A stretch of DNA of 64,000 nt from positions 1 through 64,000 of the forward strand of contig JAJFKX010000049.1 in assembly GCA_021772985.1 (NCBI GenBank). The letters run 5' to 3'. The notes under the pieces were generated by a model, which was not told the DNA's origin, searched no databases, and saw nothing but the letters and a program-made list of their open reading frames with translations. Both the position numbers and the translations under genes were made by a program. Positions 1-64,000 of the stretch are shown piece after piece. This DNA is from Gammaproteobacteria bacterium. Lineage in GTDB: Bacteria > Pseudomonadota > Gammaproteobacteria > Xanthomonadales > Wenzhouxiangellaceae. Positions within the stretch are counted from its first letter, which is position 1, and each line of letters starts with the position of its first letter.

Positions 1-1
1 G

Positions 2-1243
2 CCTGTGAACCACGGCTATAAGGTAGTTCTGGCAGCCAAACAGATGGGTTTCAAACTGGCTGTCATACACCAGTTAGACTTGTTTGCCCCCAAACCTTAC
101 GAGGCTGCACTGGACGCCTTTGATATTGATATTGCAGTTGACTCCTGGGTTGACCTGGAACAGTTGCATGCCATCGTTGAACGGGAATTGGCAGGGCACC
201 GGATTGTTGGTACATATGCCGGTGCTGAAATAACCTTAAAGTTTGATGTTTCCCTGCGTCATAAAGCCGGATTGCCAGCCACTCCGGTGGAGGTCATTGA
301 TTTTTGCCTGAATAAATTCAAGGTCAGAAACCATCTGTATCAACAGGGGCTGACTGGACTGCGTTGCTTATCCAAGCAACAGATACTGGAGCTCGACCAT
401 TGGCCATTCGACAAGCCAATGTACTTCAAGCCTTGCCATGGTGGCGGCAGCACCAAAGTATTTCGCTGCGAATCATTTGAAGATCTCCAACAGGCGATAA
501 CAAGCTGGGACAATAAGGACGACATTCACGTTTCGATTCTGCGCGAGTACCTGGAGCTGGAAAATGAATACCTGCTTGAAGAAGCGGCTGACGGTGAGTT
601 GATCTCAGTTGAATCTTTTGTCTACGGTGGCGAGGTTCAGGTACTCGGCATCAGTTCCAGAACCGTCCTCAAACGCGATATAAGTGTTGAGATGGGCGCG
701 ACCTTCCCCTATCGACAGCATTTTGAAAATGCAGTTCTGGAAAAAGTGAAACAACTGCATCAGTCGCTGGGTTTTGTTCATGGTACGACGCACACTGAGA
801 TTATGGTGTCGGATGATGGGACAGTTGAACTTATCGAAATGAACCTGAGATTTGCCGGAGCTGATGTACTGGAGATTTGCTGTAGGGCATATGAATCCAA
901 TATTGCAGAATGCCTGGTGAGACTGGGCTGTGGGCAAAACCCTCGCTTACCGGCATCATCCGCCAATAAAGTGGCAACACTGCAATACATATTGGCGCCG
1001 AATACGGTCAAGCGTTTTGATTCTATCGAGTTTCCCGAACAGGCCGACTTTTATCGGGCACACAAAGTACCGGGTACAGATCTGATGTCGACCGACAATC
1101 AGCTTGATCATGTCGGCTGTTTTATTATGGCTGGTGATGATTACGACTCACTGATGCAAGCTGCGGACAAGGTACGTCATGGTATCAGGATTAATGACGC
1201 CATCATTGGCAACGATATCAACAATATTGTTATTCAGCGGTGA
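2..1243 (+). CDS. ATP-grasp ligase, 5' end cut by window edge
   Basis: An ATP-grasp enzyme that probably joins a carboxylate to an amine or thiol through an acyl-phosphate. The reading frame is open to the left edge; the first in-frame start (GTG at 5) begins in the middle of a Rossmann-like strand, so the real N-terminus lies outside the window. Counting from that GTG, the ATP-binding loop KPCHGGGS is at residues 142-149, and acidic metal-binding residues lie near 265-290 (TEIM...ELIEMNLRFAG). The overall form resembles the L-amino-acid ligase / BtrJ-like branch rather than purine or biotin enzymes, but the substrate cannot be read from sequence. It is followed 12 bases later by a second ATP-grasp gene and then by an exporter pair, which suggests a small peptide-like product. 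Confidence 0.85.
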   Translation, partial: PVNHGYKVVLAAKQMGFKLAVIHQLDLFAPKPYEAALDAFDIDIAVDSWVDLEQLHAIVERELAGHRIVGTYAGAEITLKFDVSLRHKAGLPATPVEVIDFCLNKFKVRNHLYQQGLTGLRCLSKQQILELDHWPFDKPMYFKPCHGGGSTKVFRCESFEDLQQAITSWDNKDDIHVSILREYLELENEYLLEEAADGELISVESFVYGGEVQVLGISSRTVLKRDISVEMGATFPYRQHFENAVLEKVKQLHQSLGFVHGTTHTEIMVSDDGTVELIEMNLRFAGADVLEICCRAYESNIAECLVRLGCGQNPRLPASSANKVATLQYILAPNTVKRFDSIEFPEQADFYRAHKVPGTDLMSTDNQLDHVGCFIMAGDDYDSLMQAADKVRHGIRINDAIIGNDINNIVIQR

Positions 1244-1255
1244 GGTAGTAGTGTT

Positions 1256-2539
1256 ATGAATAATCAGAAATATGCGATCGTAGTCGATCCCACATCTAGT
1301 GGGTCTCTACTGGCCCCTGAACTGAAGACTTACGGTGTTGAATGCATTGCTGTTCACGGACGCCCACTTCCGGACACTTTGGTCAAGTCATATATTGCAG
1401 AAAACTTCAGTCAAGAGTTTTACTTGGACAATAACTATGCTGAGCTGGTCAAGAAACTGTCTAAATTCGATATATCAGGCATATTTGCCGGAAATGAACC
1501 AGGGGTAAAACTGGCAGACAGGTTAATTCATGATTTTGGCTTATCCGGCAACGTTTACGAACTCAGCGAAGCACGTACCGATAAATATGAAATGCAAGAG
1601 GCTGTACGTCGCGCAGGTCTAAAAGCGATTCATCAGTTCAAGGCTGATAATACTGCGGCTATAGTGGAGTGGGTTAAAGACCTTGATGTTTTTCCTGTGA
1701 TTGTCAAACCGGTCAGTTCAGGCGGTACTGATAAGGTTATACGCTGTACATCGCTGGACATGGTTGTCGACAGTTGCGAAGCTATTTTAAATAAGCTGAA
1801 TGTCTTCGGGTTTCACAACACTGAAGTAGTAGTGCAGGAATTTATTGAAGGCACAGAACACGTTGTCAATACGGTCAGTTGCAATGGCCAGCATTTCCTG
1901 ACGGAAATGTGTGTGTATAGAAAATATATCAGTGCAACGGGTGCTCCAGTTCCACAGGAAATGCGGTATATCATGCCGGAAAACAGTTCCCATCAAGCAT
2001 TGCTGGATTACAATGAAAGTGTGTTAAATGCGCTCGGTGTGCGTGTCGGACCGATGCACAGCGAAATCATGCTGACCGGGGATGGCCCGGTATTAATAGA
2101 AACAGGCGCACGAATAGCCGGGGCTTTCATTCCTCGTCATACACGCCGTTGTGCCCGTTATTCGCAATTAGATCTTGCCGCAGATGCGGTTTTAGCACCT
2201 GACAGCTTTTTCGAGAAGATGAAAACTGGTCAGGCCTTTCACAAATACGCAACGTTGTATGATCTTTCCAGCTATCAGGCCGGGGTCGTCAGCAGCATAC
2301 CGGGGCGGGATGAGATTAAGAAACTGGCATCATATGTTGATTCATTGTGGCGAATCTCAGAGGGAGCTTATCTGAATGTCACCACCGATGTTATTTCCTC
2401 ACCGGGTCTGATTTATCTGGGGCATGAGGATGAGGAGCAGTTGAACCGTGATGTTGAATCTATTGAGTCACTGGAACGGAATCATCGACTAGTAGCCTTC
2501 AAAGAGTCTAGGGTCATAGGGAAACAGGCACAACGATGA
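1256..2539 (+). CDS. ATP-grasp domain protein, second ligase
   Basis: A complete 427-residue ATP-grasp protein. It has an N-terminal Rossmann-like preATP-grasp domain (about 1-110), the ATP loop KPVSSGGTDK at 151-160, a strand VQEFIEGTEH typical of the family, and the metal/ATP site SEIMLTGDGPVLIETGARIAG in the region 269-289. It differs clearly from its upstream neighbour, so the two are probably not a tandem duplication but two successive coupling steps. The ATG at 1256 follows a GAGGTAG stretch that overlaps the end of the previous gene, so translation is probably coupled. Substrate unknown. Confidence 0.85.
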   Translation: MNNQKYAIVVDPTSSGSLLAPELKTYGVECIAVHGRPLPDTLVKSYIAENFSQEFYLDNNYAELVKKLSKFDISGIFAGNEPGVKLADRLIHDFGLSGNVYELSEARTDKYEMQEAVRRAGLKAIHQFKADNTAAIVEWVKDLDVFPVIVKPVSSGGTDKVIRCTSLDMVVDSCEAILNKLNVFGFHNTEVVVQEFIEGTEHVVNTVSCNGQHFLTEMCVYRKYISATGAPVPQEMRYIMPENSSHQALLDYNESVLNALGVRVGPMHSEIMLTGDGPVLIETGARIAGAFIPRHTRRCARYSQLDLAADAVLAPDSFFEKMKTGQAFHKYATLYDLSSYQAGVVSSIPGRDEIKKLASYVDSLWRISEGAYLNVTTDVISSPGLIYLGHEDEEQLNRDVESIESLERNHRLVAFKESRVIGKQAQR

Positions 2540-2570
2540 AGCAGTCTGCTTACGGATTAAATTATTACAC

Positions 2571-3710
2571 ATGCGAATAAGAGCCATTGTTATTTTATTC
2601 AGTGTCATTGCAGTGACCTTAATCGCTGGGATGTTGTATCTACGTGAACCAGTAGAAATCGTTATCGATAATGCCTACGTAAGCGGCAGAATAATCCGGA
2701 TATACGCACCAAGGGCCGGTTACCTAGAGCAGACTACGATTAGCAAGAGTCAGTCATTTGAAGCCGGAGGGGCGACTATCAGCTATGACACCAAGCAAAT
2801 CGATCTCGAGATTCAAGAGCAGACAGCCAAATTCAAACTCAATATTAACAATGAATTAGCCAGTTGTTTTGCCTTGAAAAAAGCCTCGAATGAATACGAA
2901 CGGGCCAAAGCTGAGAGCGACCACAGTGAGTTAAGGTATGGTCGTATTCAATCGTTGATTGAGGTGGGTTCAAGACTATCTCCAGATGAAGCGGCTCAAC
3001 GTAATAATGATTTTATTATCGCTAAAAAGAATGTTGAGGTAGCTGCCATTGATGTTGAAAGGCTGCAATCGTTGAACAAATTGCCCATTTTGCAGCGAGC
3101 CGCAATCCAGCAGTCCGAAGCCCAGTTACGCAAAAGCCTGCACGAGCGTTCATTACATCAAATTAATCTTTCCTTCGCCGGTTATGTCTATGAGAGTCTG
3201 GTATATCCAGGCAAGTATGTCAGTGAAGGTGAACTGCTCGCGATTGTTGTGCCTCGAGAGCAGTTGATGATTGAAGCCAATGTACTTGAATCTAAACTGG
3301 ATAGCATCAAACCAGGTCTAAAAGTGGATATCAAACCGGATTCACATCCTGGTGAAATACTGCCTGGGTATGTACACAGTGTGGTGCCGTCCACAGCTGC
3401 GACCTTCTCAGCGCTGCCGAGAAACAATACTGATTCCAACTGGATCAAGGTATCCCAACGGGTACCAGTGTTGGTTGGGTTCAACGCCGAGCCTGCAGCC
3501 GGTATTAACCTGGCCCTGGGCGCATCAGTGAGATTAATCATACATCTGAATAATGCAGCTGAACAAACGCCTGAGCTGAGCAATCGCCAACCTGAATGGT
3601 TAATGGATAACCTTAAGGCCAGTGACGATGAATATATGAGAAATCTTGTTGACAGCGTATTGAAAACTTTGACTGAGACAGAAAAAGCCAGTTGTCAATT
3701 CAGCGTATAA
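2571..3710 (+). CDS. HlyD/EmrA-family membrane fusion protein
   Basis: A periplasmic adaptor of 379 residues anchored by one N-terminal membrane helix (about residues 4-23). After the helix comes the beta-barrel/lipoyl half (IDNAYVSGRIIRIYAPRAGY), a helical hairpin rich in Glu, Lys and Ala (about 75-195), the second lipoyl half, and a C-terminal barrel (VPREQLMIEANVLESKLDSI). This is the EmrA layout. It sits 9 bases before an EmrB-like permease and 31 bases after the second ATP-grasp gene, so it most likely works with the permease to pass the product of the ligases across the periplasm. No outer-membrane channel gene is in the visible part of the cluster. Confidence 0.88.
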   Translation: MRIRAIVILFSVIAVTLIAGMLYLREPVEIVIDNAYVSGRIIRIYAPRAGYLEQTTISKSQSFEAGGATISYDTKQIDLEIQEQTAKFKLNINNELASCFALKKASNEYERAKAESDHSELRYGRIQSLIEVGSRLSPDEAAQRNNDFIIAKKNVEVAAIDVERLQSLNKLPILQRAAIQQSEAQLRKSLHERSLHQINLSFAGYVYESLVYPGKYVSEGELLAIVVPREQLMIEANVLESKLDSIKPGLKVDIKPDSHPGEILPGYVHSVVPSTAATFSALPRNNTDSNWIKVSQRVPVLVGFNAEPAAGINLALGASVRLIIHLNNAAEQTPELSNRQPEWLMDNLKASDDEYMRNLVDSVLKTLTETEKASCQFSV

Positions 3711-3719
3711 CGACTCACC

Positions 3720-5183
3720 ATGTTAGCCAAATTTAAAAGTATCTTTGGCATTTACTTCATTATTTTTTCTCAGATGCTGGATACCTCGGTCACCAATCTG
3801 GCACTGACCAAAATTGCTCCTGACCTGGGAATAGATGTACTGCATGCTTCCTGGATCATGACATCATTCGGAACCGGGCTGATTGTTTCATTTCCGATGG
3901 CCAGTATCCTGGGAAAGAAATTCAATCCCGAAACGGTGTTTTTTTGCAGCAGCCTGGGATTTATTGTTACCTCAATCGGTTGTGGTGTCGGATTTTCGAG
4001 CCTGGATTTTATTATCATGCGATTCCTCCAGGGAATCACATCCGGTATCGTAGTGATACTCTCACAATCGATCATGATTCGGGTCCTGGGTGAGGATAAA
4101 AAGCCATTGGCTATGTCATTGTGGGTCAGTGCGATCTCACTGGCACCGATATTCGGGCCATTGATTGGCGCCTATATAGCTGATTATTTCGGTTGGCGCT
4201 GGATATTTTTTATTAATGTGCCAATTGTGACTATTTGCCTGTTGGCTTTGATTGATGAGCTCACCTTAAGTGGTGAAATCAAACCAGATGATAAACGTAT
4301 CTATATCACGTTGGGTTTTTTTATCATCAGCATCAGTCTATTACAGTATGTGCTGGATTTCGGTCGTTTGCGTAACTGGTTCAACGATGCCACTATTTTA
4401 TGGTTCACCATCATTTCCTCTGTGTCATTTCTGTTGTTTCTATACTGTAACAACAAAAAAGATTACATGATTTTGAATCTGTCGTTATTCAAGGATTATA
4501 ACTTTGCGTTCTCGGTGGTGATCATCAGCCTAGGCAATGGTCTGATTTTTTCTTCGTTGATCCTGCTCCCGATTTGGCTACAACTGGATTACAAAATGCC
4601 GATTATTACCGCTGGCATTATTGTTTCGGCCGGAAGTCTGGTGGCATCTGTGCTCAGTCCTGTGGTCGGAAAGTTTTTTAAGAACAGTCAATACGTAATG
4701 TATTCGGTCATGAGCTTGGTGTCACTCGGGATTTCATTTTATATGGCCAGTGGCTTCCGGCTCGATACCAGCATGGACTATGTGCTTTTCTCGCGGGTCT
4801 TTTTCGGTATTGGTGTCGCACTTTTCACAGTACCGTTGACCGCATTGTCCCTGTCAAGATTGGACAGTTCGCAATACATCAGTGCCAATTCAATTACCAT
4901 GACGACCAGAGTGCTGTTCGCCAATATTGCCACCTCCATGGGTTTCGCCTATTTCACCGGTCGTTATTACTATGAGTATGAGCAGAACGTGGTAGAAGTA
5001 GATCGCTACTTTATCGTAGAGCAGGCGATTGAAAACACTGCGTATCCCTTTATTGTTGAGATGTCGAGAATGGATGCATTTCGGAATGTTTTTTTACTGC
5101 ATGCAGTGCTTTTCTTTGCAATGGGGGTGGGGATATATTTGTTGAATATACGATCTTCGAAACGACCCACAAGTGCTGCTTGA
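3720..5183 (+). CDS. MFS drug:H+ antiporter-2 (EmrB/QacA-type) permease
   Basis: An inner-membrane exporter of 487 residues with about 14 hydrophobic segments, the number expected for DHA2 transporters. Helix 1 has the family signature in the form MLDTSVTNLAL; the antiporter motif C region reads GPLIGAYIADYFGWRWIFFI. A membrane fusion protein immediately upstream makes an EmrAB-like pair. Export of a product made by the two ATP-grasp enzymes is inferred from position only; a general drug or acid-stress role is the alternative. No terminator is visible after the stop; the following 800 bases hold no gene. Confidence 0.9.
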   Translation: MLAKFKSIFGIYFIIFSQMLDTSVTNLALTKIAPDLGIDVLHASWIMTSFGTGLIVSFPMASILGKKFNPETVFFCSSLGFIVTSIGCGVGFSSLDFIIMRFLQGITSGIVVILSQSIMIRVLGEDKKPLAMSLWVSAISLAPIFGPLIGAYIADYFGWRWIFFINVPIVTICLLALIDELTLSGEIKPDDKRIYITLGFFIISISLLQYVLDFGRLRNWFNDATILWFTIISSVSFLLFLYCNNKKDYMILNLSLFKDYNFAFSVVIISLGNGLIFSSLILLPIWLQLDYKMPIITAGIIVSAGSLVASVLSPVVGKFFKNSQYVMYSVMSLVSLGISFYMASGFRLDTSMDYVLFSRVFFGIGVALFTVPLTALSLSRLDSSQYISANSITMTTRVLFANIATSMGFAYFTGRYYYEYEQNVVEVDRYFIVEQAIENTAYPFIVEMSRMDAFRNVFLLHAVLFFAMGVGIYLLNIRSSKRPTSAA

Positions 5184-5980
5184 TCAAATTTTAAAACGTA
5201 CTAATTATTCTGTTATAGAGATAGACTTTACTTTTGAAATTGAACCGCTGATAAAATTTAATTTAGATGGAGTCTGGCATTATCAATAGACTGATATGAA
5301 CATCAGAATAATTAAGTATGCACTTTATATCTTGTAATAGGAAGAGTTTTGACACTTTCCCAAACCCCATCAATCACCTTTCCTCAACTTCGAATGTCTT
5401 TATTAATATTGTAAGGGCCAAAAGCTTAAAGATATTAAAAGCAATGGCATATAAAAAGAGATAGTAATCTTAATCATGCCTGAAGATTATTACTCAGCTA
5501 CAGTCCCAGTTGATTCGGCGTAATTTATTTGAAAAATAGAACATCAACTCGAATTTGAGTGTCTGGATCATTTTATGTCACCAAAATGATGGCTTTATCA
5601 TGTCTTAGATGATCGAGCTACAGGTAGTTGTGTATCGGTCCGGAAGTTCTTCGGCTGGTGTATAGCAACTCTATCCAGCCTAGGTCATTGAGAACAATCA
5701 ACAGCAGAAATCTGCAGGTTGGGTTGTTGCAGCAAATTTATAAAATCAATTTTGTTGAAAACAGATGAGCACTGTCGCCTGTAGTTTATATCAGTTCATG
5801 GTGATGGTCGGATTGGGCCAGTGCGATATCAAAACAAGTATGACTGTGGACTGTAATGCGACCAGTTGGTGGAGCATGTTTTAGTAGCTAAAGCATATGC
5901 CATCAGTTGTAGCCAACGTGGTTACCCATGCCGCACATGGAGCCAATTCAGAATAATAATAACAATCAAGTGAGGTTGGT
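5184..5980. other. AT-rich gene-free leader before the secreted-protein operon
   Basis: I see no convincing gene here on either strand; frames are short and broken by many stops, and the base composition is visibly more AT-rich than the flanking genes. A small inverted repeat (arms 5567-5574 and 5583-5590, ATCATTTT/AAAATGAT, 8-base loop) is the only clear structure. The stretch ends in a good ribosome-binding site (GTGAGG, 5965-5975 region) for the gene at 5981. It most likely contains the promoter and a long 5' leader of the downstream operon, or the remains of a decayed gene. Confidence 0.5.
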
Positions 5981-8191
5981 ATGCGGATAACTGGAATTTT
6001 AGCTGTACTGTTGTTATGTGCAGGCCACGTCTATGCAGAAGTTGCTGTTGGAGACCGGCTGGTAAGGATTGATCGTACAGAAGATGCTGTAATTGGTCTG
6101 ATCGGAGATATTTTTGCTTCTGACAGTGATGAAATTAAAGGTGCTATCCGCAGTGTTACTGTGTTGGCAGCTACTGAACACACATTGCAGATTGCGGTTG
6201 AGTACACCAATTTTCAGGGCGGCAGGATTACCGCTACTGTACAGGGGGCGCAAGGCGCACGTTTACGGCAAATTACCCAGGCGCATCAAACAGTAGCAAG
6301 TGCGGATACACAGTCTATTCAGACTATTGAACTGGAGTTCAATCTGCAGAATGGTTTGGGAGAGGACTTTGAATTGCGCTCAGGGCAACTGGAAGTCAGT
6401 GTCACCAGGCAGGGGCACAGCGTTAAACAGCATGTTTCCAGTTTTGCCATGGATAAACTGTGGACAATGCAACTGGCGCCGGAGAACGTAGCTATCCAGG
6501 TTACTCCGGCACCACTTGCAAATGCGGCCAGCTGGGTTGGTAGCCTGACTTCCACCGGTGGTGCTACAGGGACTGCCGGCGCTGCTACTGCAGGTGCGTT
6601 ACGACCGGTTGTGCTTGAGCTGCCAGCTGCCAGATACTCCGAGTTGCGACCCCTGAGTGTATCCAGAGAAGCACTCACCACAGAACGCCGATCAACCAAT
6701 ACAACAACACCAGCCACTATCAATGAAAGGGTGTCATTGCAACGCTCGGAAAGTGTTTTACTGAACAACAAAACAGTGATTGAAAAACTGCCGCAAGCCT
6801 ACAGTAAAGTCACTATAGCCAACTACAATTTTGCACAAAAACGCACGCCAGCTACCCCTCAATCAACTGAACCCACAAATGAGATAGGCAGCAATTACCT
6901 GGATTTATTTCAGGGGGTTGAGGTGGATGGGTTGGAATATGTCGATGTTGGGCCTGCAGATATTTTGGGTGTGTATGGCCGTATTTACCCAGATAAAAAC
7001 GCCAATAGTGGAGTGTATTACTACATCCCTGAATCTTACCGGCTGGCTTATGATGAAGACTTGGGTGGTGCCAAAGGCCTGGGTTTCAGAATATCTTATG
7101 ACCGTATAGGTGATGAGGTCAGCGATGATGCAGTGCGCATGGCAGTCTCGTTGGATTCAGCTTTGTCTTTTCAGGAAATCGATATCGCGGAACAAATTGT
7201 TAGCCGCCTGGCTCGCCGCAATTCACTGAAATTTACCCAGTTGAAAGCCTATCCGCTGGCTGCGCCGCCATTGTTTGATTTTTCCGGTGGGCTGGCCGGG
7301 CGGGTTGATAGTGAAGATGTGGCCGTGGTGGCTTTGTCTAATACGTTGGAAGGGATTGATGTTTCCTGGACCACCGATGGTATCACTGCACAGAACCTGC
7401 GCCGTGATTTGCGCGATGGCATACCAATCAGCGGCACTGCTGCGTTCAGTGCGCCGAATACCGATGCGCCTACCGAGGTGGTACCAATGCGGGTTGAATT
7501 GTCCAATCCAGCAGTGTTTGACCCGTTGCATTTTTCACGAACAGAAGCCATCCGTAACAGCTCACCATTGCCGGTGATATTGAAGAATTTGCATGTGCTG
7601 GTAGAAAAAGCCGATCGGATGCAGATGTATTCCTGGAGCTTGAACAACACCGTGGTACCTCCGCAAGCCAGCATCGATTTGAACCTGGATAATTTCCCTG
7701 CAGCGATTGACAGCGCCGCCACCCGCATATGGTTTCAATATGCGTTGGATCGCAGTTGTGAAAGCTGTATAGATGCAGTGCTGGATGAACTGCTCAGTGG
7801 CGATGTATGGCCGGATACGGGTGCACTAACCCTACGGGCCCTGACTCCTTTGGAGGCGACCTCAGCAGCGGAAATCTGGATAGAAACCCGGTCCCGCTTT
7901 TTTGATCCCAATGACCGTACATTACGTGACGGACAGCGAATTTACCTGACTGAAGATCGAGGCGAATATTCAATTCAACCGATTTTCCTAACCGGACAGA
8001 CAGAATCTGAAGATGGTGAGGAATGGCCGCTGTTTGAATACCGTTTGAGCGTGATTATGCCTGATGGCTCGATTTATGAAGGGCAGAACTGGATTGCCAG
8101 CGACAACGACACAGTAGTGATCGGCTCGTATCAGGTACAGCAATCTTTGGGTTATATGCCGGCCGGCACTGGTGCAGAGCCGGTTGGGTAG
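5981..8191 (+). CDS. Secreted protein of unrecognised paralogous family, member 1 (long N-terminal extension)
   Basis: First gene of the nine-gene secreted-protein operon; 736 residues. A signal peptide (residues 1-19, MRITGILAVLLLCAGHVYA) is preceded by a GAGG ribosome site. Residues 20-190 form a beta-rich domain, then comes a Gly/Ala/Thr-rich linker (about 185-205). The family hallmark, VYYYIPESYRLAYD, starts at residue 345, about 290 residues further in than in its relatives. The C-terminus (FEYRLSVIMPDGSIYEGQNW) again resembles the ends of the relatives. I do not recognise a known domain. The stop lies four bases before the next start, which indicates strict co-expression. Probably periplasmic or exported; no lipobox or membrane anchor is seen. 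Confidence 0.85.
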   Translation: MRITGILAVLLLCAGHVYAEVAVGDRLVRIDRTEDAVIGLIGDIFASDSDEIKGAIRSVTVLAATEHTLQIAVEYTNFQGGRITATVQGAQGARLRQITQAHQTVASADTQSIQTIELEFNLQNGLGEDFELRSGQLEVSVTRQGHSVKQHVSSFAMDKLWTMQLAPENVAIQVTPAPLANAASWVGSLTSTGGATGTAGAATAGALRPVVLELPAARYSELRPLSVSREALTTERRSTNTTTPATINERVSLQRSESVLLNNKTVIEKLPQAYSKVTIANYNFAQKRTPATPQSTEPTNEIGSNYLDLFQGVEVDGLEYVDVGPADILGVYGRIYPDKNANSGVYYYIPESYRLAYDEDLGGAKGLGFRISYDRIGDEVSDDAVRMAVSLDSALSFQEIDIAEQIVSRLARRNSLKFTQLKAYPLAAPPLFDFSGGLAGRVDSEDVAVVALSNTLEGIDVSWTTDGITAQNLRRDLRDGIPISGTAAFSAPNTDAPTEVVPMRVELSNPAVFDPLHFSRTEAIRNSSPLPVILKNLHVLVEKADRMQMYSWSLNNTVVPPQASIDLNLDNFPAAIDSAATRIWFQYALDRSCESCIDAVLDELLSGDVWPDTGALTLRALTPLEATSAAEIWIETRSRFFDPNDRTLRDGQRIYLTEDRGEYSIQPIFLTGQTESEDGEEWPLFEYRLSVIMPDGSIYEGQNWIASDNDTVVIGSYQVQQSLGYMPAGTGAEPVG

Positions 8192-8195
8192 CGTC

Positions 8196-9377
8196 ATGAG
8201 TAACTGGTTACAACGTCTTTATTGTTGCATGTCAGCTGCGTGGCTGTGCAGCAATAGTCTATTGGCTTTGCCGGATTTGAGTACTCGGCAGATGATTCAG
8301 TCACTGACTGTGGCTCAGGATCATAGCCAATCCGATGTGTTTTATTTCTGGCCGGGCGCAATCAATCTGGCCACGCGCAATGCTGACGGCGGGCCGGAGC
8401 TGGCACTGTCGCTGGCACGTTATAGCGGATCGGTGGTGCGTGGTGATGCTGGGGAAACTTCTTTACGGGCTAATTTGTATCTGCGTTTACAGATGGCGTC
8501 AGTAGATTCGGATTTACTGGATATTGTGGCTGCACGGTTACAGCAGGATGCCGGTCATTCGGTAACACTTAGGCCAATGCCGATAAACCGATTGGAAGCC
8601 AGCCTGCTGTTACCGGTGCTGGACACCGAGAACCTCAGCCAGATTGATGTCAATGTGATTGTCGAGTCGGTCGACCGTGAAGCTGGCCGGACACCATTTT
8701 GGACTGAGCGGGATATGTTTATCCCACTGGATGCTCAAACTGCTGAGCTGCTGGAACATCAATTGCGTGATGGAACGCTTGCCATGAGCTTGAGTTACCG
8801 TTTCATCAGCAGGGTGTATGGCAGCACCCAGGCAGCCGGTGAATTGGATACCAGTGGCAATGATGAGTTGGCCGAAGAACTGGATGAAGCCTTGGCGCAA
8901 ATCGAAGCGGCGGCAGCGGCGCAAACCCCGGTACTGGTCGCGATTGGGGCCAATGCCGTACCCATTAGATTGGAACTCAATGAATATCCTGACCGTATCC
9001 AACGCTACGATATTGATGCGGCCTTACCACCAAGTTACCCCAGTTTGTCAGTGTATTGCTATGACTTCAGGGAACAATTGAGGCCGGATTTATTTGAAAA
9101 AGCTGTGGAAATTCAAGCTGCGGGTGTGGCCGGCGGGACTACCGTTTATACCACCCGTTTCAATGCTTATCAGCCTGATCTGTACGCTCAAACAGTTAAA
9201 TTCCCATTTGCTGTGAATTTGCGGCAACCCTATCGCTGGCGCACACATGAAATTCTGCTGAGTGGAGAACAGCTCAGCAGCGACTGGCAGCAAGGTGATT
9301 CCTGGGTGGGGATTATCGATGCCAGCAGTAGTGCTGAGCAAATTGAACAGAATCTGCACTTGACACAAGAACAATAA
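8196..9377 (+). CDS. Secreted protein of the same paralogous family, member 2 (short form)
   Basis: A 393-residue exported protein. I chose the ATG at 8196, four bases after the previous stop, over the in-frame GTG at 8172 because it puts the signal peptide (MSNWLQRLYCCMSAAWLCSN...LA) at the N-terminus. The family hallmark appears as VFYFWPGAINLAT at about residues 48-60, followed by PELALSLARYSG, which matches the PEFLFMKF-type strand of the other members. A second conserved block, PLDAQTAELLEHQLRDGTLAM, matches their AP..KAA...L block. It lacks most of the C-terminal half found in members 3-6, and has an Ala/Glu-rich helix near residue 235. Function unknown. Confidence 0.82.
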   Translation: MSNWLQRLYCCMSAAWLCSNSLLALPDLSTRQMIQSLTVAQDHSQSDVFYFWPGAINLATRNADGGPELALSLARYSGSVVRGDAGETSLRANLYLRLQMASVDSDLLDIVAARLQQDAGHSVTLRPMPINRLEASLLLPVLDTENLSQIDVNVIVESVDREAGRTPFWTERDMFIPLDAQTAELLEHQLRDGTLAMSLSYRFISRVYGSTQAAGELDTSGNDELAEELDEALAQIEAAAAAQTPVLVAIGANAVPIRLELNEYPDRIQRYDIDAALPPSYPSLSVYCYDFREQLRPDLFEKAVEIQAAGVAGGTTVYTTRFNAYQPDLYAQTVKFPFAVNLRQPYRWRTHEILLSGEQLSSDWQQGDSWVGIIDASSSAEQIEQNLHLTQEQ

Positions 9378-9402
9378 CAATAGGTATAGGTGGAGGCCAT
9401 CA

Positions 9403-11223
9403 ATGATCAAGCTAACTCGAAAAATTCTAATGCTGGCGGGAGTATTTTTGGTCAATGCCGGCTTCGCAGCGGTGGACTATGATGCTGGCGTGCTGACCAT
9501 ACAGGGTGTTCAGGTATTTCGTGATGCGCAAGATTCCAACAGCTATTACTACCTGCCGCAGTACCCACGCGTTGCCACCAATAGCGCAGGTGATTTTGAG
9601 ATATTGCTGCTTAAATATCTGGATGCAAGCAATGACAACAACGGTGGTATTTTTCATGCGTTAATTGAATTTACTTTGCCTGATGATGTGCGTGACAGTG
9701 TCGCCAATGAACTCGCCGATTTACGGCCGGGTGCAGAATTAATCGGCGCCTTGCCGTTATTGCAGGCTGATGAGGAAGATCCGGTAGGTGGCTTTCGGAT
9801 AATTTCCGCAACACTCAGCGGTACCGACGGTGGTGGAGTGAACAGCAATGTGATCACCAGTGGGCCAGCTCCGTTGGCAGCAGGTACCAAATCGGCAGTG
9901 GCTGCACATCTATCACAACAGGATGCAACCATCCTGATGGAATCGTTAACCGGCGCAACCTCGGATATATCGGTGGCTATCCGCGGTTATTACGAGGCCA
10001 AGGTCAAGGGTTATAACGCGGTGATTACGGCCAGTATGGACACTGTCTATGAGCATGACAGCATCATTTCCAGCTACCAGAAAGGCTATACCAAACGCCA
10101 GTTGCGTGATGTGGTCGATGAGCTGGTGCAGGATGGGGCGATAAATATCGAAGTGTACGATCGCTCTGAGGCGCTGGGCATTGAGAGTGATGATCTGGCC
10201 AAAGTATTGGATTTGGTAACCGATAAAATCACTGAGTTGATGTTTAACGCCGAAACCGGCTGGTCGCGGGTACCTACACCGGAGGTGGCGGTGGCTGAAG
10301 ATCAGATTAAGGGTAGATTAGACCAGGGCTGGTTTCGAAGAACTTTTCTTGGTGAGGAAGATGTGCCTTATTACACTGATGATCAGTTCGTATTAAAACG
10401 GCGTGAAGACATACGCTCCAACCGGTTTTACCTGAATTTATCAAAAAGCACCTCGATCAAACTGCCGTTTGATAGCACCGGTAATCTGGGTGGTTTTTAT
10501 AACGCCTTGACGGAAGCTCAACGTGAGCGTTATTTCCGCGTAATTGCCTTAGACCGGGACATCGACATGCAAGCACGCGAAGTGTTTTTCCAGGTTGATG
10601 GCGAAATTGCTGAAGGTTTTTCCAATACCTTTAATAACCTGGCGATCAATGTACGCCAGACGCCGGTAGAAGATGCCCCGATAGACAGCCGCCAGTTGAT
10701 TTTTGACAGCCGGTCGATAACCACGGGTGAGGCTACTCAGTCATTAAATTTTTACCGCTTGGGTGATGCCAGCGATGCCTGGACCAATTTTGAGTATCAG
10801 GTGGCCTGGAACCTGAAGGGCCGTGATACGCCGATCCGTGAACCGAAAAACGCCAATAGCTGGGTTAAATCAAAGGACGCCATTATTGCCTTGCTGCCAC
10901 CGTTGACCAGGCAAAACGTGATGTTCGATGTGGATGTCGCTGACTTTGCTGATAAGGACATTGTCGCCGTAGTGGTGCAGGTGGCATCGATTATCGATGG
11001 TTCACCGATGTTTGTGGAAAACCTGCGTTTCCGTGCAGCGGATGCTGAGCTGTCCAGGGAGGTCACCCTGTTTTCTGATCCGGAAGAGACCCTGGCATAT
11101 CGCACTATCTGGTATACCCGGCAAGGTGAAGTACGCGATGGCTTCAAATCCATCAATGGCGGTTTTGTATTCGTATTCTCACCGGCAGCGGAATGGCTGG
11201 CTGAGCAGTTGAACAATGGCTGA
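9403..11223 (+). CDS. Secreted protein of the same paralogous family, member 3
   Basis: A 606-residue exported protein with a signal peptide ending at FAA (about residue 23) and a strong Shine-Dalgarno site (GGTGGAGG). It shows the full family layout: SYYYLPQYPRVAT (about 47-59); a Gly-rich GGIFHALIEF strand; the block APLAAGTKSAVAAHL followed by SDISVAIRGYY; a TELMF segment; the strand block FVLKRREDIRSNRFY ending in NLGGFY; VFFQVDGEIAEGF; and a C-terminal FEYQVAWNLKGRD with a final beta domain. No catalytic motif of a known enzyme family is visible. Its stop codon overlaps the region of the next start. Confidence 0.87.
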   Translation: MIKLTRKILMLAGVFLVNAGFAAVDYDAGVLTIQGVQVFRDAQDSNSYYYLPQYPRVATNSAGDFEILLLKYLDASNDNNGGIFHALIEFTLPDDVRDSVANELADLRPGAELIGALPLLQADEEDPVGGFRIISATLSGTDGGGVNSNVITSGPAPLAAGTKSAVAAHLSQQDATILMESLTGATSDISVAIRGYYEAKVKGYNAVITASMDTVYEHDSIISSYQKGYTKRQLRDVVDELVQDGAINIEVYDRSEALGIESDDLAKVLDLVTDKITELMFNAETGWSRVPTPEVAVAEDQIKGRLDQGWFRRTFLGEEDVPYYTDDQFVLKRREDIRSNRFYLNLSKSTSIKLPFDSTGNLGGFYNALTEAQRERYFRVIALDRDIDMQAREVFFQVDGEIAEGFSNTFNNLAINVRQTPVEDAPIDSRQLIFDSRSITTGEATQSLNFYRLGDASDAWTNFEYQVAWNLKGRDTPIREPKNANSWVKSKDAIIALLPPLTRQNVMFDVDVADFADKDIVAVVVQVASIIDGSPMFVENLRFRAADAELSREVTLFSDPEETLAYRTIWYTRQGEVRDGFKSINGGFVFVFSPAAEWLAEQLNNG

Positions 11224-11233
11224 GAACAATACT

Positions 11234-12979
11234 ATGTGCAAACATTTAATCAAAACGATTCTCAGTTTAGGCATTTGCTGCCTGGCGGTAACTGCGCAGG
11301 CGCAACTGATGCTGGAACAGGGGCAGCGGTTAGCTGGTTTGCAGGTCTATCCGACGCTGAGCAACCCTCAGGAATACCGCTATATACCTGCTAATGCTCA
11401 ATTGGCTACGCGGGCCGATGGTGAGCCTATATTTTCCTTTGTGTTTTATGTCTCGGATGCGCCGGTGAGTGAAAACGAAAGCGCAACCCAGGTCAGTTCA
11501 ATTACTCAGGCTGATGGTGGGGCGATTTTGCATTTCCAGGTGGAATACAACACGGATGCTGAACAGGTTGAGCAGGCTCAGCAGGAATTGCAGCAGCGAA
11601 TGGATGACGACGAGCTGTCGATTGTTGGCCCGGTAGTATTTGCTGATGGCAAATACTCGGTGATTTCATCAGTATTAAACGCAGAGGGTGTGCGCACCGC
11701 TGAATTATTGGCACAACGGCCGGCGCCACTGCTGCAGGGTAACCGGGTGGCCTTGTCTTTTGATTTGACACCGGAGCTGGCCAATATTCTGCTGGCCACA
11801 TTTAAAACCGCCACACCGGATATTTCCATCACCTTCGATATGGGTTTTTCCGGACTGACGCAAGCATATAACGCAGAAATGCTGATCGATTGGACCAAGA
11901 CCCAGGAGAGTATGCAAGCGGGTGCTGGAGTCAAAATCTATGTGGTTTCGCTGGAAGCGGAAGCTGCCATCGAAAAAGCATTTCAGGACGGTGCAATTCA
12001 ATTGCAGGTCAACGGTGATGATACAGCCATGGAGAGCCTGCTGGAATTGGCATACAGCAAAGCTATGGATATTTTGTATGCCCCAATTGAAGTTGCTGAA
12101 GTGCCGGACGATCAGCAAGCGGATTTGATGGGTGCCATCGCCGGCCTGATTGGTGGTGGTGCGGATTCGGTGCTGCCGATCGGTGTATCCGGGGCGTTTC
12201 GTTTAAAGAGCCTGCGCAGTGAAGGTGCAACCCGGTTGAGCTTCAATAAACGCGCCACCACTCAACAGCACGCCATGTTAACTGCGAATATAGGCGGTTT
12301 ATATAACCAATATGGTGATGATCCGAATTTTTTCCGGGTGGAATCTACCCGTGATCGGGATTTTGATCAACGGCAGGTATATGTGTTGGTAGATGGTGCA
12401 CTGGCTCCTGATATCGGCCATTTCGTTAACGCTATCGAAGTGACTCTGAACAAGCAGCATGACGGTGGTGAGCAAACCTTGCGAGAGCTGGTAATTAATG
12501 CAGCCTCACCCGATACCGGTCAAACCCTGGGGCCGTTGTCTTATAACAACATTGGTGACAACGACAGCCTTGCCTGGTTGGGCTACCAGTTCAAAACTGC
12601 TTGGAGTTTCGTTGGCGGCGGTCGTTTCGAATCCGAGTGGCGGACCAGTAGTGCGGCGACCATTAACCTGTCCGCTGCCTATCACCGCTTGCCGGTGCAA
12701 ATTGAAAGCAACATGCAGGTGTTGAGCGATCTGGGGGTGCGTTCGGTAGTGGTCCAGGTCAGTGCAGACTTTTTTGGCCGTCGTATCAGCGAACGCCGCA
12801 GTGTATCGGTGTTGACTGATACACAGGTGGAACCTATTTCGCTGGTGCTGCCGGCGGGTGAATACCACTACGATTACGACATTACCTGGGTATTTACCAA
12901 CCGTGAACGCCGTCAGCAGAACGGGACGGATGATCTGGGCTTTATTTTTCTGGACGAAGTTCCGGCCGCAACCGATTAA
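11234..12979 (+). CDS. Secreted protein of the same paralogous family, member 4
   Basis: A 581-residue exported protein when started at the ATG at 11234, which gives a clean signal peptide (MCKHLIKTILSLGICCLAVTAQA). An in-frame ATG at 11216 overlaps the previous gene and would add an acidic, signal-breaking extension. Family blocks seen: EYRYIPANAQLAT (about 48-60), AILHFQVEYN, APLLQGNRVALSFDL, TPDISITFDMGF, FRLKSLRSEGATRLS ending NIGGLY, VYVLVDGALAPDIG, and the C-terminal block YQFKTAWSFVGGGRF with FIFLDEV at the end. It is closest in layout to member 6. Function unknown; probably folds as a mainly beta protein in the periplasm or outside the cell. Confidence 0.86.
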   Translation: MCKHLIKTILSLGICCLAVTAQAQLMLEQGQRLAGLQVYPTLSNPQEYRYIPANAQLATRADGEPIFSFVFYVSDAPVSENESATQVSSITQADGGAILHFQVEYNTDAEQVEQAQQELQQRMDDDELSIVGPVVFADGKYSVISSVLNAEGVRTAELLAQRPAPLLQGNRVALSFDLTPELANILLATFKTATPDISITFDMGFSGLTQAYNAEMLIDWTKTQESMQAGAGVKIYVVSLEAEAAIEKAFQDGAIQLQVNGDDTAMESLLELAYSKAMDILYAPIEVAEVPDDQQADLMGAIAGLIGGGADSVLPIGVSGAFRLKSLRSEGATRLSFNKRATTQQHAMLTANIGGLYNQYGDDPNFFRVESTRDRDFDQRQVYVLVDGALAPDIGHFVNAIEVTLNKQHDGGEQTLRELVINAASPDTGQTLGPLSYNNIGDNDSLAWLGYQFKTAWSFVGGGRFESEWRTSSAATINLSAAYHRLPVQIESNMQVLSDLGVRSVVVQVSADFFGRRISERRSVSVLTDTQVEPISLVLPAGEYHYDYDITWVFTNRERRQQNGTDDLGFIFLDEVPAATD

Positions 12980-13005
12980 TAACAATGCAAGTATGGAGAA
13001 AAAGC

Positions 13006-14934
13006 ATGTTACGTATAACAACAATAATAAAACACGGCATCGCGGTACTGGCATTGCTTTGTTTAGCGTTTCCAGGCCATGCGGTGTTGGACAATGAGCA
13101 GCGCATCAGCGTCAAACTCGACGATGGTACTGATGTGGTTTTGTATGCAGAGGCCGGTTCGAGCAGCACCAAAAAGTATTTTTATCTGCCGCCGCGTTTG
13201 ACTATTGCGGTTTCGGATGACGATCGCCCGGAATTTTTATTTATGAAGTTCATTACTGATGCGACCCTCGAAAATGGTGGCGTATCCGGTGCGATATTGC
13301 ATTTTCTGGTGAAGTGGGGGCTGACCACTGAACAGGAAGCGGAACTGAGGGAAATCATCGAAGATGAACATGAGGGTGAATTGGGTGGCGCTGCTGCGAT
13401 GCATGCACCAGTCGGTGACAATCCGAGTTTCTATGTGGTTTCGGCTACCTTGAGCGACGGGCAGATGACCGAGTCGGTGGTGACTTCCGGCGAAGCACCA
13501 TTGGTGCCCGGCGGCAAAGCCGCGGCGGCAGCACGGTTGGATAGCAACGGGGCACAGCTGCTGGCAAAAACCTTTGAAGAAGATACCACCATCACTGATG
13601 TTACCGCAGTGTTCAACATGGCCTATGAAACCCAGCTGCCCGCAGCCAGGGGCAAGGTGACCATTGATTGGAGCCATATCGAACACGAGCGAGAAGAAAT
13701 TCATGCCGAATATTCACAAACCAAAAGTGGTGAAGACTGGTACGCCGATTGCTTTTTTATATTTTGCGCTTACGGCAAAAGTAACAATTATGAATACAGC
13801 TATGAGGAAATGCATAGTCAATATTCTTTTCTGGCGGACAATAAGTACATAGATTTTAAATTCGAAGAAAATATCAGTGATGAACGGGTTACTGTAATCC
13901 GTGAAGCATTCATCAATTATTTTATTAATTCCATGTCAATCCCACCACCGCCGGCTCCTGCAGCTGATGATGATGAGGGTGATGGTGATCAGGGCCTGGA
14001 TATCCAGAAAGGTGCCAAATACACCTATGACGTAACCAAAATCAATACGGTTATTCAGCACGGACGACAGGAATTCCGGATGGATTACAAGCTGGTATTG
14101 CGCTGGCCGTATCAGGTGGTCGGCAATCTGAAGAGTTGGTATGCCGAAGCCGTCAGTGATCCGCACGCTGTGCAGTCAGTGATCTTGAATGACCAGTTTT
14201 ATCAATGGCGCGATTTGTTATTCCTGCTGGATACTGATGCACAGGACATGATCGAAGCGGGTGAAATTCGCTACGCAACTATTGAGGTCACTAAAAACCG
14301 AAATCAAGGCCGTTTCAACGATAGTTTGACTTTTGACGAACAGCACGTTGAAGAGCAGGGCAGCAGGGCGATGGTCACCTACGCTCGCGGGGATGACACC
14401 AACAGTGATGTTTATCAGTACCGGATCAAATGGAGTTTTCGTGGTGGTCATGAATATCCTGAAAACGCTAACTGGCAGGCAGGTTCCTGGGAAGGGGTAA
14501 CGGTAGCTGCGCCAATTGAAAAGCGTGTGATTGAACTGGAAGGTGATATTGAGGAACTGGAGCAAGCCGGTATTACCCGGGTGACGGCCCAAGTGCGTTT
14601 TCCTAAATTCGGCAATGAAGAAGAACAAAACATCGCGATGACACTCAGTCGTGGTGAGCCGCTGATTGAGCAGCCGATATACCTGGATACTGGTGCTGAA
14701 GGTTATGTCTATCGGCTGATCTTCAACCACCGCACCCTGGGGCGGTTTGCATTGCCCTGGAGTAAACGGGTCTCCGACGATTATATCTTTGCTTCAATCC
14801 CTGATGAGTTATCCACCAATATTATTGAAGAGGTTGTTGAAGGCGTGCTTGAAGTAGCGAAGGAGGCCGTGATTGCTGAAGCTGGCGAACAGTTGGCGAA
14901 ATTCGATATTTTGCTTGATGGAGAATCATCATGA
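13006..14934 (+). CDS. Secreted protein of the same paralogous family, member 5
   Basis: A 642-residue exported protein. The ATG at 13006 is preferred over the one at 12985 because GGAG at 12995-12998 is seven bases upstream of it and the signal peptide (ending PGHA) then starts the protein. Family blocks: KYFYLPPRLTIAV (about 57-69), AILHFLVKW, APLVPGGKAAAAARL, and the C-terminal YQYRIKWSFRGGHEY and YVYRLIFNH. Differences from its relatives are a Tyr/Glu-rich insertion with two Cys (DWYADCFFIFCAYGK) and a Pro/Asp-rich linker (PPPPAPAADDDEGDGD). Its stop overlaps the next start (ATGA). Confidence 0.86.
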   Translation: MLRITTIIKHGIAVLALLCLAFPGHAVLDNEQRISVKLDDGTDVVLYAEAGSSSTKKYFYLPPRLTIAVSDDDRPEFLFMKFITDATLENGGVSGAILHFLVKWGLTTEQEAELREIIEDEHEGELGGAAAMHAPVGDNPSFYVVSATLSDGQMTESVVTSGEAPLVPGGKAAAAARLDSNGAQLLAKTFEEDTTITDVTAVFNMAYETQLPAARGKVTIDWSHIEHEREEIHAEYSQTKSGEDWYADCFFIFCAYGKSNNYEYSYEEMHSQYSFLADNKYIDFKFEENISDERVTVIREAFINYFINSMSIPPPPAPAADDDEGDGDQGLDIQKGAKYTYDVTKINTVIQHGRQEFRMDYKLVLRWPYQVVGNLKSWYAEAVSDPHAVQSVILNDQFYQWRDLLFLLDTDAQDMIEAGEIRYATIEVTKNRNQGRFNDSLTFDEQHVEEQGSRAMVTYARGDDTNSDVYQYRIKWSFRGGHEYPENANWQAGSWEGVTVAAPIEKRVIELEGDIEELEQAGITRVTAQVRFPKFGNEEEQNIAMTLSRGEPLIEQPIYLDTGAEGYVYRLIFNHRTLGRFALPWSKRVSDDYIFASIPDELSTNIIEEVVEGVLEVAKEAVIAEAGEQLAKFDILLDGESS

Positions 14935-17072
14935 TGCGGGCAAGAGTCACATTATTACTTTTGATTTTTGCTGTCGGTACAGGCGTATCGACCAGTGAAG
15001 CCCAGGAAATCATTCTGGACCGGCAGGTTCGTGCCGGCGAATTGACATTGTTTCCTTCGGTCAGAGATCCCAACAAATATTATTACGTGGCGGATAAAGC
15101 ACGCCTGGCTACCCATGATAACGGTGATCCGCAGTTTTCCTTTCTGCGTTATATCCAGGCCAATGTTTCATCCGATGCTGAAAATGATGAAGGCTCGGGT
15201 GGAGGAATTGTGCATGCGCTTGTTGAACTGGGCGTGACTGATGAACAGTTAGATGATGCACGCAACGACTTGCGCCGGCTTAATGGCAGCGGTCAGATTA
15301 TCGGCCCGGTACCGTTTAAATCCGGTACATTTGCATTAATTTCAGCATTTGCCGAAGCCGGTTCGGAATTCACCGATCAGGTGCTTGGAGTCGGCAATGC
15401 ACCGGTATTGGAAAATGAAAAAGCCGCGGTGTCACTGAGCCTGACAGAGCAAGGAGCAAAGGTATTGTGGGAATCGTTCAATACGGCAACCCCAGATATT
15501 TCGTTTTCATTCAATATGGAAATAGATGGCTATCGGGCACCCAAGCGAGCACTGATAGAAGCCAATTTTGATCGTATTTATGAGCATCAGAACTTTGCGG
15601 CAGGCATTGCTACGCCGGTTTTACAGGCTGAAATTAGTGCCGCATTTGATGATATGCGCAGTGAGGGCGCAATCAAAGTCACACAAACCGGTGAAGACGA
15701 AAAAATGGAAGCACTGGTGCAGACAGCATATAACCGTCTGACCGAGTTGATGTTCGATAAATCTGAATCTTCCGGTATGGATCTGGGAGCTTTAGCCAGC
15801 TCGGCCAATAATACCCCCAGTATGCTGGATAAAGCATCAACTTTGCTGGCCAGCAATCGTGCTGAAACGCGTACCGAAAATGACGCTATCCGAGCTCGCA
15901 ACGAAGCCATTGATAACCGTGAAGCGACAGCTGCGCAGAGCAATTCCCAACTGGAAGAAACCCGCGCGCAGGTGGAAGCGGCTGAAGCTGGTGCCGAAGA
16001 TATTGAAAATCGTGCCGAATCAATGCGGGCGATTGCCGACCGTTACGAGTCACAGGCAGAGCAGGAGCAGGACACTGCCCGAGCTGCGGAATTACGTCAA
16101 TTGGCCACACGCTTTCGTGAGCAAGCCGGCCGTTATGACAACATGGCTGTTGAGCGGCACCGGGATGCGAATACTCGGCGTGGGGAATTGGACGAGCAGG
16201 CAGCAACTGCTGCCCAGGCGGAATCGCTGGCCGAAAATGCCGGGGAACGTGAAGAAGTACAGGATCTGCCATCGTTGGCGATTGTTGCTTCATACCGGAT
16301 GAAACGGGTACGCCAGCGTGGCAGTTTCACGGTTGATTTGAACAAATACACGATCGATACGCTGGCATTGCGGTTTGATGAAAATATCGGCGATATGACC
16401 CGCTATTTAAATGACGAGGAAGTGTTTTATACCGTGGACATCACCAGTAATGCATTTTCACAACGTGAGTTGCCGGTGTATATCGATGGCTTGAATGTTC
16501 AGGATTTTGGTCAGTACATAAATTTTGTCACGGTATTGATGAGCAAACAGCATGAAAACGGTAATACCAGTAGTGATGAAGTGCGTATCGATCGCAATAA
16601 TTTCCAGGAGAGCGCAAATAATTTCAAATTGTCTTATCGCAAGGTTAATGACACAGATCAGGATAAATTCCTGGATTATCAATATAGGGTGTTATGGAAT
16701 TTCTTCGGTGGTGCGGAAGTGGATGTTGATTGGGTTGACAGCAGCAGAAGCGGAATTCCACTGAATCCACCCTATCAACGTCGTTCGGTATTTCTGGAAG
16801 CTACTCCGCAGGGGCTTAGTGATGCCAGCATTAAATCCATTGAATTCAAGTTGTATTACCAGCTGGGTGATCGCGAACAGGTAAAACGTTTATCACTGCG
16901 CCCAGGTAACAATGAAGGCATCTCGCAACAGCTGGAATTTATGCTGCCGGAATCAGAATACGAATATGTCTACGAAATCGATTGGCGTATGCAGGACAAC
17001 AGCCGTGTTTCTACCGGTCGTATAGAGTCTGAAGACGGCACGATTTATCTGGACGAAGTAACGGAGGTATAA
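14931..17072 (+). CDS. Secreted protein of the same paralogous family, member 6, with long coiled-coil insertion
   Basis: A 713-residue exported protein that begins inside the stop of member 5. It has a signal peptide (about 1-24), KYYYVADKARLAT (49-61), GGIVHALVEL (91-100), APVLENEKAAVSLSL (157-171), TPDISFSFNMEI (187-198) and TELMF (271-275). Residues about 300-440 are an insertion absent from the other members: highly charged, rich in Ala, Glu, Arg and Gln, with almost no Gly or Pro, typical of a long coiled coil. The shared strand block resumes at SYRMKRVRQRGSF (454-466), and the C-terminus has YQYRVLWNFFGGAE and YLDEV. The coiled coil suggests it spans a distance or oligomerises, possibly as scaffold for the other members. 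Confidence 0.87.
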   Translation: MMRARVTLLLLIFAVGTGVSTSEAQEIILDRQVRAGELTLFPSVRDPNKYYYVADKARLATHDNGDPQFSFLRYIQANVSSDAENDEGSGGGIVHALVELGVTDEQLDDARNDLRRLNGSGQIIGPVPFKSGTFALISAFAEAGSEFTDQVLGVGNAPVLENEKAAVSLSLTEQGAKVLWESFNTATPDISFSFNMEIDGYRAPKRALIEANFDRIYEHQNFAAGIATPVLQAEISAAFDDMRSEGAIKVTQTGEDEKMEALVQTAYNRLTELMFDKSESSGMDLGALASSANNTPSMLDKASTLLASNRAETRTENDAIRARNEAIDNREATAAQSNSQLEETRAQVEAAEAGAEDIENRAESMRAIADRYESQAEQEQDTARAAELRQLATRFREQAGRYDNMAVERHRDANTRRGELDEQAATAAQAESLAENAGEREEVQDLPSLAIVASYRMKRVRQRGSFTVDLNKYTIDTLALRFDENIGDMTRYLNDEEVFYTVDITSNAFSQRELPVYIDGLNVQDFGQYINFVTVLMSKQHENGNTSSDEVRIDRNNFQESANNFKLSYRKVNDTDQDKFLDYQYRVLWNFFGGAEVDVDWVDSSRSGIPLNPPYQRRSVFLEATPQGLSDASIKSIEFKLYYQLGDREQVKRLSLRPGNNEGISQQLEFMLPESEYEYVYEIDWRMQDNSRVSTGRIESEDGTIYLDEVTEV

Positions 17073-17076
17073 AACC

Positions 17077-18132
17077 ATGCAATGTATAAATAAAACACTT
17101 CTGTTACCGGCAGCGCTGCTAATTATTGCGCTGAAAGCCACTTCACAGACCACGCCGGAGACTGATCCTGATTGTTCACAATGTGTTTTCAGCGATGAAG
17201 AAGCTGCACACATCGTGTCCACTTTTGATGACCAGGTGGAGTTGTCACGTTTGATCAGTGAAGCCGAAGCGCCGGTGCGTGCCTATGTAGAGGATTCGGT
17301 CCGCAGTACTGAAATGGGAAGTGCCCGTTCGGTGCGTGATTTTGCTGTCTGGTACAGCTATCGGGTAGCTGAGCGCAATGCGGCAGAGTTAACCCGGCAG
17401 CAACTGGGCACGATTGTTGGTTCAGGGCTGTCCTTGGGTTTGGATTTGTTGTTGCCCGGTGCGGGGGTGGTTGAACGTACGATTCGAACTTATGCCAACC
17501 GCGCCTATCAGGGAATTCTCAGTCAGACCGCTGCCAATGTAGATGATCCGGCTGAGTATTTACAGCAGGTGGCTACCCGTATGGAAGACACCAATGATCG
17601 CTTGACCAACTTTATGCACGATATGTTTCATCCTTCCACTTCCACTGAAGACGGCCAGGCATTGGGTGAGCAAATGGAAGGTGTTAAGTTTTCCTATGTG
17701 CTGGAGCGCGAAGGCCAGCGTGCCCGGAATGATGCAGGTTATCGAACACCCGAACCAGGCCCGGAAACCCGAGGGTTGCTGGATCAATTAGGTGTCCGGC
17801 GTGCCGGCAGTGAGAATTTTGACCGGGTTCATTTTGAATCATTGACGCAGTTGATTCGAGGTGTTTTGTGCGCTGAGATCAATGAGTCTTCAACTGCACC
17901 ATCGGTTTCCAATTGCGAAGGTGAGCCACGTCATTGGTCAACGATTGCCCGTGCTACTGCGATGCGCATCATAACCACCACACCGGCTGAGCAACTGGTG
18001 AGTACGTCACAGCTTCGAAATATGGTCGAATTAACCGACCCGGAACAATTACGGCAGGTTTGCAACGTACAGAGCGAGTTGATGTTTATGTGGCGCAGCC
18101 CGGATTGTCAGGCCTGGTCGCGGGCCAATTAG
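17077..18132 (+). CDS. Exported protein, function unknown
   Basis: A 351-residue protein with a signal peptide (MQCINKTLLLPAALLIIALKATS) and a GGAGG ribosome site overlapping the end of member 6, so it belongs to the same operon. I recognise no family. After a short Cys pair (DCSQCVF) it is largely helical, with one Gly/Leu-rich hydrophobic stretch (IVGSGLSLGLDLLLPGAG) that could be a buried helix or membrane-active segment. Four further Cys lie in the C-terminal third (CAEINESS, SNCEG, QVCNV, SPDCQAW), so disulphides are likely in the periplasm. It does not share the aromatic hallmark of the six upstream proteins. Confidence 0.75.
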   Translation: MQCINKTLLLPAALLIIALKATSQTTPETDPDCSQCVFSDEEAAHIVSTFDDQVELSRLISEAEAPVRAYVEDSVRSTEMGSARSVRDFAVWYSYRVAERNAAELTRQQLGTIVGSGLSLGLDLLLPGAGVVERTIRTYANRAYQGILSQTAANVDDPAEYLQQVATRMEDTNDRLTNFMHDMFHPSTSTEDGQALGEQMEGVKFSYVLEREGQRARNDAGYRTPEPGPETRGLLDQLGVRRAGSENFDRVHFESLTQLIRGVLCAEINESSTAPSVSNCEGEPRHWSTIARATAMRIITTTPAEQLVSTSQLRNMVELTDPEQLRQVCNVQSELMFMWRSPDCQAWSRAN

Positions 18133-18192
18133 CCATCAGAGGGTTGCGGTAACACATATAGGAAAGAATAAAAATAAAATGAAGAGTTGGTT

Positions 18193-18783
18193 ATGAAAAA
18201 CTTGAGTAATAAATCAAAACGAAGCTGTGGATATATAGCGTTGGTGTTAGTAGCTATTTGTTTATCCTCGGCTGTATACAGTGCTGGAGAAATTCGCGAA
18301 TTTGTAGCATATGGGCAATTTATAACAGCAACCCGGTCTGCGCAGTTGAACGACTTTATCAATCAGCCGGGAATTCAGGTCAGCAATGCACGCGAGTTTG
18401 AACGTATGAAAAATCATATTGTGGCGCATTATGAAGGTGTGGAAATCAACAACAGTTTTGTGCGTGATGATTACACCATGGTTGATTGCGTTGCCATCAA
18501 CACCCAACCATCGTTGCGGCGCAATGACGGCAGCTATGCACAAATTGCATCGCCACCGGGGTTATTGCTGCAGGAAAATGAAGACCGTGAGGCGCTGCGA
18601 AATGGCGGAGACAATATGCTGAGTGTAGGTGAGCAGGACGCTTTCGGCAATGAAAAATACTGCCGGCCGGGATTTATTCCGCTGCGCCGGTTACGGCTGG
18701 AAGAGTTGCTTCAGTTCGAGACACTGGACGCCTTTTTTAATAAATATGGAGAGCGGGGCGGAAGCAGCTTTCCCAATTCCTAA
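18193..18783 (+). CDS. Stand-alone neprosin propeptide (activation) domain protein
   Basis: A 196-residue exported protein. The ATG at 18193 is chosen over a TTG six bases earlier; it gives a signal peptide ending VYSA (about residue 33). The mature part matches what I know of the N-terminal pro-region of bacterial neprosin-family proteins: an AREFERMKNHIVAHYEGV helix, the diagnostic strand MVDCVAINTQPSLR, and the closing block DAFGNEKYCRPGFIPLRRLR followed by EELLQFETLDAFF. In single-chain relatives this region is fused to the peptidase; here the frame ends in TAATAG and the catalytic domain is a separate gene 15 bases on. The likely role is folding or inhibition of that peptidase. The family assignment is from memory of motifs, not a search. 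Confidence 0.75.
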   Translation: MKNLSNKSKRSCGYIALVLVAICLSSAVYSAGEIREFVAYGQFITATRSAQLNDFINQPGIQVSNAREFERMKNHIVAHYEGVEINNSFVRDDYTMVDCVAINTQPSLRRNDGSYAQIASPPGLLLQENEDREALRNGGDNMLSVGEQDAFGNEKYCRPGFIPLRRLRLEELLQFETLDAFFNKYGERGGSSFPNS

Positions 18784-18798
18784 TAGCAGGGGCTGGTG

Positions 18799-19611
18799 AT
18801 GTTAAAAAAATCATTAAAACAACTTATTTTGTGTGGCATTGGTATGCTTGCACTAACACTTGGCAATGCTGATGCGGCAGGTTTGCACCGGTATGCATCC
18901 GGTTATCAACTTATTGATAATAAAGGTGGGGATTCGCGTTTGAATGTATGGAAGCCGGATGCAAGATTCTCTTTATCGCAGCATTGGTATTCATCTGGTA
19001 GTGGTGCAACAACTCAGACTATAGAAGGTGGTTGGGTGGTCTATGAGCAAAAATTCAATACAGAAGATCCAGTGTTGTTTATTTACTATACGCCAGATAA
19101 TTATTCCACCGGATGTTATAACCTGGACTGCACAGCTTTTGTACAAGTTAATAATTCCTGGGTATTGGGTGGCAGGCTTGCGCCGCAAAGCAGTATTGAT
19201 GGTACACAATATATTATCCGTATGCAGTGGCAGTTGTTCGAAGGCAATTGGTGGTTGTTTTTGCAAGGCACCGGTGCATATATACCTGTGGGTTATTATC
19301 CTGGGACGTTGTATGGTGAAGGTCAGATGACACAGCATGCAGAGCGAATCACCTACGGTGGAGAGACGGCTGGCGACGCCAGTGATGTTGCCGGAGAGAT
19401 GGGCAGTGGCAGAATGGCCAGTGAAGGCTGGCGTAAATCCGCTTATCAGCGCACGATTTACTACATTGATACAGCATTGACCAGCCATTGGGCAAACCTG
19501 AATGAAATTGAGCCGACGCCCAGTTGTTACACCATTGATATCACCAACAACAGCGGTGGAACCTGGGGTACGTATTTTTATTTTGGTGGCCCACGTTGTC
19601 CAAATCCCTAA
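18799..19611 (+). CDS. Neprosin-family glutamic endopeptidase, catalytic domain
   Basis: A 270-residue exported protein with its own signal peptide (ending NADA, about residue 26) and AGGGG six bases before the ATG at 18799. The mature protein is a neprosin (DUF239) domain: FSLSQHWYSSGSG, then TIEGGWVVYEQ with the first catalytic Glu (E76), STGCYNLDCTAFVQV, a GNWWLFL strand, and TYGGETAG with the second catalytic Glu (E189), ending in GTWGTYFYFGGP. Neprosins are secreted glutamic peptidases that cleave after proline at acidic pH. There is no N-terminal propeptide in this chain; it is supplied by the gene just upstream. Last gene of the operon; its substrates could include the Pro-containing upstream proteins. 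Confidence 0.85.
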   Translation: MLKKSLKQLILCGIGMLALTLGNADAAGLHRYASGYQLIDNKGGDSRLNVWKPDARFSLSQHWYSSGSGATTQTIEGGWVVYEQKFNTEDPVLFIYYTPDNYSTGCYNLDCTAFVQVNNSWVLGGRLAPQSSIDGTQYIIRMQWQLFEGNWWLFLQGTGAYIPVGYYPGTLYGEGQMTQHAERITYGGETAGDASDVAGEMGSGRMASEGWRKSAYQRTIYYIDTALTSHWANLNEIEPTPSCYTIDITNNSGGTWGTYFYFGGPRCPNP

Positions 19612-19662
19612 ATGGGTTTGTCAATACAAGTGGTTAGCTGGTCAAATTAGCTTTATCTGATA

Positions 19663-19683
19663 CCGGCACTGAATTGTTGCCGG
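19663..19683 (+). terminator. Weak hairpin between convergent genes
   Basis: CCGGCA (19663-19668) pairs with TGCCGG (19678-19683) around a 9-base loop, followed by GATTGGTTT. It lies between the end of the neprosin gene and the end of the convergent regulator gene. The T-rich tail is poor, so this is a tentative terminator. Confidence 0.3.
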
Positions 19684-19735
19684 GATTGGTTTGAGTTACT
19701 CGAATGGGCCTGAGGCTGCCATTTTGATATCGATA

Positions 19736-22087
19736 CTATATGTCACCGACGTTAGTAACAGGGGTATCAAGTGACTGCTCACATTCATTCAAAAATGCTT
19801 CATCTTCGATAGTCCAGGCCGACTGGTATTGGTCCCTTGAATGCCGAAGTAGATCCAGCGCTGTTCGGGCGTTTCCTTCCGCAAATGCGTGTTGTGCCAG
19901 GAACCGATTACCTGACAGAGTGCTTATTTCAGCAGTTGAAACAACCCCTGCCATAGCGGTGGCAGCTTCGATGTTTCCTTGTTTTAAATAGGCGCTGCCC
20001 AGGCTGGGTGCTATCTGCCATTCAAGAGTGCGATCACCATTGTTTACAGTCATTTTGCGGGCGGAAACAAGTAGCTCAATAGCTTTTTCGAGATCACCAC
20101 GTTGCAGGTTCAGTTCTCCCAAGGCTAGCCGGGCTTTGATTTCTTCAAACAAATAGTTGGAAGTTTGTGCGGCATTAATCAATTGTTCGAATTCTCTCGC
20201 AGCAAAATCCAGATCACCTTCTTCAGCAGTGATTTCTGCAAGTATGATATTTACCGACAACAGGCCAACATCATCTTCGTGCTCGATGTAGACAGAACGT
20301 GCAATATTTGCATCCTGACGAGCCTGGATAAAATTCCCGGCTCTCAGTGAAACACTGGCTGCTGTTTCAGCAGCTTCTGCGCTGGCAACACTGTCTGTCG
20401 CAGTGGTGGCTTTGATGTTATCCAATTCGGGCGCAGTTTGGTTCTGCTCCATCAGATCGAGCACCCAGGCCCGGTAAATTACCGCACGCTCTATTTCTGT
20501 TGCTGCATTGACTGTTTCGGCAACGTTGTGAGACTGTTGTAAATAGTTTAGTGCGTTTTTCATATCCCCCAGCCGTGCAGTCATACGACCCAGCATTCTT
20601 AGGGAAATTGATTGGCTTCGGAATGATCCGTTGGCAGCAAATATTTCAGCAGCTCGGGCATAATTGCGTTGTGCTGCATTGATATTTCCCAGAACACGTT
20701 CTATTTGTGCAAGCGAATGGTAGGGCGAACCTTGTTGAGCGCCGGCCCGTTCAATGACCAATAAGGCACGTTCTATATATTGCCTTGCTTGATCATGCTG
20801 TTGCTGGTTACGAGCGAGGATGCCCAGGTTGGTTAATAATGAAGCGCTGCCAAGCAGGTCACCTGCCTGCTCAGCGGCAGCCAGACCATTTTTATAATGC
20901 TCGGCAGCCAGCTCGAAATTCCGTTCGCGCCAATAAGCTATGCCAAGTGCATTGTGTACGCTCATTAGTTGTTCAGCATCAATGCCTGGCTGGTTTCCAA
21001 GATTATGCAGACGGTCAATGGCTTCTTGTCGGTCACCGGTATCGCGTAAGCTCAATGCATATTCATACGCAGGCCAGAAATAGCTGGAATCTTCATCCAA
21101 AGCGGCTTTGAAAAGTGTTTTGGCGCCTTCGGTATCCCCGGCCAATTGTTTGGCCATACCGCGGGCGTACAGTTCATTGATCCATGGATTGCCGGTGAGC
21201 GCACGGACCTTGGGAGAGTTTTGAATTGGCGTACCTAAAATCCTCCGGGCAACTGCCGTGGCCAAATGTTCAGCGGCAACCGACGCCTGATCTGCCTTTA
21301 CCTGCCCGCTGTAATTGGTATTGTCATATTCTAGAAGGTAATCGATGATATACGTATCGGCCTGTTTACGCAGATTGCCGGCAACAAATGCCTGAGTTCC
21401 AAGACGCTGTGATATACCCTCGGCAACGGTTGCTATACGAACGCTGTTCGGCGAACTCAGTTGCTCATCCGGTAATGCCTGGATGATGGTTCTGGATGAA
21501 ACAGTATCCAATCCGGGCAGGGCGTCAATGATCCTCGAACTCAGTTGCATCAGGCCATGTTCGGCCCATGCCAGCTCGGGGTCATTATTGGTGTTGGTAA
21601 TCGGCAACACTGCCACTCCAATGCCTGCATCGGCCTCTAATGGTGAGCTTTGAAACAGAGTAACCAGCAGTGTCGCAACAACGATTCCAACGACACCGGC
21701 CCAGGCCCACCATCTTTTCACGGACAATAACCCTGAAGTCTCAGTGAGTTTTTCGGAGCCAGGCTCAACAGTTATTGCCTGGGCTTCGACTGGTGCTATA
21801 AAACGATAACCATGACCGTGAATGGTGCGGATAACTTGCTGATCATTCGCATTATCGCCCACCACCCGGCGGGCTTTCATGATAGCCCGGGTCAACGCAT
21901 CTTCGGTGACGATGGTGCCCCACACAACATCTTGAAGTTCATCTTTGTTGACTGCGCGATCGCGTTGTTCAATTAAATAAAACAACAAATCAAACACCCG
22001 CGGCTGGACCGTGACCGACTGTTGATCACAGCGCAGTTCACGGCATGCCTGGTCGATTGAACAGCGACCGAATACGTATGTAGTCAC
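19736..22087 (-). CDS. Membrane-anchored winged-helix regulator with TPR sensor domain
   Basis: A 783-residue CadC/ToxR-like protein. Residues about 1-97 are an OmpR-type winged helix (LTRAIMKARRVVGD...IRTIHGHGYRF), 126-146 one membrane helix (WWAWAGVVGIVVATLLVTLF), and the rest a periplasmic part with a domain around 155-275 (VAVLPITNTNNDPELAWAEH) followed by many TPR helices (AYWRERNFELAAEHYKNGL, NYARAAEIF, NIEAATAMA). It starts with GTG at 22087, with AAGGAG eight bases upstream. It needs no phosphorylation: the TPR part probably senses a periplasmic state directly. Its gene faces the end of the secreted-protein operon, and four 11-bp repeats lie just before its start, so it probably controls itself and may control the operon. 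Confidence 0.88.
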   Translation of the reverse strand: MTTYVFGRCSIDQACRELRCDQQSVTVQPRVFDLLFYLIEQRDRAVNKDELQDVVWGTIVTEDALTRAIMKARRVVGDNANDQQVIRTIHGHGYRFIAPVEAQAITVEPGSEKLTETSGLLSVKRWWAWAGVVGIVVATLLVTLFQSSPLEADAGIGVAVLPITNTNNDPELAWAEHGLMQLSSRIIDALPGLDTVSSRTIIQALPDEQLSSPNSVRIATVAEGISQRLGTQAFVAGNLRKQADTYIIDYLLEYDNTNYSGQVKADQASVAAEHLATAVARRILGTPIQNSPKVRALTGNPWINELYARGMAKQLAGDTEGAKTLFKAALDEDSSYFWPAYEYALSLRDTGDRQEAIDRLHNLGNQPGIDAEQLMSVHNALGIAYWRERNFELAAEHYKNGLAAAEQAGDLLGSASLLTNLGILARNQQQHDQARQYIERALLVIERAGAQQGSPYHSLAQIERVLGNINAAQRNYARAAEIFAANGSFRSQSISLRMLGRMTARLGDMKNALNYLQQSHNVAETVNAATEIERAVIYRAWVLDLMEQNQTAPELDNIKATTATDSVASAEAAETAASVSLRAGNFIQARQDANIARSVYIEHEDDVGLLSVNIILAEITAEEGDLDFAAREFEQLINAAQTSNYLFEEIKARLALGELNLQRGDLEKAIELLVSARKMTVNNGDRTLEWQIAPSLGSAYLKQGNIEAATAMAGVVSTAEISTLSGNRFLAQHAFAEGNARTALDLLRHSRDQYQSAWTIEDEAFLNECEQSLDTPVTNVGDI

Positions 22088-22112
22088 CTGGATTATCTCC
22101 TTGTTTAAACCA

Positions 22113-22156
22113 GGTCAGACAATGGTCAGACAGCAGTCACCACCTGGTCAGGACTT
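22113..22156. promoter_or_regulatory. Four 11-bp phased direct repeats, probable winged-helix operator
   Basis: The units GGTCAGACAAT (22113), GGTCAGACAGC (22124), AGTCACCACCT (22135) and GGTCAGGACTT (22146) follow each other at exactly 11 bases, one turn of DNA. Three begin with GGTCAG and one is degenerate. Direct repeats at 10-11 bases are the usual target of OmpR-type winged helices, and the gene directly beside them (start 22087) encodes such a protein. The divergent mddA-like gene begins at 22234, so the site could serve both directions. Confidence 0.6.
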
Positions 22157-22233
22157 GCAACCCATTTTAAGGCGAAACTTCCCGGCATGCCACGCAGGGC
22201 ACAGATTTATAACAATTAGCAGGAGTTAGATTA

Positions 22234-22995
22234 ATGAAACGCAGTTTGTTTTTGTTGTACGGTATTTTTTGTTACGCAGTATTTCTTGGCGTATTTGCTT
22301 ACGCCATTGGTTTTCTGGGCAGCTTTGCCACACCGACCCAGTTGGATGGCCAGTTGGAAGGTGCATTTTGGAAAGCGCTGTGTATTGATTTGGGTTTGTT
22401 GGTGTTGTTTGCTGTTCAACATAGTGTGATGGCCAGACCTGCATTTAAGCGAGCCTGGACTAAAATTGTTCCCCAGCAGCTGGAACGCAGTACCTATGTT
22501 TTGTTTTCCAGTGTCGCGCTGATTATTTTGTTCGCTTTCTGGCAGCCCTTGGGTGGACCTATTTGGGACGTGCTAAATCCAGCCGCCCGTGGTGCTATCT
22601 ATATGTTTTACGCGGTTGGCTGGATGGTATTGTTTCTGGCGACTTGTCTGATTGATCACTATGATTTGTTTGGATTGCGTCAGGTATGGACTTACTTCCG
22701 CGGCAACAGCGTAGGTGAATCCACTTTTGTGACCCCAGGGTTATACAAGCTGGTGCGGCACCCAATTTATGTGGGTTGGATTATGATCGCCTGGTTTACC
22801 CCGGTTATGACCCTGGCACATCTTGTCTACGCAGTCATTTCCACTGCCTACATTCTGGCTGCCATTCAACTTGAGGAGCGCGATCTGATTGCTGTGCATG
22901 GGGAAAGCTATCGCCGTTACAAGCGTGCGGTGCCGTCCCTGATTCCCAGGTTTGGACGCAGTGCTGAAGCGGCAGGCTTGGCTGAACAAACCTAG
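22234..22995 (+). CDS. mddA: Methanethiol S-methyltransferase (MddA-like) membrane protein
   Basis: A 253-residue polytopic methyltransferase of the NnrU/isoprenylcysteine-methyltransferase type with about six hydrophobic segments. Blocks that match my memory of MddA are LYGIFCYAVFLGVFAYAIGF at the N-terminus, VQHSVMARPAFKRAW, ERSTYVLFSS, LIDHYDLFGLRQVW, the SAM-binding region PGLYKLVRHPIYVGW, and IQLEERDLIAVHGESYRRY. MddA uses SAM to turn methanethiol into dimethyl sulfide. The start follows CAGGAG at a good distance; TATAAC (22208-22213) may be a -10 box without a matching -35. A general membrane thiol methyltransferase is the alternative. It stands alone, divergent from the regulator gene. 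Confidence 0.78.
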   Translation: MKRSLFLLYGIFCYAVFLGVFAYAIGFLGSFATPTQLDGQLEGAFWKALCIDLGLLVLFAVQHSVMARPAFKRAWTKIVPQQLERSTYVLFSSVALIILFAFWQPLGGPIWDVLNPAARGAIYMFYAVGWMVLFLATCLIDHYDLFGLRQVWTYFRGNSVGESTFVTPGLYKLVRHPIYVGWIMIAWFTPVMTLAHLVYAVISTAYILAAIQLEERDLIAVHGESYRRYKRAVPSLIPRFGRSAEAAGLAEQT

Positions 22996-23031
22996 CATAA
23001 GAGTGAAATACAGGATGAAGTAAGCATCTGA

Positions 23032-23062
23032 CAGGCTCTCAGTGCAAGCTGCTGGGAGCCTG
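23032..23062 (+). terminator. Hairpin terminator after mddA-like gene
   Basis: An 11-base stem (CAGGCTCTCAG with CTGGGAGCCTG, one G-U pair) and 9-base loop lie between the convergent mddA-like and serA genes. The downstream TTGGTTTCT is only moderately T-rich, so it may act for both strands. Confidence 0.5.
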
Positions 23063-23095
23063 GTCAGTTGGTTTCTGGTGCGGCTGAATGTTTAG

Positions 23096-24334
23096 CTAGT
23101 ATAAAACTCGGCAGCGCAAGGTTTCGGGTATGTTTTTGAGCTGAGTTATCAGCGGTTCAGCATTAGCGGTTTCAACATCCATCACCACGTAACCTAATTG
23201 ATCCCGAGTCTGTAAATACTGTGCAGCTATATTCACCTGTCCCTCAGAAAAGACTTTATTAATGCTCTGCAATACCCCTGGCTCATTACGATGAATATGC
23301 ATAATCCGATGCGTCCCCACATTATCCGGCAGGCTCACTTCAGGAAAGTTAACTGCTGATTGACTGGAGCCGTTATCGCTGTACCGTACCAGCTTGCTGG
23401 CAACCTCATTGGCAATGTTCTGTTGAGCTTCCAGTGTGCTGCCACCAATATGTGGGGTAAGAATTACCTGGTCCAGTTCACGTAACTCACTGATGAACTC
23501 ATCCTGATTATTTTTAGGTTCAGCGGGATATACGTCCAGTGCGGCACCTGCAATATGTCCAGATTCCAGGGCGGTTTTGAGAGCAGGAATATCAACCACA
23601 GTGCCGCGCGATAGGTTGAGTAAAAAACTGCCTTCACGCATGGCAGCGAGTTCAGTACTCCCAATCAAGTTATGGGTTTGTTTGGTTTCCGGTACATGTA
23701 GGCTAACAACATCACATTCCTGCAAAAGTGTATGCAGGTTACTTTTAGGTTCTGCATTGCCTAATGGCAATTTGGTCTGTATATCAAAATACTTAACCCG
23801 CATACCCAACCCTTCCGCCAGAATGCCCAACTGTGTGCCGATGTGCCCATAGCCGATAATCCCAAGCGTCTTGCCACGTGCTTCGACACTGCCACTGGCG
23901 GTTTTCAGCCATTGTCCCCGATGTGCGGCAGCATTTTTTTGTGGAATACCACGTAACAGCAAGATCATTTCCGCAAGCGCCAGTTCAGCTACTGAACGGG
24001 TATTGGAATAGGGCGCATTAAATACAGGAATACCGTGAGACTGGGCTGCGTTCAGGTCAACTTGATTGGTGCCGATGCAAAAGCAACCGATGGCGGTCAA
24101 TTTGGGTGCTGCTGCTAGCACTTCAGCGGTTAGCTGCGAGCGTGACCGGATACCCAAAAAATGCACGTCCTGCATGGCTGCGGTTAACTCAGCGCCGGCC
24201 AAGCCGGTTTTGAATTGTTCCACATTGTGATAACCAACACTGGCCAACACCTCGATTGCCTGTTGGTGGATGCCTTCCAACAGCAGAAATTGAATCTTGT
24301 CCTTGTTCAGAGAATGTTGTTGATGGTTGTGCAT
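23096..24334 (-). CDS. serA: D-3-phosphoglycerate dehydrogenase
   Basis: First enzyme of serine synthesis; oxidises 3-phosphoglycerate to 3-phosphohydroxypyruvate with NAD. At 412 residues it has the length of the short E. coli type with one C-terminal ACT domain. Seen: the NAD-binding loop GIIGYGHIGTQLG, the dehydrogenase signature NLSRGTVVDIPALK with the active-site Arg nearby, the catalytic His in LTPHIGGSTLEAQ, and an ACT domain from about 335 (THRIMHIHRNEPGVL) that in the family binds serine as feedback inhibitor. Enzymes of this type can also reduce 2-ketoglutarate to D-2-hydroxyglutarate. The gene is divergent, 67 bases apart, from a flavoprotein that can re-oxidise that product. Confidence 0.95.
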   Translation of the reverse strand: MHNHQQHSLNKDKIQFLLLEGIHQQAIEVLASVGYHNVEQFKTGLAGAELTAAMQDVHFLGIRSRSQLTAEVLAAAPKLTAIGCFCIGTNQVDLNAAQSHGIPVFNAPYSNTRSVAELALAEMILLLRGIPQKNAAAHRGQWLKTASGSVEARGKTLGIIGYGHIGTQLGILAEGLGMRVKYFDIQTKLPLGNAEPKSNLHTLLQECDVVSLHVPETKQTHNLIGSTELAAMREGSFLLNLSRGTVVDIPALKTALESGHIAGAALDVYPAEPKNNQDEFISELRELDQVILTPHIGGSTLEAQQNIANEVASKLVRYSDNGSSQSAVNFPEVSLPDNVGTHRIMHIHRNEPGVLQSINKVFSEGQVNIAAQYLQTRDQLGYVVMDVETANAEPLITQLKNIPETLRCRVLY

Positions 24335-24401
24335 GGTTGCCGTTATCGGTCAGAATTACGCATTGTCCCGTTGACGTCAGTTTACTTCAATACCTGTCAC
24401 C

Positions 24402-25778
24402 ATGAAATCAGTGAATCATCAGTATTTCCAACAGCATCTGCAGGGGCTGGATATCAGCCTGGAACCGCAAGTGCTGGAAACCTATGGCCGTGATTGGACG
24501 CACCTGCGGACACCTGCACCATCGGCAGTGTTATTCCCGCGAAATACCGAACAAGTGCAAGCCATTGTAGAGCAGGCCACAGCTGATGGCTTTGCATTGG
24601 TGCCTTCGGGTGGCAGGACCGGTTTGAGCGGTGGAGCAGTAGCAGCTGACGGGGAGTGGGTGGTCAGCCTGGAAAAAATGCGGGCAGTCAGTGGGGTTAA
24701 TCGTACTGAATCGTGTATCGATGTTGAAGCCGGCGTGATTACAGCGTCAGTGCAACAAGCCGCTGAGCAGGCAGGGTTGTTTTACGGAGTGGATTTTGCC
24801 TCGGCCGGTTCCAGTCAGATCGGCGGGAATATTGCCACCAATGCAGGTGGTATCCGGGTATTGCGGTATGGGTTGACTCGTGATCAGGTGCTTGGCTTGA
24901 CGGCGGTGACCGGTGCTGGAGAAGTGCTGGAATTAAATCAAGGGCTGGTCAAAAATGCCACCGGCTATGATTTGAGGCATTTGTTGATCGGCAGTGAAGG
25001 CACGTTGGCGATTATTACAGCAGCAACATTAAAATTGTGGCCCAAACCGCCGCTACGGGATGTGATGTTGTTGGGTTTGTCGGATCACCAGGCGGTGATG
25101 CCATTGTTTGCTTCGGCATCCAACGGCTTTAAATTATCCGCCTTTGAGTTTTTCAGTCATGCCTGTGTTGAACAGGTATGTGCGCATGCTGGTATACAAC
25201 CGCCATTGGAACAAGCTTCCAATTACTATGCGCTGCTGGAGTTTGACCAGACTGACGAAACAACAATGCTTAACTGGTTTGAGCAGGCTATGGATGCCGG
25301 TTGGATTCAGGATGGGGTGATCAGCCAGAGTAATGAACAGGCACAGCAACTATGGGCTTACCGTGAGCGTATCAGCGAAAGCATTGCACCGCGCAAGCCC
25401 TATAAGAACGATATTGCCGTACGGATTGGATCAGTTCCCGGGTTATTGGAAGAGCTGGATGAACTGGTAAACCGGCACTATCCTGACTTTGAGGTGCTTT
25501 GGTATGGCCATATCGGCGATGGCAATCTGCACCTGAATATACTTAAGCCTGAACAAATGCCTCAGCAAACATTCAAATCTCAATGTGAGCAGGTTAATGA
25601 GCTGGTATTTGCCGCAGTGCAAAAATACCAGGGTAGTATTTCCGCTGAACATGGTGTTGGCTTGCTGAAACAGCCCTGGCTCAATTTCAGCCGCAGCCCG
25701 GCTGAAATTGAATTGATGCGGAGCATCAAACGGCAGTTTGATCCAGCTGGACTGTTGAATCCGGGAAAATTGTTATAA
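24402..25778 (+). CDS. FAD-linked D-2-hydroxyglutarate dehydrogenase-type oxidase
   Basis: A 458-residue VAO/PCMH-type flavoprotein. The FAD domain shows VPSGGRTGLSGGAVA, SSQIGGNIATNAGG and the loop NATGYDLRHLLIGSEGTL; the C-terminal substrate domain has the metal-binding HIGDGNLHLN and the closing SAEHGVGLLK. These are shared by D-2-hydroxyglutarate and D-lactate dehydrogenases. The divergent pairing with serA points to D-2-hydroxyglutarate as substrate, as described for Pseudomonas, where the pair pulls serine synthesis forward. Electrons probably go to an electron-transfer flavoprotein or quinone. D-lactate oxidation remains possible. Confidence 0.85.
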   Translation: MKSVNHQYFQQHLQGLDISLEPQVLETYGRDWTHLRTPAPSAVLFPRNTEQVQAIVEQATADGFALVPSGGRTGLSGGAVAADGEWVVSLEKMRAVSGVNRTESCIDVEAGVITASVQQAAEQAGLFYGVDFASAGSSQIGGNIATNAGGIRVLRYGLTRDQVLGLTAVTGAGEVLELNQGLVKNATGYDLRHLLIGSEGTLAIITAATLKLWPKPPLRDVMLLGLSDHQAVMPLFASASNGFKLSAFEFFSHACVEQVCAHAGIQPPLEQASNYYALLEFDQTDETTMLNWFEQAMDAGWIQDGVISQSNEQAQQLWAYRERISESIAPRKPYKNDIAVRIGSVPGLLEELDELVNRHYPDFEVLWYGHIGDGNLHLNILKPEQMPQQTFKSQCEQVNELVFAAVQKYQGSISAEHGVGLLKQPWLNFSRSPAEIELMRSIKRQFDPAGLLNPGKLL

Positions 25779-25786
25779 GCGATAAC

Positions 25787-25817
25787 AACGAACTCGGTGG
25801 TGCCCAGGTTCGTTTCT
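25787..25817 (+). terminator. Hairpin between convergent FAD oxidase and EF-G genes
   Basis: AACGAAC (25787-25793) pairs with GTTCGTT (25808-25814), extended by a GG/CC pairing across a small internal mismatch; TTTCTAT follows. Placed nine bases after one stop and just before the other, it could end transcription from either side. Confidence 0.45.
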
Positions 25818-25824
25818 ATACCAT

Positions 25825-27876
25825 TTAGTCGTTATCACCTTTCTGATGAGCTGCTACCAGCTCTTTCTGAACACTCGCCGGTACCGGATCATAATGGCTG
25901 AATTCCATGGTGTAACTGCCATGGCCACCCGTCAGGCTTTTCAGCTCGACCTGGTAATCCTGCAATTCACTGAGTGGAATTTCTCCTTCAATCATCATCA
26001 TGCCGCCGCGCATGCTTTCCGTGCCACTGATTCTGGCCCGCCGGGAAGCCAGGCTGCCGGTGATATCGCCCATGTATTGACCGGGTGCCAGCACATGCAA
26101 AGTGACCACCGGTTCCAGGACCTGTGGACGGGCATTGTGAATGGCATCCAGAAAAGCCTTTTTACCCGCGGTCGAAAATGCAATTTCCTTGGAATCAACG
26201 GCATGGTATTTGCCATCATAGACAGTTGCTTCCACATCCTGGACGTTGTAACCGGCGATACCACCCTCGGTCAGCACCTGGCGTACACCTTTTTCCACTG
26301 CTGGAATCAGATTGGTGGGAATAGCACCGCCAACCACTTTATTGACAAATCGAAAGCCTTCTCCACGTGCTAATGGCTGTACCCGCAGAAATACCTCACC
26401 GAATTGGCCAGCGCCACCGGTTTGTTTTTTATGCCGGTAATGTCCTTCAGCATTACGGGTAATAGTTTCTCGATAAGCGATTTTTGGTGGACGGGTATCC
26501 AGATCCAGGTTGTACTGTGTTTTCAGCCGTTCCAGAGAGACCCGTAAGTGCATATCGCCCAGACCTCGCATAACGGTTTCGTTCAACTCCTGGTTATGCT
26601 CAATAATCAGACAGGGGTCTTCCTGCTCTAATTTCTGGATTGACTCGGCCAGTTTTTGCTCCTGACCACGGCTGGCAGGCTCCAGTGCCAATCCCAGCAT
26701 TGGTTGTGGGAAATCCAGAGGCTGCAGGAAGTAGTGATCTTCATCGTGTGAGTCGTGCAGCACCGCGCCATAGTGCAGTTCATCAACTTTAGCTACAGCG
26801 CAAATGTCACCTGGAACACCTTGAGACTGTTCGCTGTATTTCCCGCCTTGCAAACTAAACAAGTGGTTGACTTTGAATGGTTTGCGGCCATCACCGATAT
26901 ACAGTTCAGTATCTGATTTGACAGTTCCCTGATAGATTCGAAATACCCCCAGTTTGCCGACAAACGGGTCGTTAATGATTTTGAATACCCTGGCGATGAC
27001 ATGTGCATTTGGATCAGGTTGCGCCTGCACCTGTTCAGCTTGTTCAACATCTTCCGGATCGCCTTTCATGAATGGCGGCGGGTTGCTTTCCGCAGGATTT
27101 GGAATTAGTCGTTTGCAGAACTTCAGCAATTGCCCCAGTCCGGCGCCGGTATTAGCCGATACAAAACAAATAGGGATCAGATGACCTTCGCGCAGCGCTT
27201 GTTCGAAGGCGTCATGCAGTTCGTCTTTGGGTAAATCTTCGCCTTCCAGGTATCGGTTCATCAGTGATTCACTGGTTTCGATCACCTGATCAGTAATTTC
27301 TGAATGCGCTGCATCAAGCGAGAAAATATCGGTTTCACCCTGTTCATTAAAAAAACAATCAAGCACCTTGGTGTAGTTCTCGGTGGGTAGATTGATAGGC
27401 AGGCACTGGTTGCCGAATTCCTCTCTGATTTCGCGTACCAGAGCTTCCAGATCGATGCCTTCGGCATCAATTTTGTTGATCACTATAATCCGGCACTTAT
27501 CACGTAAACGTGCACGGCGCAGCATTCTCCTGGTGGCCAGTTCGATGCCATTTTGGGCATTGATTACAATCATGCTGGTATCGGCTGCATCCATCGCTGG
27601 AAGTGCCTGACCACGAAAATCAACCAACCCTGGTGTATCCAGGATGTTGATATGAACACCCTCGTATTCCATGCCGGTAATCGCTGAATATAATGAGTGC
27701 TGATACTCTTTTTCCAGCGGCCCGTGATCGCTGACAGTTGTGCCGCGTTCCAAACTACCTGATTCACCCAACATGCCGGTTTTTACCAGCAGAGCCTCCA
27801 ATAATGTCGTTTTACCCGCACCACTATGTCCCAATAAGGTCAGGTTGCGGATAGATTTGGTGTCATGGTTACTCAT
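25825..27876 (-). CDS. Elongation factor G-like translational GTPase (second EF-G)
   Basis: A 683-residue five-domain GTPase of the EF-G-like group, slightly shorter than canonical EF-G. GTPase motifs: G1 GHSGAGKTTLLEA (canonical EF-G has AHIDAGKTT), G3 DTPGLVDF, and G4 NKID. Domain 2 starts near 290 (VIARVFKIINDPFVGKLG), and domain IV contains RHKKQTGGAGQFGEVFLRV. The GHSGAGKT form marks the paralogue often called FusA2/EF-G-like, not the factor encoded with rpsL-rpsG, and no ribosomal genes are adjacent. Its role in cells is poorly defined; backup or specialised translocation or recycling is the usual idea. Confidence 0.9.
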   Translation of the reverse strand: MSNHDTKSIRNLTLLGHSGAGKTTLLEALLVKTGMLGESGSLERGTTVSDHGPLEKEYQHSLYSAITGMEYEGVHINILDTPGLVDFRGQALPAMDAADTSMIVINAQNGIELATRRMLRRARLRDKCRIIVINKIDAEGIDLEALVREIREEFGNQCLPINLPTENYTKVLDCFFNEQGETDIFSLDAAHSEITDQVIETSESLMNRYLEGEDLPKDELHDAFEQALREGHLIPICFVSANTGAGLGQLLKFCKRLIPNPAESNPPPFMKGDPEDVEQAEQVQAQPDPNAHVIARVFKIINDPFVGKLGVFRIYQGTVKSDTELYIGDGRKPFKVNHLFSLQGGKYSEQSQGVPGDICAVAKVDELHYGAVLHDSHDEDHYFLQPLDFPQPMLGLALEPASRGQEQKLAESIQKLEQEDPCLIIEHNQELNETVMRGLGDMHLRVSLERLKTQYNLDLDTRPPKIAYRETITRNAEGHYRHKKQTGGAGQFGEVFLRVQPLARGEGFRFVNKVVGGAIPTNLIPAVEKGVRQVLTEGGIAGYNVQDVEATVYDGKYHAVDSKEIAFSTAGKKAFLDAIHNARPQVLEPVVTLHVLAPGQYMGDITGSLASRRARISGTESMRGGMMMIEGEIPLSELQDYQVELKSLTGGHGSYTMEFSHYDPVPASVQKELVAAHQKGDND

Positions 27877-28067
27877 AAAAATCCTAATGTCTTATAGTTG
27901 CATATTATCCGATATAGTTGAGCATATCATTACTGCACCGGCGGGCGCACATCAAACATGTAGCCTGACCATGCTTGATGGGTAAAAAAGACCACGGTTC
28001 AGGTTCAATTCATACAATATGACTATGATATTGACACTTGGATAGACACTAGTTGGAGAACAATTCG

Positions 28068-28628
28068 ATGTTTAACAAACACATTACTCAAGGGAGTGAC
28101 CAGTTACCTCGGTTATTGCTGGGGCTGGTGTTGCTGAGCTTGTTACTGGTATCCGGGTGTGCAACCTATGGATCTTATGACAGTTATCAGAGTGGACGCT
28201 ATGTGTACGCGGATGTGCTGGATTATGAACCAATCGAAGGTGATGTCCGTGTGAATGCGCCAAGAGTTGTTTGTTATGAAGAATATAATGACCGCAAGCC
28301 CTCCGCAGCTGCACCAATTTTTGGCGCTATTATCGGCGGTTTAATAGGCAGCGCCATTGATGGTGGTTATGATCGTTCAGCAGGTACAGTGATCGGTGCG
28401 GTGGCAGGTGGTGCGATAGCGCACGATATAGATCGGACCAACAGTCGCCGTGGCACACAAGTTCGCGAACGCTGTGATGAATATGATGACTATCATTATG
28501 AACAAGGTGTAGCAGGGTACAAAGTGACCTATCAGTATGCCGGTAAGATCGGTGAGCTGCAGACCGATTATGTGCCTGATGATGTTATCCGGGTACCTTA
28601 CGAGCTGGTTTCAGGTTCGCACTATTAA
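28068..28628 (+). CDS. Glycine-zipper outer-membrane lipoprotein
   Basis: A 186-residue lipoprotein of the 17-kDa surface antigen/SlyB type. The ATG at 28068 with GGAG upstream is preferred to the TTG at 28053. The signal peptide ends in a lipobox LLVSGC, so the mature N-terminal Cys is lipidated. A Gly-zipper region follows (PIFGAIIGGLIGSAIDGG and AGTVIGAVAGGAIAHDIDR), a pattern thought to insert as a helical hairpin in the outer membrane. Two further Cys lie in the soluble part. A role in envelope stability is the family expectation only. Confidence 0.87.
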   Translation: MFNKHITQGSDQLPRLLLGLVLLSLLLVSGCATYGSYDSYQSGRYVYADVLDYEPIEGDVRVNAPRVVCYEEYNDRKPSAAAPIFGAIIGGLIGSAIDGGYDRSAGTVIGAVAGGAIAHDIDRTNSRRGTQVRERCDEYDDYHYEQGVAGYKVTYQYAGKIGELQTDYVPDDVIRVPYELVSGSHY

Positions 28629-28699
28629 CCACCATAAAACGTTTTGCTTTGAGTGTTTTTCTGATCTTAAAGTGGAATGAACCGGCCAGTATCAAGTTG

Positions 28700-28733
28700 T
28701 AATCTAATCCCGGGTTAACCCGGGATTAGATTA
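28700..28733. repeat. Perfect 34-bp palindrome at the end of prmC
   Basis: Two 17-base arms (28700-28716 and 28717-28733) are exact inverse copies with no spacer, centred on CCCGGGTTAACCCGGG. It lies one base from the prmC stop and about 70 bases after the convergent lipoprotein gene. As RNA it would form a very stable hairpin on either strand, but there is no T-tract, so it may be a bidirectional terminator, an RNA-protecting hairpin, or a binding site. Confidence 0.7.
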
Positions 28734-28734
28734 A

Positions 28735-29604
28735 CTAACCGGCAGCAGGCGAGAGTCTTGCCATGGTTACCCTGGGTTGTCCTGCCAAATCGACAATCGT
28801 GCGGATATTCTGCCATGGCCCCTGATCAAATATTGCCCGGACATCAGCAGCTTGATCAAACCCATGTTCCATCAATAACCACCCGAATGGTTTTAAATAA
28901 GCCGGAGATTGCTGAACAATCTGTCGCAATGCATCGGTAGCATTGTCACCAGGAGATAAAGCAAGCTGTGGTTCATAACGGCAGTCACCTTGTGATAGGT
29001 GTCGATCACCTGCTCGCACATAAGGTGGGTTGCTGACGATGATATCAAGTGTGCCAGGTATGTCGGGTAGGGCCTTCAACCAATCACCAGCATAAAACTC
29101 TATATTGCAGAGTTGATGTCGTGCTGCATTTTTTTTCGCCAGAACAAGCGCATCGGCTGATATATCTGTGGCCACAATATGTGCATTGATCCGTTGTTTG
29201 GCCAGTGCAATGGCAATCGCACCTGAGCCCGTGCCGAGATCGGCGGCATTGCCGTTTTCCGGCAGCAATAATAAGGCATGGTCAACCAGCAACTCAGTTT
29301 CCGGACGTGGAATGAGTACGCTTTGGTTAACTTCCAGGCGCAAGCCGTAAAATTCGCGATGGCCAAGCAGGTAGGCGACCGGTATGCCCTGGCAGCGTTG
29401 TTCAACAAGTGCATAAAAAGCACTTAGCTTGGTATCAGTCAATTCCAGTTCCGGATAGGCCATTAAGTAGCTGCGCCGACTGTCAAGCACATGTGCCAGT
29501 AATAATTGAGCTTCCCGCAGGGCGTTTTGCTGGTCTTCAGACTCCAGTTTTTCGGCTGCAGACAGGCGCTGCTGCGCCTGTTGCAGAAGTTGCTTAATAG
29601 TCAC
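28735..29604 (-). CDS. prmC: Release factor glutamine methyltransferase
   Basis: Methylates the Gln of the GGQ motif in peptide-chain release factors RF1 and RF2, using SAM. The GTG at 29604 gives a 289-residue protein, the family length; a longer frame would run back into the permease gene. Seen: a helical N-terminal domain, the SAM loop DLGTGSGAIAIALAK, and the catalytic NPPY motif in VSNPPYVRAGD. It begins 19 bases after the RND permease stop and is probably translated from the same message; no strong Shine-Dalgarno site is visible. In many relatives it follows prfA, which is not here. Confidence 0.92.
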   Translation of the reverse strand: MTIKQLLQQAQQRLSAAEKLESEDQQNALREAQLLLAHVLDSRRSYLMAYPELELTDTKLSAFYALVEQRCQGIPVAYLLGHREFYGLRLEVNQSVLIPRPETELLVDHALLLLPENGNAADLGTGSGAIAIALAKQRINAHIVATDISADALVLAKKNAARHQLCNIEFYAGDWLKALPDIPGTLDIIVSNPPYVRAGDRHLSQGDCRYEPQLALSPGDNATDALRQIVQQSPAYLKPFGWLLMEHGFDQAADVRAIFDQGPWQNIRTIVDLAGQPRVTMARLSPAAG

Positions 29605-29623
29605 CGGGCAACACCGGTAACAG

Positions 29624-32600
29624 CTATTGATTACTGGGTTGGAAGTCAGGGTAGTCCTGCTGTGGACGTCCCATGACGCGATCACGTTGTCGGCCCACCC
29701 AGTGTTTGATATCCACACCAACCATATATAAAGCAGGAATCATAAACAGAGTATTGACTGTGGCAAACACAATGCCAAAGGCCAGTGAGGCGGCCATTGG
29801 AATCACAATTTGCGCCTGTAGGCTGGTTTCCAGGAACACAATCGGAGCCAGCCCGAGGAAGGTGGTCAGGGAGGTCAGCAGAATCGCTCGGAAACGGCTG
29901 CGTCCTGCATTGACGACGGCATCATAGGTCGGCACGCCTTTGCGTCTGGCCCGATTGACAAAATCAATCAGAATCAAACTGTCATTCACCACCACGCCAC
30001 TGAGTGCGATGATGCCAAACATTGACAACATACTGACATCCAGACCCAAAATCAGGTGGCCGAACAGAGCGCCGATAATTCCAAACGGCACCACTGACAT
30101 AATCAGCAATGGTTGCAGGTAAGAACGCAATGGAATTGCCATCAATGCGTAAATCAGGAACATCGCGAAAGCAAAACCTGCCAGCAGGTCGGATGCCAGT
30201 TGTTGCTGGTCTTCAGTAGCTCCATCCAGACGGGTTTTGATGCCGGGGTAGCGAGCAACCAAATCCGGGATAAACGCTGATCTGATTTCATCGGAAATTT
30301 TGCCGGGCTCAGCAACATCTTTATCGACTTCAGCAGAGATTGAAATGGCGCGTTCCCTGTTAAACCGCCGGATGACAGTAGGGCTGGAGGAAAACTGGAC
30401 GTCTGCAACCGTGGCAAATGGTACTTCATCACCATTCGGAGTACGGATGCGCATGTTATCCAGGTAGCCTACCGAATCACGTTGATCACGCGGGTAACGG
30501 ACCATGACTTTAACTTCATCTTTGCCGCGTTGGATACGCTGTACTTCTTCGCCAAAAAAGGCCTGCCGTACCTGACGGGCAAGATCATTCAAACTCAGGC
30601 CCAGAGCTTCAGCTTCCGGCTTGATATTAAGTTTAATTTCACGGTTACCGCCTTCATAACTGTTGCGGATATCAAATACACCATCATAAGTGCGTATTTT
30701 CTCAGCCAGTTCACCAGCTGCAGCCTGTAACTGATCCAAGTCGCTTCCGACCAGATTAAAGGCTACCGCAGGTCCACTGTTGGGCCCACCGGCCGAAGAG
30801 AAACTAAGCGTTTTAGCACCGGCAATTTCACCAATCTTTTCACGCCAGCGACGCTCTACTTCCTTGGCAGAGACCAGTGCGTTTTCATCCTTAACCAACT
30901 CCACCAGCAAGGTGCCCGCAGTATCACGGCCTGACCAGATAAAAGTGGTATTCACTACCGAACCGGCGGATACGCCCAGTTCTGTGCTGAGTTCTTCATC
31001 GACTTGTACCAAAGTATCTTGCAGTCGATCCAAAGCGCGATGGGTAGTGCTGGCCGGGCTGCCTTCATTCATTTCAATATTGACCTGGATGAAATCACCC
31101 GCCAAATCAGGGAATACGACTACTCTCAGTACCCCGCCAATCAATAAGCTGAGTGAAAGAATCAATGCAGATACAAAAATCGACACCGTTAAGTAACGGT
31201 TTTTGATGGCCGAACGAATCCATGGGACGTAGCGGTTATTGGCAAAATCCTGCAAGCCTTCTGCAAAGCGTCTTTGCATACGTAGCAGTGGGTTTCGGTT
31301 ATTGGGATCAACCGGCTTGATTTTCATGTGCGCCAGATGCGCAGGCAAAATAAGTTTGGATTCAACCAGCGAAAATATCAAGGCTAAAATCACTACCCAA
31401 CCAATCGAGGAAAAGAATTGCCCACTGATACCTGAAACCATCAGAATCGGCATGAATGCTGCAACGGTGGTGAGTACCCCAAATGTAGCTGGAACGGCCA
31501 CCTCCATGGTGCCATCGACAACGTTTTTAACCGAATGCCCATCCTTGCGGATTTTGGTGTAGACGCTTTCGCCGATAATAATGGCATCATCAACCACAAT
31601 ACCAAGAACCAGGATAAAGCCAAACAGACTTAGCATATTGATGCTAACTTCCGGGATACGCATCAGCCACAAAGTGCCCAAAAACGCGACCGGCAGACCA
31701 ACCATTACCCAGAACGCCAGTTTGAGGCGTAAGAACAATGCCAGTACCAGGAACACCAATATGGCACCCTGGGTCAGGTTTTTGTTCATCATGTCCAGAC
31801 GGCCTTTCAAGTAATAAGAAATATCAGCCCAGTAATCGACATCAACGCCAGAGGGTAAATTGGCACGCTTGCTATCAATATAGTTACGTACGGTTTCTGC
31901 AATCGCAAGCTCGCTTTGGTCACCGACCGATAGCACCCGGATAGCAATGGCGGGTTTGCCGTTGTGCAGGGTATAGCGTTCACGCTCTTCAAATGCGTCT
32001 TCAACATTGGCGATATCCGATAACATCAACCGGGTGCCATCAGGGTTAGTGCGTACCACGATGTTTTCAAAATCGGTGCCGGTATAGGCTTGGCCTTTGG
32101 TCCGTAGCAATATGTCTCCGGAGGCGGTATCTATAGAGCCGGCTGGCAAATCCAATGATCCGACCCGCACTGCTTGAGCCACTTCGGCCATGGTTAACCC
32201 ATATTTGCGCAGTGTTTGTTCACTAACTTCAATAGCAATTTCATAATCGCGATCACCAACGACTCCAGCGCGGGTCACACCAGGCAGTTGCACCAGTTCG
32301 TTGCGGACAATCTTGGCATATTCTTTTAATGTCCTTTCGCCAACATCGCCGAATACGGAAATCCACATGACTTCCTGGGTCCATTGGCTCTTGGTGATAA
32401 CCGGTTTTTCGGTTTCAACCGGAAAGGTGGAAATACCATCCACCCGCAATTTGATTTCGTCCAGGACCTCTGCAGCGGCATAGCTTTGCTTGACATCAAT
32501 GACAACCGTTCCGTTGCCTTCACGACCGAATGAGGTGATTTTATCGATGCCTTCAATATCCTGAATGGCTTCCTCTACCTTGACCAGAACACCTTCTTCA

Positions 32601-32797
32601 ACTTCGGTTGGACTGGCACCCAGGTATGGCACCCGGATAGTAACCTGATTGGGGTCAATACTGGGCTGAATTTCTTTTTTGATGGTAAATGCTGACCACA
32701 GCCCACCTGCTATGAGTGAGAACATCAATAAGTTGGCAGCCACATGGTTTTCGGCAAACCAGGCGATTATGGATTCGTACCAGTTACGTTGTTGCAT
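29624..32797 (-). CDS. RND efflux permease (HAE1-type)
   Basis: An inner-membrane proton-driven exporter of 1057 residues, the usual size for AcrB-type pumps. It has a first membrane helix near residue 20, a large periplasmic porter loop, helices 2-6, a second loop and helices 8-12. The proton-relay Asp pair is in VLGIVVDDAIIIGES on helix 4. It follows its membrane fusion protein by 31 bases. No outer-membrane channel gene accompanies the pair, so it probably uses a shared TolC-like channel. The substrate is unknown; it belongs to the broad-spectrum subgroup rather than the metal pumps, judging from the helix-4 motif. Confidence 0.93.
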   Translation of the reverse strand: MQQRNWYESIIAWFAENHVAANLLMFSLIAGGLWSAFTIKKEIQPSIDPNQVTIRVPYLGASPTEVEEGVLVKVEEAIQDIEGIDKITSFGREGNGTVVIDVKQSYAAAEVLDEIKLRVDGISTFPVETEKPVITKSQWTQEVMWISVFGDVGERTLKEYAKIVRNELVQLPGVTRAGVVGDRDYEIAIEVSEQTLRKYGLTMAEVAQAVRVGSLDLPAGSIDTASGDILLRTKGQAYTGTDFENIVVRTNPDGTRLMLSDIANVEDAFEERERYTLHNGKPAIAIRVLSVGDQSELAIAETVRNYIDSKRANLPSGVDVDYWADISYYLKGRLDMMNKNLTQGAILVFLVLALFLRLKLAFWVMVGLPVAFLGTLWLMRIPEVSINMLSLFGFILVLGIVVDDAIIIGESVYTKIRKDGHSVKNVVDGTMEVAVPATFGVLTTVAAFMPILMVSGISGQFFSSIGWVVILALIFSLVESKLILPAHLAHMKIKPVDPNNRNPLLRMQRRFAEGLQDFANNRYVPWIRSAIKNRYLTVSIFVSALILSLSLLIGGVLRVVVFPDLAGDFIQVNIEMNEGSPASTTHRALDRLQDTLVQVDEELSTELGVSAGSVVNTTFIWSGRDTAGTLLVELVKDENALVSAKEVERRWREKIGEIAGAKTLSFSSAGGPNSGPAVAFNLVGSDLDQLQAAAGELAEKIRTYDGVFDIRNSYEGGNREIKLNIKPEAEALGLSLNDLARQVRQAFFGEEVQRIQRGKDEVKVMVRYPRDQRDSVGYLDNMRIRTPNGDEVPFATVADVQFSSSPTVIRRFNRERAISISAEVDKDVAEPGKISDEIRSAFIPDLVARYPGIKTRLDGATEDQQQLASDLLAGFAFAMFLIYALMAIPLRSYLQPLLIMSVVPFGIIGALFGHLILGLDVSMLSMFGIIALSGVVVNDSLILIDFVNRARRKGVPTYDAVVNAGRSRFRAILLTSLTTFLGLAPIVFLETSLQAQIVIPMAASLAFGIVFATVNTLFMIPALYMVGVDIKHWVGRQRDRVMGRPQQDYPDFQPSNQ

Positions 32798-32828
32798 GTC
32801 GGTTCTCCGCTAATGCCGGATGTTATGT

Positions 32829-34232
32829 TTAGTTTGCTGAGGCGGTAGCCTGATCGACACTGACCTGTTGTTGGGTAGTGTCGGCTACAGTGCCGGGTGC
32901 GTCTGTTTCAAACTCGTCAGGAGACTCAGCTGTATTGTCGGTCGCAGCCGAATCGGATTGATCACTGGCCAATTGGCTTAAATCTTCAGCTGATTGCTGG
33001 CTGGCGTCATCACCATAAATTCTCAGCGGGCTACCGGGAATAGGCGCAGCAATGGCTGTGGTAATTACCCGGTCACCAGGTTCAAGACCGGCACTGATAT
33101 AAACTTCTGCGGGGGTGGCCCGGTCGATAACTACATCACGCACATCCAGTTTGTTATCAGCATCGGCGATCAAGATTTTGCCATCTTCACGCAGGCTGGA
33201 ACGTGGTAGTGCAACCACGTCATAGGCCGATACACCTTCAATTTCAGCATTCACAAAAGTACCGACACGTAGTGGGGTGCTGCGGTTAGTGCCGAGCAGT
33301 CCGTATGGGTCTTCAACAACGGCCACCGCATAGGTTACCCGGGTCGCTGCATCGACTACACCTTCAGTCCGAACAATTTTGGCATTCCAGGTTTGTTGAG
33401 AGCGGTTATTAGAAGTGGATAAAATTACCGGTGTGAATTGTACCTGTTCACTTCTGCGCATCGTATCTGGTAATTGCACGTAGCTCAGATCGTTTTCCGT
33501 CAACGGTAGGCGAATTTCAGCTACGTCTACAGCGAATGTGGTGCCCAGTGTTGTGCCCAATGAAACATACTGTCCCAGATCGACTTGGCGATTTTTCACC
33601 AGCCCCGCATACGGCAAACTGATCTTGGTACGCTGCATGTCGCGCTGTGCTCTTTGCAGTGCAGCCTGCATGGCTTTTACATTGGCTTCGGATTGAGCCA
33701 GTTGTGGTTCACGCAGCACCAAGGTATTGGGTTGTTTACCGCTGCCGCCGATCAGCCCATTCAGATTTTCCCAATCCTTGCGGGCCTGTTCAGTACGGGC
33801 ACGTTCTTCCGCCACCTGTGCCTGGGCATTGGCCAGGTTGGCCTCAGCGAGGGTTAATGCAGCCTGATAGTCGCTGGGGTCAATTTCCATCAAGACTTCA
33901 CCAGCCTGGAAGAACCCTCCAGCAACAAATACAGGTGACAATTTGACCACCTTGCCGGCAACTTCAGGCACCAGTGTGGTTTCGGTGCGTGGTTCAACCG
34001 TACCTTGCGATTTGATTGAATACACCAGGCTTTGCTGGCTGACTGTTACCGTATCAACCAGTTGTGCTACAGGTGGTTTTTCCTCTGCCGGTGGGGGTTG
34101 TCTCAAAGCTGCAAACGCGATCAGTAAAAACACGCTGCCGACGACTAGAAATATGGGCAGAAACCGTTTAAAAAATGACGGTTTGCGCTGAGAAACAGCC
34201 GGGATGTAATGATTATTGGTGTTATTGCTCAC
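32829..34232 (-). CDS. RND efflux periplasmic adaptor (AcrA/MexA-type)
   Basis: Membrane fusion protein of the pump. I place the start at GTG 34232, with AGG six bases upstream, which gives 467 residues beginning VSNNTNNHY; an ATG at 34244 is possible. One membrane helix (FLPIFLVVGSVFLLIAFAAL) anchors it. Then come lipoyl halves (IKSQGTVEPRTETTLVPEVAG), an Ala/Glu-rich helical hairpin, a beta-barrel, and a C-terminal acidic Ser/Asp/Gln-rich tail of about 60 residues that is not part of the core fold. It is divergent from map with about 200 bases between. Confidence 0.9.
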   Translation of the reverse strand: MSNNTNNHYIPAVSQRKPSFFKRFLPIFLVVGSVFLLIAFAALRQPPPAEEKPPVAQLVDTVTVSQQSLVYSIKSQGTVEPRTETTLVPEVAGKVVKLSPVFVAGGFFQAGEVLMEIDPSDYQAALTLAEANLANAQAQVAEERARTEQARKDWENLNGLIGGSGKQPNTLVLREPQLAQSEANVKAMQAALQRAQRDMQRTKISLPYAGLVKNRQVDLGQYVSLGTTLGTTFAVDVAEIRLPLTENDLSYVQLPDTMRRSEQVQFTPVILSTSNNRSQQTWNAKIVRTEGVVDAATRVTYAVAVVEDPYGLLGTNRSTPLRVGTFVNAEIEGVSAYDVVALPRSSLREDGKILIADADNKLDVRDVVIDRATPAEVYISAGLEPGDRVITTAIAAPIPGSPLRIYGDDASQQSAEDLSQLASDQSDSAATDNTAESPDEFETDAPGTVADTTQQQVSVDQATASAN

Positions 34233-34430
34233 GATTAACCTCATTTGAAGCCGTAACCTACGACTTTGCAGCGTATTGTCTTGCTTATTCCAGGATAAAA
34301 CCTGTGCCAAAAGCCATGGCTTTGAAATTGAGTGATTTCGCCATTGTTAATTATTGGGTGTGCTCGACATCCAGAACACATCAGATTTGAATGCATTACA
34401 ATATATGACAACTAAATATGGATAAGTGCA

Positions 34431-35216
34431 ATGCTGGAGCGTATTCAACGCGGGGCTGTGATCAAAACTGAAGCTGAAATTGAATTAATGGCAGTGTCCG
34501 GTCGTCTGGCCGGTGAAGTGCTGCGGATGATCGCACCGCATGTGCAGCCGGGTGTGTCCACCGAGGAATTAAACAGCATCTGTCATGATTATATAGTCAA
34601 TCAACAGCAGGCTGTTCCAGCACCACTGAATTACCGTGGTTTCCCCAAGTCCATCTGCACCTCAGTCAATGATGTGGTTTGCCATGGGATTCCCGGTGAC
34701 AAGAAGCTCAAGAAGGGTGATATCGTTAATATTGATGTCACGGTTATCAAGGATGGATGGCATGGTGACACCAGCAAAATGTTCTATGTGGGTGATGTTC
34801 CAGTACGCGCTCAGCGGGTCTGCGAAATTGCCCATTCTGCAATGGTACGCGGTATTGAGATGATCAAGCCCGGTGTTCGATTAGGCGACATAGGCCATGC
34901 CATTCAAACCCTGGTTGAGGCTGAAAGATGCTCAGTCGTGCGTGATTATTGCGGCCATGGTATAGGTCGGGTTTTCCACGAAGATCCACAGGTGTTGCAT
35001 TACGGTCGACCTAATACCGGGTTGGAATTACTGCCTGGAATGGTGTTTACGATTGAACCGATGGTGAATCTGGGGCGCAAGGAAACGCGGTTGATGGCCG
35101 ATGGATGGACAGTGAAAACCAAGGATCGCAGTTTGTCAGCACAATGGGAACATACCATTGCGGTTACGCCTGATGGTTATCGGGTATTAACCTGTTTACC
35201 AGGCGATCCGCTCTGA
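34431..35216 (+). CDS. map: Methionine aminopeptidase, type I
   Basis: Removes the initiator methionine from new proteins. The 261-residue length matches bacterial type Ia enzymes. The five metal ligands are in place: Asp in VNIDVTVIKDGWHGDTS (both Asp), His in CGHGIGRVFHE, Glu in FTIEPMV and Glu in QWEHTIAV. The start at 34431 is an ATG. glnD follows 104 bases later in the same direction, a conserved map-glnD order in Gammaproteobacteria. Confidence 0.96.
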   Translation: MLERIQRGAVIKTEAEIELMAVSGRLAGEVLRMIAPHVQPGVSTEELNSICHDYIVNQQQAVPAPLNYRGFPKSICTSVNDVVCHGIPGDKKLKKGDIVNIDVTVIKDGWHGDTSKMFYVGDVPVRAQRVCEIAHSAMVRGIEMIKPGVRLGDIGHAIQTLVEAERCSVVRDYCGHGIGRVFHEDPQVLHYGRPNTGLELLPGMVFTIEPMVNLGRKETRLMADGWTVKTKDRSLSAQWEHTIAVTPDGYRVLTCLPGDPL

Positions 35217-35320
35217 TATCAGCAAAAGTGGTTGATGACTTGCCAGCCACACACCTCATCAGCATGCCAAACTGATAGATCAGTCATGAGTATGTCCATG
35301 AACCAGCACATGTTGTATAA

Positions 35321-38002
35321 ATGACTGCCGATTCAAGTTCGGACTACGCCCGGCTTAGCGGTTTACTGAAAAGCCAATTACAAACCGGTGAACAAAACCT
35401 GCAAGCTGAGTTAGCAGCCGGCAAAGCGGTTGACCAGCTGGTAAAGGAACGGGCAATCCAGGTTACACAGGTGTTGCGCATCAGCTGGCAGAAGCTGCTG
35501 AAGGATACCGGGGAGCTTGCACTGGTGGCTGTTGGTGGTTTTGGCCGGGGTGAACTACATCCATACTCTGACATTGACCTGTTGGTATTGAGCGAGGACC
35601 AATTGAATCAAGCCAGTCAATCCAATCTTGAAACCTGGATTGGAGTGTTGTGGGATGCTGGATTGGTTGTTTCGCACAGTGTGCGAAGCCTGCAAACCTG
35701 TTATCAGCAGGCACAAGCCGATGTGACTATAACAACCAATCTGATGGAAGCCAGACTGTTGGCAGGTAACGATCAGCTATATCAGCTTATGCAGCGACAG
35801 ATTGCAGTAGACCAAATGTGGGCAGCAGATGATTTTTTTGCAGCCAAACTGGCAGAACAGCAACAACGCCATGCCAGTTTTGATGACACCGCTTATCGGC
35901 TTGAGCCCAATATAAAAGAGGGACCGGGTGGTCTGCGTGATATTCAGACGATTGCATGGGTTGCACGTAGGTACTTTGGTGATGCCGATCTGGCCACTTT
36001 GGTCGGGCACGGTTTTTTGCTGCCGGATGAATACAATGAGCTGATCAAAGCGCGAAATTTTTTATGGCATGTTCGATGGATTAATCACACCATAACCAAT
36101 CGTGCAGAGGAACGCTTATTGTTCGCCCAGCAAAAACAATTGGCTGCTGAACTGGGGTATACCGATAAGCAGCAGGCTACCAGAGCGGTCGAACAGTTCA
36201 TGCAGCAGTATTACCGCACGGTGACCCATGTTGAACGTTTGAATGAACGATTGTTGCAACAATACGATGAGGAATTGTTAACCGCAGGTGCGGGCGTAAT
36301 AAAGGTGCTTGATGGCGAGTTTCAGGTTCGTGAAGATTACCTGGAGGCTCGGCATCCAAAGGTTTTTGATGAGCGTCCATTAGCCATTATGGATTTATTC
36401 CTGCGATTGCAGGTTGCTCCCGATATTCGGGGTGTTCGTGCCGGTACCATCCGCTGGTTACGACAGGCGTTACAGAGACATGGGGAAGCTTTGTCCAAAG
36501 ACTCATTGGCATTGATCAGGTTACTCGATATCTTGCGTCAGCCAACCGGTGTCTATAGTCAACTGGCAAGGATGAACCGTTATGGATTACTGGGTAGATT
36601 GATTCCAGAATTTGCCAGGGTTACCGGCTTGATGCAGTTTGATTTGTTTCATGTATATACCGTTGATCAGCATACTTTGTTTGTTATCCGTAATTTACGT
36701 CGCTTTGCACACGCTAAATACACAGAAAAGTTTAATCATGCAGCCAATGTATTTCAGCGGATTGACCAACCGGAGCTGCTTTATCTGGCAGCGCTTTTTC
36801 ATGATATTGCCAAAGGCCGGGGTGGTGATCATTCTGAGCTCGGTGCCGAATATGTGCACAATTATTGTCAGCAATTAAATTTGCCAGCCAGCCAGGTACA
36901 AATGATCAGTTGGCTGGTGCAACAGCATTTGCTGATGTCAAGAACCGCACAGCGTGAAGATTTGAGTGATCCTGACGTTATCCATCGGTTTGCCCGGTCG
37001 GTAGCTGATCGCGAGCAACTGGATTATTTGTATTTACTGACCGTAGCCGATATTGCAGCTACCAATCCGGACTTATGGAATTCCTGGAAGGATGCTCTGT
37101 TATGGGAGTTGTATCAGAAAACTGCTTCAGCGCTGCAACAGGGATTGAGTAGACCGTTGCAGCGGATAGAAGTGGCGCGTGAAACCCGTTCTCGAGTATT
37201 TAGCCAGTTACTGGCGTTGGGTGTTGATGTTGAGCGGATGAGCAGTTTGTGGCGGACTTTCCCGGAGCAGGCATTCCAAAGATTTGATGATCGGCAGTTA
37301 TTATGGATAACCCGGATTTTGTTGGCTCATGCAGAGTTACATCGACCGGTGGTCCAAGCACGCTTGCTGCCGGAACAAAAGGTTACGGAATTGTTGGTTA
37401 CAGGTATTTCCTTTGATGGTTTTTTTGCAACTGTCATAGGGCAGTTGGAGCAAATGCGATGCAATGTGTTCAATGCCAGAATCCAAACTACCAATGAAAA
37501 TCTGGTAGTGGATTTGTTTCAACTGGTGGATGCCGGAGGCTATCCATTAAATCAGAGTGATATAGATCGTCTGCAAACTGGTTTGGAGTCTCTATTAAGT
37601 GAGGCTGTCGCACCAACTCCCATGAATTTTTCAATTCCCAGGCGTTTGCGTGAATTTCTTAGTAATGCTGATATTCGTTTTAGCAATTATCGAGAGTCCA
37701 ATTCTAGACTGGCTAATTCTGAAGTTGACATACAAGACCCCGATGGACTGACCCGAATGGAAGTGGTATGCACAGACCGGCCGGGATTGTTATCGAGTAT
37801 CGCGCAGGTGTTGCTGCAGCAAAAAGTGCGTCTGCATGATGCTCGTATCGCTACATTTGGAGAGCAGGTGGAAGATACGTTTAAATTGTCTGATTATGCG
37901 AATCAGCCATTGGATGCCACACGTTGTGCGGCATTGCAGCAAGCATTGCAACAAGCCCTGGATACACCGCCAAGTATTGAACGGCATACACCCCGAGTGT
38001 GA
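35321..38002 (+). CDS. glnD: PII uridylyltransferase / uridylyl-removing enzyme
   Basis: Senses glutamine and adds or removes UMP on PII proteins, setting nitrogen assimilation. At 893 residues it has the full layout: nucleotidyltransferase domain with GGFGRGELHPYSDIDLL (about 67-83), a helical PII-uridylyltransferase linker (KEGPGGLRDIQTI), the HD hydrolase domain with FHDIAKGRGGDHSELG, and two C-terminal ACT domains (the last one VVCTDRPGLLSSIAQV). All catalytic residues needed for both activities appear intact. It converges on metL, with 25 bases between stops and no terminator seen. Confidence 0.96.
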   Translation: MTADSSSDYARLSGLLKSQLQTGEQNLQAELAAGKAVDQLVKERAIQVTQVLRISWQKLLKDTGELALVAVGGFGRGELHPYSDIDLLVLSEDQLNQASQSNLETWIGVLWDAGLVVSHSVRSLQTCYQQAQADVTITTNLMEARLLAGNDQLYQLMQRQIAVDQMWAADDFFAAKLAEQQQRHASFDDTAYRLEPNIKEGPGGLRDIQTIAWVARRYFGDADLATLVGHGFLLPDEYNELIKARNFLWHVRWINHTITNRAEERLLFAQQKQLAAELGYTDKQQATRAVEQFMQQYYRTVTHVERLNERLLQQYDEELLTAGAGVIKVLDGEFQVREDYLEARHPKVFDERPLAIMDLFLRLQVAPDIRGVRAGTIRWLRQALQRHGEALSKDSLALIRLLDILRQPTGVYSQLARMNRYGLLGRLIPEFARVTGLMQFDLFHVYTVDQHTLFVIRNLRRFAHAKYTEKFNHAANVFQRIDQPELLYLAALFHDIAKGRGGDHSELGAEYVHNYCQQLNLPASQVQMISWLVQQHLLMSRTAQREDLSDPDVIHRFARSVADREQLDYLYLLTVADIAATNPDLWNSWKDALLWELYQKTASALQQGLSRPLQRIEVARETRSRVFSQLLALGVDVERMSSLWRTFPEQAFQRFDDRQLLWITRILLAHAELHRPVVQARLLPEQKVTELLVTGISFDGFFATVIGQLEQMRCNVFNARIQTTNENLVVDLFQLVDAGGYPLNQSDIDRLQTGLESLLSEAVAPTPMNFSIPRRLREFLSNADIRFSNYRESNSRLANSEVDIQDPDGLTRMEVVCTDRPGLLSSIAQVLLQQKVRLHDARIATFGEQVEDTFKLSDYANQPLDATRCAALQQALQQALDTPPSIERHTPRV

Positions 38003-38027
38003 GGTTGCTTATCTTTGAGTCTTGGAA

Positions 38028-40154
38028 TCAGGCAGCCATGGCAGCAGCGGGGTTTACCAACAGCAACCCCTGTTTAACCGTCATGAATAAATCCCGGAAA
38101 ACAGCATCGGCGGTAACTTCAATACCGGCTCCCGGGCCGCTGATGATGATATTTTTCTGTTGATCACCTGAGCTGATTTTTATGATGTTGTTTACACCGG
38201 TTATGACCAGTGAACTGTCTGCCGCAACACTTTCCAATCGAATGCTGATCTGGCCTGGTTCCCAGTGTGCCAGGTATACCAGCCGTTGCTGTGTGTCATT
38301 GGCGTTCAAGGCAAGTTGTTCCAACTGCTTGGCGGGGGGCAATGGTTGGCACTCGACATCTTTAACCGTTAGTTGGTCCCCTAGCAGGCGCGCTAATATT
38401 ATGCTCTTGCGGGCTGTATCCAGGCCGGATATATCAGTGTGCGGGTCAGCTTCAACCAGTCCGAGCTGTTGTGCTTGCGCCATCGCTTGATTGTAATCAG
38501 GGTGTTGTTGAAGCTGTTCGAGCAAATAGTTGACGCTACCAGATAGTATTGCAGTAAAACCAGTTGGTGTTTGCCCGGCATTTTGCAACTGCTTTAAGGT
38601 CGTGATGATAGGCAAACCAGCGCCAACAGTTGCGCTGGCGGCGAATAACGGGTGTACCTGCAGTTCAAGGTAAGTGTGATCATCGGCACTCAGTGAAAGT
38701 TTGTTGGCAGTGATAACGCCAAAGCCTTGATTCAGCCAGTAACGATGCTGGCGCGCTACTTCTCTGGCAGCAGTAGTATCGATGACAACTGTGAAATCCG
38801 GGGTAATTGCGGGGTTGGTCGCTATCTCCTGCCATAATGCCTGACTCGTCGTTTGGGTGGTTTTACCACCTTCGGATTGTTTACAGGCATATTCTGAATT
38901 GACCACCGCGTGCAGATGCAAATGTAACCGGTGGTCCAGGCGGGTCAGCCATTGCTGCTGGTGTAGTCGATCTATTACAGCATTTCCAACCTTGCCTGGG
39001 CCGTATAACACCACAGCAACACGGGGCAAACTGCTCTGCTTGGTGTCCGGGTGCAGACTGGTGCCGTAAAGCTCATCATGAACAGCACGCAAGCATAGGT
39101 TCAGCATCTCCGGTACACAGGTGATGTGGACTTTATCGTGTTCAGCCGAGCAGCTTTGTGTCGGCAACTCTGGGCGTTGCTGCAGTTTTCGGCTGAGTAT
39201 CGGCGCCAGACGTCGCGCTATTGCCGGGTTGGCCACCGGAATCAATAGCTCGGATAAATGTGGGCTCACTGTGCGGGTAAAAATACCCAGCCCTAATAGC
39301 GGCCACCTGGCATCAGCCATGATATGGGTGGCATGAGCAGCTTGCGCAGGTTGGAAAACCCGGACTGGAATGTTGTGCTGTTGTAATGGGCCAATCGTGC
39401 GAGGGTGCAATACACCTCCACCCAGCCTGGCAATTGTGCGCGCAGCAGGATAATCGATCATAGGGATACGCAATCCCGGGCTACCAAGTTGTGCTGGATC
39501 GGCACTGCGGATTCCGCGTGTGCTGGTGATAAAATCCACCCGGCAGGCAGCGGTTTTTGCAGCGATAAGTGCAGCTGTGTAATCACTGCCATCACGGCCA
39601 AGTGTGCAGCTATTGTGTTGCCGGTTGCGGGCGATAAAACCGGTAACAACCGCAATACCCTGTGCCGTTAGATGAGCCTTAATATCATCGGTGATGATGG
39701 CCGGCTTATCAGAGGATTCAGTCAATACAAATTTTCTGGCATCGACCGGGTAGGCCGGGAGACTATTTTCTGATAGATGCGCAGCTATCAAATGTGCATT
39801 CCAAAGCTCGCCCCGAGCCACCAGCCGTTCAGTGCTTGAAGTGGCGGCATGCTGTTGCAGCCATCTATCAATAATACCCAGGTAACATTTGCGACTGGCG
39901 TCGCTTAATAGCCCCATGGCGATATCAGCAAAATGCCAGCGTACAGATTGCAGTGCTTGATGACGGTTATCTCCATTCAGTTGAGCGCAATTCAACAGTT
40001 GATCGGTAATCCCGGCAGGTGCTGAGACGATCAGTATGGGTTCTTCATTCCAACGTATGCTGGTGAGCGTCTTGAGGATATTAGTTGTACTTGCGACAGT
40101 GATTCCGCCGAGTTTGATAACCGGCCGTTGTTGCCATTCTGATTTTGTTTTCAT
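38028..40154 (-). CDS. metL: Bifunctional aspartate kinase / homoserine dehydrogenase, short regulatory region
   Basis: Catalyses the first and third steps from aspartate to homoserine. The kinase half starts VIKLGGITVA (usual KFGGTSVA) and has TLGRDGSDYTAA and GGGVLHPRTI. The dehydrogenase half starts near 375 with VVLYGPGKVGNAV and shows TANKLSLS, ATVGAGLPII, EADPHTDISGLD and the catalytic Lys in ARKSIILA. At 708 residues it is about 100 shorter than E. coli ThrA or MetL; the loss is in the middle, where two ACT domains normally bind threonine. Feedback control by threonine is therefore probably weak or absent. Its start overlaps the metB stop (ATGA). Whether to call it metL or thrA is open. 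Confidence 0.88.
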   Translation of the reverse strand: MKTKSEWQQRPVIKLGGITVASTTNILKTLTSIRWNEEPILIVSAPAGITDQLLNCAQLNGDNRHQALQSVRWHFADIAMGLLSDASRKCYLGIIDRWLQQHAATSSTERLVARGELWNAHLIAAHLSENSLPAYPVDARKFVLTESSDKPAIITDDIKAHLTAQGIAVVTGFIARNRQHNSCTLGRDGSDYTAALIAAKTAACRVDFITSTRGIRSADPAQLGSPGLRIPMIDYPAARTIARLGGGVLHPRTIGPLQQHNIPVRVFQPAQAAHATHIMADARWPLLGLGIFTRTVSPHLSELLIPVANPAIARRLAPILSRKLQQRPELPTQSCSAEHDKVHITCVPEMLNLCLRAVHDELYGTSLHPDTKQSSLPRVAVVLYGPGKVGNAVIDRLHQQQWLTRLDHRLHLHLHAVVNSEYACKQSEGGKTTQTTSQALWQEIATNPAITPDFTVVIDTTAAREVARQHRYWLNQGFGVITANKLSLSADDHTYLELQVHPLFAASATVGAGLPIITTLKQLQNAGQTPTGFTAILSGSVNYLLEQLQQHPDYNQAMAQAQQLGLVEADPHTDISGLDTARKSIILARLLGDQLTVKDVECQPLPPAKQLEQLALNANDTQQRLVYLAHWEPGQISIRLESVAADSSLVITGVNNIIKISSGDQQKNIIISGPGAGIEVTADAVFRDLFMTVKQGLLLVNPAAAMAA

Positions 40155-41335
40155 GCGGCAGCATCCTTGGACTGGTGCAGCCTACTGGCTTGTAATCCGT
40201 GTTCAAGATCAGCCAGTAAATCTGAGTGATGTTCAATTCCAATTGACAAGCGCAGTAATCGTTCGCTGATGCCGGCACGCTGCTGAGCAGCAGAGTCCAT
40301 AGCCGCATGTGTCATGCTAGCGGGGTGTGCAATCAAACTTTCCACACCACCCAGGCTTTCCGCCAGTGAAAAATGTTGTAATGCCGTCAGCAGCATTGGT
40401 ACCGAATAATCTGCAGCCAATTCAAAGCTGAGCATTCCACCAAAATGCAGTTGCTGTCGGCACGCCAGTTGATGTTGAGGATGATCAGCTATACCGGGAT
40501 AGTGAACCTTGTGAACTGCTGGATGTTGTTGCAGAAATTCTGCCACCCCCTGCGCGTTCTCACAATGTAATCGAGTTCGGGCATGCAGCGTACGGATACC
40601 TCTGAGAGTCAGCCACGCATCGAACGGCGCTCCGGTTAAACCAAGACAGTTGGCCCACCAGTCGAGTGCTTCGCCAAGTTCCGGGTCAGCGGCAATGACG
40701 GTGCCACCGACCACATCACTATGACCATTCAAATACTTGGTAGTGGAATGCACCACAATATCAGCCCCCATGCTTAGCGGCTGTTGCCCGGTTGGAGATA
40801 AGAAGGTGTTGTCGACAACAACCAAAGCATTTTGAAGCTTGGCTAGTTTTGTGATGGAGTCGATATCAACGATCCGCAGCAGCGGGTTACTGGGGGTTTC
40901 AATCCAGACTATTGCAGGTTGCTGTTGCAAAGCCAATCGCACTGCCTGCGGATCGTTTTGATCAATCACGCTAAGCCGAAAAGCGCCGCGTTCCGCCAGA
41001 TGGGTAAACAATCGGTAACTACCACCATAGCAATCATGTGGTACAACCAGCAGATCATCAGGTTTTAGTAACTGGCAAACCAGAGTTATCGCCGCCATGC
41101 CACTGGCTACCACGCTAGCACTGCAACCTCCTTCAAGTTCCGCCAGTGCATCGGCCAATGTAGTGCGAGTAGGATTACCGCTACGGGTGTAATCATAAGG
41201 CCGTTTCCGTTGATAACCGGCGAAGGTGAAAGTTGAGGAGAGGTGCAATGGTGGAACCACCGCGCCGTGTTGGTTATCAGTTTCCAGACCACTACGGACG
41301 GCACTGGTTTCAGGTTGTGGAGAGAATCGTTTCAT
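40151..41335 (-). CDS. metB: Cystathionine gamma-synthase
   Basis: PLP enzyme that joins an O-acylhomoserine with cysteine to make cystathionine in methionine synthesis. The 394-residue length is typical. Seen: the family start of the core, HLSSTFTFAGY; YTRSGNPTRTTLADALA; a substrate strand WIETPSNPLLRIVDI; and the PLP-binding Lys in VHSTTKYLNGHSDVVGG. It overlaps metX upstream and metL downstream by ATGA junctions, so all three are made from one message. An O-acylhomoserine sulfhydrylase or cystathionine lyase would look similar; the operon favours the synthase. Confidence 0.92.
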   Translation of the reverse strand: MKRFSPQPETSAVRSGLETDNQHGAVVPPLHLSSTFTFAGYQRKRPYDYTRSGNPTRTTLADALAELEGGCSASVVASGMAAITLVCQLLKPDDLLVVPHDCYGGSYRLFTHLAERGAFRLSVIDQNDPQAVRLALQQQPAIVWIETPSNPLLRIVDIDSITKLAKLQNALVVVDNTFLSPTGQQPLSMGADIVVHSTTKYLNGHSDVVGGTVIAADPELGEALDWWANCLGLTGAPFDAWLTLRGIRTLHARTRLHCENAQGVAEFLQQHPAVHKVHYPGIADHPQHQLACRQQLHFGGMLSFELAADYSVPMLLTALQHFSLAESLGGVESLIAHPASMTHAAMDSAAQQRAGISERLLRLSIGIEHHSDLLADLEHGLQASRLHQSKDAAA

Positions 41336-42450
41336 GCGACTGCCCCCTGGAAATGACGATGAGAATTGTGTTTGCCATCATTCAGGAACTCACCAACCAA
41401 GCTGTTGATCTGAACAGTTTCAGTTAAAAAAGCATCGTGACCGACATTGGTGTGCAATTCAATTACACGCTGACATTTTGGAGCTTGATGGGCCAACCTT
41501 TGGACATCTTCAAAAGGCACAATGGCATCGTTATATGCTGCCGCAAGCCATAATGGGATGTTGATTTTTGTTGCCTCCACGCTGGCCAGATCACAGGACT
41601 GTGACAGACAGATAAACTCTGCGGCGTTAGTATTTTGCGCCCAACTGGTGCCGCGTGCTTGTAAGTAATTCTCTACTGGTAGCAGAAGCGCCTGCTGGGT
41701 TACCACTGGTTTGCCCTGGAAGCGCTGCTGCAACTCTTCTGCGGTACGAAACCCCAACATCGCCAATTGCCTTGCTGTTTGCAATCCGGTGTCAATATCA
41801 TCATTCGTGATTGCTGTTTGTACAATCCGGCGCTGGATGCTGCGATAAGCGCTGGTTATTACCGCCGGTCGATCCGCTGCACATAACACCAGGGCTTTGG
41901 TAATCAGCTTGGGGTAAAGGCTGGCAAGTGCCAAAGCGACATTGCCGCCATACGAACAACCGATAACCCCATCCAGTTTTTGAATGCCCATAACTGACAG
42001 CGCTTGAGCTATAGCGTGTGCCTGATCGTTTGGGGTGACGATAAACTCATTTGCAAAACCAGGCTTGCTGCTGGCCCCACTGCCGAGAAAGTCGACACCT
42101 ATCAGCCGGGTTGCAGTTGGATCCAGCGCTTTGCCGGGACCGACTATATTTGACCACCAGCCAGGTTTTGCTTTGGTTTGTTGATTGCTCATGCAGTGGT
42201 CAAATAACCACCGGTGCGCCGATATACCACCCAACACGAGGTACACCGGAGCTTTGGTTTTTGGTTTAGTTGGCCTGGCTGGTTGGTAATCATTGATGGC
42301 CAGGGCCGCTGCTGTCAACGAATGGCCGTATTGCAGTTTAAAGATACCTGATGCATTGCCAATCGGGATATTTTGACTGAAACATAAAAAAGAAGTTTTT
42401 GCCGCTGCAATTGCGGTACCCCCGGGAGGGGTGGATTTGATGATATGCAT
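41332..42450 (-). CDS. metX: Homoserine O-acyltransferase, MetX-like alpha/beta hydrolase
   Basis: Activates homoserine with an acetyl or succinyl group. I place the start at the ATG at 42450, nine bases after GGAG; two earlier in-frame starts (TTG 42474, ATG 42465) lack a good site. The nucleophile elbow is GCSYGGNVALALA, differing from the classical GGSMGGMQAL; the catalytic His is in NVGHDAFLTE, and an Asp in AYNDAIVPFEDV. These and the shorter body place it in a divergent MetX branch known from Xanthomonas-like bacteria. Acyl-donor choice cannot be told here. First gene of the riboswitch-controlled operon. Confidence 0.82.
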   Translation of the reverse strand: MHIIKSTPPGGTAIAAAKTSFLCFSQNIPIGNASGIFKLQYGHSLTAAALAINDYQPARPTKPKTKAPVYLVLGGISAHRWLFDHCMSNQQTKAKPGWWSNIVGPGKALDPTATRLIGVDFLGSGASSKPGFANEFIVTPNDQAHAIAQALSVMGIQKLDGVIGCSYGGNVALALASLYPKLITKALVLCAADRPAVITSAYRSIQRRIVQTAITNDDIDTGLQTARQLAMLGFRTAEELQQRFQGKPVVTQQALLLPVENYLQARGTSWAQNTNAAEFICLSQSCDLASVEATKINIPLWLAAAYNDAIVPFEDVQRLAHQAPKCQRVIELHTNVGHDAFLTETVQINSLVGEFLNDGKHNSHRHFQGAVA

Positions 42451-42509
42451 GTCATGAGTCTCCATATAGTCCAATTTATAAGACTCACGAGAAACTCCAC
42501 GAATACACG

Positions 42510-42558
42510 CCTGCCGACCATGGACTAGCTGAGTGTCAGCTGGCCGTTATACGGCAGG
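42510..42558 (-). promoter_or_regulatory. Nested hairpin, probable riboswitch expression platform
   Basis: Directly after the aptamer, CCTGCCG (42558-42552) can pair with CGGCAGG (42516-42510), and inside that loop AGCTGA and TCAGCT form a second 6-base stem with a 3-base loop. No T-tract follows, so if this structure is the output of the riboswitch, it more probably acts on translation or Rho access than as an intrinsic terminator. Confidence 0.45.
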
Positions 42559-42675
42559 TCTCATCTCTCATTACCTATTGATAACGCAGGAGTTGGCACC
42601 TGTATCGATGTGGTTAGCATCAATGGTTGCCCCGGCATCAAAGGGCCTATCCCTCCGCCGGTCTCGATGAGTAGC
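42559..42675 (-). promoter_or_regulatory. SAM-I (S-box) riboswitch
   Basis: Read on the minus strand the leader contains the S-box core almost letter for letter: ATCGAGA, GGCGGAGGGATAGGCCC, GATGCCGGGGCAACC, GGTGCCAACTCCTGC and GAGATGAG. The closing P1 helix is CTCATC (42671-42666) with GATGAG (42665-42660 side of the aptamer's 3' end). It lies about 110 bases before metX. High S-adenosylmethionine should stabilise P1 and lower expression of metX-metB-metL. Confidence 0.93.
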
Positions 42676-42679
42676 AGAT

Positions 42680-42708
42680 ACACTAGTGACTGGATGTGAT
42701 GGTGTCAA
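42680..42708 (-). promoter_or_regulatory. Probable sigma-70 promoter of the met operon
   Basis: A consensus -35 box TTGACA (42708-42703), a 17-base spacer and a -10-like TAGTGT (42685-42680) would start transcription near 42673, exactly at the 5' end of the S-box aptamer. The -10 is weak; the -35 and the position are the support. Confidence 0.55.
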
Positions 42709-42831
42709 TAGCTCTATTGCGCTGAGTGATTCATTGAGTTCAAGCGTTATCAGATGCGATAAGATTTCTTTGCAATCATAATTAAGTTGATAAACAACCC
42801 ATACACAACGGGTTCCAGCTACAATAAACAG

Positions 42832-43659
42832 ATGATTGATAGCAACACATTATTGTCCACAATCAGCACTTTCTGGCAGCGACGTGCCGAGCTTAATCCG
42901 GCCAACGCATCTGCTGAGCTGAAAGCCAGCCTGGATGAGTGTTTACACCACCTTGAAACAGGTGAGTTTCGGGTTGCCGAGCCATTGAAGGGTGGTGGCT
43001 GGCAGGTCAACGAATGGTTGAAGCAAGCTATTTTGCTGTACTTCCGGTGCAATGAAAACCAGCTGATAGACGGCGGTATTACCCATTATTTCGATAAAGT
43101 ACCGCTGCGCTTTAATAACGCCGATGGTGTTGCTGATACAGGTGCAAGAGTTGTGCCGCCGGCGATAGTCCGGCGTGGTGCGCATATTGCCCCAGATGCC
43201 GTATTGATGCCCAGCTACGTCAATATTGGCGCCTATGTAGGCAGCGGTACTATGGTCGACACTTGGGCGACAGTCGGTTCATGCGCGCAAATCGGCAACA
43301 ATGTGCATATCTCCGGTGGCGCAGGTATCGGCGGGGTTTTGGAACCGTTACAGGCTCAACCTACGATTATTGAAGATAACTGCTTTATCGGCGCACGCTC
43401 TGAGGTGGTTGAAGGCGTGCGGGTTGGTGCCGGGGCGGTTATCGGGATGGGTGTATTTATCGGGCAGAGCACCAAAATCTATGATCGGGAGAGCGGTGAG
43501 ATCAGCCGTGGCCAGGTACCTGCAGGTGCAGTAGTGGTGCCCGGCAGCTTGCCTTCCAATGACGGCAGCCACAGTTTAAGCTGTGCGGTGATCGTTAAAC
43601 GTGTTGATGCACAAACCCGTTCCAAGACAGGCGTTAACGAATTGCTGCGAATGGCGTAG
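42832..43659 (+). CDS. dapD: 2,3,4,5-tetrahydropyridine-2,6-dicarboxylate N-succinyltransferase
   Basis: Succinylates tetrahydrodipicolinate in the lysine and meso-diaminopimelate pathway. From the ATG at 42832 it has 275 residues, the E. coli length; an upstream in-frame TTG at 42787 is not needed. The left-handed beta-helix hexapeptide repeats are clear ([51 protein letters not shown]). It is divergent from the met operon, so two branches of aspartate metabolism start from one intergenic region. A strong terminator follows. Confidence 0.96.
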
Positions 43660-43691
43660 AATAAGCAGCCTGATATATGCTTATGTGACTG

Positions 43692-43717
43692 GCGCCCACC
43701 ATGGGTGCATTTTTTTG
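43692..43717 (+). terminator. Rho-independent terminator after dapD
   Basis: A 7-base stem (GCGCCCA/TGGGTGC with one G-U pair) around CCA is followed by A and seven T. It ends dapD transcription before the sucC ribosome site. Confidence 0.75.
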
Positions 43718-43749
43718 TAATTGATCAAACCAATCAACAAGGTTAAAAC

Positions 43750-44919
43750 ATGAATTTTCACGAGTATCAAGCCAAAGAGCTGTTCTCCCAGTACGGCATT
43801 CCAGTACCTGCCGGCAAGGTTGCTGATAATCCGGATTCAGCGGTTAAGGCGGCCGAAGCCGTTGGTGGTTCCATGTGGGTAGTCAAAGCCCAGGTACATG
43901 CCGGTGGCCGGGGCAAGGCAGGTGGTGTCAAACTGGTCCGCAGCCTGGAAGAGTTACGCACTGAGGCCGAAAAAATGCTGGGTATGAACATCAGCACCTA
44001 TCAGACCGGTGGTCAGTCATTTCCGGTCAATCAGGTACTGATAGCTGAGGCAATAGATATTGATCAGGAACTTTATCTGAGTGCCTTGATTGATCGAACC
44101 AATCGCTGTGTTGCTTTCATGGGCTCAGCAGCTGGTGGTGTGGATATTGAACAGGTAGCACATGACACACCGGAAAAGATCATTCGTGTTCGGGTTAACC
44201 CAACTGCCGGCCTGCAGGCCTATCAATGCCGTCAAATGGGTTTTGGCATGGGCTTAAATGCCCGTCAGGTGAACCAGCTGACCCGGATTATGCGTGCCTT
44301 GTACAAGTTATTCACAGAAAAGGATTTAAGCCTGCTGGAGGTTAACCCGCTAATTATTGATGGTAATGGTGACCTGTTGGCCCTGGACGCCAAGATTAAT
44401 GCGGATGGTAACGCCTTGTTCAGACATCAGGCGTTAGCGGCAATGCGCGATGAAACACAGGAAGATCCAACCGAATTGGAAGCCAGTAAGCACGATTTGA
44501 ACTATGTGACACTGGATGGTGATATTGCCTGTATGGTGAACGGCGCCGGTTTGGCGATGGCAACCATGGACGTGATTAAACTGAATGGTGGTGACCCGGC
44601 CAATTTCCTCGATGTGGGTGGAGGCACCAATGCTGAACGAGTCAAGGAAGCGTTTAAACTGATTTTGGCCGGCGATAAGGTCAAAGCCATTCTAGTCAAT
44701 ATTTTCGGTGGGATTGTGCGTTGTGATTTGATCGCTGAAGGTATTATCAGCGCCGCCCACGAAGTGGATATAAATGTGCCGTTGGTGGTCAGGCTGGAAG
44801 GCACCAATGTGGATAAAGGCAGACAGATGCTGGAAGACAGTGATATTGCAGTGATTGTTGCCAGTGATTTAAATGACGGCGCTAAAAAAGTAGTGGCCGC
44901 AGCTCGGGAGGCAGCATGA
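43750..44919 (+). CDS. sucC: Succinyl-CoA ligase, beta subunit
   Basis: Nucleotide-binding subunit of the TCA-cycle enzyme that makes ATP or GTP from succinyl-CoA. It has 389 residues, with an N-terminal ATP-grasp domain starting [18 protein letters not shown], the loop [18 protein letters not shown], and a C-terminal CoA-ligase domain ([31 protein letters not shown]). It overlaps sucD by ATGA. Unlike E. coli, sucAB and sdh genes are not next to it. Confidence 0.97.
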
Positions 44920-45785
44920 GCGTTTTAATCAATAAGGACACCAAGGTCATTTGCCAGGGCTTTACCGGTTCACAGGGTACTTTCCATTCGCAACAGGCGA
45001 TCGATTACGGCACGCAACTGGTTGGCGGTGTTACCCCGGGTAAAGGTGGCAATGTGCATTTGGATCGGCCGGTATTTAATACTGTGGCCGAAGCTGTGGC
45101 TGAAACAGCTGCTGATGCATCTGTCATTTTTGTTCCACCGCCGTATGCCGCTGATGCGATTCTGGAAGCTGCTGATGCCGGTATTAAGGTCATCGTAACG
45201 ATTACTGAAGGAATTCCGGTGATGGACATGCTGCGGGTTAAGGCAACCCTGGAGGATTTTCCTGGAACACGATTGATCGGACCGAATTGTCCGGGTGTGA
45301 TCACCCCGGGTGAATGCAAAATCGGTATTATGCCGGCTCAGATTCATATGCCAGGAAAAATTGGTGTGGTATCCCGCTCTGGGACACTTACCTATGAAGC
45401 TGTTTATCAAACCACCCAGGCAGGTTTAGGGCAGACGACCTGTATCGGTATCGGCGGTGATCCTATCAACGGCACCAACTTTGTTGATTGTCTGGAATTA
45501 TTCCAAAATGATCCGGCCACCGAAGGGATCATAATGGTTGGTGAGATCGGTGGTGATGCGGAAGAACAGGCGGCAGAATATATTGCTGAGCATGTGACCA
45601 AACCGGTAGTGGCGTACATAGCAGGTGTTACCGCACCGCCAGGCAAACGAATGGGTCATGCCGGCGCCATTATTGCCGGTGGTAAAGGTACTGCTGAAGC
45701 CAAATACGAAGCGCTGGAAGCTGCCCGGGTCAAAACCGTACGCTCGCCTGCAGAATTAGGTCAAGCGATTGCTGATTGCTTCTAA
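44916..45785 (+). CDS. sucD: Succinyl-CoA ligase, alpha subunit
   Basis: CoA-binding and phosphohistidine-carrying subunit; 289 residues. Seen: the start [21 protein letters not shown], the CoA site region GGVTPGKGG, the strand [17 protein letters not shown], and the phospho-His in [16 protein letters not shown]. Translation is coupled to sucC by the overlapping start. It ends the operon; no clear terminator follows. Confidence 0.97.
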
Positions 45786-45846
45786 AGTACAAAATCTAAT
45801 CATGTTGTCTGCGGTCAATGTTGCGGGCGACTAAAAGGCAACTGAT

Positions 45847-47487
45847 ATGCCGTTAAGAGTAGCGATGGCGCAACTGAATGTTACCGTTGGTGACATCAGT
45901 GGCAATTGTGCACAAATTCTGGCAGCAGTTGCGCATGCGCGTGATCAATTAAAAGCTGACATCTTATTGACGCCGGAACTGGCTTTAACTGGTTATCCAC
46001 CTGAAGACCTGGTGTTGCGTCCAGGCTTTATGCAGCGGACCCATGAAAGGATAGCGGAAATCATTGCCGGCGTGCAGGGTATCGACTTGCTGGTAGGTCA
46101 TCCATGGCTGGAGCAGGGTGCGTTGTTTAATTCGCTCAGCTGGATCAGGAACGGTCAGTTATTGGGGCGTTACCATAAGCAATGCCTGCCCAACTATGCC
46201 ATTTTTGATGAAAAACGATATTTTCAGCCGGGCAACCAACCACTGGTGGTTGAATTAAAGGGGTGCCAGGTCGGGGTGGTGATCTGTGAAGATTGCTGGG
46301 AACGGGAGCCCATCAGCCAGGCCAGACAGGCAGGCGCTCAAGTGTTATTGATACCCAATGCCTCACCTTATCGTCGTGGCAAACACCAACGGCGTTTGTA
46401 TACATTGGACGAACGAATCCAGGAAACAGGTCTGCCGATTGCATACTGCAATCTGATTGGTGGACAGGATGAGTTGTTGTTTGATGGCCGCTCGCTGTTT
46501 TTGTCGGATCAGTCCGAGCCATTAAGTGCCGCACATTGCCAGGAAGTTACCGTTTGTGCTGATTTTGACCAGCACTCCGGTAGCTGGTCGCCAGTGTCTG
46601 AACTGCATCAAGGTCTGAATGCAACTGACAATGATTATGCTGAGGTATATACCGCCATTTGCCTTGGAGTAGGGGATTACTTTGCTAAAAACGGTTTTTC
46701 CAAAGCGTTATTAGGTTTATCTGGCGGCATCGATTCAGCTTTATGTCATGCCATTATGGTGGATGTGTTGGGCCCGGAAAACGTCACGGTGGTATCTCTG
46801 CCATCTCGTTACACCAGTGATATGAGTAATGATTTGGCGCAACAACAGGCTGAGACGCTGGGTACAAAATTGCTGCAGATACCGATTGAAGGTTTGCATC
46901 AGGTCGCATTGCAAAGCTTGTCCGCAAGTGGTGTCGACGCAACCGGCTTAACAGATCAGAATCTGCAGGCCCGCAGTCGTGGAATGCTACTGATGGCTAT
47001 CTCCAATCAAACCGGTGCGATGTTGATAGCTACCGGCAATAAAAGCGAATTGGCTGCAGGATACTGCACAATTTATGGGGATATGTGCGGCGGGTTTGCG
47101 CCGTTGAAAGATGTTAGTAAAACACTGGTTTATGCTTTGGCAAAGTGGCGCAATCAACAAGCGGATGAAGAGTGGATTCCCACTGCAGTGATTGAACGGC
47201 CACCCTCTGCAGAATTGGCGCATAATCAGACCGATCAGGACAGTTTGCCGCCTTACGATCGCCTGGATGCGATTGTGGAACGCTTTGTGGAACAGGATGT
47301 GCCGATTGAGGAGATCGTCGCTGAGGGCTTTACCGAAGCTGAAGTTCGCCGGATTGCAGGGATGGTGTTGCGCAATGAATATAAACGCCGCCAGGGCGCA
47401 CCAGGCGTGAGGATTACCAACCGGGCATTCGGGCGGGACCGACGTTATCCGATAACGTCCAGGTGGTTGGAAAGTGGCCAGGGTTGA
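45847..47487 (+). CDS. nadE: Glutamine-dependent NAD+ synthetase
   Basis: Last step of NAD synthesis, amidating deamido-NAD with ammonia taken from glutamine. The 546-residue protein has an N-terminal nitrilase-type glutaminase with the Glu-Lys-Cys triad (PELALTGYPPEDL, GRYHKQCLPNY, VVICEDCWE) and a C-terminal synthetase with the ATP loop LLGLSGGIDSALC and GNKSELAAGYCT. It converges on rsmC with a 71-base gap. An independent promoter in the 61 bases after sucD is likely but not identified. Confidence 0.95.
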   Translation: MPLRVAMAQLNVTVGDISGNCAQILAAVAHARDQLKADILLTPELALTGYPPEDLVLRPGFMQRTHERIAEIIAGVQGIDLLVGHPWLEQGALFNSLSWIRNGQLLGRYHKQCLPNYAIFDEKRYFQPGNQPLVVELKGCQVGVVICEDCWEREPISQARQAGAQVLLIPNASPYRRGKHQRRLYTLDERIQETGLPIAYCNLIGGQDELLFDGRSLFLSDQSEPLSAAHCQEVTVCADFDQHSGSWSPVSELHQGLNATDNDYAEVYTAICLGVGDYFAKNGFSKALLGLSGGIDSALCHAIMVDVLGPENVTVVSLPSRYTSDMSNDLAQQQAETLGTKLLQIPIEGLHQVALQSLSASGVDATGLTDQNLQARSRGMLLMAISNQTGAMLIATGNKSELAAGYCTIYGDMCGGFAPLKDVSKTLVYALAKWRNQQADEEWIPTAVIERPPSAELAHNQTDQDSLPPYDRLDAIVERFVEQDVPIEEIVAEGFTEAEVRRIAGMVLRNEYKRRQGAPGVRITNRAFGRDRRYPITSRWLESGQG

Positions 47488-47558
47488 TAATTACAGCAAT
47501 TTATTCGCAGCGACAGACAAATACCATCTGCTTGATTCAGGCGATTTTCAAAGCAATA

Positions 47559-48593
47559 TCAACGTTTGATCAGCAAAACTTTAAAAGCGTTATTTGCAGC
47601 TTCACGGGTGACCTTCAAGCCGCATGCCCGGCAAATAGCTTCATAATTAAGAAACTGATTTGCAACAATCCATGCTTGACCATTACGGTTAAGCAGCTTA
47701 GGTAATTGCTGAATGAAAGCCTGGGACAGCTGTGTGGTTTGAGTGTTGCCCTGGTGAAAGGGAGGATTACTGACAATCAGGTCGTACTGCCCGGCAATAT
47801 CTGCGGGTAGAGCAGTGGCTGAAATACTGCCTTGGATTTTATTTTGCTGGAAGGTTAGAGCTGCAGCATGCAAGGCAAACGCATCACTATCGACTGCCTT
47901 GATAGACATGTCAGGTATCAGCTGAGCAATCGTCAAACTTAATACCCCTGAACCACAGCCAAAATCCAGCATCTGCTTTATCTTTGGCAGGCGGTTTTGG
48001 CATCCGTTGAAAGTTTCGATTAATAAGCGGCTGCCTGTATCCAGGCGACCATCAGCAAACACACCGGGCAAACTGGCGATATTGGAGGTATGCACAGAGA
48101 ACGTCAATGGCCAAAGTTTGATTAACGAGGATAAGTCTGTTTTGGGCTGATCTTTGAGTACCCCGGACCATGCCTGGCAATGTCGGGCAGCGTCCAGTTT
48201 GCCAGTCCGGTCGCAAAATGCATCAATTTTTTTACCTGCACTTTTAATGCCTGCATCAATTGCGCCGATCACCAGTAAACGGCTATTAACGAAAACTCTG
48301 CCGGGTAATAATTGCAATTGTGCTAACAAGCGCTGCTTGCCTTTGGGGAGAAATAAAACAACTGTGCTTGCTGTATTTTGATTCAGTTGCTGTTCGGGTA
48401 AATGGCAACCAAACCAGGTCGGGGTTTCAGTATGTTGCCAGCGCAGATGTTGCTGATAGTTATCGTGCAATACGCCGGCGATAATCAAGCCATGATAAGC
48501 GTCGGGATCATCCGGTGGGTTAATCAACAACAAAGGTGTCTGCAACGCATTGTGGGCATTCAGCCGCAGCAGCAATGCTGTTTCGTTACGCAT
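47559..48593 (-). CDS. rsmC: 16S rRNA m2G1207 methyltransferase
   Basis: Methylates G1207 of 16S rRNA with SAM. The 344-residue length equals E. coli RsmC. The N-terminal half is a degenerate methyltransferase fold; the C-terminal half has the SAM loop LDFGCGSGVLSLTIAQL and the catalytic VSNPPFHQG. RlmG is the close alternative. It starts eight bases after the rimO stop and is the last gene of the CDF-rimO-rsmC operon. Confidence 0.87.
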   Translation of the reverse strand: MRNETALLLRLNAHNALQTPLLLINPPDDPDAYHGLIIAGVLHDNYQQHLRWQHTETPTWFGCHLPEQQLNQNTASTVVLFLPKGKQRLLAQLQLLPGRVFVNSRLLVIGAIDAGIKSAGKKIDAFCDRTGKLDAARHCQAWSGVLKDQPKTDLSSLIKLWPLTFSVHTSNIASLPGVFADGRLDTGSRLLIETFNGCQNRLPKIKQMLDFGCGSGVLSLTIAQLIPDMSIKAVDSDAFALHAAALTFQQNKIQGSISATALPADIAGQYDLIVSNPPFHQGNTQTTQLSQAFIQQLPKLLNRNGQAWIVANQFLNYEAICRACGLKVTREAANNAFKVLLIKR

Positions 48594-48601
48594 GTCGAGG
48601 G

Positions 48602-49951
48602 TTATTCAATCAATGATGCGTAAAGATCATACTCATCAGCACCATCAATTTCGACCATGACCTGATCACCGGGATGCAAATGATCTGCATTGGCAATCAA
48701 AATCTGACCGTCAATTTCCGGTGCATCGGCGTGGCCGCGTGCGATCGCCTGTCCATCATCAATGGCATCAATCAGTGCCTGTTGATGCGTGCCGATTTTA
48801 GCTTGTAATCTATCAGCGCTGACCTCAGCCTGGGTTTGCATAAAAGCATCCCAGCGTTCCTGCTTGAGCTGTTCAGGCACAGGGTTATCCAGTTGATTGG
48901 CAACTGCACCATCCACTGGTGAGTACTGGAAACAGCCGACCCGATCCAGTTGTGCTGCTTTAATAAAGTCCAGTAACTCATTGAATTCTTGATCGGTTTC
49001 ACCCGGAAACCCAACGATGAAGGTGCTCCTGATGGTCAGTTCGGGACAAATTGCACGCCATTTATTGACCCGCTCCAGGTTATTCTCCGAGGCAGCCGGG
49101 CGACGCATCCGTTTCAATGTTGCCGGACTGCCGTGTTGAAATGGAATATCCAGGTACGGCAAAATCAAACCATCACGCATCAATGGGATAACATCATCAA
49201 CATGAGGGTACGGGTATACATAGTGCAATCGCACCCATGCGCCTGTTTCCCGACTAAGTTCACCCATGGCCTCACATAACCCGGTCATCCGGGTCTGGTA
49301 TTCTCGATCGCGCCACCAATCCCGCTGATAGCGGGTATCAACGCCGTAGGCGCTGGTATCTTGCGAAATTACCAATAATTCACGTACACCGGATTCGACC
49401 AGTTGTTCAGCTTCACGCATAACCATGCCCAACGGCCGACTGACCAGTTTGCCGCGCATTGAAGGGATAATGCAGAAACTACATTTGTGATTACAGCCTT
49501 CGGAGATTTTAAGGTAAGCATAGTGGCGGGGAGTCAGTTTGATCCCCGGGCCGGCATCTTTAGCTTCCGGGATCAAATCCGTGAACGGGTCGTGTGCAAC
49601 CGGTAAATGTTGATGTACCGAGTCCAGCACCAGGTCGAACTGCTGTGGTCCGCTTACATGCAACACACTTGGATGTATGGCAGTGATTTCTTCTGGTTTG
49701 GCGCCCAGACAGCCAGTTACAATAACCTTGCCGTTTTCCTGCAATGCTTCGCCAATGGTTTCAATTGATTCTGCTTTGGCATCGTCAATAAAACCACAGG
49801 TGTTGACCACCACCAGATCAGCGTCAGCGTAACTCGGTGCTATGCCGTAGCCATCAATCCGCAGTCGGGTCAGGATTTGCTCGGAGTCCACCAATGCCTT
49901 GGGACAGCCCAGTGAGACAAAGCCGACTTTCGGTTGTGAGTTGGCAGTCAT
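48602..49951 (-). CDS. rimO: Ribosomal protein S12 methylthiotransferase
   Basis: Radical-SAM enzyme that adds a methylthio group to Asp of ribosomal protein S12. From the ATG at 49951 it has 449 residues, as expected; a longer frame would overlap the previous gene. It has the N-terminal MTTase domain with three cluster Cys ([29 protein letters not shown]), the radical-SAM motif CNHKCSFC, and a C-terminal TRAM domain. It starts one base after the CDF transporter stop. Confidence 0.95.
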
Positions 49952-49952
49952 G

Positions 49953-50858
49953 TTATTTCTCAATATCCGGTTCGAAGAACAACCAGACAACTTCCGGGAA
50001 ATTGTCTTTAAAGCTGCGCTCGATACCATTAATGTTGTTGATTAAGGTCAGCTGGTCATCAGCAATTCGCATTTTGGCTTTGATCGAAACCATTACGTCG
50101 CTGCCCAGTTGCAGAGTGATCATATTCAGGATTCGGTCAATTTCCTGCTGTCCTGCAAGATAAGCCTGCATGCGCTTGACCATTTCCGGGTCGGCGCTTT
50201 GTCCAACCAGCAGTGCTTTCACTTTAATGGCGATTAATACTGCAATAACAATAAGCAACCCCCCAATTGCCAGAGTGCCCAGAGCATCATACAGTGGATT
50301 ACCGGTCAGGAAGGTAAGCAATATCGCGACCAACGCCAGCACCAGGCCAAATAAGGCAGCAATATCTTCACCAAAAATGACCACCAATTCACTTTGGCGG
50401 CTTTCCCGGAACCATTGCCGAAAACTGCGTCCAAAACGCACTTTGTTAACTTCTATTATGCAAGCGCGCAGTGAAATGCTTTCGGCAATAATCGCAAACG
50501 CCAGCACCGCAATGGCAATCCATGGTTGGCTTAACGGCTGACTTTCATGCAGCTTATGCAGGCCTTCATACAGTGAAAACAGCCCCCCAACGGAAAACAG
50601 CATCAACGCCACAACAAACGACCAGAAGTAAATGCTTTTGCCATAACCCAATGGGTGGGCTTCGGTCGGTCGTTTTTTGGATTCTTTCAAGCCCAGCAAC
50701 AACAACAACTGATTGCCGGTATCTGCTACGGAATGAATACCTTCAGCCAGCATTGCACCCGAACCGGTAACTGCAGCGGCGACCAGCTTGGCTATGGCAA
50801 TTGCGCTGTTAGCGCCGAGGGCATACAAGATCGTTTTGAGGGAGTTTGCACCAGCCAT
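49953..50858 (-). CDS. Cation diffusion facilitator transporter
   Basis: An inner-membrane metal:proton antiporter of 301 residues with about six hydrophobic segments. The signature region reads [22 protein letters not shown]; the usual metal-site pair HxxxD on helix 2 is seen as HSVAD, and a second acidic site lies in [16 protein letters not shown]. The cytoplasmic C-terminal domain ([21 protein letters not shown]) is present. It is the ZNT9-like subgroup rather than the FieF type, so the ion is uncertain. First gene of the operon with rimO and rsmC. Confidence 0.87.
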
Positions 50859-50973
50859 TAGATCAAGTATTACTTTGTTTAAACACGCATTATGCCTTGC
50901 CCGGTGCAGGTGCTCAATTTCGTTTGTGCTATTCTCCGCGAGGTTTGTATTAACTGAGTTTCAGGAGAGTGTG

Positions 50974-52338
50974 ATGCCCATTCGTATTTGTCTATGTTTG
51001 CTGATATTGATGTGCGCTAATGTTATGGCGCAACAGACAGCTTTGGTGGGTGGAACCTTGGTTGATGGCCTGGGTGGCACACCGATCCGCAATAGCGTTA
51101 TTTTAATTGACGGCGATAACATTACCGCCACAGGAACTCAGTCGGAACTTGCTGTACCTGAAGGCTACCAGGTGATCTCTACTGAAGGTATGACGGTAAT
51201 GCCTGGTCTGTGGGAAATGCATGCGCATTTGATGCTAAATGGGCATTCGGATTATGGGCATTGGCACCCCGCATATAAAGATCGCCTTGAAGATGAAATT
51301 ATGCCTGCCTCTGCGGTTCAGTTATTGCTGGCGGGTATTACCACTGCCCGTGATCTGGGCGCGCCATTAGACGAGTCCATTTCTATCAAGCGTCGCGTTG
51401 AGTCCGGCGAAATTCCTGGTCCACGTTTATTCGTATCCGGCCCGTTTATTCAACATCAACCATACCCCGGCACTGAAAATTACCGCTGGGGTGTGAATGG
51501 CGAACGTGATGCGCGGGCCAAGGTCCGGCGCCTGCATGAAGCCGGTATGGATGTCATAAAAATGGTCGATCAGGATGAAATGACCCGAGCGGAAGCCACC
51601 GCCGTAGTGGATGAAGCGCACAAACTGGGTTTGAAAGTGGTTGGGCATTCACACCGTCCAGAGGAAATTCGACTGGGCCTGGAAATTGGTGTGGATAATT
51701 TTGAGCATACCGGATTGGCGGCAGCCCCGGAGTATCCGGAAAGTGTTATGACGGCTTTAAAAGAGCGCACCGCAACCGGTCGGGTGCGTGGTGGTCCACT
51801 TTATTGGACACCAACTGTAGAAGGACTGTGGAATTACGATTACACCCGTGATAATCCCGAAGCATTGGATAACAATTGCTGGCATCGTGGCCTGCAACCC
51901 GACACCATTGCCGATATTCAGCAGTCCATCGCTCATCCGGGTCGGTTACTGTATTTTCAGTTGACCCCAAAGCGTAAACCAACCCTAAAACGTAAAATCC
52001 AACAACTTAGAGAAGCCGGTGTGGTGTTAATGATCGGTACGGATAGTGGTATTCCAATGAAGTTTCATTGCCAGTCGACCTGGAATGAGATGGAAGTCTG
52101 GGTCAATGTAATGGGTATCCCTGTAATGGAGACTATTCAGGCTGCCACTTACTGGCCGTCCAAGTTCATGGGTGTGGAAGAACAGTGGGGTACGGTTGTG
52201 CCTGGGCGGCTTGCAGACATCATTGCCGTGAAAGGTGATGTGCTGCGGCATATTGCATTGCTCCAGGATGTCGATTTTGTAATGAAAGGCGGGGTGGTGT
52301 ATAAACAGAATGGCCAGCCTGTTGAAGAAAATTTATAA
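50974..52338 (+). CDS. Secreted amidohydrolase family protein
   Basis: A 454-residue metal-dependent hydrolase of the imidazolonepropionase-like type. The ATG at 50974 with AGGAG upstream gives a signal peptide (MPIRICLCLLILMCANVMA); a longer frame has no site. Metal ligands seen: HAH in WEMHAHLML, a Lys in MDVIKMVDQDE, His residues in VVGHSHRP and FEHTG, and the Asp in MIGTDSGIP. Members of this group hydrolyse amide or ester bonds in the periplasm, for example dipeptides or xenobiotics; the substrate is unknown. Confidence 0.88.
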   Translation: MPIRICLCLLILMCANVMAQQTALVGGTLVDGLGGTPIRNSVILIDGDNITATGTQSELAVPEGYQVISTEGMTVMPGLWEMHAHLMLNGHSDYGHWHPAYKDRLEDEIMPASAVQLLLAGITTARDLGAPLDESISIKRRVESGEIPGPRLFVSGPFIQHQPYPGTENYRWGVNGERDARAKVRRLHEAGMDVIKMVDQDEMTRAEATAVVDEAHKLGLKVVGHSHRPEEIRLGLEIGVDNFEHTGLAAAPEYPESVMTALKERTATGRVRGGPLYWTPTVEGLWNYDYTRDNPEALDNNCWHRGLQPDTIADIQQSIAHPGRLLYFQLTPKRKPTLKRKIQQLREAGVVLMIGTDSGIPMKFHCQSTWNEMEVWVNVMGIPVMETIQAATYWPSKFMGVEEQWGTVVPGRLADIIAVKGDVLRHIALLQDVDFVMKGGVVYKQNGQPVEENL

Positions 52339-52356
52339 CAAACCCGGGGTTACAGT

Positions 52357-52677
52357 ATGAAATTAATAACGAGTATCAGCCTGTTTTTTGTGATCAGCTT
52401 GTTAGTTGCTTGTGGAAGCGGTTCCGTCAGTAAAACTGAGCTAACAAAAGCTTGCAATGAAGCTGTCAACTGGAATGAAGAAAGCTGCGAATGCATGGCG
52501 GGGAAAGCCAAAGAGGATCTATCAGCAAAAGGCCAGCAGTTGTTGTATGCATCATTGACTGAAGACAGTGAGGCTGCACAGGAGTTGGCCAGAAATATGA
52601 CTTTAGAGGAAGCGACGCAAGCCGGTATGTTCATGGTGAATGCAGGTTTAAGTTGCGCTGTACCTGAAGGCGACTAG
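52357..52677 (+). CDS. Small lipoprotein of unknown function
   Basis: A 106-residue protein 18 bases after the amidohydrolase, probably co-transcribed. The signal peptide ends in LLVAC, a lipobox, so it is a lipoprotein. The mature part is short and helical, with four Cys (KACNEAVN, SCECMAG, GLSCAVP) that could form two disulphides. No family recognised. Confidence 0.75.
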   Translation: MKLITSISLFFVISLLVACGSGSVSKTELTKACNEAVNWNEESCECMAGKAKEDLSAKGQQLLYASLTEDSEAAQELARNMTLEEATQAGMFMVNAGLSCAVPEGD

Positions 52678-52681
52678 TTCG

Positions 52682-53176
52682 ATTGCTCACATTTGTTGTG
52701 GTTGTCGGGAAACTTTCCCTGATCACAGTGGACCCACACATCGATATATGACTTCAGCGCCTGGCTGCTGGGCGCTTTATACCGAAGTGCTTGGTCGTGA
52801 ATACAGTAATCAGGATTATTTTGCAGTGCATCAATTGACGGTGGATGCATATGCGGTTCAACATCCTGGTGGTGACAATCCGCAGGCGCGTCAGTCTGTA
52901 ATAGTGCATTTAGCAGCATTGTGCGGGCACTTTGAACACCGATTACCAGCGCCGATGTTAATCCGGTTACGTAAAGAGATGGCTAAACAGCGACCACTGT
53001 TATTATTTAAGCCGCCATACAGTTACGATCTGACAGTGCTTGACGTGTTCCGGGCGCAAAGTGCGGTTGAGCATTCCAGGCTGGTTAGCCGCTGGGCATA
53101 TTGTGTATGGGCGGAATGGCTGGCTCAGGCTGAGCCGATACGTCAGCAAGTCAAAGCACTGCTTGTTCATTTATAA
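52682..53176 (+). CDS. DUF5946 family protein with non-ATG start
   Basis: The first ATG in this frame (52748) falls inside what I know as the conserved body of the DUF5946 family. Upstream, the same frame stays open and encodes ICCGCRETFPDHSGPTHRY, the Cys-rich N-terminus that relatives begin with, so the real start lies before it. The only candidates between the previous in-frame stop (52649) and the Cys motif are CTG codons and ATT at 52682 or 52691; I place it at 52682, with AGG about 12 bases upstream. The body contains PGCWALYTEVLGREY and FAVHQLTVDAYAVQHPGG. The function of the family is unknown. Its last 26 bases overlap the convergent sulfotransferase-like gene. Confidence 0.65.
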   Translation: MAHICCGCRETFPDHSGPTHRYMTSAPGCWALYTEVLGREYSNQDYFAVHQLTVDAYAVQHPGGDNPQARQSVIVHLAALCGHFEHRLPAPMLIRLRKEMAKQRPLLLFKPPYSYDLTVLDVFRAQSAVEHSRLVSRWAYCVWAEWLAQAEPIRQQVKALLVHL

Positions 53177-54254
53177 AGTTTTCAGGCCATGTTTCAGTGC
53201 AGGTATCATTAAAATGACTGGCATGCCATTGCAATGCTTGCTGCAGTGCTTGTTGGTGACACTTACGTATCTGCCGGTTTTCTGTTTGACGCACCCTACT
53301 GGTGTAACTTAGTTGAGGCGCCTTGGCATGGCGTTCCATGGTATCGCGGAATTTATAGCTGGTGAAATGACAGTCAGGTAAGTTAAGCCCAAGGAATTTA
53401 TTGACCCGCATACTGACTGCAATGGGATCAGCAAGCAATTGGCTGGTTCGGACATACATCAACCGGCCAGGGTGGTCTTTAATCAGTTGCTGCATTTGCT
53501 GTTGTTGATACTCCCAAAATACTGAAGCAGACTGCAGGTCATTCAGTCCGATTGGTGTTATGGCGAGCCTCTCAGCAGCAATGATCTGTTGCGCCATGCG
53601 ATGAATTTTGGATCGCGTTTCGGGGTTTTTCTTTAATACTGAAACCAGGAAAGCTTCCAGGCTGTTACTTAACCATACAGCACGGGACGCAGGCCGTAAT
53701 GTCAGTATTTCTGGTGCAATTAAGTTAACAAGGTTGCTTGGTTTTATTAGCACCTGTTCATCAGGGTGATACCGCTTAGCCAGTAAATCCAGGCAAATGT
53801 TCAAACATTGCAGCCAGCTTTTTTTTGCCAGTACTTTAGGCACGTGTCCAGCCCTTATCAACTCAGCTAGGATCAGCAGGGCTTTAGGTTCACGCAGGCA
53901 AAGTGTTGAGCTGTGCGCCTGCAGCAGGCGGCTTAGTAATGTCGAGCAACAAAACGAAGTATGAAAAATGAAATGCGGGGTTTTATTATGTTGCTGGCCA
54001 TGAGCTGCTTTTAGAGCAGCATAGTCAAGTGCGACAATCTTTTTTTCGAGGCTGTAAATGCGATTGTCGAGAAACGAGGAAATATCCAAAGTCTTGCGTG
54101 ATATCTGTAGAAAGTGAAATCGATTTACCTCTAATTGAGATTCGCTTTCACGCTGAAACGACAGCTCATGCAGGTGTAAGTCAGGATTACTCAGGCATTT
54201 TTGCAATAGTGGGCCTTGGTTTGGGGCGCTGTTTGGTTTTTGATTTTGTTGCAT
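53151..54254 (-). CDS. Sulfotransferase-like P-loop protein
   Basis: A 367-residue protein that looks like a divergent PAPS-dependent sulfotransferase. The ATG at 54254 has AAGGA upstream; a longer frame adds 49 unlikely residues. The 5'-phosphosulfate loop region is HTSFCCSTLLSRLLQ, with a preceding hydrophobic strand (PHFIF), and the 3'-phosphate region is probably WLSNSLEAFLVSVLKK. The C-terminal half is Gln- and His-rich. Stand-alone; the acceptor is unknown, and a loss of sulfotransferase activity cannot be excluded. Confidence 0.65.
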   Translation of the reverse strand: MQQNQKPNSAPNQGPLLQKCLSNPDLHLHELSFQRESESQLEVNRFHFLQISRKTLDISSFLDNRIYSLEKKIVALDYAALKAAHGQQHNKTPHFIFHTSFCCSTLLSRLLQAHSSTLCLREPKALLILAELIRAGHVPKVLAKKSWLQCLNICLDLLAKRYHPDEQVLIKPSNLVNLIAPEILTLRPASRAVWLSNSLEAFLVSVLKKNPETRSKIHRMAQQIIAAERLAITPIGLNDLQSASVFWEYQQQQMQQLIKDHPGRLMYVRTSQLLADPIAVSMRVNKFLGLNLPDCHFTSYKFRDTMERHAKAPQLSYTSRVRQTENRQIRKCHQQALQQALQWHASHFNDTCTETWPENFINEQAVL

Positions 54255-54501
54255 GGTCTGATCCTTATGATTATTGGATTTTCCCACGGTAATGCTGCCG
54301 TACGATATATTACGTACGACTTTATTACAAGATAAATGCGATAAGCTGTATGAATGAGCATACAAACATTTTTCTCTATGCAGGCAAGGGCTTAACGTCA
54401 ACTGATCAAGGTTGACTATGGAAAGGTTGTTGGATTAGTTGTGAGCTGGTTAGCCGGATGGCACAAAAACGTTGCCTGAATTTGTGTATATCTTACTAAG
54501 A

Positions 54502-55257
54502 TTAAATCTTCGCAGGTAACCAACCACCGACTGCCTGCAGCGGAGCGGGATTGTTAAGTTCACTGACCCAGGCAACGATAGCCAAACGTTTAGAATCGAT
54601 AGACCAGTTGGAAGGTACCATGAACTGCCATTGATGATGAGCAGTTTGTTGTTGGCTGCTGTTATGATCTAACACCACAAAATCCTCGACCAAAGTACGC
54701 CCGCGATTCTCGCCGTTACCGATATCGGATTCAATACCAAAGCCAAGTACGGCAAGATGTGCTGTAAGTTTGCTGTTTATACCATAGCCGGAACTATCAA
54801 AGCTGATCCGGGCGAATTTTAAATCAGTCTTTAAGCTTAAGGTCCCGGTTTCCTCACCCACAGATAAGTCCGGTTGATGGCGGCGAAAAAAACCTCGCCA
54901 CTCATTACCTTTGATCACAATGGCTGGTGTATAAACGCTGCTTATCCGGCCACTGCCCGCATAATTTTGTTGACGCTGGGTAAATTCAGGATCAGCAAAT
55001 GTGTCACGCCAGCCCAGGTAATCCCAATAATCCACATGAAATACCATCGGGATTACCTCTGTCCATAAAGCTGGGTGATCGATGTATTGACGTAACCACT
55101 TATCTGCCGGTGGGCAACTGCTGCAACCGTGTGAGGTGAATAATTCAATGGTTGTAACCTGCTTGCTGCTACTGGAAAAACTGAGTATGGATTGGCAAAT
55201 GCCGGAACTGGTGGTCAACATCATCAAGAAGAGAGCAAGCGAATGGTGCATAAACAT
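54502..55257 (-). CDS. DUF1223 thioredoxin-fold periplasmic protein
   Basis: A 251-residue exported protein (signal peptide about 1-21). The core shows VTTIELFTSHGCSSCPPADKW with a CxxC site like thioredoxins, then VIPMVFHVDYWDYLGWRDTF and YTPAIVIKGNEWRG, all typical of DUF1223. The family has no firmly known activity; a redox or copper role is often supposed. Probably monocistronic. Confidence 0.88.
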   Translation of the reverse strand: MFMHHSLALFLMMLTTSSGICQSILSFSSSSKQVTTIELFTSHGCSSCPPADKWLRQYIDHPALWTEVIPMVFHVDYWDYLGWRDTFADPEFTQRQQNYAGSGRISSVYTPAIVIKGNEWRGFFRRHQPDLSVGEETGTLSLKTDLKFARISFDSSGYGINSKLTAHLAVLGFGIESDIGNGENRGRTLVEDFVVLDHNSSQQQTAHHQWQFMVPSNWSIDSKRLAIVAWVSELNNPAPLQAVGGWLPAKI

Positions 55258-55402
55258 GAATTATTCCAGTAAAGCCTGACCAATAAGACCGTGATCCATC
55301 AAATCAATCACACTATGCCCGGGCATGACAGGTTTTACAGAAGTTGTCTTTTGTTATACTTCGAGACTGCCCGAAATATATGCTTAACAACCAGGAAATG
55401 AC

Positions 55403-55549
55403 ATGAGTAAACAAAAACTGATTCTGGCGATGCTGGTGGCTTTATTGATTGGCGCGAGTACTGCCTGCAATACCATACAGGGTGTCGGACGTGACATTGA
55501 GTCAGCCGGTGGTGCCATTGAAGATGCTGCTGATGGTGATGACGATTAA
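55403..55549 (+). CDS. Entericidin-like small lipoprotein
   Basis: A 48-residue gene: MSKQKLILAMLVALLIGAS then TACNTIQGVGRDIESAGG and an acidic tail. The Cys after the signal peptide and the CNTIQGVGRDI motif are those of entericidin A/B (EcnA/EcnB) family lipoproteins. GGAA stands six bases before the ATG and a strong terminator follows, so it is a real single-gene unit. Relatives are small envelope lipoproteins induced in stationary phase or stress; toxin activity should not be assumed. Confidence 0.87.
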   Translation: MSKQKLILAMLVALLIGASTACNTIQGVGRDIESAGGAIEDAADGDDD

Positions 55550-55571
55550 GTTATTTCAAGATAGCCGTCAC

Positions 55572-55597
55572 AAGCCGCTGATAAAGCGGCTTTTTTA
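55572..55597 (+). terminator. Rho-independent terminator of the entericidin-like gene
   Basis: AAGCCGC (55572-55578) pairs with GCGGCTT (55586-55592) around a 7-base loop, followed directly by more T. It ends three bases before the convergent alkB stop, where the opposite strand lacks a T-tract. Confidence 0.82.
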
Positions 55598-55599
55598 TG

Positions 55600-56658
55600 C
55601 TAAGGCAGGCGAGAGTTCATGACCTTAAACCACAGTGGCGGCACCAGCGCCAACAAAAACATGGTGGCGTAACCAGCTGGTAATTGCGGTGCATCAGTAT
55701 GGTTTTTCAGATGTTGGTATTGTGTGCGTGGGTTTGCATGGTGGTCGGAATGGCGTTGCAGGTGCAGTAACATTTGATTGCTTAACCAGAACTCTGAATT
55801 CCATGAATCCTGTGGGCTGGGGCGTTCAAACCTGCTTGATGGCAGTTGTTTGCGGCGCAGCCCATAATGTTCGACGTAATTGATGATTTCCAGTGAAGTA
55901 ATCGCCATCAATGCCACTCCTGCCCAGACCATCAATCCGATGATTTCGAATTGCCAGGTAATCACTGCTGCAATGGCAATAGTTATTGAATACCACCACA
56001 ACATTTCATTGCGCCAATGCCAGGCACTCAGCTTAAATACTGCCAAGCGCTTGGCTTCCAAACGCCATGCATTTTGGCTGTTGTTCCAGATTGATCGTGG
56101 CAGAAAATGAAACAATGACTGGCTGACTTTGGCTGAAGAGGGATCCTTGGGGGTGGATACCCAGACATGATGACCACGGACATGTTCAATTTTGAAGCCT
56201 GCATAAGCCACGCTGGTTAACAACAGCCCACCCAACCAGGTTTGCAATTTGCTTTTTTTGTGAATTAATTCATGTGCAACATTAATTGCATTTATACCGC
56301 TGACGATACCAAAGGATAAAACCAAACCAAGCCATCCTGACACGCTTAACCAATTGGCTGATACAGCAAAATTCAGCACAAACCATAGCAGTGCGAACTG
56401 AATCAGCGCACAGCTTACCGGCAACGCTGCATAGATTGCCGGTGAGCCTGCAACTTGATCATTACGTCGGTCGCGTCCCAGCGCATAGTCAGCAAACGGC
56501 AGCACCACATACAACACAACCAGTGGCAGCCACATCGCGGCATTGGCGAGGCTGGTGAGTTGTGCATCGGCAAACTTATCGGCGGTTAGCAGCGAAGCCG
56601 GCATCAATGCTGGAATGATCAGGCAAAAAAGAAATCCAAATCGTTTCATGGTTTGCAC
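55600..56658 (-). CDS. alkB: Alkane 1-monooxygenase (AlkB-type)
   Basis: An integral-membrane di-iron hydroxylase that oxidises the end of n-alkanes to 1-alkanols. The 352 residues are a little short for AlkB (mostly 370-410). All His boxes are present: NVAHELIHKK, EHVRGHHVWVSTPKDPSSA, the AlkB-specific NYVEHYGL, and LQRHSDHHANPRTQYQ; about six hydrophobic segments surround them. It needs rubredoxin and rubredoxin reductase, which are not encoded nearby. The NYxEHYG box argues against a simple fatty-acid desaturase. Confidence 0.9.
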   Translation of the reverse strand: MQTMKRFGFLFCLIIPALMPASLLTADKFADAQLTSLANAAMWLPLVVLYVVLPFADYALGRDRRNDQVAGSPAIYAALPVSCALIQFALLWFVLNFAVSANWLSVSGWLGLVLSFGIVSGINAINVAHELIHKKSKLQTWLGGLLLTSVAYAGFKIEHVRGHHVWVSTPKDPSSAKVSQSLFHFLPRSIWNNSQNAWRLEAKRLAVFKLSAWHWRNEMLWWYSITIAIAAVITWQFEIIGLMVWAGVALMAITSLEIINYVEHYGLRRKQLPSSRFERPSPQDSWNSEFWLSNQMLLHLQRHSDHHANPRTQYQHLKNHTDAPQLPAGYATMFLLALVPPLWFKVMNSRLP

Positions 56659-56749
56659 ATTTTATAGAGGATATGTACATATATAGCATATATTTTCGCT
56701 CTGCTTTTGTTAAGCCAGTCAGTGTCGTTTTCAGGGTTCAGCTTTGCTT

Positions 56750-57523
56750 TTACTCAGCCATTGTTTGGCAAATACGCTTCAAAATACGCAGACCATCAAT
56801 TAAACGCGGTCCAGGTCGACCAAGGAATGCTTCGCTGACCGGAATGACTCTGTTGTGCTTTACGGCATTGATGGACTGCCAGTCTGGGCGCCGAGTGACG
56901 ATTTGGGGGCGGTAATTTTTAGTTGGTACGCCACACCAGGAGATCACAATGATATCCGGGTTTATCGAACAGGCTTCCTCAGAACTCACTTCACGGCTTT
57001 GGCAGTTGTCATCGGCCAATGGGTTGGTGCCTCCGGCGAGGTGTATTAATTGTGAAGCCCAGGATTGCCTGCCGGGCACTATCACAGGCTTGGGCCACCA
57101 CTCGATCAGAACTTTAGGCCGGGTTATCGGATGACTGACTGTATTGAGGGCTAACTGCTCAAGGAATTCAGCTGCCAGCCGTTCACCCCGTTTCGGTATT
57201 CCCAAGGCAGATGCAATTTTGATCATGTCACTGGCAATATCCTCAAGCGATCGCGGAGCAGTTACGAGCATTGGAATACCGGTTTTTTTTAGCTTTGCAA
57301 TGACCCGGTCATGACCAGGAACCGTATCTGAAGCGATGATCAGGTCAGGTTTAAGTGAATTGACTTTGTCAGGGTCAACCCCCAGGTCCGGTCCGACCTT
57401 GGGTAACTGCTGAATCACTTTTTCTGGAAAATCTGAATGGTCATCAACGCCCACCAGATAATCGGCGCAACCGAGTGCACATAGGATTTCGGTATTGGAA
57501 CAACTATGGCTGATGATCCGCAT
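56750..57523 (-). CDS. Cobalamin-binding protein, BtuF-like, no signal peptide
   Basis: A 257-residue protein of the ABC substrate-binding (class III) fold, with VGVDDHSDFPEKV, LKPDLIIASD, the long central helix region and IVISWCGVPTKNY near the C-terminus. These match the group annotated as cobalamin-binding proteins. It has no signal peptide and no adjacent permease, so it may act in the cytoplasm or with an unlinked transporter. Ligand assignment is by family only. Confidence 0.78.
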   Translation of the reverse strand: MRIISHSCSNTEILCALGCADYLVGVDDHSDFPEKVIQQLPKVGPDLGVDPDKVNSLKPDLIIASDTVPGHDRVIAKLKKTGIPMLVTAPRSLEDIASDMIKIASALGIPKRGERLAAEFLEQLALNTVSHPITRPKVLIEWWPKPVIVPGRQSWASQLIHLAGGTNPLADDNCQSREVSSEEACSINPDIIVISWCGVPTKNYRPQIVTRRPDWQSINAVKHNRVIPVSEAFLGRPGPRLIDGLRILKRICQTMAE

Positions 57524-57669
57524 ATGGGTAGGTCATGTTAATGCTTGCTCAATGCGATAGTGCCAGACTAAGTTCGTTTATCAGCGTTCCAGGCAAAACA
57601 CGCCTGGCTGATAAAAACATGCGATTGCCTTCACGCAGCGCTTTGTGACAATGCGGAAGCACCAATCAG

Positions 57670-57696
57670 TAAAGCCGACCTGTCAGATCGGCTTTA
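57670..57696 (-). terminator. Hairpin after the Slp lipoprotein gene
   Basis: Nine-base arms TAAAGCCGA (57670-57678) and TCGGCTTTA (57688-57696) with a 9-base loop lie eleven bases after the stop of the minus-strand gene. Only CTTTACT follows on that strand, so termination would be moderate. Confidence 0.45.
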
Positions 57697-57706
57697 GTAG
57701 GGGGAA

Positions 57707-58492
57707 TTATTTGCGCTGGGTAGGAGTGCCGAAGCTGCGGCCAGATCGTCCACCACCATTGCGAAACCCCCGGCTACTGCGTGAGTTTCGGCTATTGTTA
57801 AATCCACGGCCACTACGAAAACCGCGACCACTGCGAAAACCGCCGCGATGGCCAACAAATCCGCGTCTGAAACCATGCCTGTACCCATGCCGGAATCCGA
57901 AACCATTGTGAATACCAAAGCCGAATCGTGAACCGTAAAAGTATTGGCTGCGGTAACCATATGGATATCCGAATCCATGGAAAAAGTAACCACGTGAAAA
58001 TGGATAAAAGAATGGTCCACCATAATAAGCGTAGCCAGGTGAATAGCCATAACCATCTGCAGCAAATCGCTCCGGCCACAGATACAGCACATCGGTTGCA
58101 ATCACAGGGTAGTTATATTGGTATTCGCCTACTTCCCTGACTTCCAGTTCATCAACACGGCCGGTGATGGTTATTTCACGGCCCTGACGGAAAATTTGCG
58201 GGTCCTTGAAACCATTCTTACAAGCTATAAAGCGTCCTTCGGTAGAGTCGTCGAAAATGGGTCGCGCCTGATAATCCAGCTCACGGCCCAAGACTTCAAT
58301 GCAGGTTTTATCCTGGTCGGTTTTGGTAGCAATGATAGTGCCGCCCCAGCGTACGGGTATGCCGATATTGTTATCGGAAACAGCATCGGGCGAGATCCCT
58401 GGATAATCGCCAGCCAATGGTTTGGGAACGGTCGCGCAGCCGGTAAAAGCTGCACAGATAATCAGTATGGCAAAAGGCTTCCAGCTTTGCAT
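57707..58492 (-). CDS. Slp-family outer-membrane lipoprotein with Gly/Arg-rich tail
   Basis: A 261-residue lipoprotein. The signal peptide ends in FTGC (Cys 19). Residues about 35-150 form the Slp domain (VRWGGTIIATKTDQDKTCIEV, GREITITGRVDELE). From about 150 on, the chain turns into low-complexity sequence: first Tyr/Gly/Phe-rich (YGYSPGYAYYGG), then Arg/Gly/Phe repeats (FRSGRGFRSGRGF). Typical Slp proteins have only the first part and end near 190. The basic RGG-like end could bind nucleic acid, lipopolysaccharide or the cell wall. It may be read from the phhAB message (68-base gap) or from its own promoter. Confidence 0.83.
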   Translation of the reverse strand: MQSWKPFAILIICAAFTGCATVPKPLAGDYPGISPDAVSDNNIGIPVRWGGTIIATKTDQDKTCIEVLGRELDYQARPIFDDSTEGRFIACKNGFKDPQIFRQGREITITGRVDELEVREVGEYQYNYPVIATDVLYLWPERFAADGYGYSPGYAYYGGPFFYPFSRGYFFHGFGYPYGYRSQYFYGSRFGFGIHNGFGFRHGYRHGFRRGFVGHRGGFRSGRGFRSGRGFNNSRNSRSSRGFRNGGGRSGRSFGTPTQRK

Positions 58493-58560
58493 AATTGTTA
58501 CCTTGTAGTGGTTATATCCTATTTAGCGTAAGACTATCGTTGTACTCAGTAGTTCCGGTT

Positions 58561-58896
58561 TTATGCCTCAAGCAGTGCATTGACTTTAGCTGCGCAGATA
58601 AAGTCATTTTCCGACAACCCGTCAATCGCGTGAGTGGTAAAAGTTGTCAGGCAAAAATTATATCCGGCAGAAAAATCCGGGTGATGCATCTCCTGGTTGG
58701 CCACCCAGGCCATCGCATTAATAAATGCCATGGTTTTATAGAAACCCTTGAACTCAAAGCGGCGATGGATGGATTTGCCATCTTCGGCCATTTCCCAGCC
58801 GGGAACCTGTTCCAGCAGTTTTTCCGCCACCAGTTTGCTAAGCGGCTGAGTGCCGCCTTCACAGGGTACACATTTCTTATCTGATAAATCACTCAT
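58561..58896 (-). CDS. phhB: Pterin-4a-carbinolamine dehydratase
   Basis: Regenerates the pterin cofactor used by phenylalanine hydroxylase. At 111 residues it has the usual length, with the active-site pattern MHHPDFSAGYNFCLTTF...THAIDGLSENDF containing the conserved His pair and the later His and Asp. It starts 26 bases after phhA, on the same strand. Confidence 0.93.
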   Translation of the reverse strand: MSDLSDKKCVPCEGGTQPLSKLVAEKLLEQVPGWEMAEDGKSIHRRFEFKGFYKTMAFINAMAWVANQEMHHPDFSAGYNFCLTTFTTHAIDGLSENDFICAAKVNALLEA

Positions 58897-58922
58897 GCAA
58901 TATTTCCAGTTTCAAAGGCCTT

Positions 58923-59714
58923 CTAGGCAGCCTTAGGTTCAAAAGTTGGCAAAAATTCACCCAGTGCACGGGCTTTACGAATCAAGCTGATCAAATCAAC
59001 CTTGGCCAGTTCGTACATGTCACTCATATCATGCAGTATGTAGTAAAGCGGTTGGTAAATATCGATTCGGTAGGGGGTGCGTAACGCATCTATTACATCA
59101 AACCTACGGCGGATCGGGGTATCACTTTCAATGGCATAAATGCACTCGCCCGGAGATGAGTTGATACCGCCGCCATAACTGCGGATTCCCTGGTGAGAAT
59201 CGACCAGGCCGAATTCTACTGTGAACCAATAAAGCCTAGCCAGTAAAACTCGATCTTGCTTGCTGGCATTCATCCCGGCTTTACCGTAAGCCGCTGTAAA
59301 ATCTGCAAACGCCGGCTGAGTCAACATCGCGGTATGGCCGAAAATTTCATGGAAAATATCAGGTTCCTGAAGGTAATCCATTTCTTCCCTAGAGCGAATA
59401 AATGATGCAGCAGGAAAGCGTTTTTCGGCTAGCAGCCGGAAAAACCGATCAAAATTAATCAATGCCGGTACCGGCTCAACCCGCCAGCCGGTTTTTTCCA
59501 TTAATACTTTGGAAACTTCGTCTGGCTGCGGAATTCTATTATACGGAAGATTGAGCATCTCCAAGCCGTCTAAAAACTCTTGACAGACCCGACCCTGGAC
59601 AATATCCATCTGGTGTGTGATTAGTTCATTCCAGACTGCATGTTCATCTTCAGTGTAATGAATAATGCCATTTTCATCCGGTATCTTAGCGGCGTATTTA
59701 GTGCCTTTTGCCAT
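58923..59714 (-). CDS. phhA: Phenylalanine 4-monooxygenase
   Basis: Iron- and tetrahydropterin-dependent enzyme that turns phenylalanine into tyrosine. The 263-residue bacterial form consists of the catalytic domain only. The iron ligands are two His in DIFHEIFGHTAML and Glu in WFTVEFGLV; the pterin/substrate region YGGGINSSPGE is present. AGGTGA stands seven bases before the ATG. It is divergent from an amino-oxidase gene, and phhB follows; I saw no clear PhhR/TyrR box in the 190-base intergenic region. Confidence 0.95.
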   Translation of the reverse strand: MAKGTKYAAKIPDENGIIHYTEDEHAVWNELITHQMDIVQGRVCQEFLDGLEMLNLPYNRIPQPDEVSKVLMEKTGWRVEPVPALINFDRFFRLLAEKRFPAASFIRSREEMDYLQEPDIFHEIFGHTAMLTQPAFADFTAAYGKAGMNASKQDRVLLARLYWFTVEFGLVDSHQGIRSYGGGINSSPGECIYAIESDTPIRRRFDVIDALRTPYRIDIYQPLYYILHDMSDMYELAKVDLISLIRKARALGEFLPTFEPKAA

Positions 59715-59903
59715 GTATGTTCACCTGGTAATGGAAGTTTTGCGGGCAATCCATGCGGCATTACCCTTAGATGATAAAAGTATATCATCGCTGGAAGCCG
59801 TTGTTGCGAAGCAAAGCTCAAGTATTTAGGGATATAGACATGCTGGCGGGTAATTGTGTTACAAATATCGTTCAATGATAGTTTTTTGAGTGTGCTCTAG
59901 CCT

Positions 59904-61190
59904 ATGAACTGGCCATTAGAAGATTGCTGGTATCGCCAGACAATAAACCCTGGAGAAGAACTTTCCAGTCAACCGCTGAGTGATAATCAACAATCGGGTG
60001 TAGTGATTGTTGGTGCCGGCTTTGCCGGCCTGGCTACAGCTATGGGGCTGGTTGAAAGGGGCTATCAGGATATTATGGTGCTGGAATCAGAAACCGTAGG
60101 TTATGGTGCTTCTGGTCGTAATGGCGGGTTTATCATGGCTGGTTATTCATTACCGGAAACCAGATTAATCAGGCAATTAGGTGAAGTTGCGGCTCGAAAT
60201 TTATACCAGTTAACCATGGCTGCGCAGAACAAGATCAAACAGCGTATTCGAGAATATGAAATTGATTGCGAGCTGGTTGATGCCGGGATTGTATTGGCGG
60301 ATTGGTTCAAACATGAACCAGCCTTGCTTAAACAGCAATCACTGATGAACAGCCGGCTTGGTGCAAATTGGGAATATTTATCTGCTGATCAGTTGAAAGA
60401 TTATGTGGTCAGTTCGCGTTATGGTGGTGGACTGTTGGAGCCGGATGGCGCGCATTTTCACCCTTTAAAGTATTTATACGGCCTGGCAAACCGGTTAATT
60501 GCAGCCGGAGTGAGAATTCACCAGCATTGTCGCGTTGAGGCTATCAGAAAAACCTCCACAAGTTGGGATGTGCAGGTGGCAGGTGGTCAAAATGTGATAT
60601 CGGAACAGGTGGTAATTTGTGCTGGCGGTTACATTAAAGGGTTACAGATTGCTGCAGCCAAGGCAGTACTTCCAATTGCAACCTATGTGATGACAACAGA
60701 ACCGCTTGATGGTCAGCTTGATGAGTATTTGCCTGGCCGTGCGGCAATATACGATACCCGTTTCGCATTTGATTACTACCGCCCAACTATCAATAACTGC
60801 TTGTTATGGGGTGGCCGGATTGCGATCCGCAAACCGCCTGCAGAACGTATTATTGAACTACTCAAGCGCGATTTAAAAAGAGTTTTTCCTGAGTTTTCAG
60901 ACGTCAGTGTGGCGGCTGCCTGGGGTGGGCTGATGGGCTATACGCGCCCGCAAATGCCCAGTATTAACCAATCCAGGCCTGGATTATGGCATGCATTGGG
61001 CTTTGGTGGACACGGGGTTTGTGCGACTACAGTAGCAGGTGAAGCGCTGGCCGCAGCGCTAACCGGTGAGCACCGCAGATACCGCTTATTTGAATCATTC
61101 GGGTTACCGAATGCTTACGGATGGCTGGGAATGCTGGCGGCACAAAATTACTATTGGTGGCGACAATTGCGTGATGGATTACGCATGTAA
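59904..61190 (+). CDS. FAD-dependent amine/amino-acid oxidase (DadA/PuuB-like)
   Basis: A 428-residue DAO-type flavoprotein. The FAD-binding motif is VVIVGAGFAGLATAMGLVE near residue 32, followed by VLESETVGYGASGRNGGFIM, the form typical of PuuB-like oxidases acting on gamma-glutamyl-putrescine and similar amines; FGGHGVCATTVAGEA is near the C-terminus. The N-terminal SWYRQT-like stretch (DCWYRQTIN) also fits that group. Substrate unproven. A terminator lies about 140 bases downstream. Confidence 0.85.
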   Translation: MNWPLEDCWYRQTINPGEELSSQPLSDNQQSGVVIVGAGFAGLATAMGLVERGYQDIMVLESETVGYGASGRNGGFIMAGYSLPETRLIRQLGEVAARNLYQLTMAAQNKIKQRIREYEIDCELVDAGIVLADWFKHEPALLKQQSLMNSRLGANWEYLSADQLKDYVVSSRYGGGLLEPDGAHFHPLKYLYGLANRLIAAGVRIHQHCRVEAIRKTSTSWDVQVAGGQNVISEQVVICAGGYIKGLQIAAAKAVLPIATYVMTTEPLDGQLDEYLPGRAAIYDTRFAFDYYRPTINNCLLWGGRIAIRKPPAERIIELLKRDLKRVFPEFSDVSVAAAWGGLMGYTRPQMPSINQSRPGLWHALGFGGHGVCATTVAGEALAAALTGEHRRYRLFESFGLPNAYGWLGMLAAQNYYWWRQLRDGLRM

Positions 61191-61542
61191 GAAATATCTT
61201 ACATTTGACCGGGGGGTTATCTTACGAGTTAGCAATCAGTTATCTGACAGACAAAAAAAATCAGTATGAGAAGATAGTCCCACCTGAGCTGGTCAGGTAA
61301 GTCTAAGAATATGGGGAATTCTTGACACATAAGTCGGCGGTGTTACCCCCTAACACCGCCGATTTTTAATTTTTTTCGACATTCTTACAAAAATAATCGA
61401 TGCAAATCGTATATAAGCATTGAGCATCCCTCCCTAAGGTATTAAAATCTAAAAGATAAATTGCGCTGGCCAACCTCGTGTTGCTTCTGCATGCAGCGCT
61501 TAAGTTATTGATATTTTAATTAACCGTTTAGGAGAATCTGTT
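61191..61542. other. Intergenic region with terminator and ndk leader
   Basis: No gene seen. It holds the hairpin at 61334-61362 and then an AT-rich stretch that should contain the ndk promoter (TATATA near 61415 is a possible -10), and ends in AGGAG before the ndk TTG start. Confidence 0.5.
61334..61377 (+). terminator. Rho-independent terminator before ndk
   Basis: A perfect 12-base stem (TCGGCGGTGTTA with TAACACCGCCGA) with a CCCCC loop, followed by TTTTTAATTTTTTT. It ends transcription coming from the oxidase gene. Confidence 0.75.
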
Positions 61543-61965
61543 TTGTCGGAGCAAACACTGTCTATCATCAAACCTGATGCTGTGGCCAAAAATGTAATTG
61601 GCGAAATATACACCCGGTTTGAACGCGCAGGTTTGCGCATAGTTGCTGCCAAAATGACACACCTTTCAACCGAACAGGCAGGCGGTTTTTATGCGGTGCA
61701 CAAAGAGCGCCCGTTTTATAACGACCTAATTACATTTATGACTTCCGGGCCGGTAATGATTCAGGTGCTTGAAGGTGAAGATGCAGTCAGCCGTAACCGT
61801 GACTTGATGGGCGCTACCAACCCACAGGAAGCAGCACCAGGAACTATTCGCGCTGATTTTGCGGATAGTATTGATGCTAATGCAGTACATGGCTCGGATG
61901 CTGCTGAAACTGCACGCGACGAAATTAATTACTTCTTTAGCCAGGATGATATCGCCAGTGGCTGA
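61543..61965 (+). CDS. ndk: Nucleoside diphosphate kinase
   Basis: Balances nucleoside triphosphates by phosphate transfer through a His. The 140-residue protein starts with TTG at 61543, supported by AGGAG seven bases upstream and by the family start [16 protein letters not shown]. The active-site His is in [11 protein letters not shown], with the Arg/Thr site [13 protein letters not shown]. The rare TTG start may keep expression low. rlmN follows 23 bases later; the order is conserved. Confidence 0.96.
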
Positions 61966-61988
61966 AACCGGTAGTCTGTGCGGATAAA

Positions 61989-63098
61989 ATGATGGACACT
62001 GCGGTGCGCCAACAAAACCTGTTTGATCTGGCTCCTGCTGCTATGGCCGATTGGTTTGAAAGTATTGGTGAGCGTGGCTTTCGGGCTCAACAGGTTTTGA
62101 AGTGGGTATACCATCAGGGGGTTACCGACTTTTCGGCGATGCACAATCTGAGCCAGACTTTGCGAAATCAGTTACCAAGCCTGGCCAGCCTGGAGCTACC
62201 TGCAATCCAAAGCCAGCAAGTGTCCAAAGACGGCACAATTAAATGGCTGTTTGATGTTGGCGGTGAGAATGCTATTGAAACCGTGTTTATCCCTGAATCC
62301 GGGCGTGGCACATTGTGTGTTTCATCCCAGGTCGGCTGTGCATTGAATTGCTCATTCTGCGCCACCGGTGCGCAAGGCTTTAACCGCAACCTGAGCACGG
62401 CAGAAATTATCGGCCAGGTGTGGCAGGCTGCCAGGGTGCTGGGGCATCAACGCAACGGTGAACGCAAAATCACCAATGTCGTCATGATGGGTATGGGTGA
62501 GCCACTGTTAAACCTGGACGCGGTATTGCCTGCACTGGAATTAATGCGCGATGATCTGGGCTATGGTTTGGCCAGCCGCCGGGTAACGGTCAGTACAGCA
62601 GGTTTGGTTCCAGCCATTGATGTGTTGAATCAGACACTTGATGTGGCACTGGCGGTATCTTTACATTCGCCGATTGATGAGTTGCGTAATGAACTGGTGC
62701 CATTGAACAAAAAATACCCGATTGCAGAATTGATGGCTGCTTGTCAGCGTTTTGTGAAAGACAAGCATAAACGATCGGTTACCTTCGAATACACCTTGAT
62801 TAATGGGGTAAATGATCACCCTGAACATGCCCGTCGGCTGATTAAGTTATTACGTCAGGTACCCAGTAAACTGAATTTGATTCCATTTAACCCGTTTCCC
62901 GGTACCGCTTATCGTTGTTCAAAACCGGAAAGAATTGAACGGTTTCAGCAAATCATTATGCAGGGCAATATTATTGCTACGGTCAGAAAAACCCGTGGTG
63001 ATGATATCGATGCGGCCTGTGGCCAGCTGGCTGGTGATTTCAATGATCGGACCCGCCGCCGCCAGCGTATCCAACTGCAACTACAGGCTAATGCATGA
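61989..63098 (+). CDS. rlmN: 23S rRNA/tRNA m2A methyltransferase
   Basis: Radical-SAM enzyme that methylates A2503 of 23S rRNA and A37 of some tRNAs. The 369-residue length is typical. Seen: the cluster motif CALNCSFCATGAQGF, the SAM strand VVMMGMGEPLLN, VSTAGLVPAIDVL, the methyl-carrying Cys in DIDAACGQLAGD, and VTFEYTLINGVND. It overlaps the next start (ATGA). Confidence 0.96.
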   Translation: MMDTAVRQQNLFDLAPAAMADWFESIGERGFRAQQVLKWVYHQGVTDFSAMHNLSQTLRNQLPSLASLELPAIQSQQVSKDGTIKWLFDVGGENAIETVFIPESGRGTLCVSSQVGCALNCSFCATGAQGFNRNLSTAEIIGQVWQAARVLGHQRNGERKITNVVMMGMGEPLLNLDAVLPALELMRDDLGYGLASRRVTVSTAGLVPAIDVLNQTLDVALAVSLHSPIDELRNELVPLNKKYPIAELMAACQRFVKDKHKRSVTFEYTLINGVNDHPEHARRLIKLLRQVPSKLNLIPFNPFPGTAYRCSKPERIERFQQIIMQGNIIATVRKTRGDDIDAACGQLAGDFNDRTRRRQRIQLQLQANA

Positions 63099-63871
63099 TG
63101 CATTTTTTAATCATCGATAAACGTGTCCTGGCTATGTGTCTGCTGTTATTGGCAGGCTGCAGCAGTAACCCCAATCGTTCATCCTCACTGGGTGAACGCC
63201 GCACTGAAGCCGCTAAAGTGAATACTGAACTGGGAGCAGGGTATCTGCGCCGGGGTAATTTTGAATTGGCTATGGAAAAGCTTGAAAGAGCATTGGAATT
63301 TGATTCTAAATACGTGGTGGCACTAAGCACCATGGCGGTGCTGCATGAGCAGTTGGGTGATAACAAGCAGGCCGAAAAATTTCACAAAAGCGCCATTAAG
63401 GTAGCACCACAAGATGCCAGTACACAAAATAACTACGGTACTTTTCTTTGTAAAACCGGGCGCTATCGTGCTTCGGAAGAATACTTCATCAAGGCAGCCA
63501 GCAATGCCTTTTATCAGACACCTGAAGTGGCCCTGGTAAATGCAGGCCTGTGTGTGTCCCGAATCGACGACTGGGAGGCCGCCGAGCAGCATTTTCGTGA
63601 TGCGATACAGTTTCGCCCGGATTATCCGGATGCACTGTATGCATTATCTGAAATTAAATTTCGGGAACAGGACTACCTCACCGCACGTGCTTTTCTGCAG
63701 CGTTTTGAAGCAGGTGCAACAACTTCTGCTGCCAGTTTGTTACTGGGCTATAAAATTGAACAATCATTACAGCAGCCGGGCCAGGCTGCGAAATATGCCC
63801 GCAAACTGCAGCAGCAATTCCCCAATACCGCGCAAGCGACGGAACTAGAAAATGACAAACCAGCAAGTTGA
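63095..63871 (+). CDS. pilF: Type IV pilus biogenesis lipoprotein PilF/PilW
   Basis: Outer-membrane pilotin that helps assemble the PilQ secretin. The 258-residue protein has a lipobox (CLLLLAGC), then six or so TPR repeats (NTELGAGYLRRGNFELAMEK, NNYGTFLCKTGRYRASEEYF). The family position between rlmN and rodZ supports the name. It overlaps rodZ by 20 bases. Confidence 0.93.
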   Translation: MMHFLIIDKRVLAMCLLLLAGCSSNPNRSSSLGERRTEAAKVNTELGAGYLRRGNFELAMEKLERALEFDSKYVVALSTMAVLHEQLGDNKQAEKFHKSAIKVAPQDASTQNNYGTFLCKTGRYRASEEYFIKAASNAFYQTPEVALVNAGLCVSRIDDWEAAEQHFRDAIQFRPDYPDALYALSEIKFREQDYLTARAFLQRFEAGATTSAASLLLGYKIEQSLQQPGQAAKYARKLQQQFPNTAQATELENDKPAS

Positions 63872-64000
63872 ACAGCCCGCACCTTCAATAGGGATGCAAT
63901 TACGTGCGGCCCGTGAACAACAGGGATTATCGCACAAGGAAGTAGGTCGGCAATTGAAATTGCCCGCCAGTTTGATTGAAACACTCGAAGACGATCGAAC
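63852..64000 (+). CDS. rodZ: RodZ-like helix-turn-helix protein, 3' end outside window
   Basis: Only the first 49 residues are visible. They form the N-terminal helix-turn-helix of RodZ (GMQLRAAREQQGLSHKEVGR, then LKLPASLIETLEDD), which binds MreB and helps keep rod shape. The gene order ndk-rlmN-pilF-rodZ is usual. The membrane helix and periplasmic part lie beyond the window. Confidence 0.9.
   Translation, partial: MTNQQVEQPAPSIGMQLRAAREQQGLSHKEVGRQLKLPASLIETLEDDR

Follow-up and report, generated by a model that had tools for sequence, protein, structure and literature searches.

Six divergent, apparently exported paralogues of an uncatalogued protein family, kept together in distant bacteria and often followed by a peptidase gene

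Extracellular contractile injection systems combine constant structural genes with varying enzymes, and the unit described here from a gammaproteobacterium of the Wenzhouxiangellaceae appears to follow a similar gene logic; in contrast to these systems, however, leaders were predicted on most of its subunits, and the products of its first seven genes lack a significant PHROG match. AvrRpt2-like papain-type peptidases (C70) share their domain and three residues with proteins encoded next to related gene sets, but there the domain is often fused to an astacin domain and linked to a set of six genes. Neprosin, a glutamic prolyl endopeptidase, is a self-activating zymogen according to the excerpt of PMC9343461 used here, and the plant pro-domain resides in the same chain, whereas in the window, i.e., the whole stretch of 64,000 nucleotides that was analyzed (contig JAJFKX010000049.1), it seems to be encoded by a separate gene (g8) with its own leader. 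With respect to the six proteins at the core of the unit (g1 to g6), the likenesses are structural: in the model of g4, residues 490 to 583 align with the final domain of a cholesterol-dependent cytolysin (4hsc; 83 residues, Z 6.4, rmsd 3.0), and residues 380 to 480 align with the LIF receptor (2q7n_A; 93 residues, Z 5.8, rmsd 3.5), but the immunoglobulin (Ig)/fibronectin-III (fn3) fold, a beta-sandwich of ~90 residues, is common, the Z values stay below 8, and none of the 64 scanned family members has a Pfam Ig/fn3 match.

The earlier note on this DNA had recognized no known family in the six proteins, a statement that stands in Pfam, NCBIfam, PHROGs, and PADLOC. Nothing passed the cutoff for g1 to g6 in Pfam (best E 0.015) or in NCBIfam, in which the best value (E 0.008) was a coiled-coil match of g6 with 14.6 bits versus a cutoff of 1000, from among weak Rad50/SMC-type matches of g6 residues ~257 to 489 that lie far under the cutoff. 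PADLOC returned no match for g1 to g6 at 0.01, and PHROGs nothing significant for g1 to g7 of the window (best E 0.029). Pfam scans of relatives produced single stray matches, i.e., DUF736 (E 0.0049) in one of the 64 g3-, g4-, and g6-class proteins and DUF961 (E 0.0094) in one of the 11 g1 orthologues. Sequence profile searches of the PDB gave best E values of 0.41 for g3 to g6 of the window, 0.03 for the g1 orthologues, and 0.24 for the g6 orthologues. A confident match of all six proteins to a characterized family did not occur, and nothing was found on this operon in the open-access literature, a scope that leaves aside subscription papers and preprints. In the tools used, the protein family and the gene set match no known kind.

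Gene unit and homology of the six proteins

The whole unit comprises nine plus-strand open reading frames (ORFs) from 5981 to 19611 (Table 1). An operon of six genes had been proposed before. Six consecutive plus-strand ORFs do lie at the claimed starts, as judged from ORF coordinates and start codons, and the gaps between g1 and g6, given as -4 to 26 bases, measured 4, 25, 10, 26, and -4 bases with these starts, but the operon does not end at 17072: g7, g8, and g9 continue on the same strand after gaps of 4, 54, and 12 bases. That the unit runs on to a neprosin gene, and that related sets recurrently have a peptidase as a neighbor, had been overlooked. About 800 low-GC bases lie between an upstream transport gene and g1. 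The promoter/terminator scan was uninformative: it found no promoter-like site upstream of g1 on the plus strand, and its nine promoter-like sites were fewer than in shuffled sequence (mean of 21.2). The GC content of the operon (0.495) is close to that of the window (0.486), so composition gives no hint of a recent import.

Table 1. Features of the unit and the next gene downstream (positions in the window)
Feature	Position	Strand	Length	Description
g1	5981..8191	+	736 aa	Apparently exported; N-terminal part of ~300 residues ahead of YYYIP hallmark
g2	8196..9377	+	401 aa from GTG at 8172, 393 aa from ATG at 8196	Smallest member; FYFWP hallmark; hydropathy leader weak
g3	9403..11223	+	606 aa	Leader; family member
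g4	11234..12979	+	581 aa from ATG at 11234	AlphaFold2 model
g5	13006..14934	+	642 aa from ATG at 13006	Leader; family member
g6	14931..17072	+	713 aa	Leader; Ala/Glu/Arg-rich coiled-coil-like insert
g7	17077..18132	+	351 aa	Leader; hydrophobic glycine-rich stretch; no family assigned
g8	18187..18783	+	198 aa	Leader; like neprosin activation peptide (pro-domain), encoded alone; sub-cutoff Pfam match
g9	18796..19611	+	271 aa	Own leader; predicted neprosin-family glutamic peptidase
Winged-helix/TPR regulator	19736-22087	Opposite		Next gene downstream of unit

Pairwise searches identified g3 to g6 as mutual homologues, with E values of 2e-20 to 5e-72 in phmmer and of 4e-14 to 3e-37 in blastp, and phmmer gave nothing significant for g1 and g2 against the other members (best E 0.04). 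Orthologue profiles were built for each of the six genes and compared with one another. Those of g3 to g6 match each other at 100% probability, and the g2 profile matches g3, g4, g5, and g6 at 98.2, 96.7, 95.8, and 98.3%; the g1 profile matches g2 at 92.6% (E 4.7e-7, 311 columns), but g3, g4, g5, and g6 at 3.9, 1.6, 12.9, and 13.3%, the values for g3 and g4 being at control level. The controls comprised column shuffles (six pairs, 15 shuffles per pair), reversed profiles, and a comparison of an unrelated peptidase profile with the six, with maxima of 2.3% (score 29), 1.9%, and 3.4%, respectively. In this all-against-all comparison mutual similarity exceeded the shuffled and reversed controls, so a lack of similarity above background, which the earlier note had named as contrary to its reading, was not observed. 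Chance similarity was rejected for g2 by the shuffle and reversal controls and is unlikely for g1 given the same controls, with the direct g1-g3 and g1-g4 comparisons at control level.

The proposed paralogy of all six thus holds in steps, pairwise for g3 to g6, by profiles for g2, and through g2 only for g1, and a single superfamily with g1 as its most remote member, attached via g2, is well supported by these comparisons. Less of the proposed list of shared blocks could be retained, which is clear in the g3-g6 alignment, but by eye g1 and g2 show little of it past the aromatic hallmark: the hallmark itself is clear, and the GGxxHAxVE, AP..KAA, PDIS, NIGGLY, and VDG blocks are unrecognizable in both. 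A CxxC motif was seen in g1 alone (C593, C596) and is invariant in 11/11 of its orthologues.

Retention of the gene set and its distribution

Scanning of public genomes with the g3-g6 alignment revealed 21 loci, a distribution that is a lower bound because the scan detects only members with one conserved peptide. Together with the window and genome G1105, 23 loci were available, 16 of them with sufficient flanking DNA; the six-gene count omits L015, L016, L017, L019, L022, L023, and L025, in which the contig or flank ended. The complete set of six genes is present in 15 of the 16 usable loci, i.e., the window, L005, L007, L008, L010, L011, L012, and L024, the paired loci L006 and L043, L009 and L052, L020 and L044, L021 and L045, L013 and L055, and L018 and L054, as well as G1105 (L053, L058), whose g2 ORF is short (189 aa). 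The exception is L014, which has no separate g4. The search for the same gene set in other genomes, advised in the earlier note, accordingly found it kept as a unit in distant bacteria, mainly in two gene orders. The order g1-g2-g3-g4-g5-g6 occurs in the window, L005, L008, L010, L011, L012, L024, and G1105, and the order g3-g4-g5-g6-peptidase-g1-g2 in L006, L009, L013, L018, L020, and L021, with duplicates in some of them; in L007, g1-g2 is located on the opposite strand.

A quick tree of 95 g2 to g6 proteins, for which the classes were preassigned by best score and which contains four long-branched g2 rows and no g1, places each class on one side of a branch, with the minimum of 4 label changes versus a shuffled mean of 55.8. 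The SH-aLRT support is 95 for g6, 99 for g5, and 100 for g3, g4, and g2, and the proteins of the window and L024 pair inside each of the five classes. Within the window, g4, g5, and g6 are 23 to 24% identical to g3, and g4 to g6 are about 30% identical by blastp; g3 to g6 share 45 to 50% identity with their L024 orthologues and 29 to 45% with the other orthologues. Recent tandem duplication was rejected, as orthologues are closer than paralogues and the classes correspond to clades. The earlier view that the copies are no recent duplicates is hence borne out by the separate clades of g2 to g6 and by the retention of the set in distant bacteria. Subunit distances are correlated with r values of 0.76 to 0.98 in the eight loci with all six proteins in the alignments, which includes shared descent, i.e., part of the correlation is expected anyway because the whole locus descends as one piece.

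The set was found in Bacteroidota, Litchfieldella (L024 being from L. anticariensis), and 'Deltaproteobacteria' MAGs. Searches of whole genomes detected it in 1/101 relatives of the window's genome (its own), in 2/398 genomes of the window's phylum (its own and G159), in 1/395 of the phylum of L011's genome (L011's own), in 3/299 of the family of G493 at an E of ≤1e-60 (G493 itself, G1029, which is L009's contig judging from length and scores, and G1105), and in 1/78 of the class of G159 (G159 itself); in the searches of 398, 395, and 299 genomes, scoring was confined to the top three or four candidates from each genome. No match of g3 was found in plasmids and none of g6 in phages (tblastn), and the g3 alignment retrieved 31 pattern stretches from viral contigs, with no relative among them. 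The distribution is rare and patchy and, together with the joint retention, fits a transfer or loss as a unit.

Genome G159 harbors a remote branch. Three ORFs of 855, 791, and 750 aa are clear family matches (profile A7, 1.3e-42 and 1e-28; profile A6, 2.3e-15), and a fourth of 634 aa is a weak one (profile A3, 1e-4). An ORF of 885 aa, whose N-terminal part is long, resembles g1 no better than at an E of 0.0019, and the g1 profile prefers the 791-aa ORF (8.4e-5). The G159 family proteins have no signal peptide by eye, and their genes adjoin those for an amidase and a Nal1-type protease. This leaderless set is at odds with simple Sec export and hard to reconcile with an envelope complex.

Peptidase neighbors of the set

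The last gene of the unit matches the neprosin domain over its full length (Pfam PF03080; E 1.2e-52, 178.9 bits versus a cutoff of 22) and PDB entry 9qr8_A (E 9.2e-37), and the catalytic glutamates align, TIEAGW with TIEGGW and WGGE with YGGE, their identities being taken from the excerpted PMC9343461 and their positions from counting. The assignment of g9 to the neprosin-family glutamic peptidases is well supported as a family match, and g9 retains both catalytic glutamates of pitcher-plant neprosin as given in that excerpt. For g8, the match to PF14365 remains below the cutoff (E 0.0048, 17.8 bits versus 39.2), and the PDB search yielded no match to neprosin. A second neprosin elsewhere in the window's genome lies within an open frame of 430 aa, probably long enough for a single-chain zymogen; neprosin occurs in 1/5 genomes searched versus 0/14 controls. 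L024 has a homologue of g7 at the corresponding place.

A peptidase or HExxH candidate is encoded within three genes after g6 in 13/16 loci, the window included. In 11 related loci, the scanned neighbor after g6 matches C70 (PF12385; 11/11), seven of the 11 additionally contain an astacin domain, which precedes C70 in each of the four proteins inspected individually, and Cys40, His136, and Asp158, which we take to be the catalytic triad, are invariant in the C70 neighbors. A small DUF4377 gene lies between g6 and the C70 gene in L016. In L011, L012, L006, and L013, the slot after g6 is occupied by a protein of 450 to 540 aa with an HExxH motif, and on the strength of this motif the four proteins, for which Pfam gave no family, are candidate peptidases. 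The genome of L018 has C70-like genes according to a profile made in this analysis. Leaders of the relatives' peptidases were assessed by eye in a subset of the proteins. No peptidase was recognized in three loci: in L014, the next two genes after g6 have no Pfam family; in L024, g7 follows g6, and the scan of the slot stops short of later genes; and in G1105, the two ORFs after g6 lack HExxH in a motif check. A search for C70 found it in 2/8 genomes, in both as a single copy within this operon, and in 2/14 control genomes. Overall, the link between the set and a peptidase has good support for C70 and for the neprosin of the window and moderate support elsewhere.

Predicted location, fold, and possible function

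Signal peptides had been claimed for all six proteins. A hydrophobic N-terminal start is visible by eye in each of them, but g2 of the window fails a simple hydropathy test (1.51 versus a threshold of 2.2). The test is passed by 100/106 orthologues, a lipobox pattern occurs within the first 45 residues of 6/106 (one g3, two g4, and three g6; none of g1, g2, or g5), and membrane-like segments past residue 100 are present in 4/106. Based on these numbers the products are assigned to the periplasm or the outside, and the predicted location is periplasmic, surface, or secreted. A lipoprotein identity was rejected in view of the lipobox cysteine in just 6 of the 106. The C-terminal sorting domain expected of type IX secretion (T9SS) cargo in Bacteroidota likewise had no Pfam match in the 64 g3-, g4-, and g6-class members and 11 g1 orthologues, a scan in which the g2 class was represented by the window protein alone.

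The AlphaFold2 model of g4, which was calculated from 64 sequences and is numbered according to the 587-aa ORF from 11216, has a mean pLDDT of 85.6 and a pTM of 0.62 and is composed of an N-terminal module (residues ~37 to 378) and two putative C-terminal Ig/fn3-like domains (~380 to 480 and 489 to 583). Comparison of the single domains by VIA gave Z values of up to 6.5 and an rmsd of about 3 to 4, which are not decisive, as Z values below 8 are within reach of unrelated models. Modeled alone (residues 27 to 380, 62 sequences; pLDDT 82.9, pTM 0.76), the N-terminal module seems to be an Ig-like sheet broken up by alpha/beta insertions; Foldseek found no PDB match at E ≤1e-3 (best 7.9e-3), and the best VIA match was CTLA-4 with a Z of 4.2, which by itself does not make the fold a new one. 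The whole g4 model has 42 fold matches in the PDB at E ≤1e-3, with TM-scores of ≤0.15 by g4 length and ≤0.25 by target length. Its 26 matches to viral models at this threshold are for the most part to fibronectin-III proteins or to phage structural proteins without a name, with TM-scores of ≤0.16 by g4 length among the 50 matches listed.

Short paralogues of 223 to 244 residues are encoded between g4 and g5 in 16/21 loci. The one in L005 resembles the first part of the N-terminal module of g4, which suggests that this part can stand alone. A small protein forming one BLAST cluster is encoded between the short copy and g5 in eight loci. The three that were read have the motifs GH(A/S)G and NC as well as a leader and may be permuted NlpC/P60-type enzymes; Pfam gave no family for three of the eight.

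In the 64-row alignment of the g3, g4, and g6 classes (A8, without g1, g2, and g5 rows and the g6 row of L024; alignment A10 further omits the g6 rows of L011 and L025), His, Cys, and Glu are missing from the invariant and near-invariant columns, although Asp, Lys, Arg, Ser, and Thr are present there, which makes a conserved enzyme site unlikely. The six proteins are therefore most likely a scaffold or conduit. We give an even chance to an exported hetero-oligomer that is built of the six subunits and has an exchangeable peptidase as its partner, for which we infer assembly, location, partnership, and target. Six separately kept ancient paralogues would form one exported structure, in which g4 and, by homology, g3, g5, and g6 would each consist of an N-terminal module with an Ig core followed by Ig/fn3-like domains, g2 would be a smaller version, and g1 would contribute its long extra N-terminal part. 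The peptidase from the same unit would be the active part, varying in type (neprosin, C70, astacin-C70 fusion, or HExxH protein) while the scaffold remains constant, and the scaffold would hold, display, or carry it towards outside proteins or cells. Six constant scaffold-like proteins beside a changing enzyme suggest one such apparatus by which the enzyme is held, displayed, or delivered.

The homology of the six, the clades of g2 to g6, the retention in 15/16 loci, and the peptidase neighbors with catalytic residues where checked speak for this reading. It is weakened by L014, L024, and G1105 without a recognized peptidase, by the missing separate g4 of L014, by the leaderless G159 set, and by HExxH proteins without a Pfam family. 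We are doubtful about a farther-reaching version, i.e., a new kind of asymmetric exported nanostructure in which six non-interchangeable subunits would each occupy a place of their own in one particle or surface device. Its load would be an exchangeable peptidase (neprosin with its pro-domain made separately, astacin-C70, C70, or a zincin), and the cassette would have moved between phyla and serve to attack foreign proteins or cells.

We regard as unlikely the main rival to an assembly with an exchangeable enzymatic partner. In this rival the six proteins also assemble, but the linked peptidase is not the payload and instead serves in maturation or release, by trimming or remodeling the structure. 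In its favor, the peptidase gene comes directly after g6 in many loci, with the same orientation, and it would suit the self-activating zymogen described in the excerpt of PMC9343461, with g8 as an apparently separate pro-domain; however, the slot contains at least three unrelated catalytic types (glutamic, astacin zinc, and C70 cysteine), which is easier to reconcile with a payload that varies than with a cleavage site that is conserved, and the three loci in which no peptidase was recognized argue against it, too. Rather unlikely, in our estimation, is a separate action of the six, e.g., as secreted proteins that bind different substrates for a pathway of external protein degradation and that co-regulation alone keeps together: Ig/fn3-like domains are frequent in secreted binding proteins and a peptidase gene is indeed linked, but full retention in 15/16 loci and strict orthologue classes are unusual for loosely coupled binding proteins. 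An adhesin or biofilm-matrix scaffold with a role like that of the fibronectin-III matrix protein RbmA, remodeled by the peptidase, is improbable. The weak fold matches of g4 include RbmA (4be6_A; Z 6.3, rmsd 4.0, 104 residues) and bacterial adhesins, but unrelated models reach Z values below 8 as well, and to our knowledge matrix adhesins rarely require six fixed paralogues. Finally, an injection particle derived from a phage tail (an extracellular contractile injection system or a tailocin) is highly improbable, as constant structural genes with changing enzymes, G159 relatives without visible signal peptides beside an amidase, and tail and baseplate proteins among the viral fold matches of low TM-score are confronted with leaders on most subunits by hydropathy and with the negative searches of PHROGs (g1 to g7 of the window), phages (g6), and viral contigs (g3 alignment).

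Large, strongly conserved multigene exported systems outside the catalogued families are uncommon. If the six proteins do not assemble, the question is why six ancient paralogues stay together. If they do, they would represent an undescribed hetero-oligomeric surface or secreted machine common to Bacteroidota and Proteobacteria, whose swappable peptidase makes its purpose testable.

Neprosin genes of the operon

Two separate products, each with its own leader, are encoded by g8 and g9, and from their sequences the pair apparently represents a split zymogen, of which the pro-part and the catalytic domain would be made apart. A second neprosin of the same genome lies outside the g1-g9 operon.

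Features of the operon, its flanks, and related loci
Feature	Position	Strand	Content
Consecutive flanking genes	5-5183 of the window		Two ATP-grasp proteins, HlyD-type adaptor, MFS transporter
g7	17077-18132	+	Glycine-rich hydrophobic stretch, residues ~112-137
g8 and g9	18187-19611	+	Neprosin activation-peptide-like protein (weak match), then neprosin catalytic domain
Second neprosin	L060 (G000:C12:256548-257192)		Inside a 430-aa open frame
Small conserved protein	L005:9571-10338 and seven similar loci		Between short paralogue (223-244 residues) and g5
Single open frame	L024:9-3068 (Litchfieldella anticariensis)		DyP-type peroxidase C terminus and pyruvate formate lyase-like domain, both matched
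Family-related ORFs	L035 and L039 (G159:C6:30001-66000)		Remote branch of the g1-g6 family

Flanking genes and the remote branch

The gene row at the start of the window looks like one that would synthesize a small peptide-like compound and export it. The double match in L. anticariensis is either a fusion or an artifact. In the genome with the remote branch, the related ORFs have longer C termini, and signal peptides were not visible by eye; next to them are genes for an amidase and a Nal1-type protease, together with one whose product of 536 aa shows, by eye, a possible Cys-protease motif and had no match in Pfam or PDB searches.

Other genes in and around the set

The small protein preceding g5 carries the motifs GH(A/S)G and NC in the three sequences read and is possibly an NlpC/P60-like enzyme. 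The hydrophobic stretch of g7, whose sole homologue seen adjoins g6 in L. anticariensis, resembles a membrane hairpin. Five loci (L006, L012, L016, L017, and L018) have an additional gene of the g6 type; in the tree these second copies group as a separate clade within g6, so that some Bacteroidota perhaps have a seventh class of subunit.
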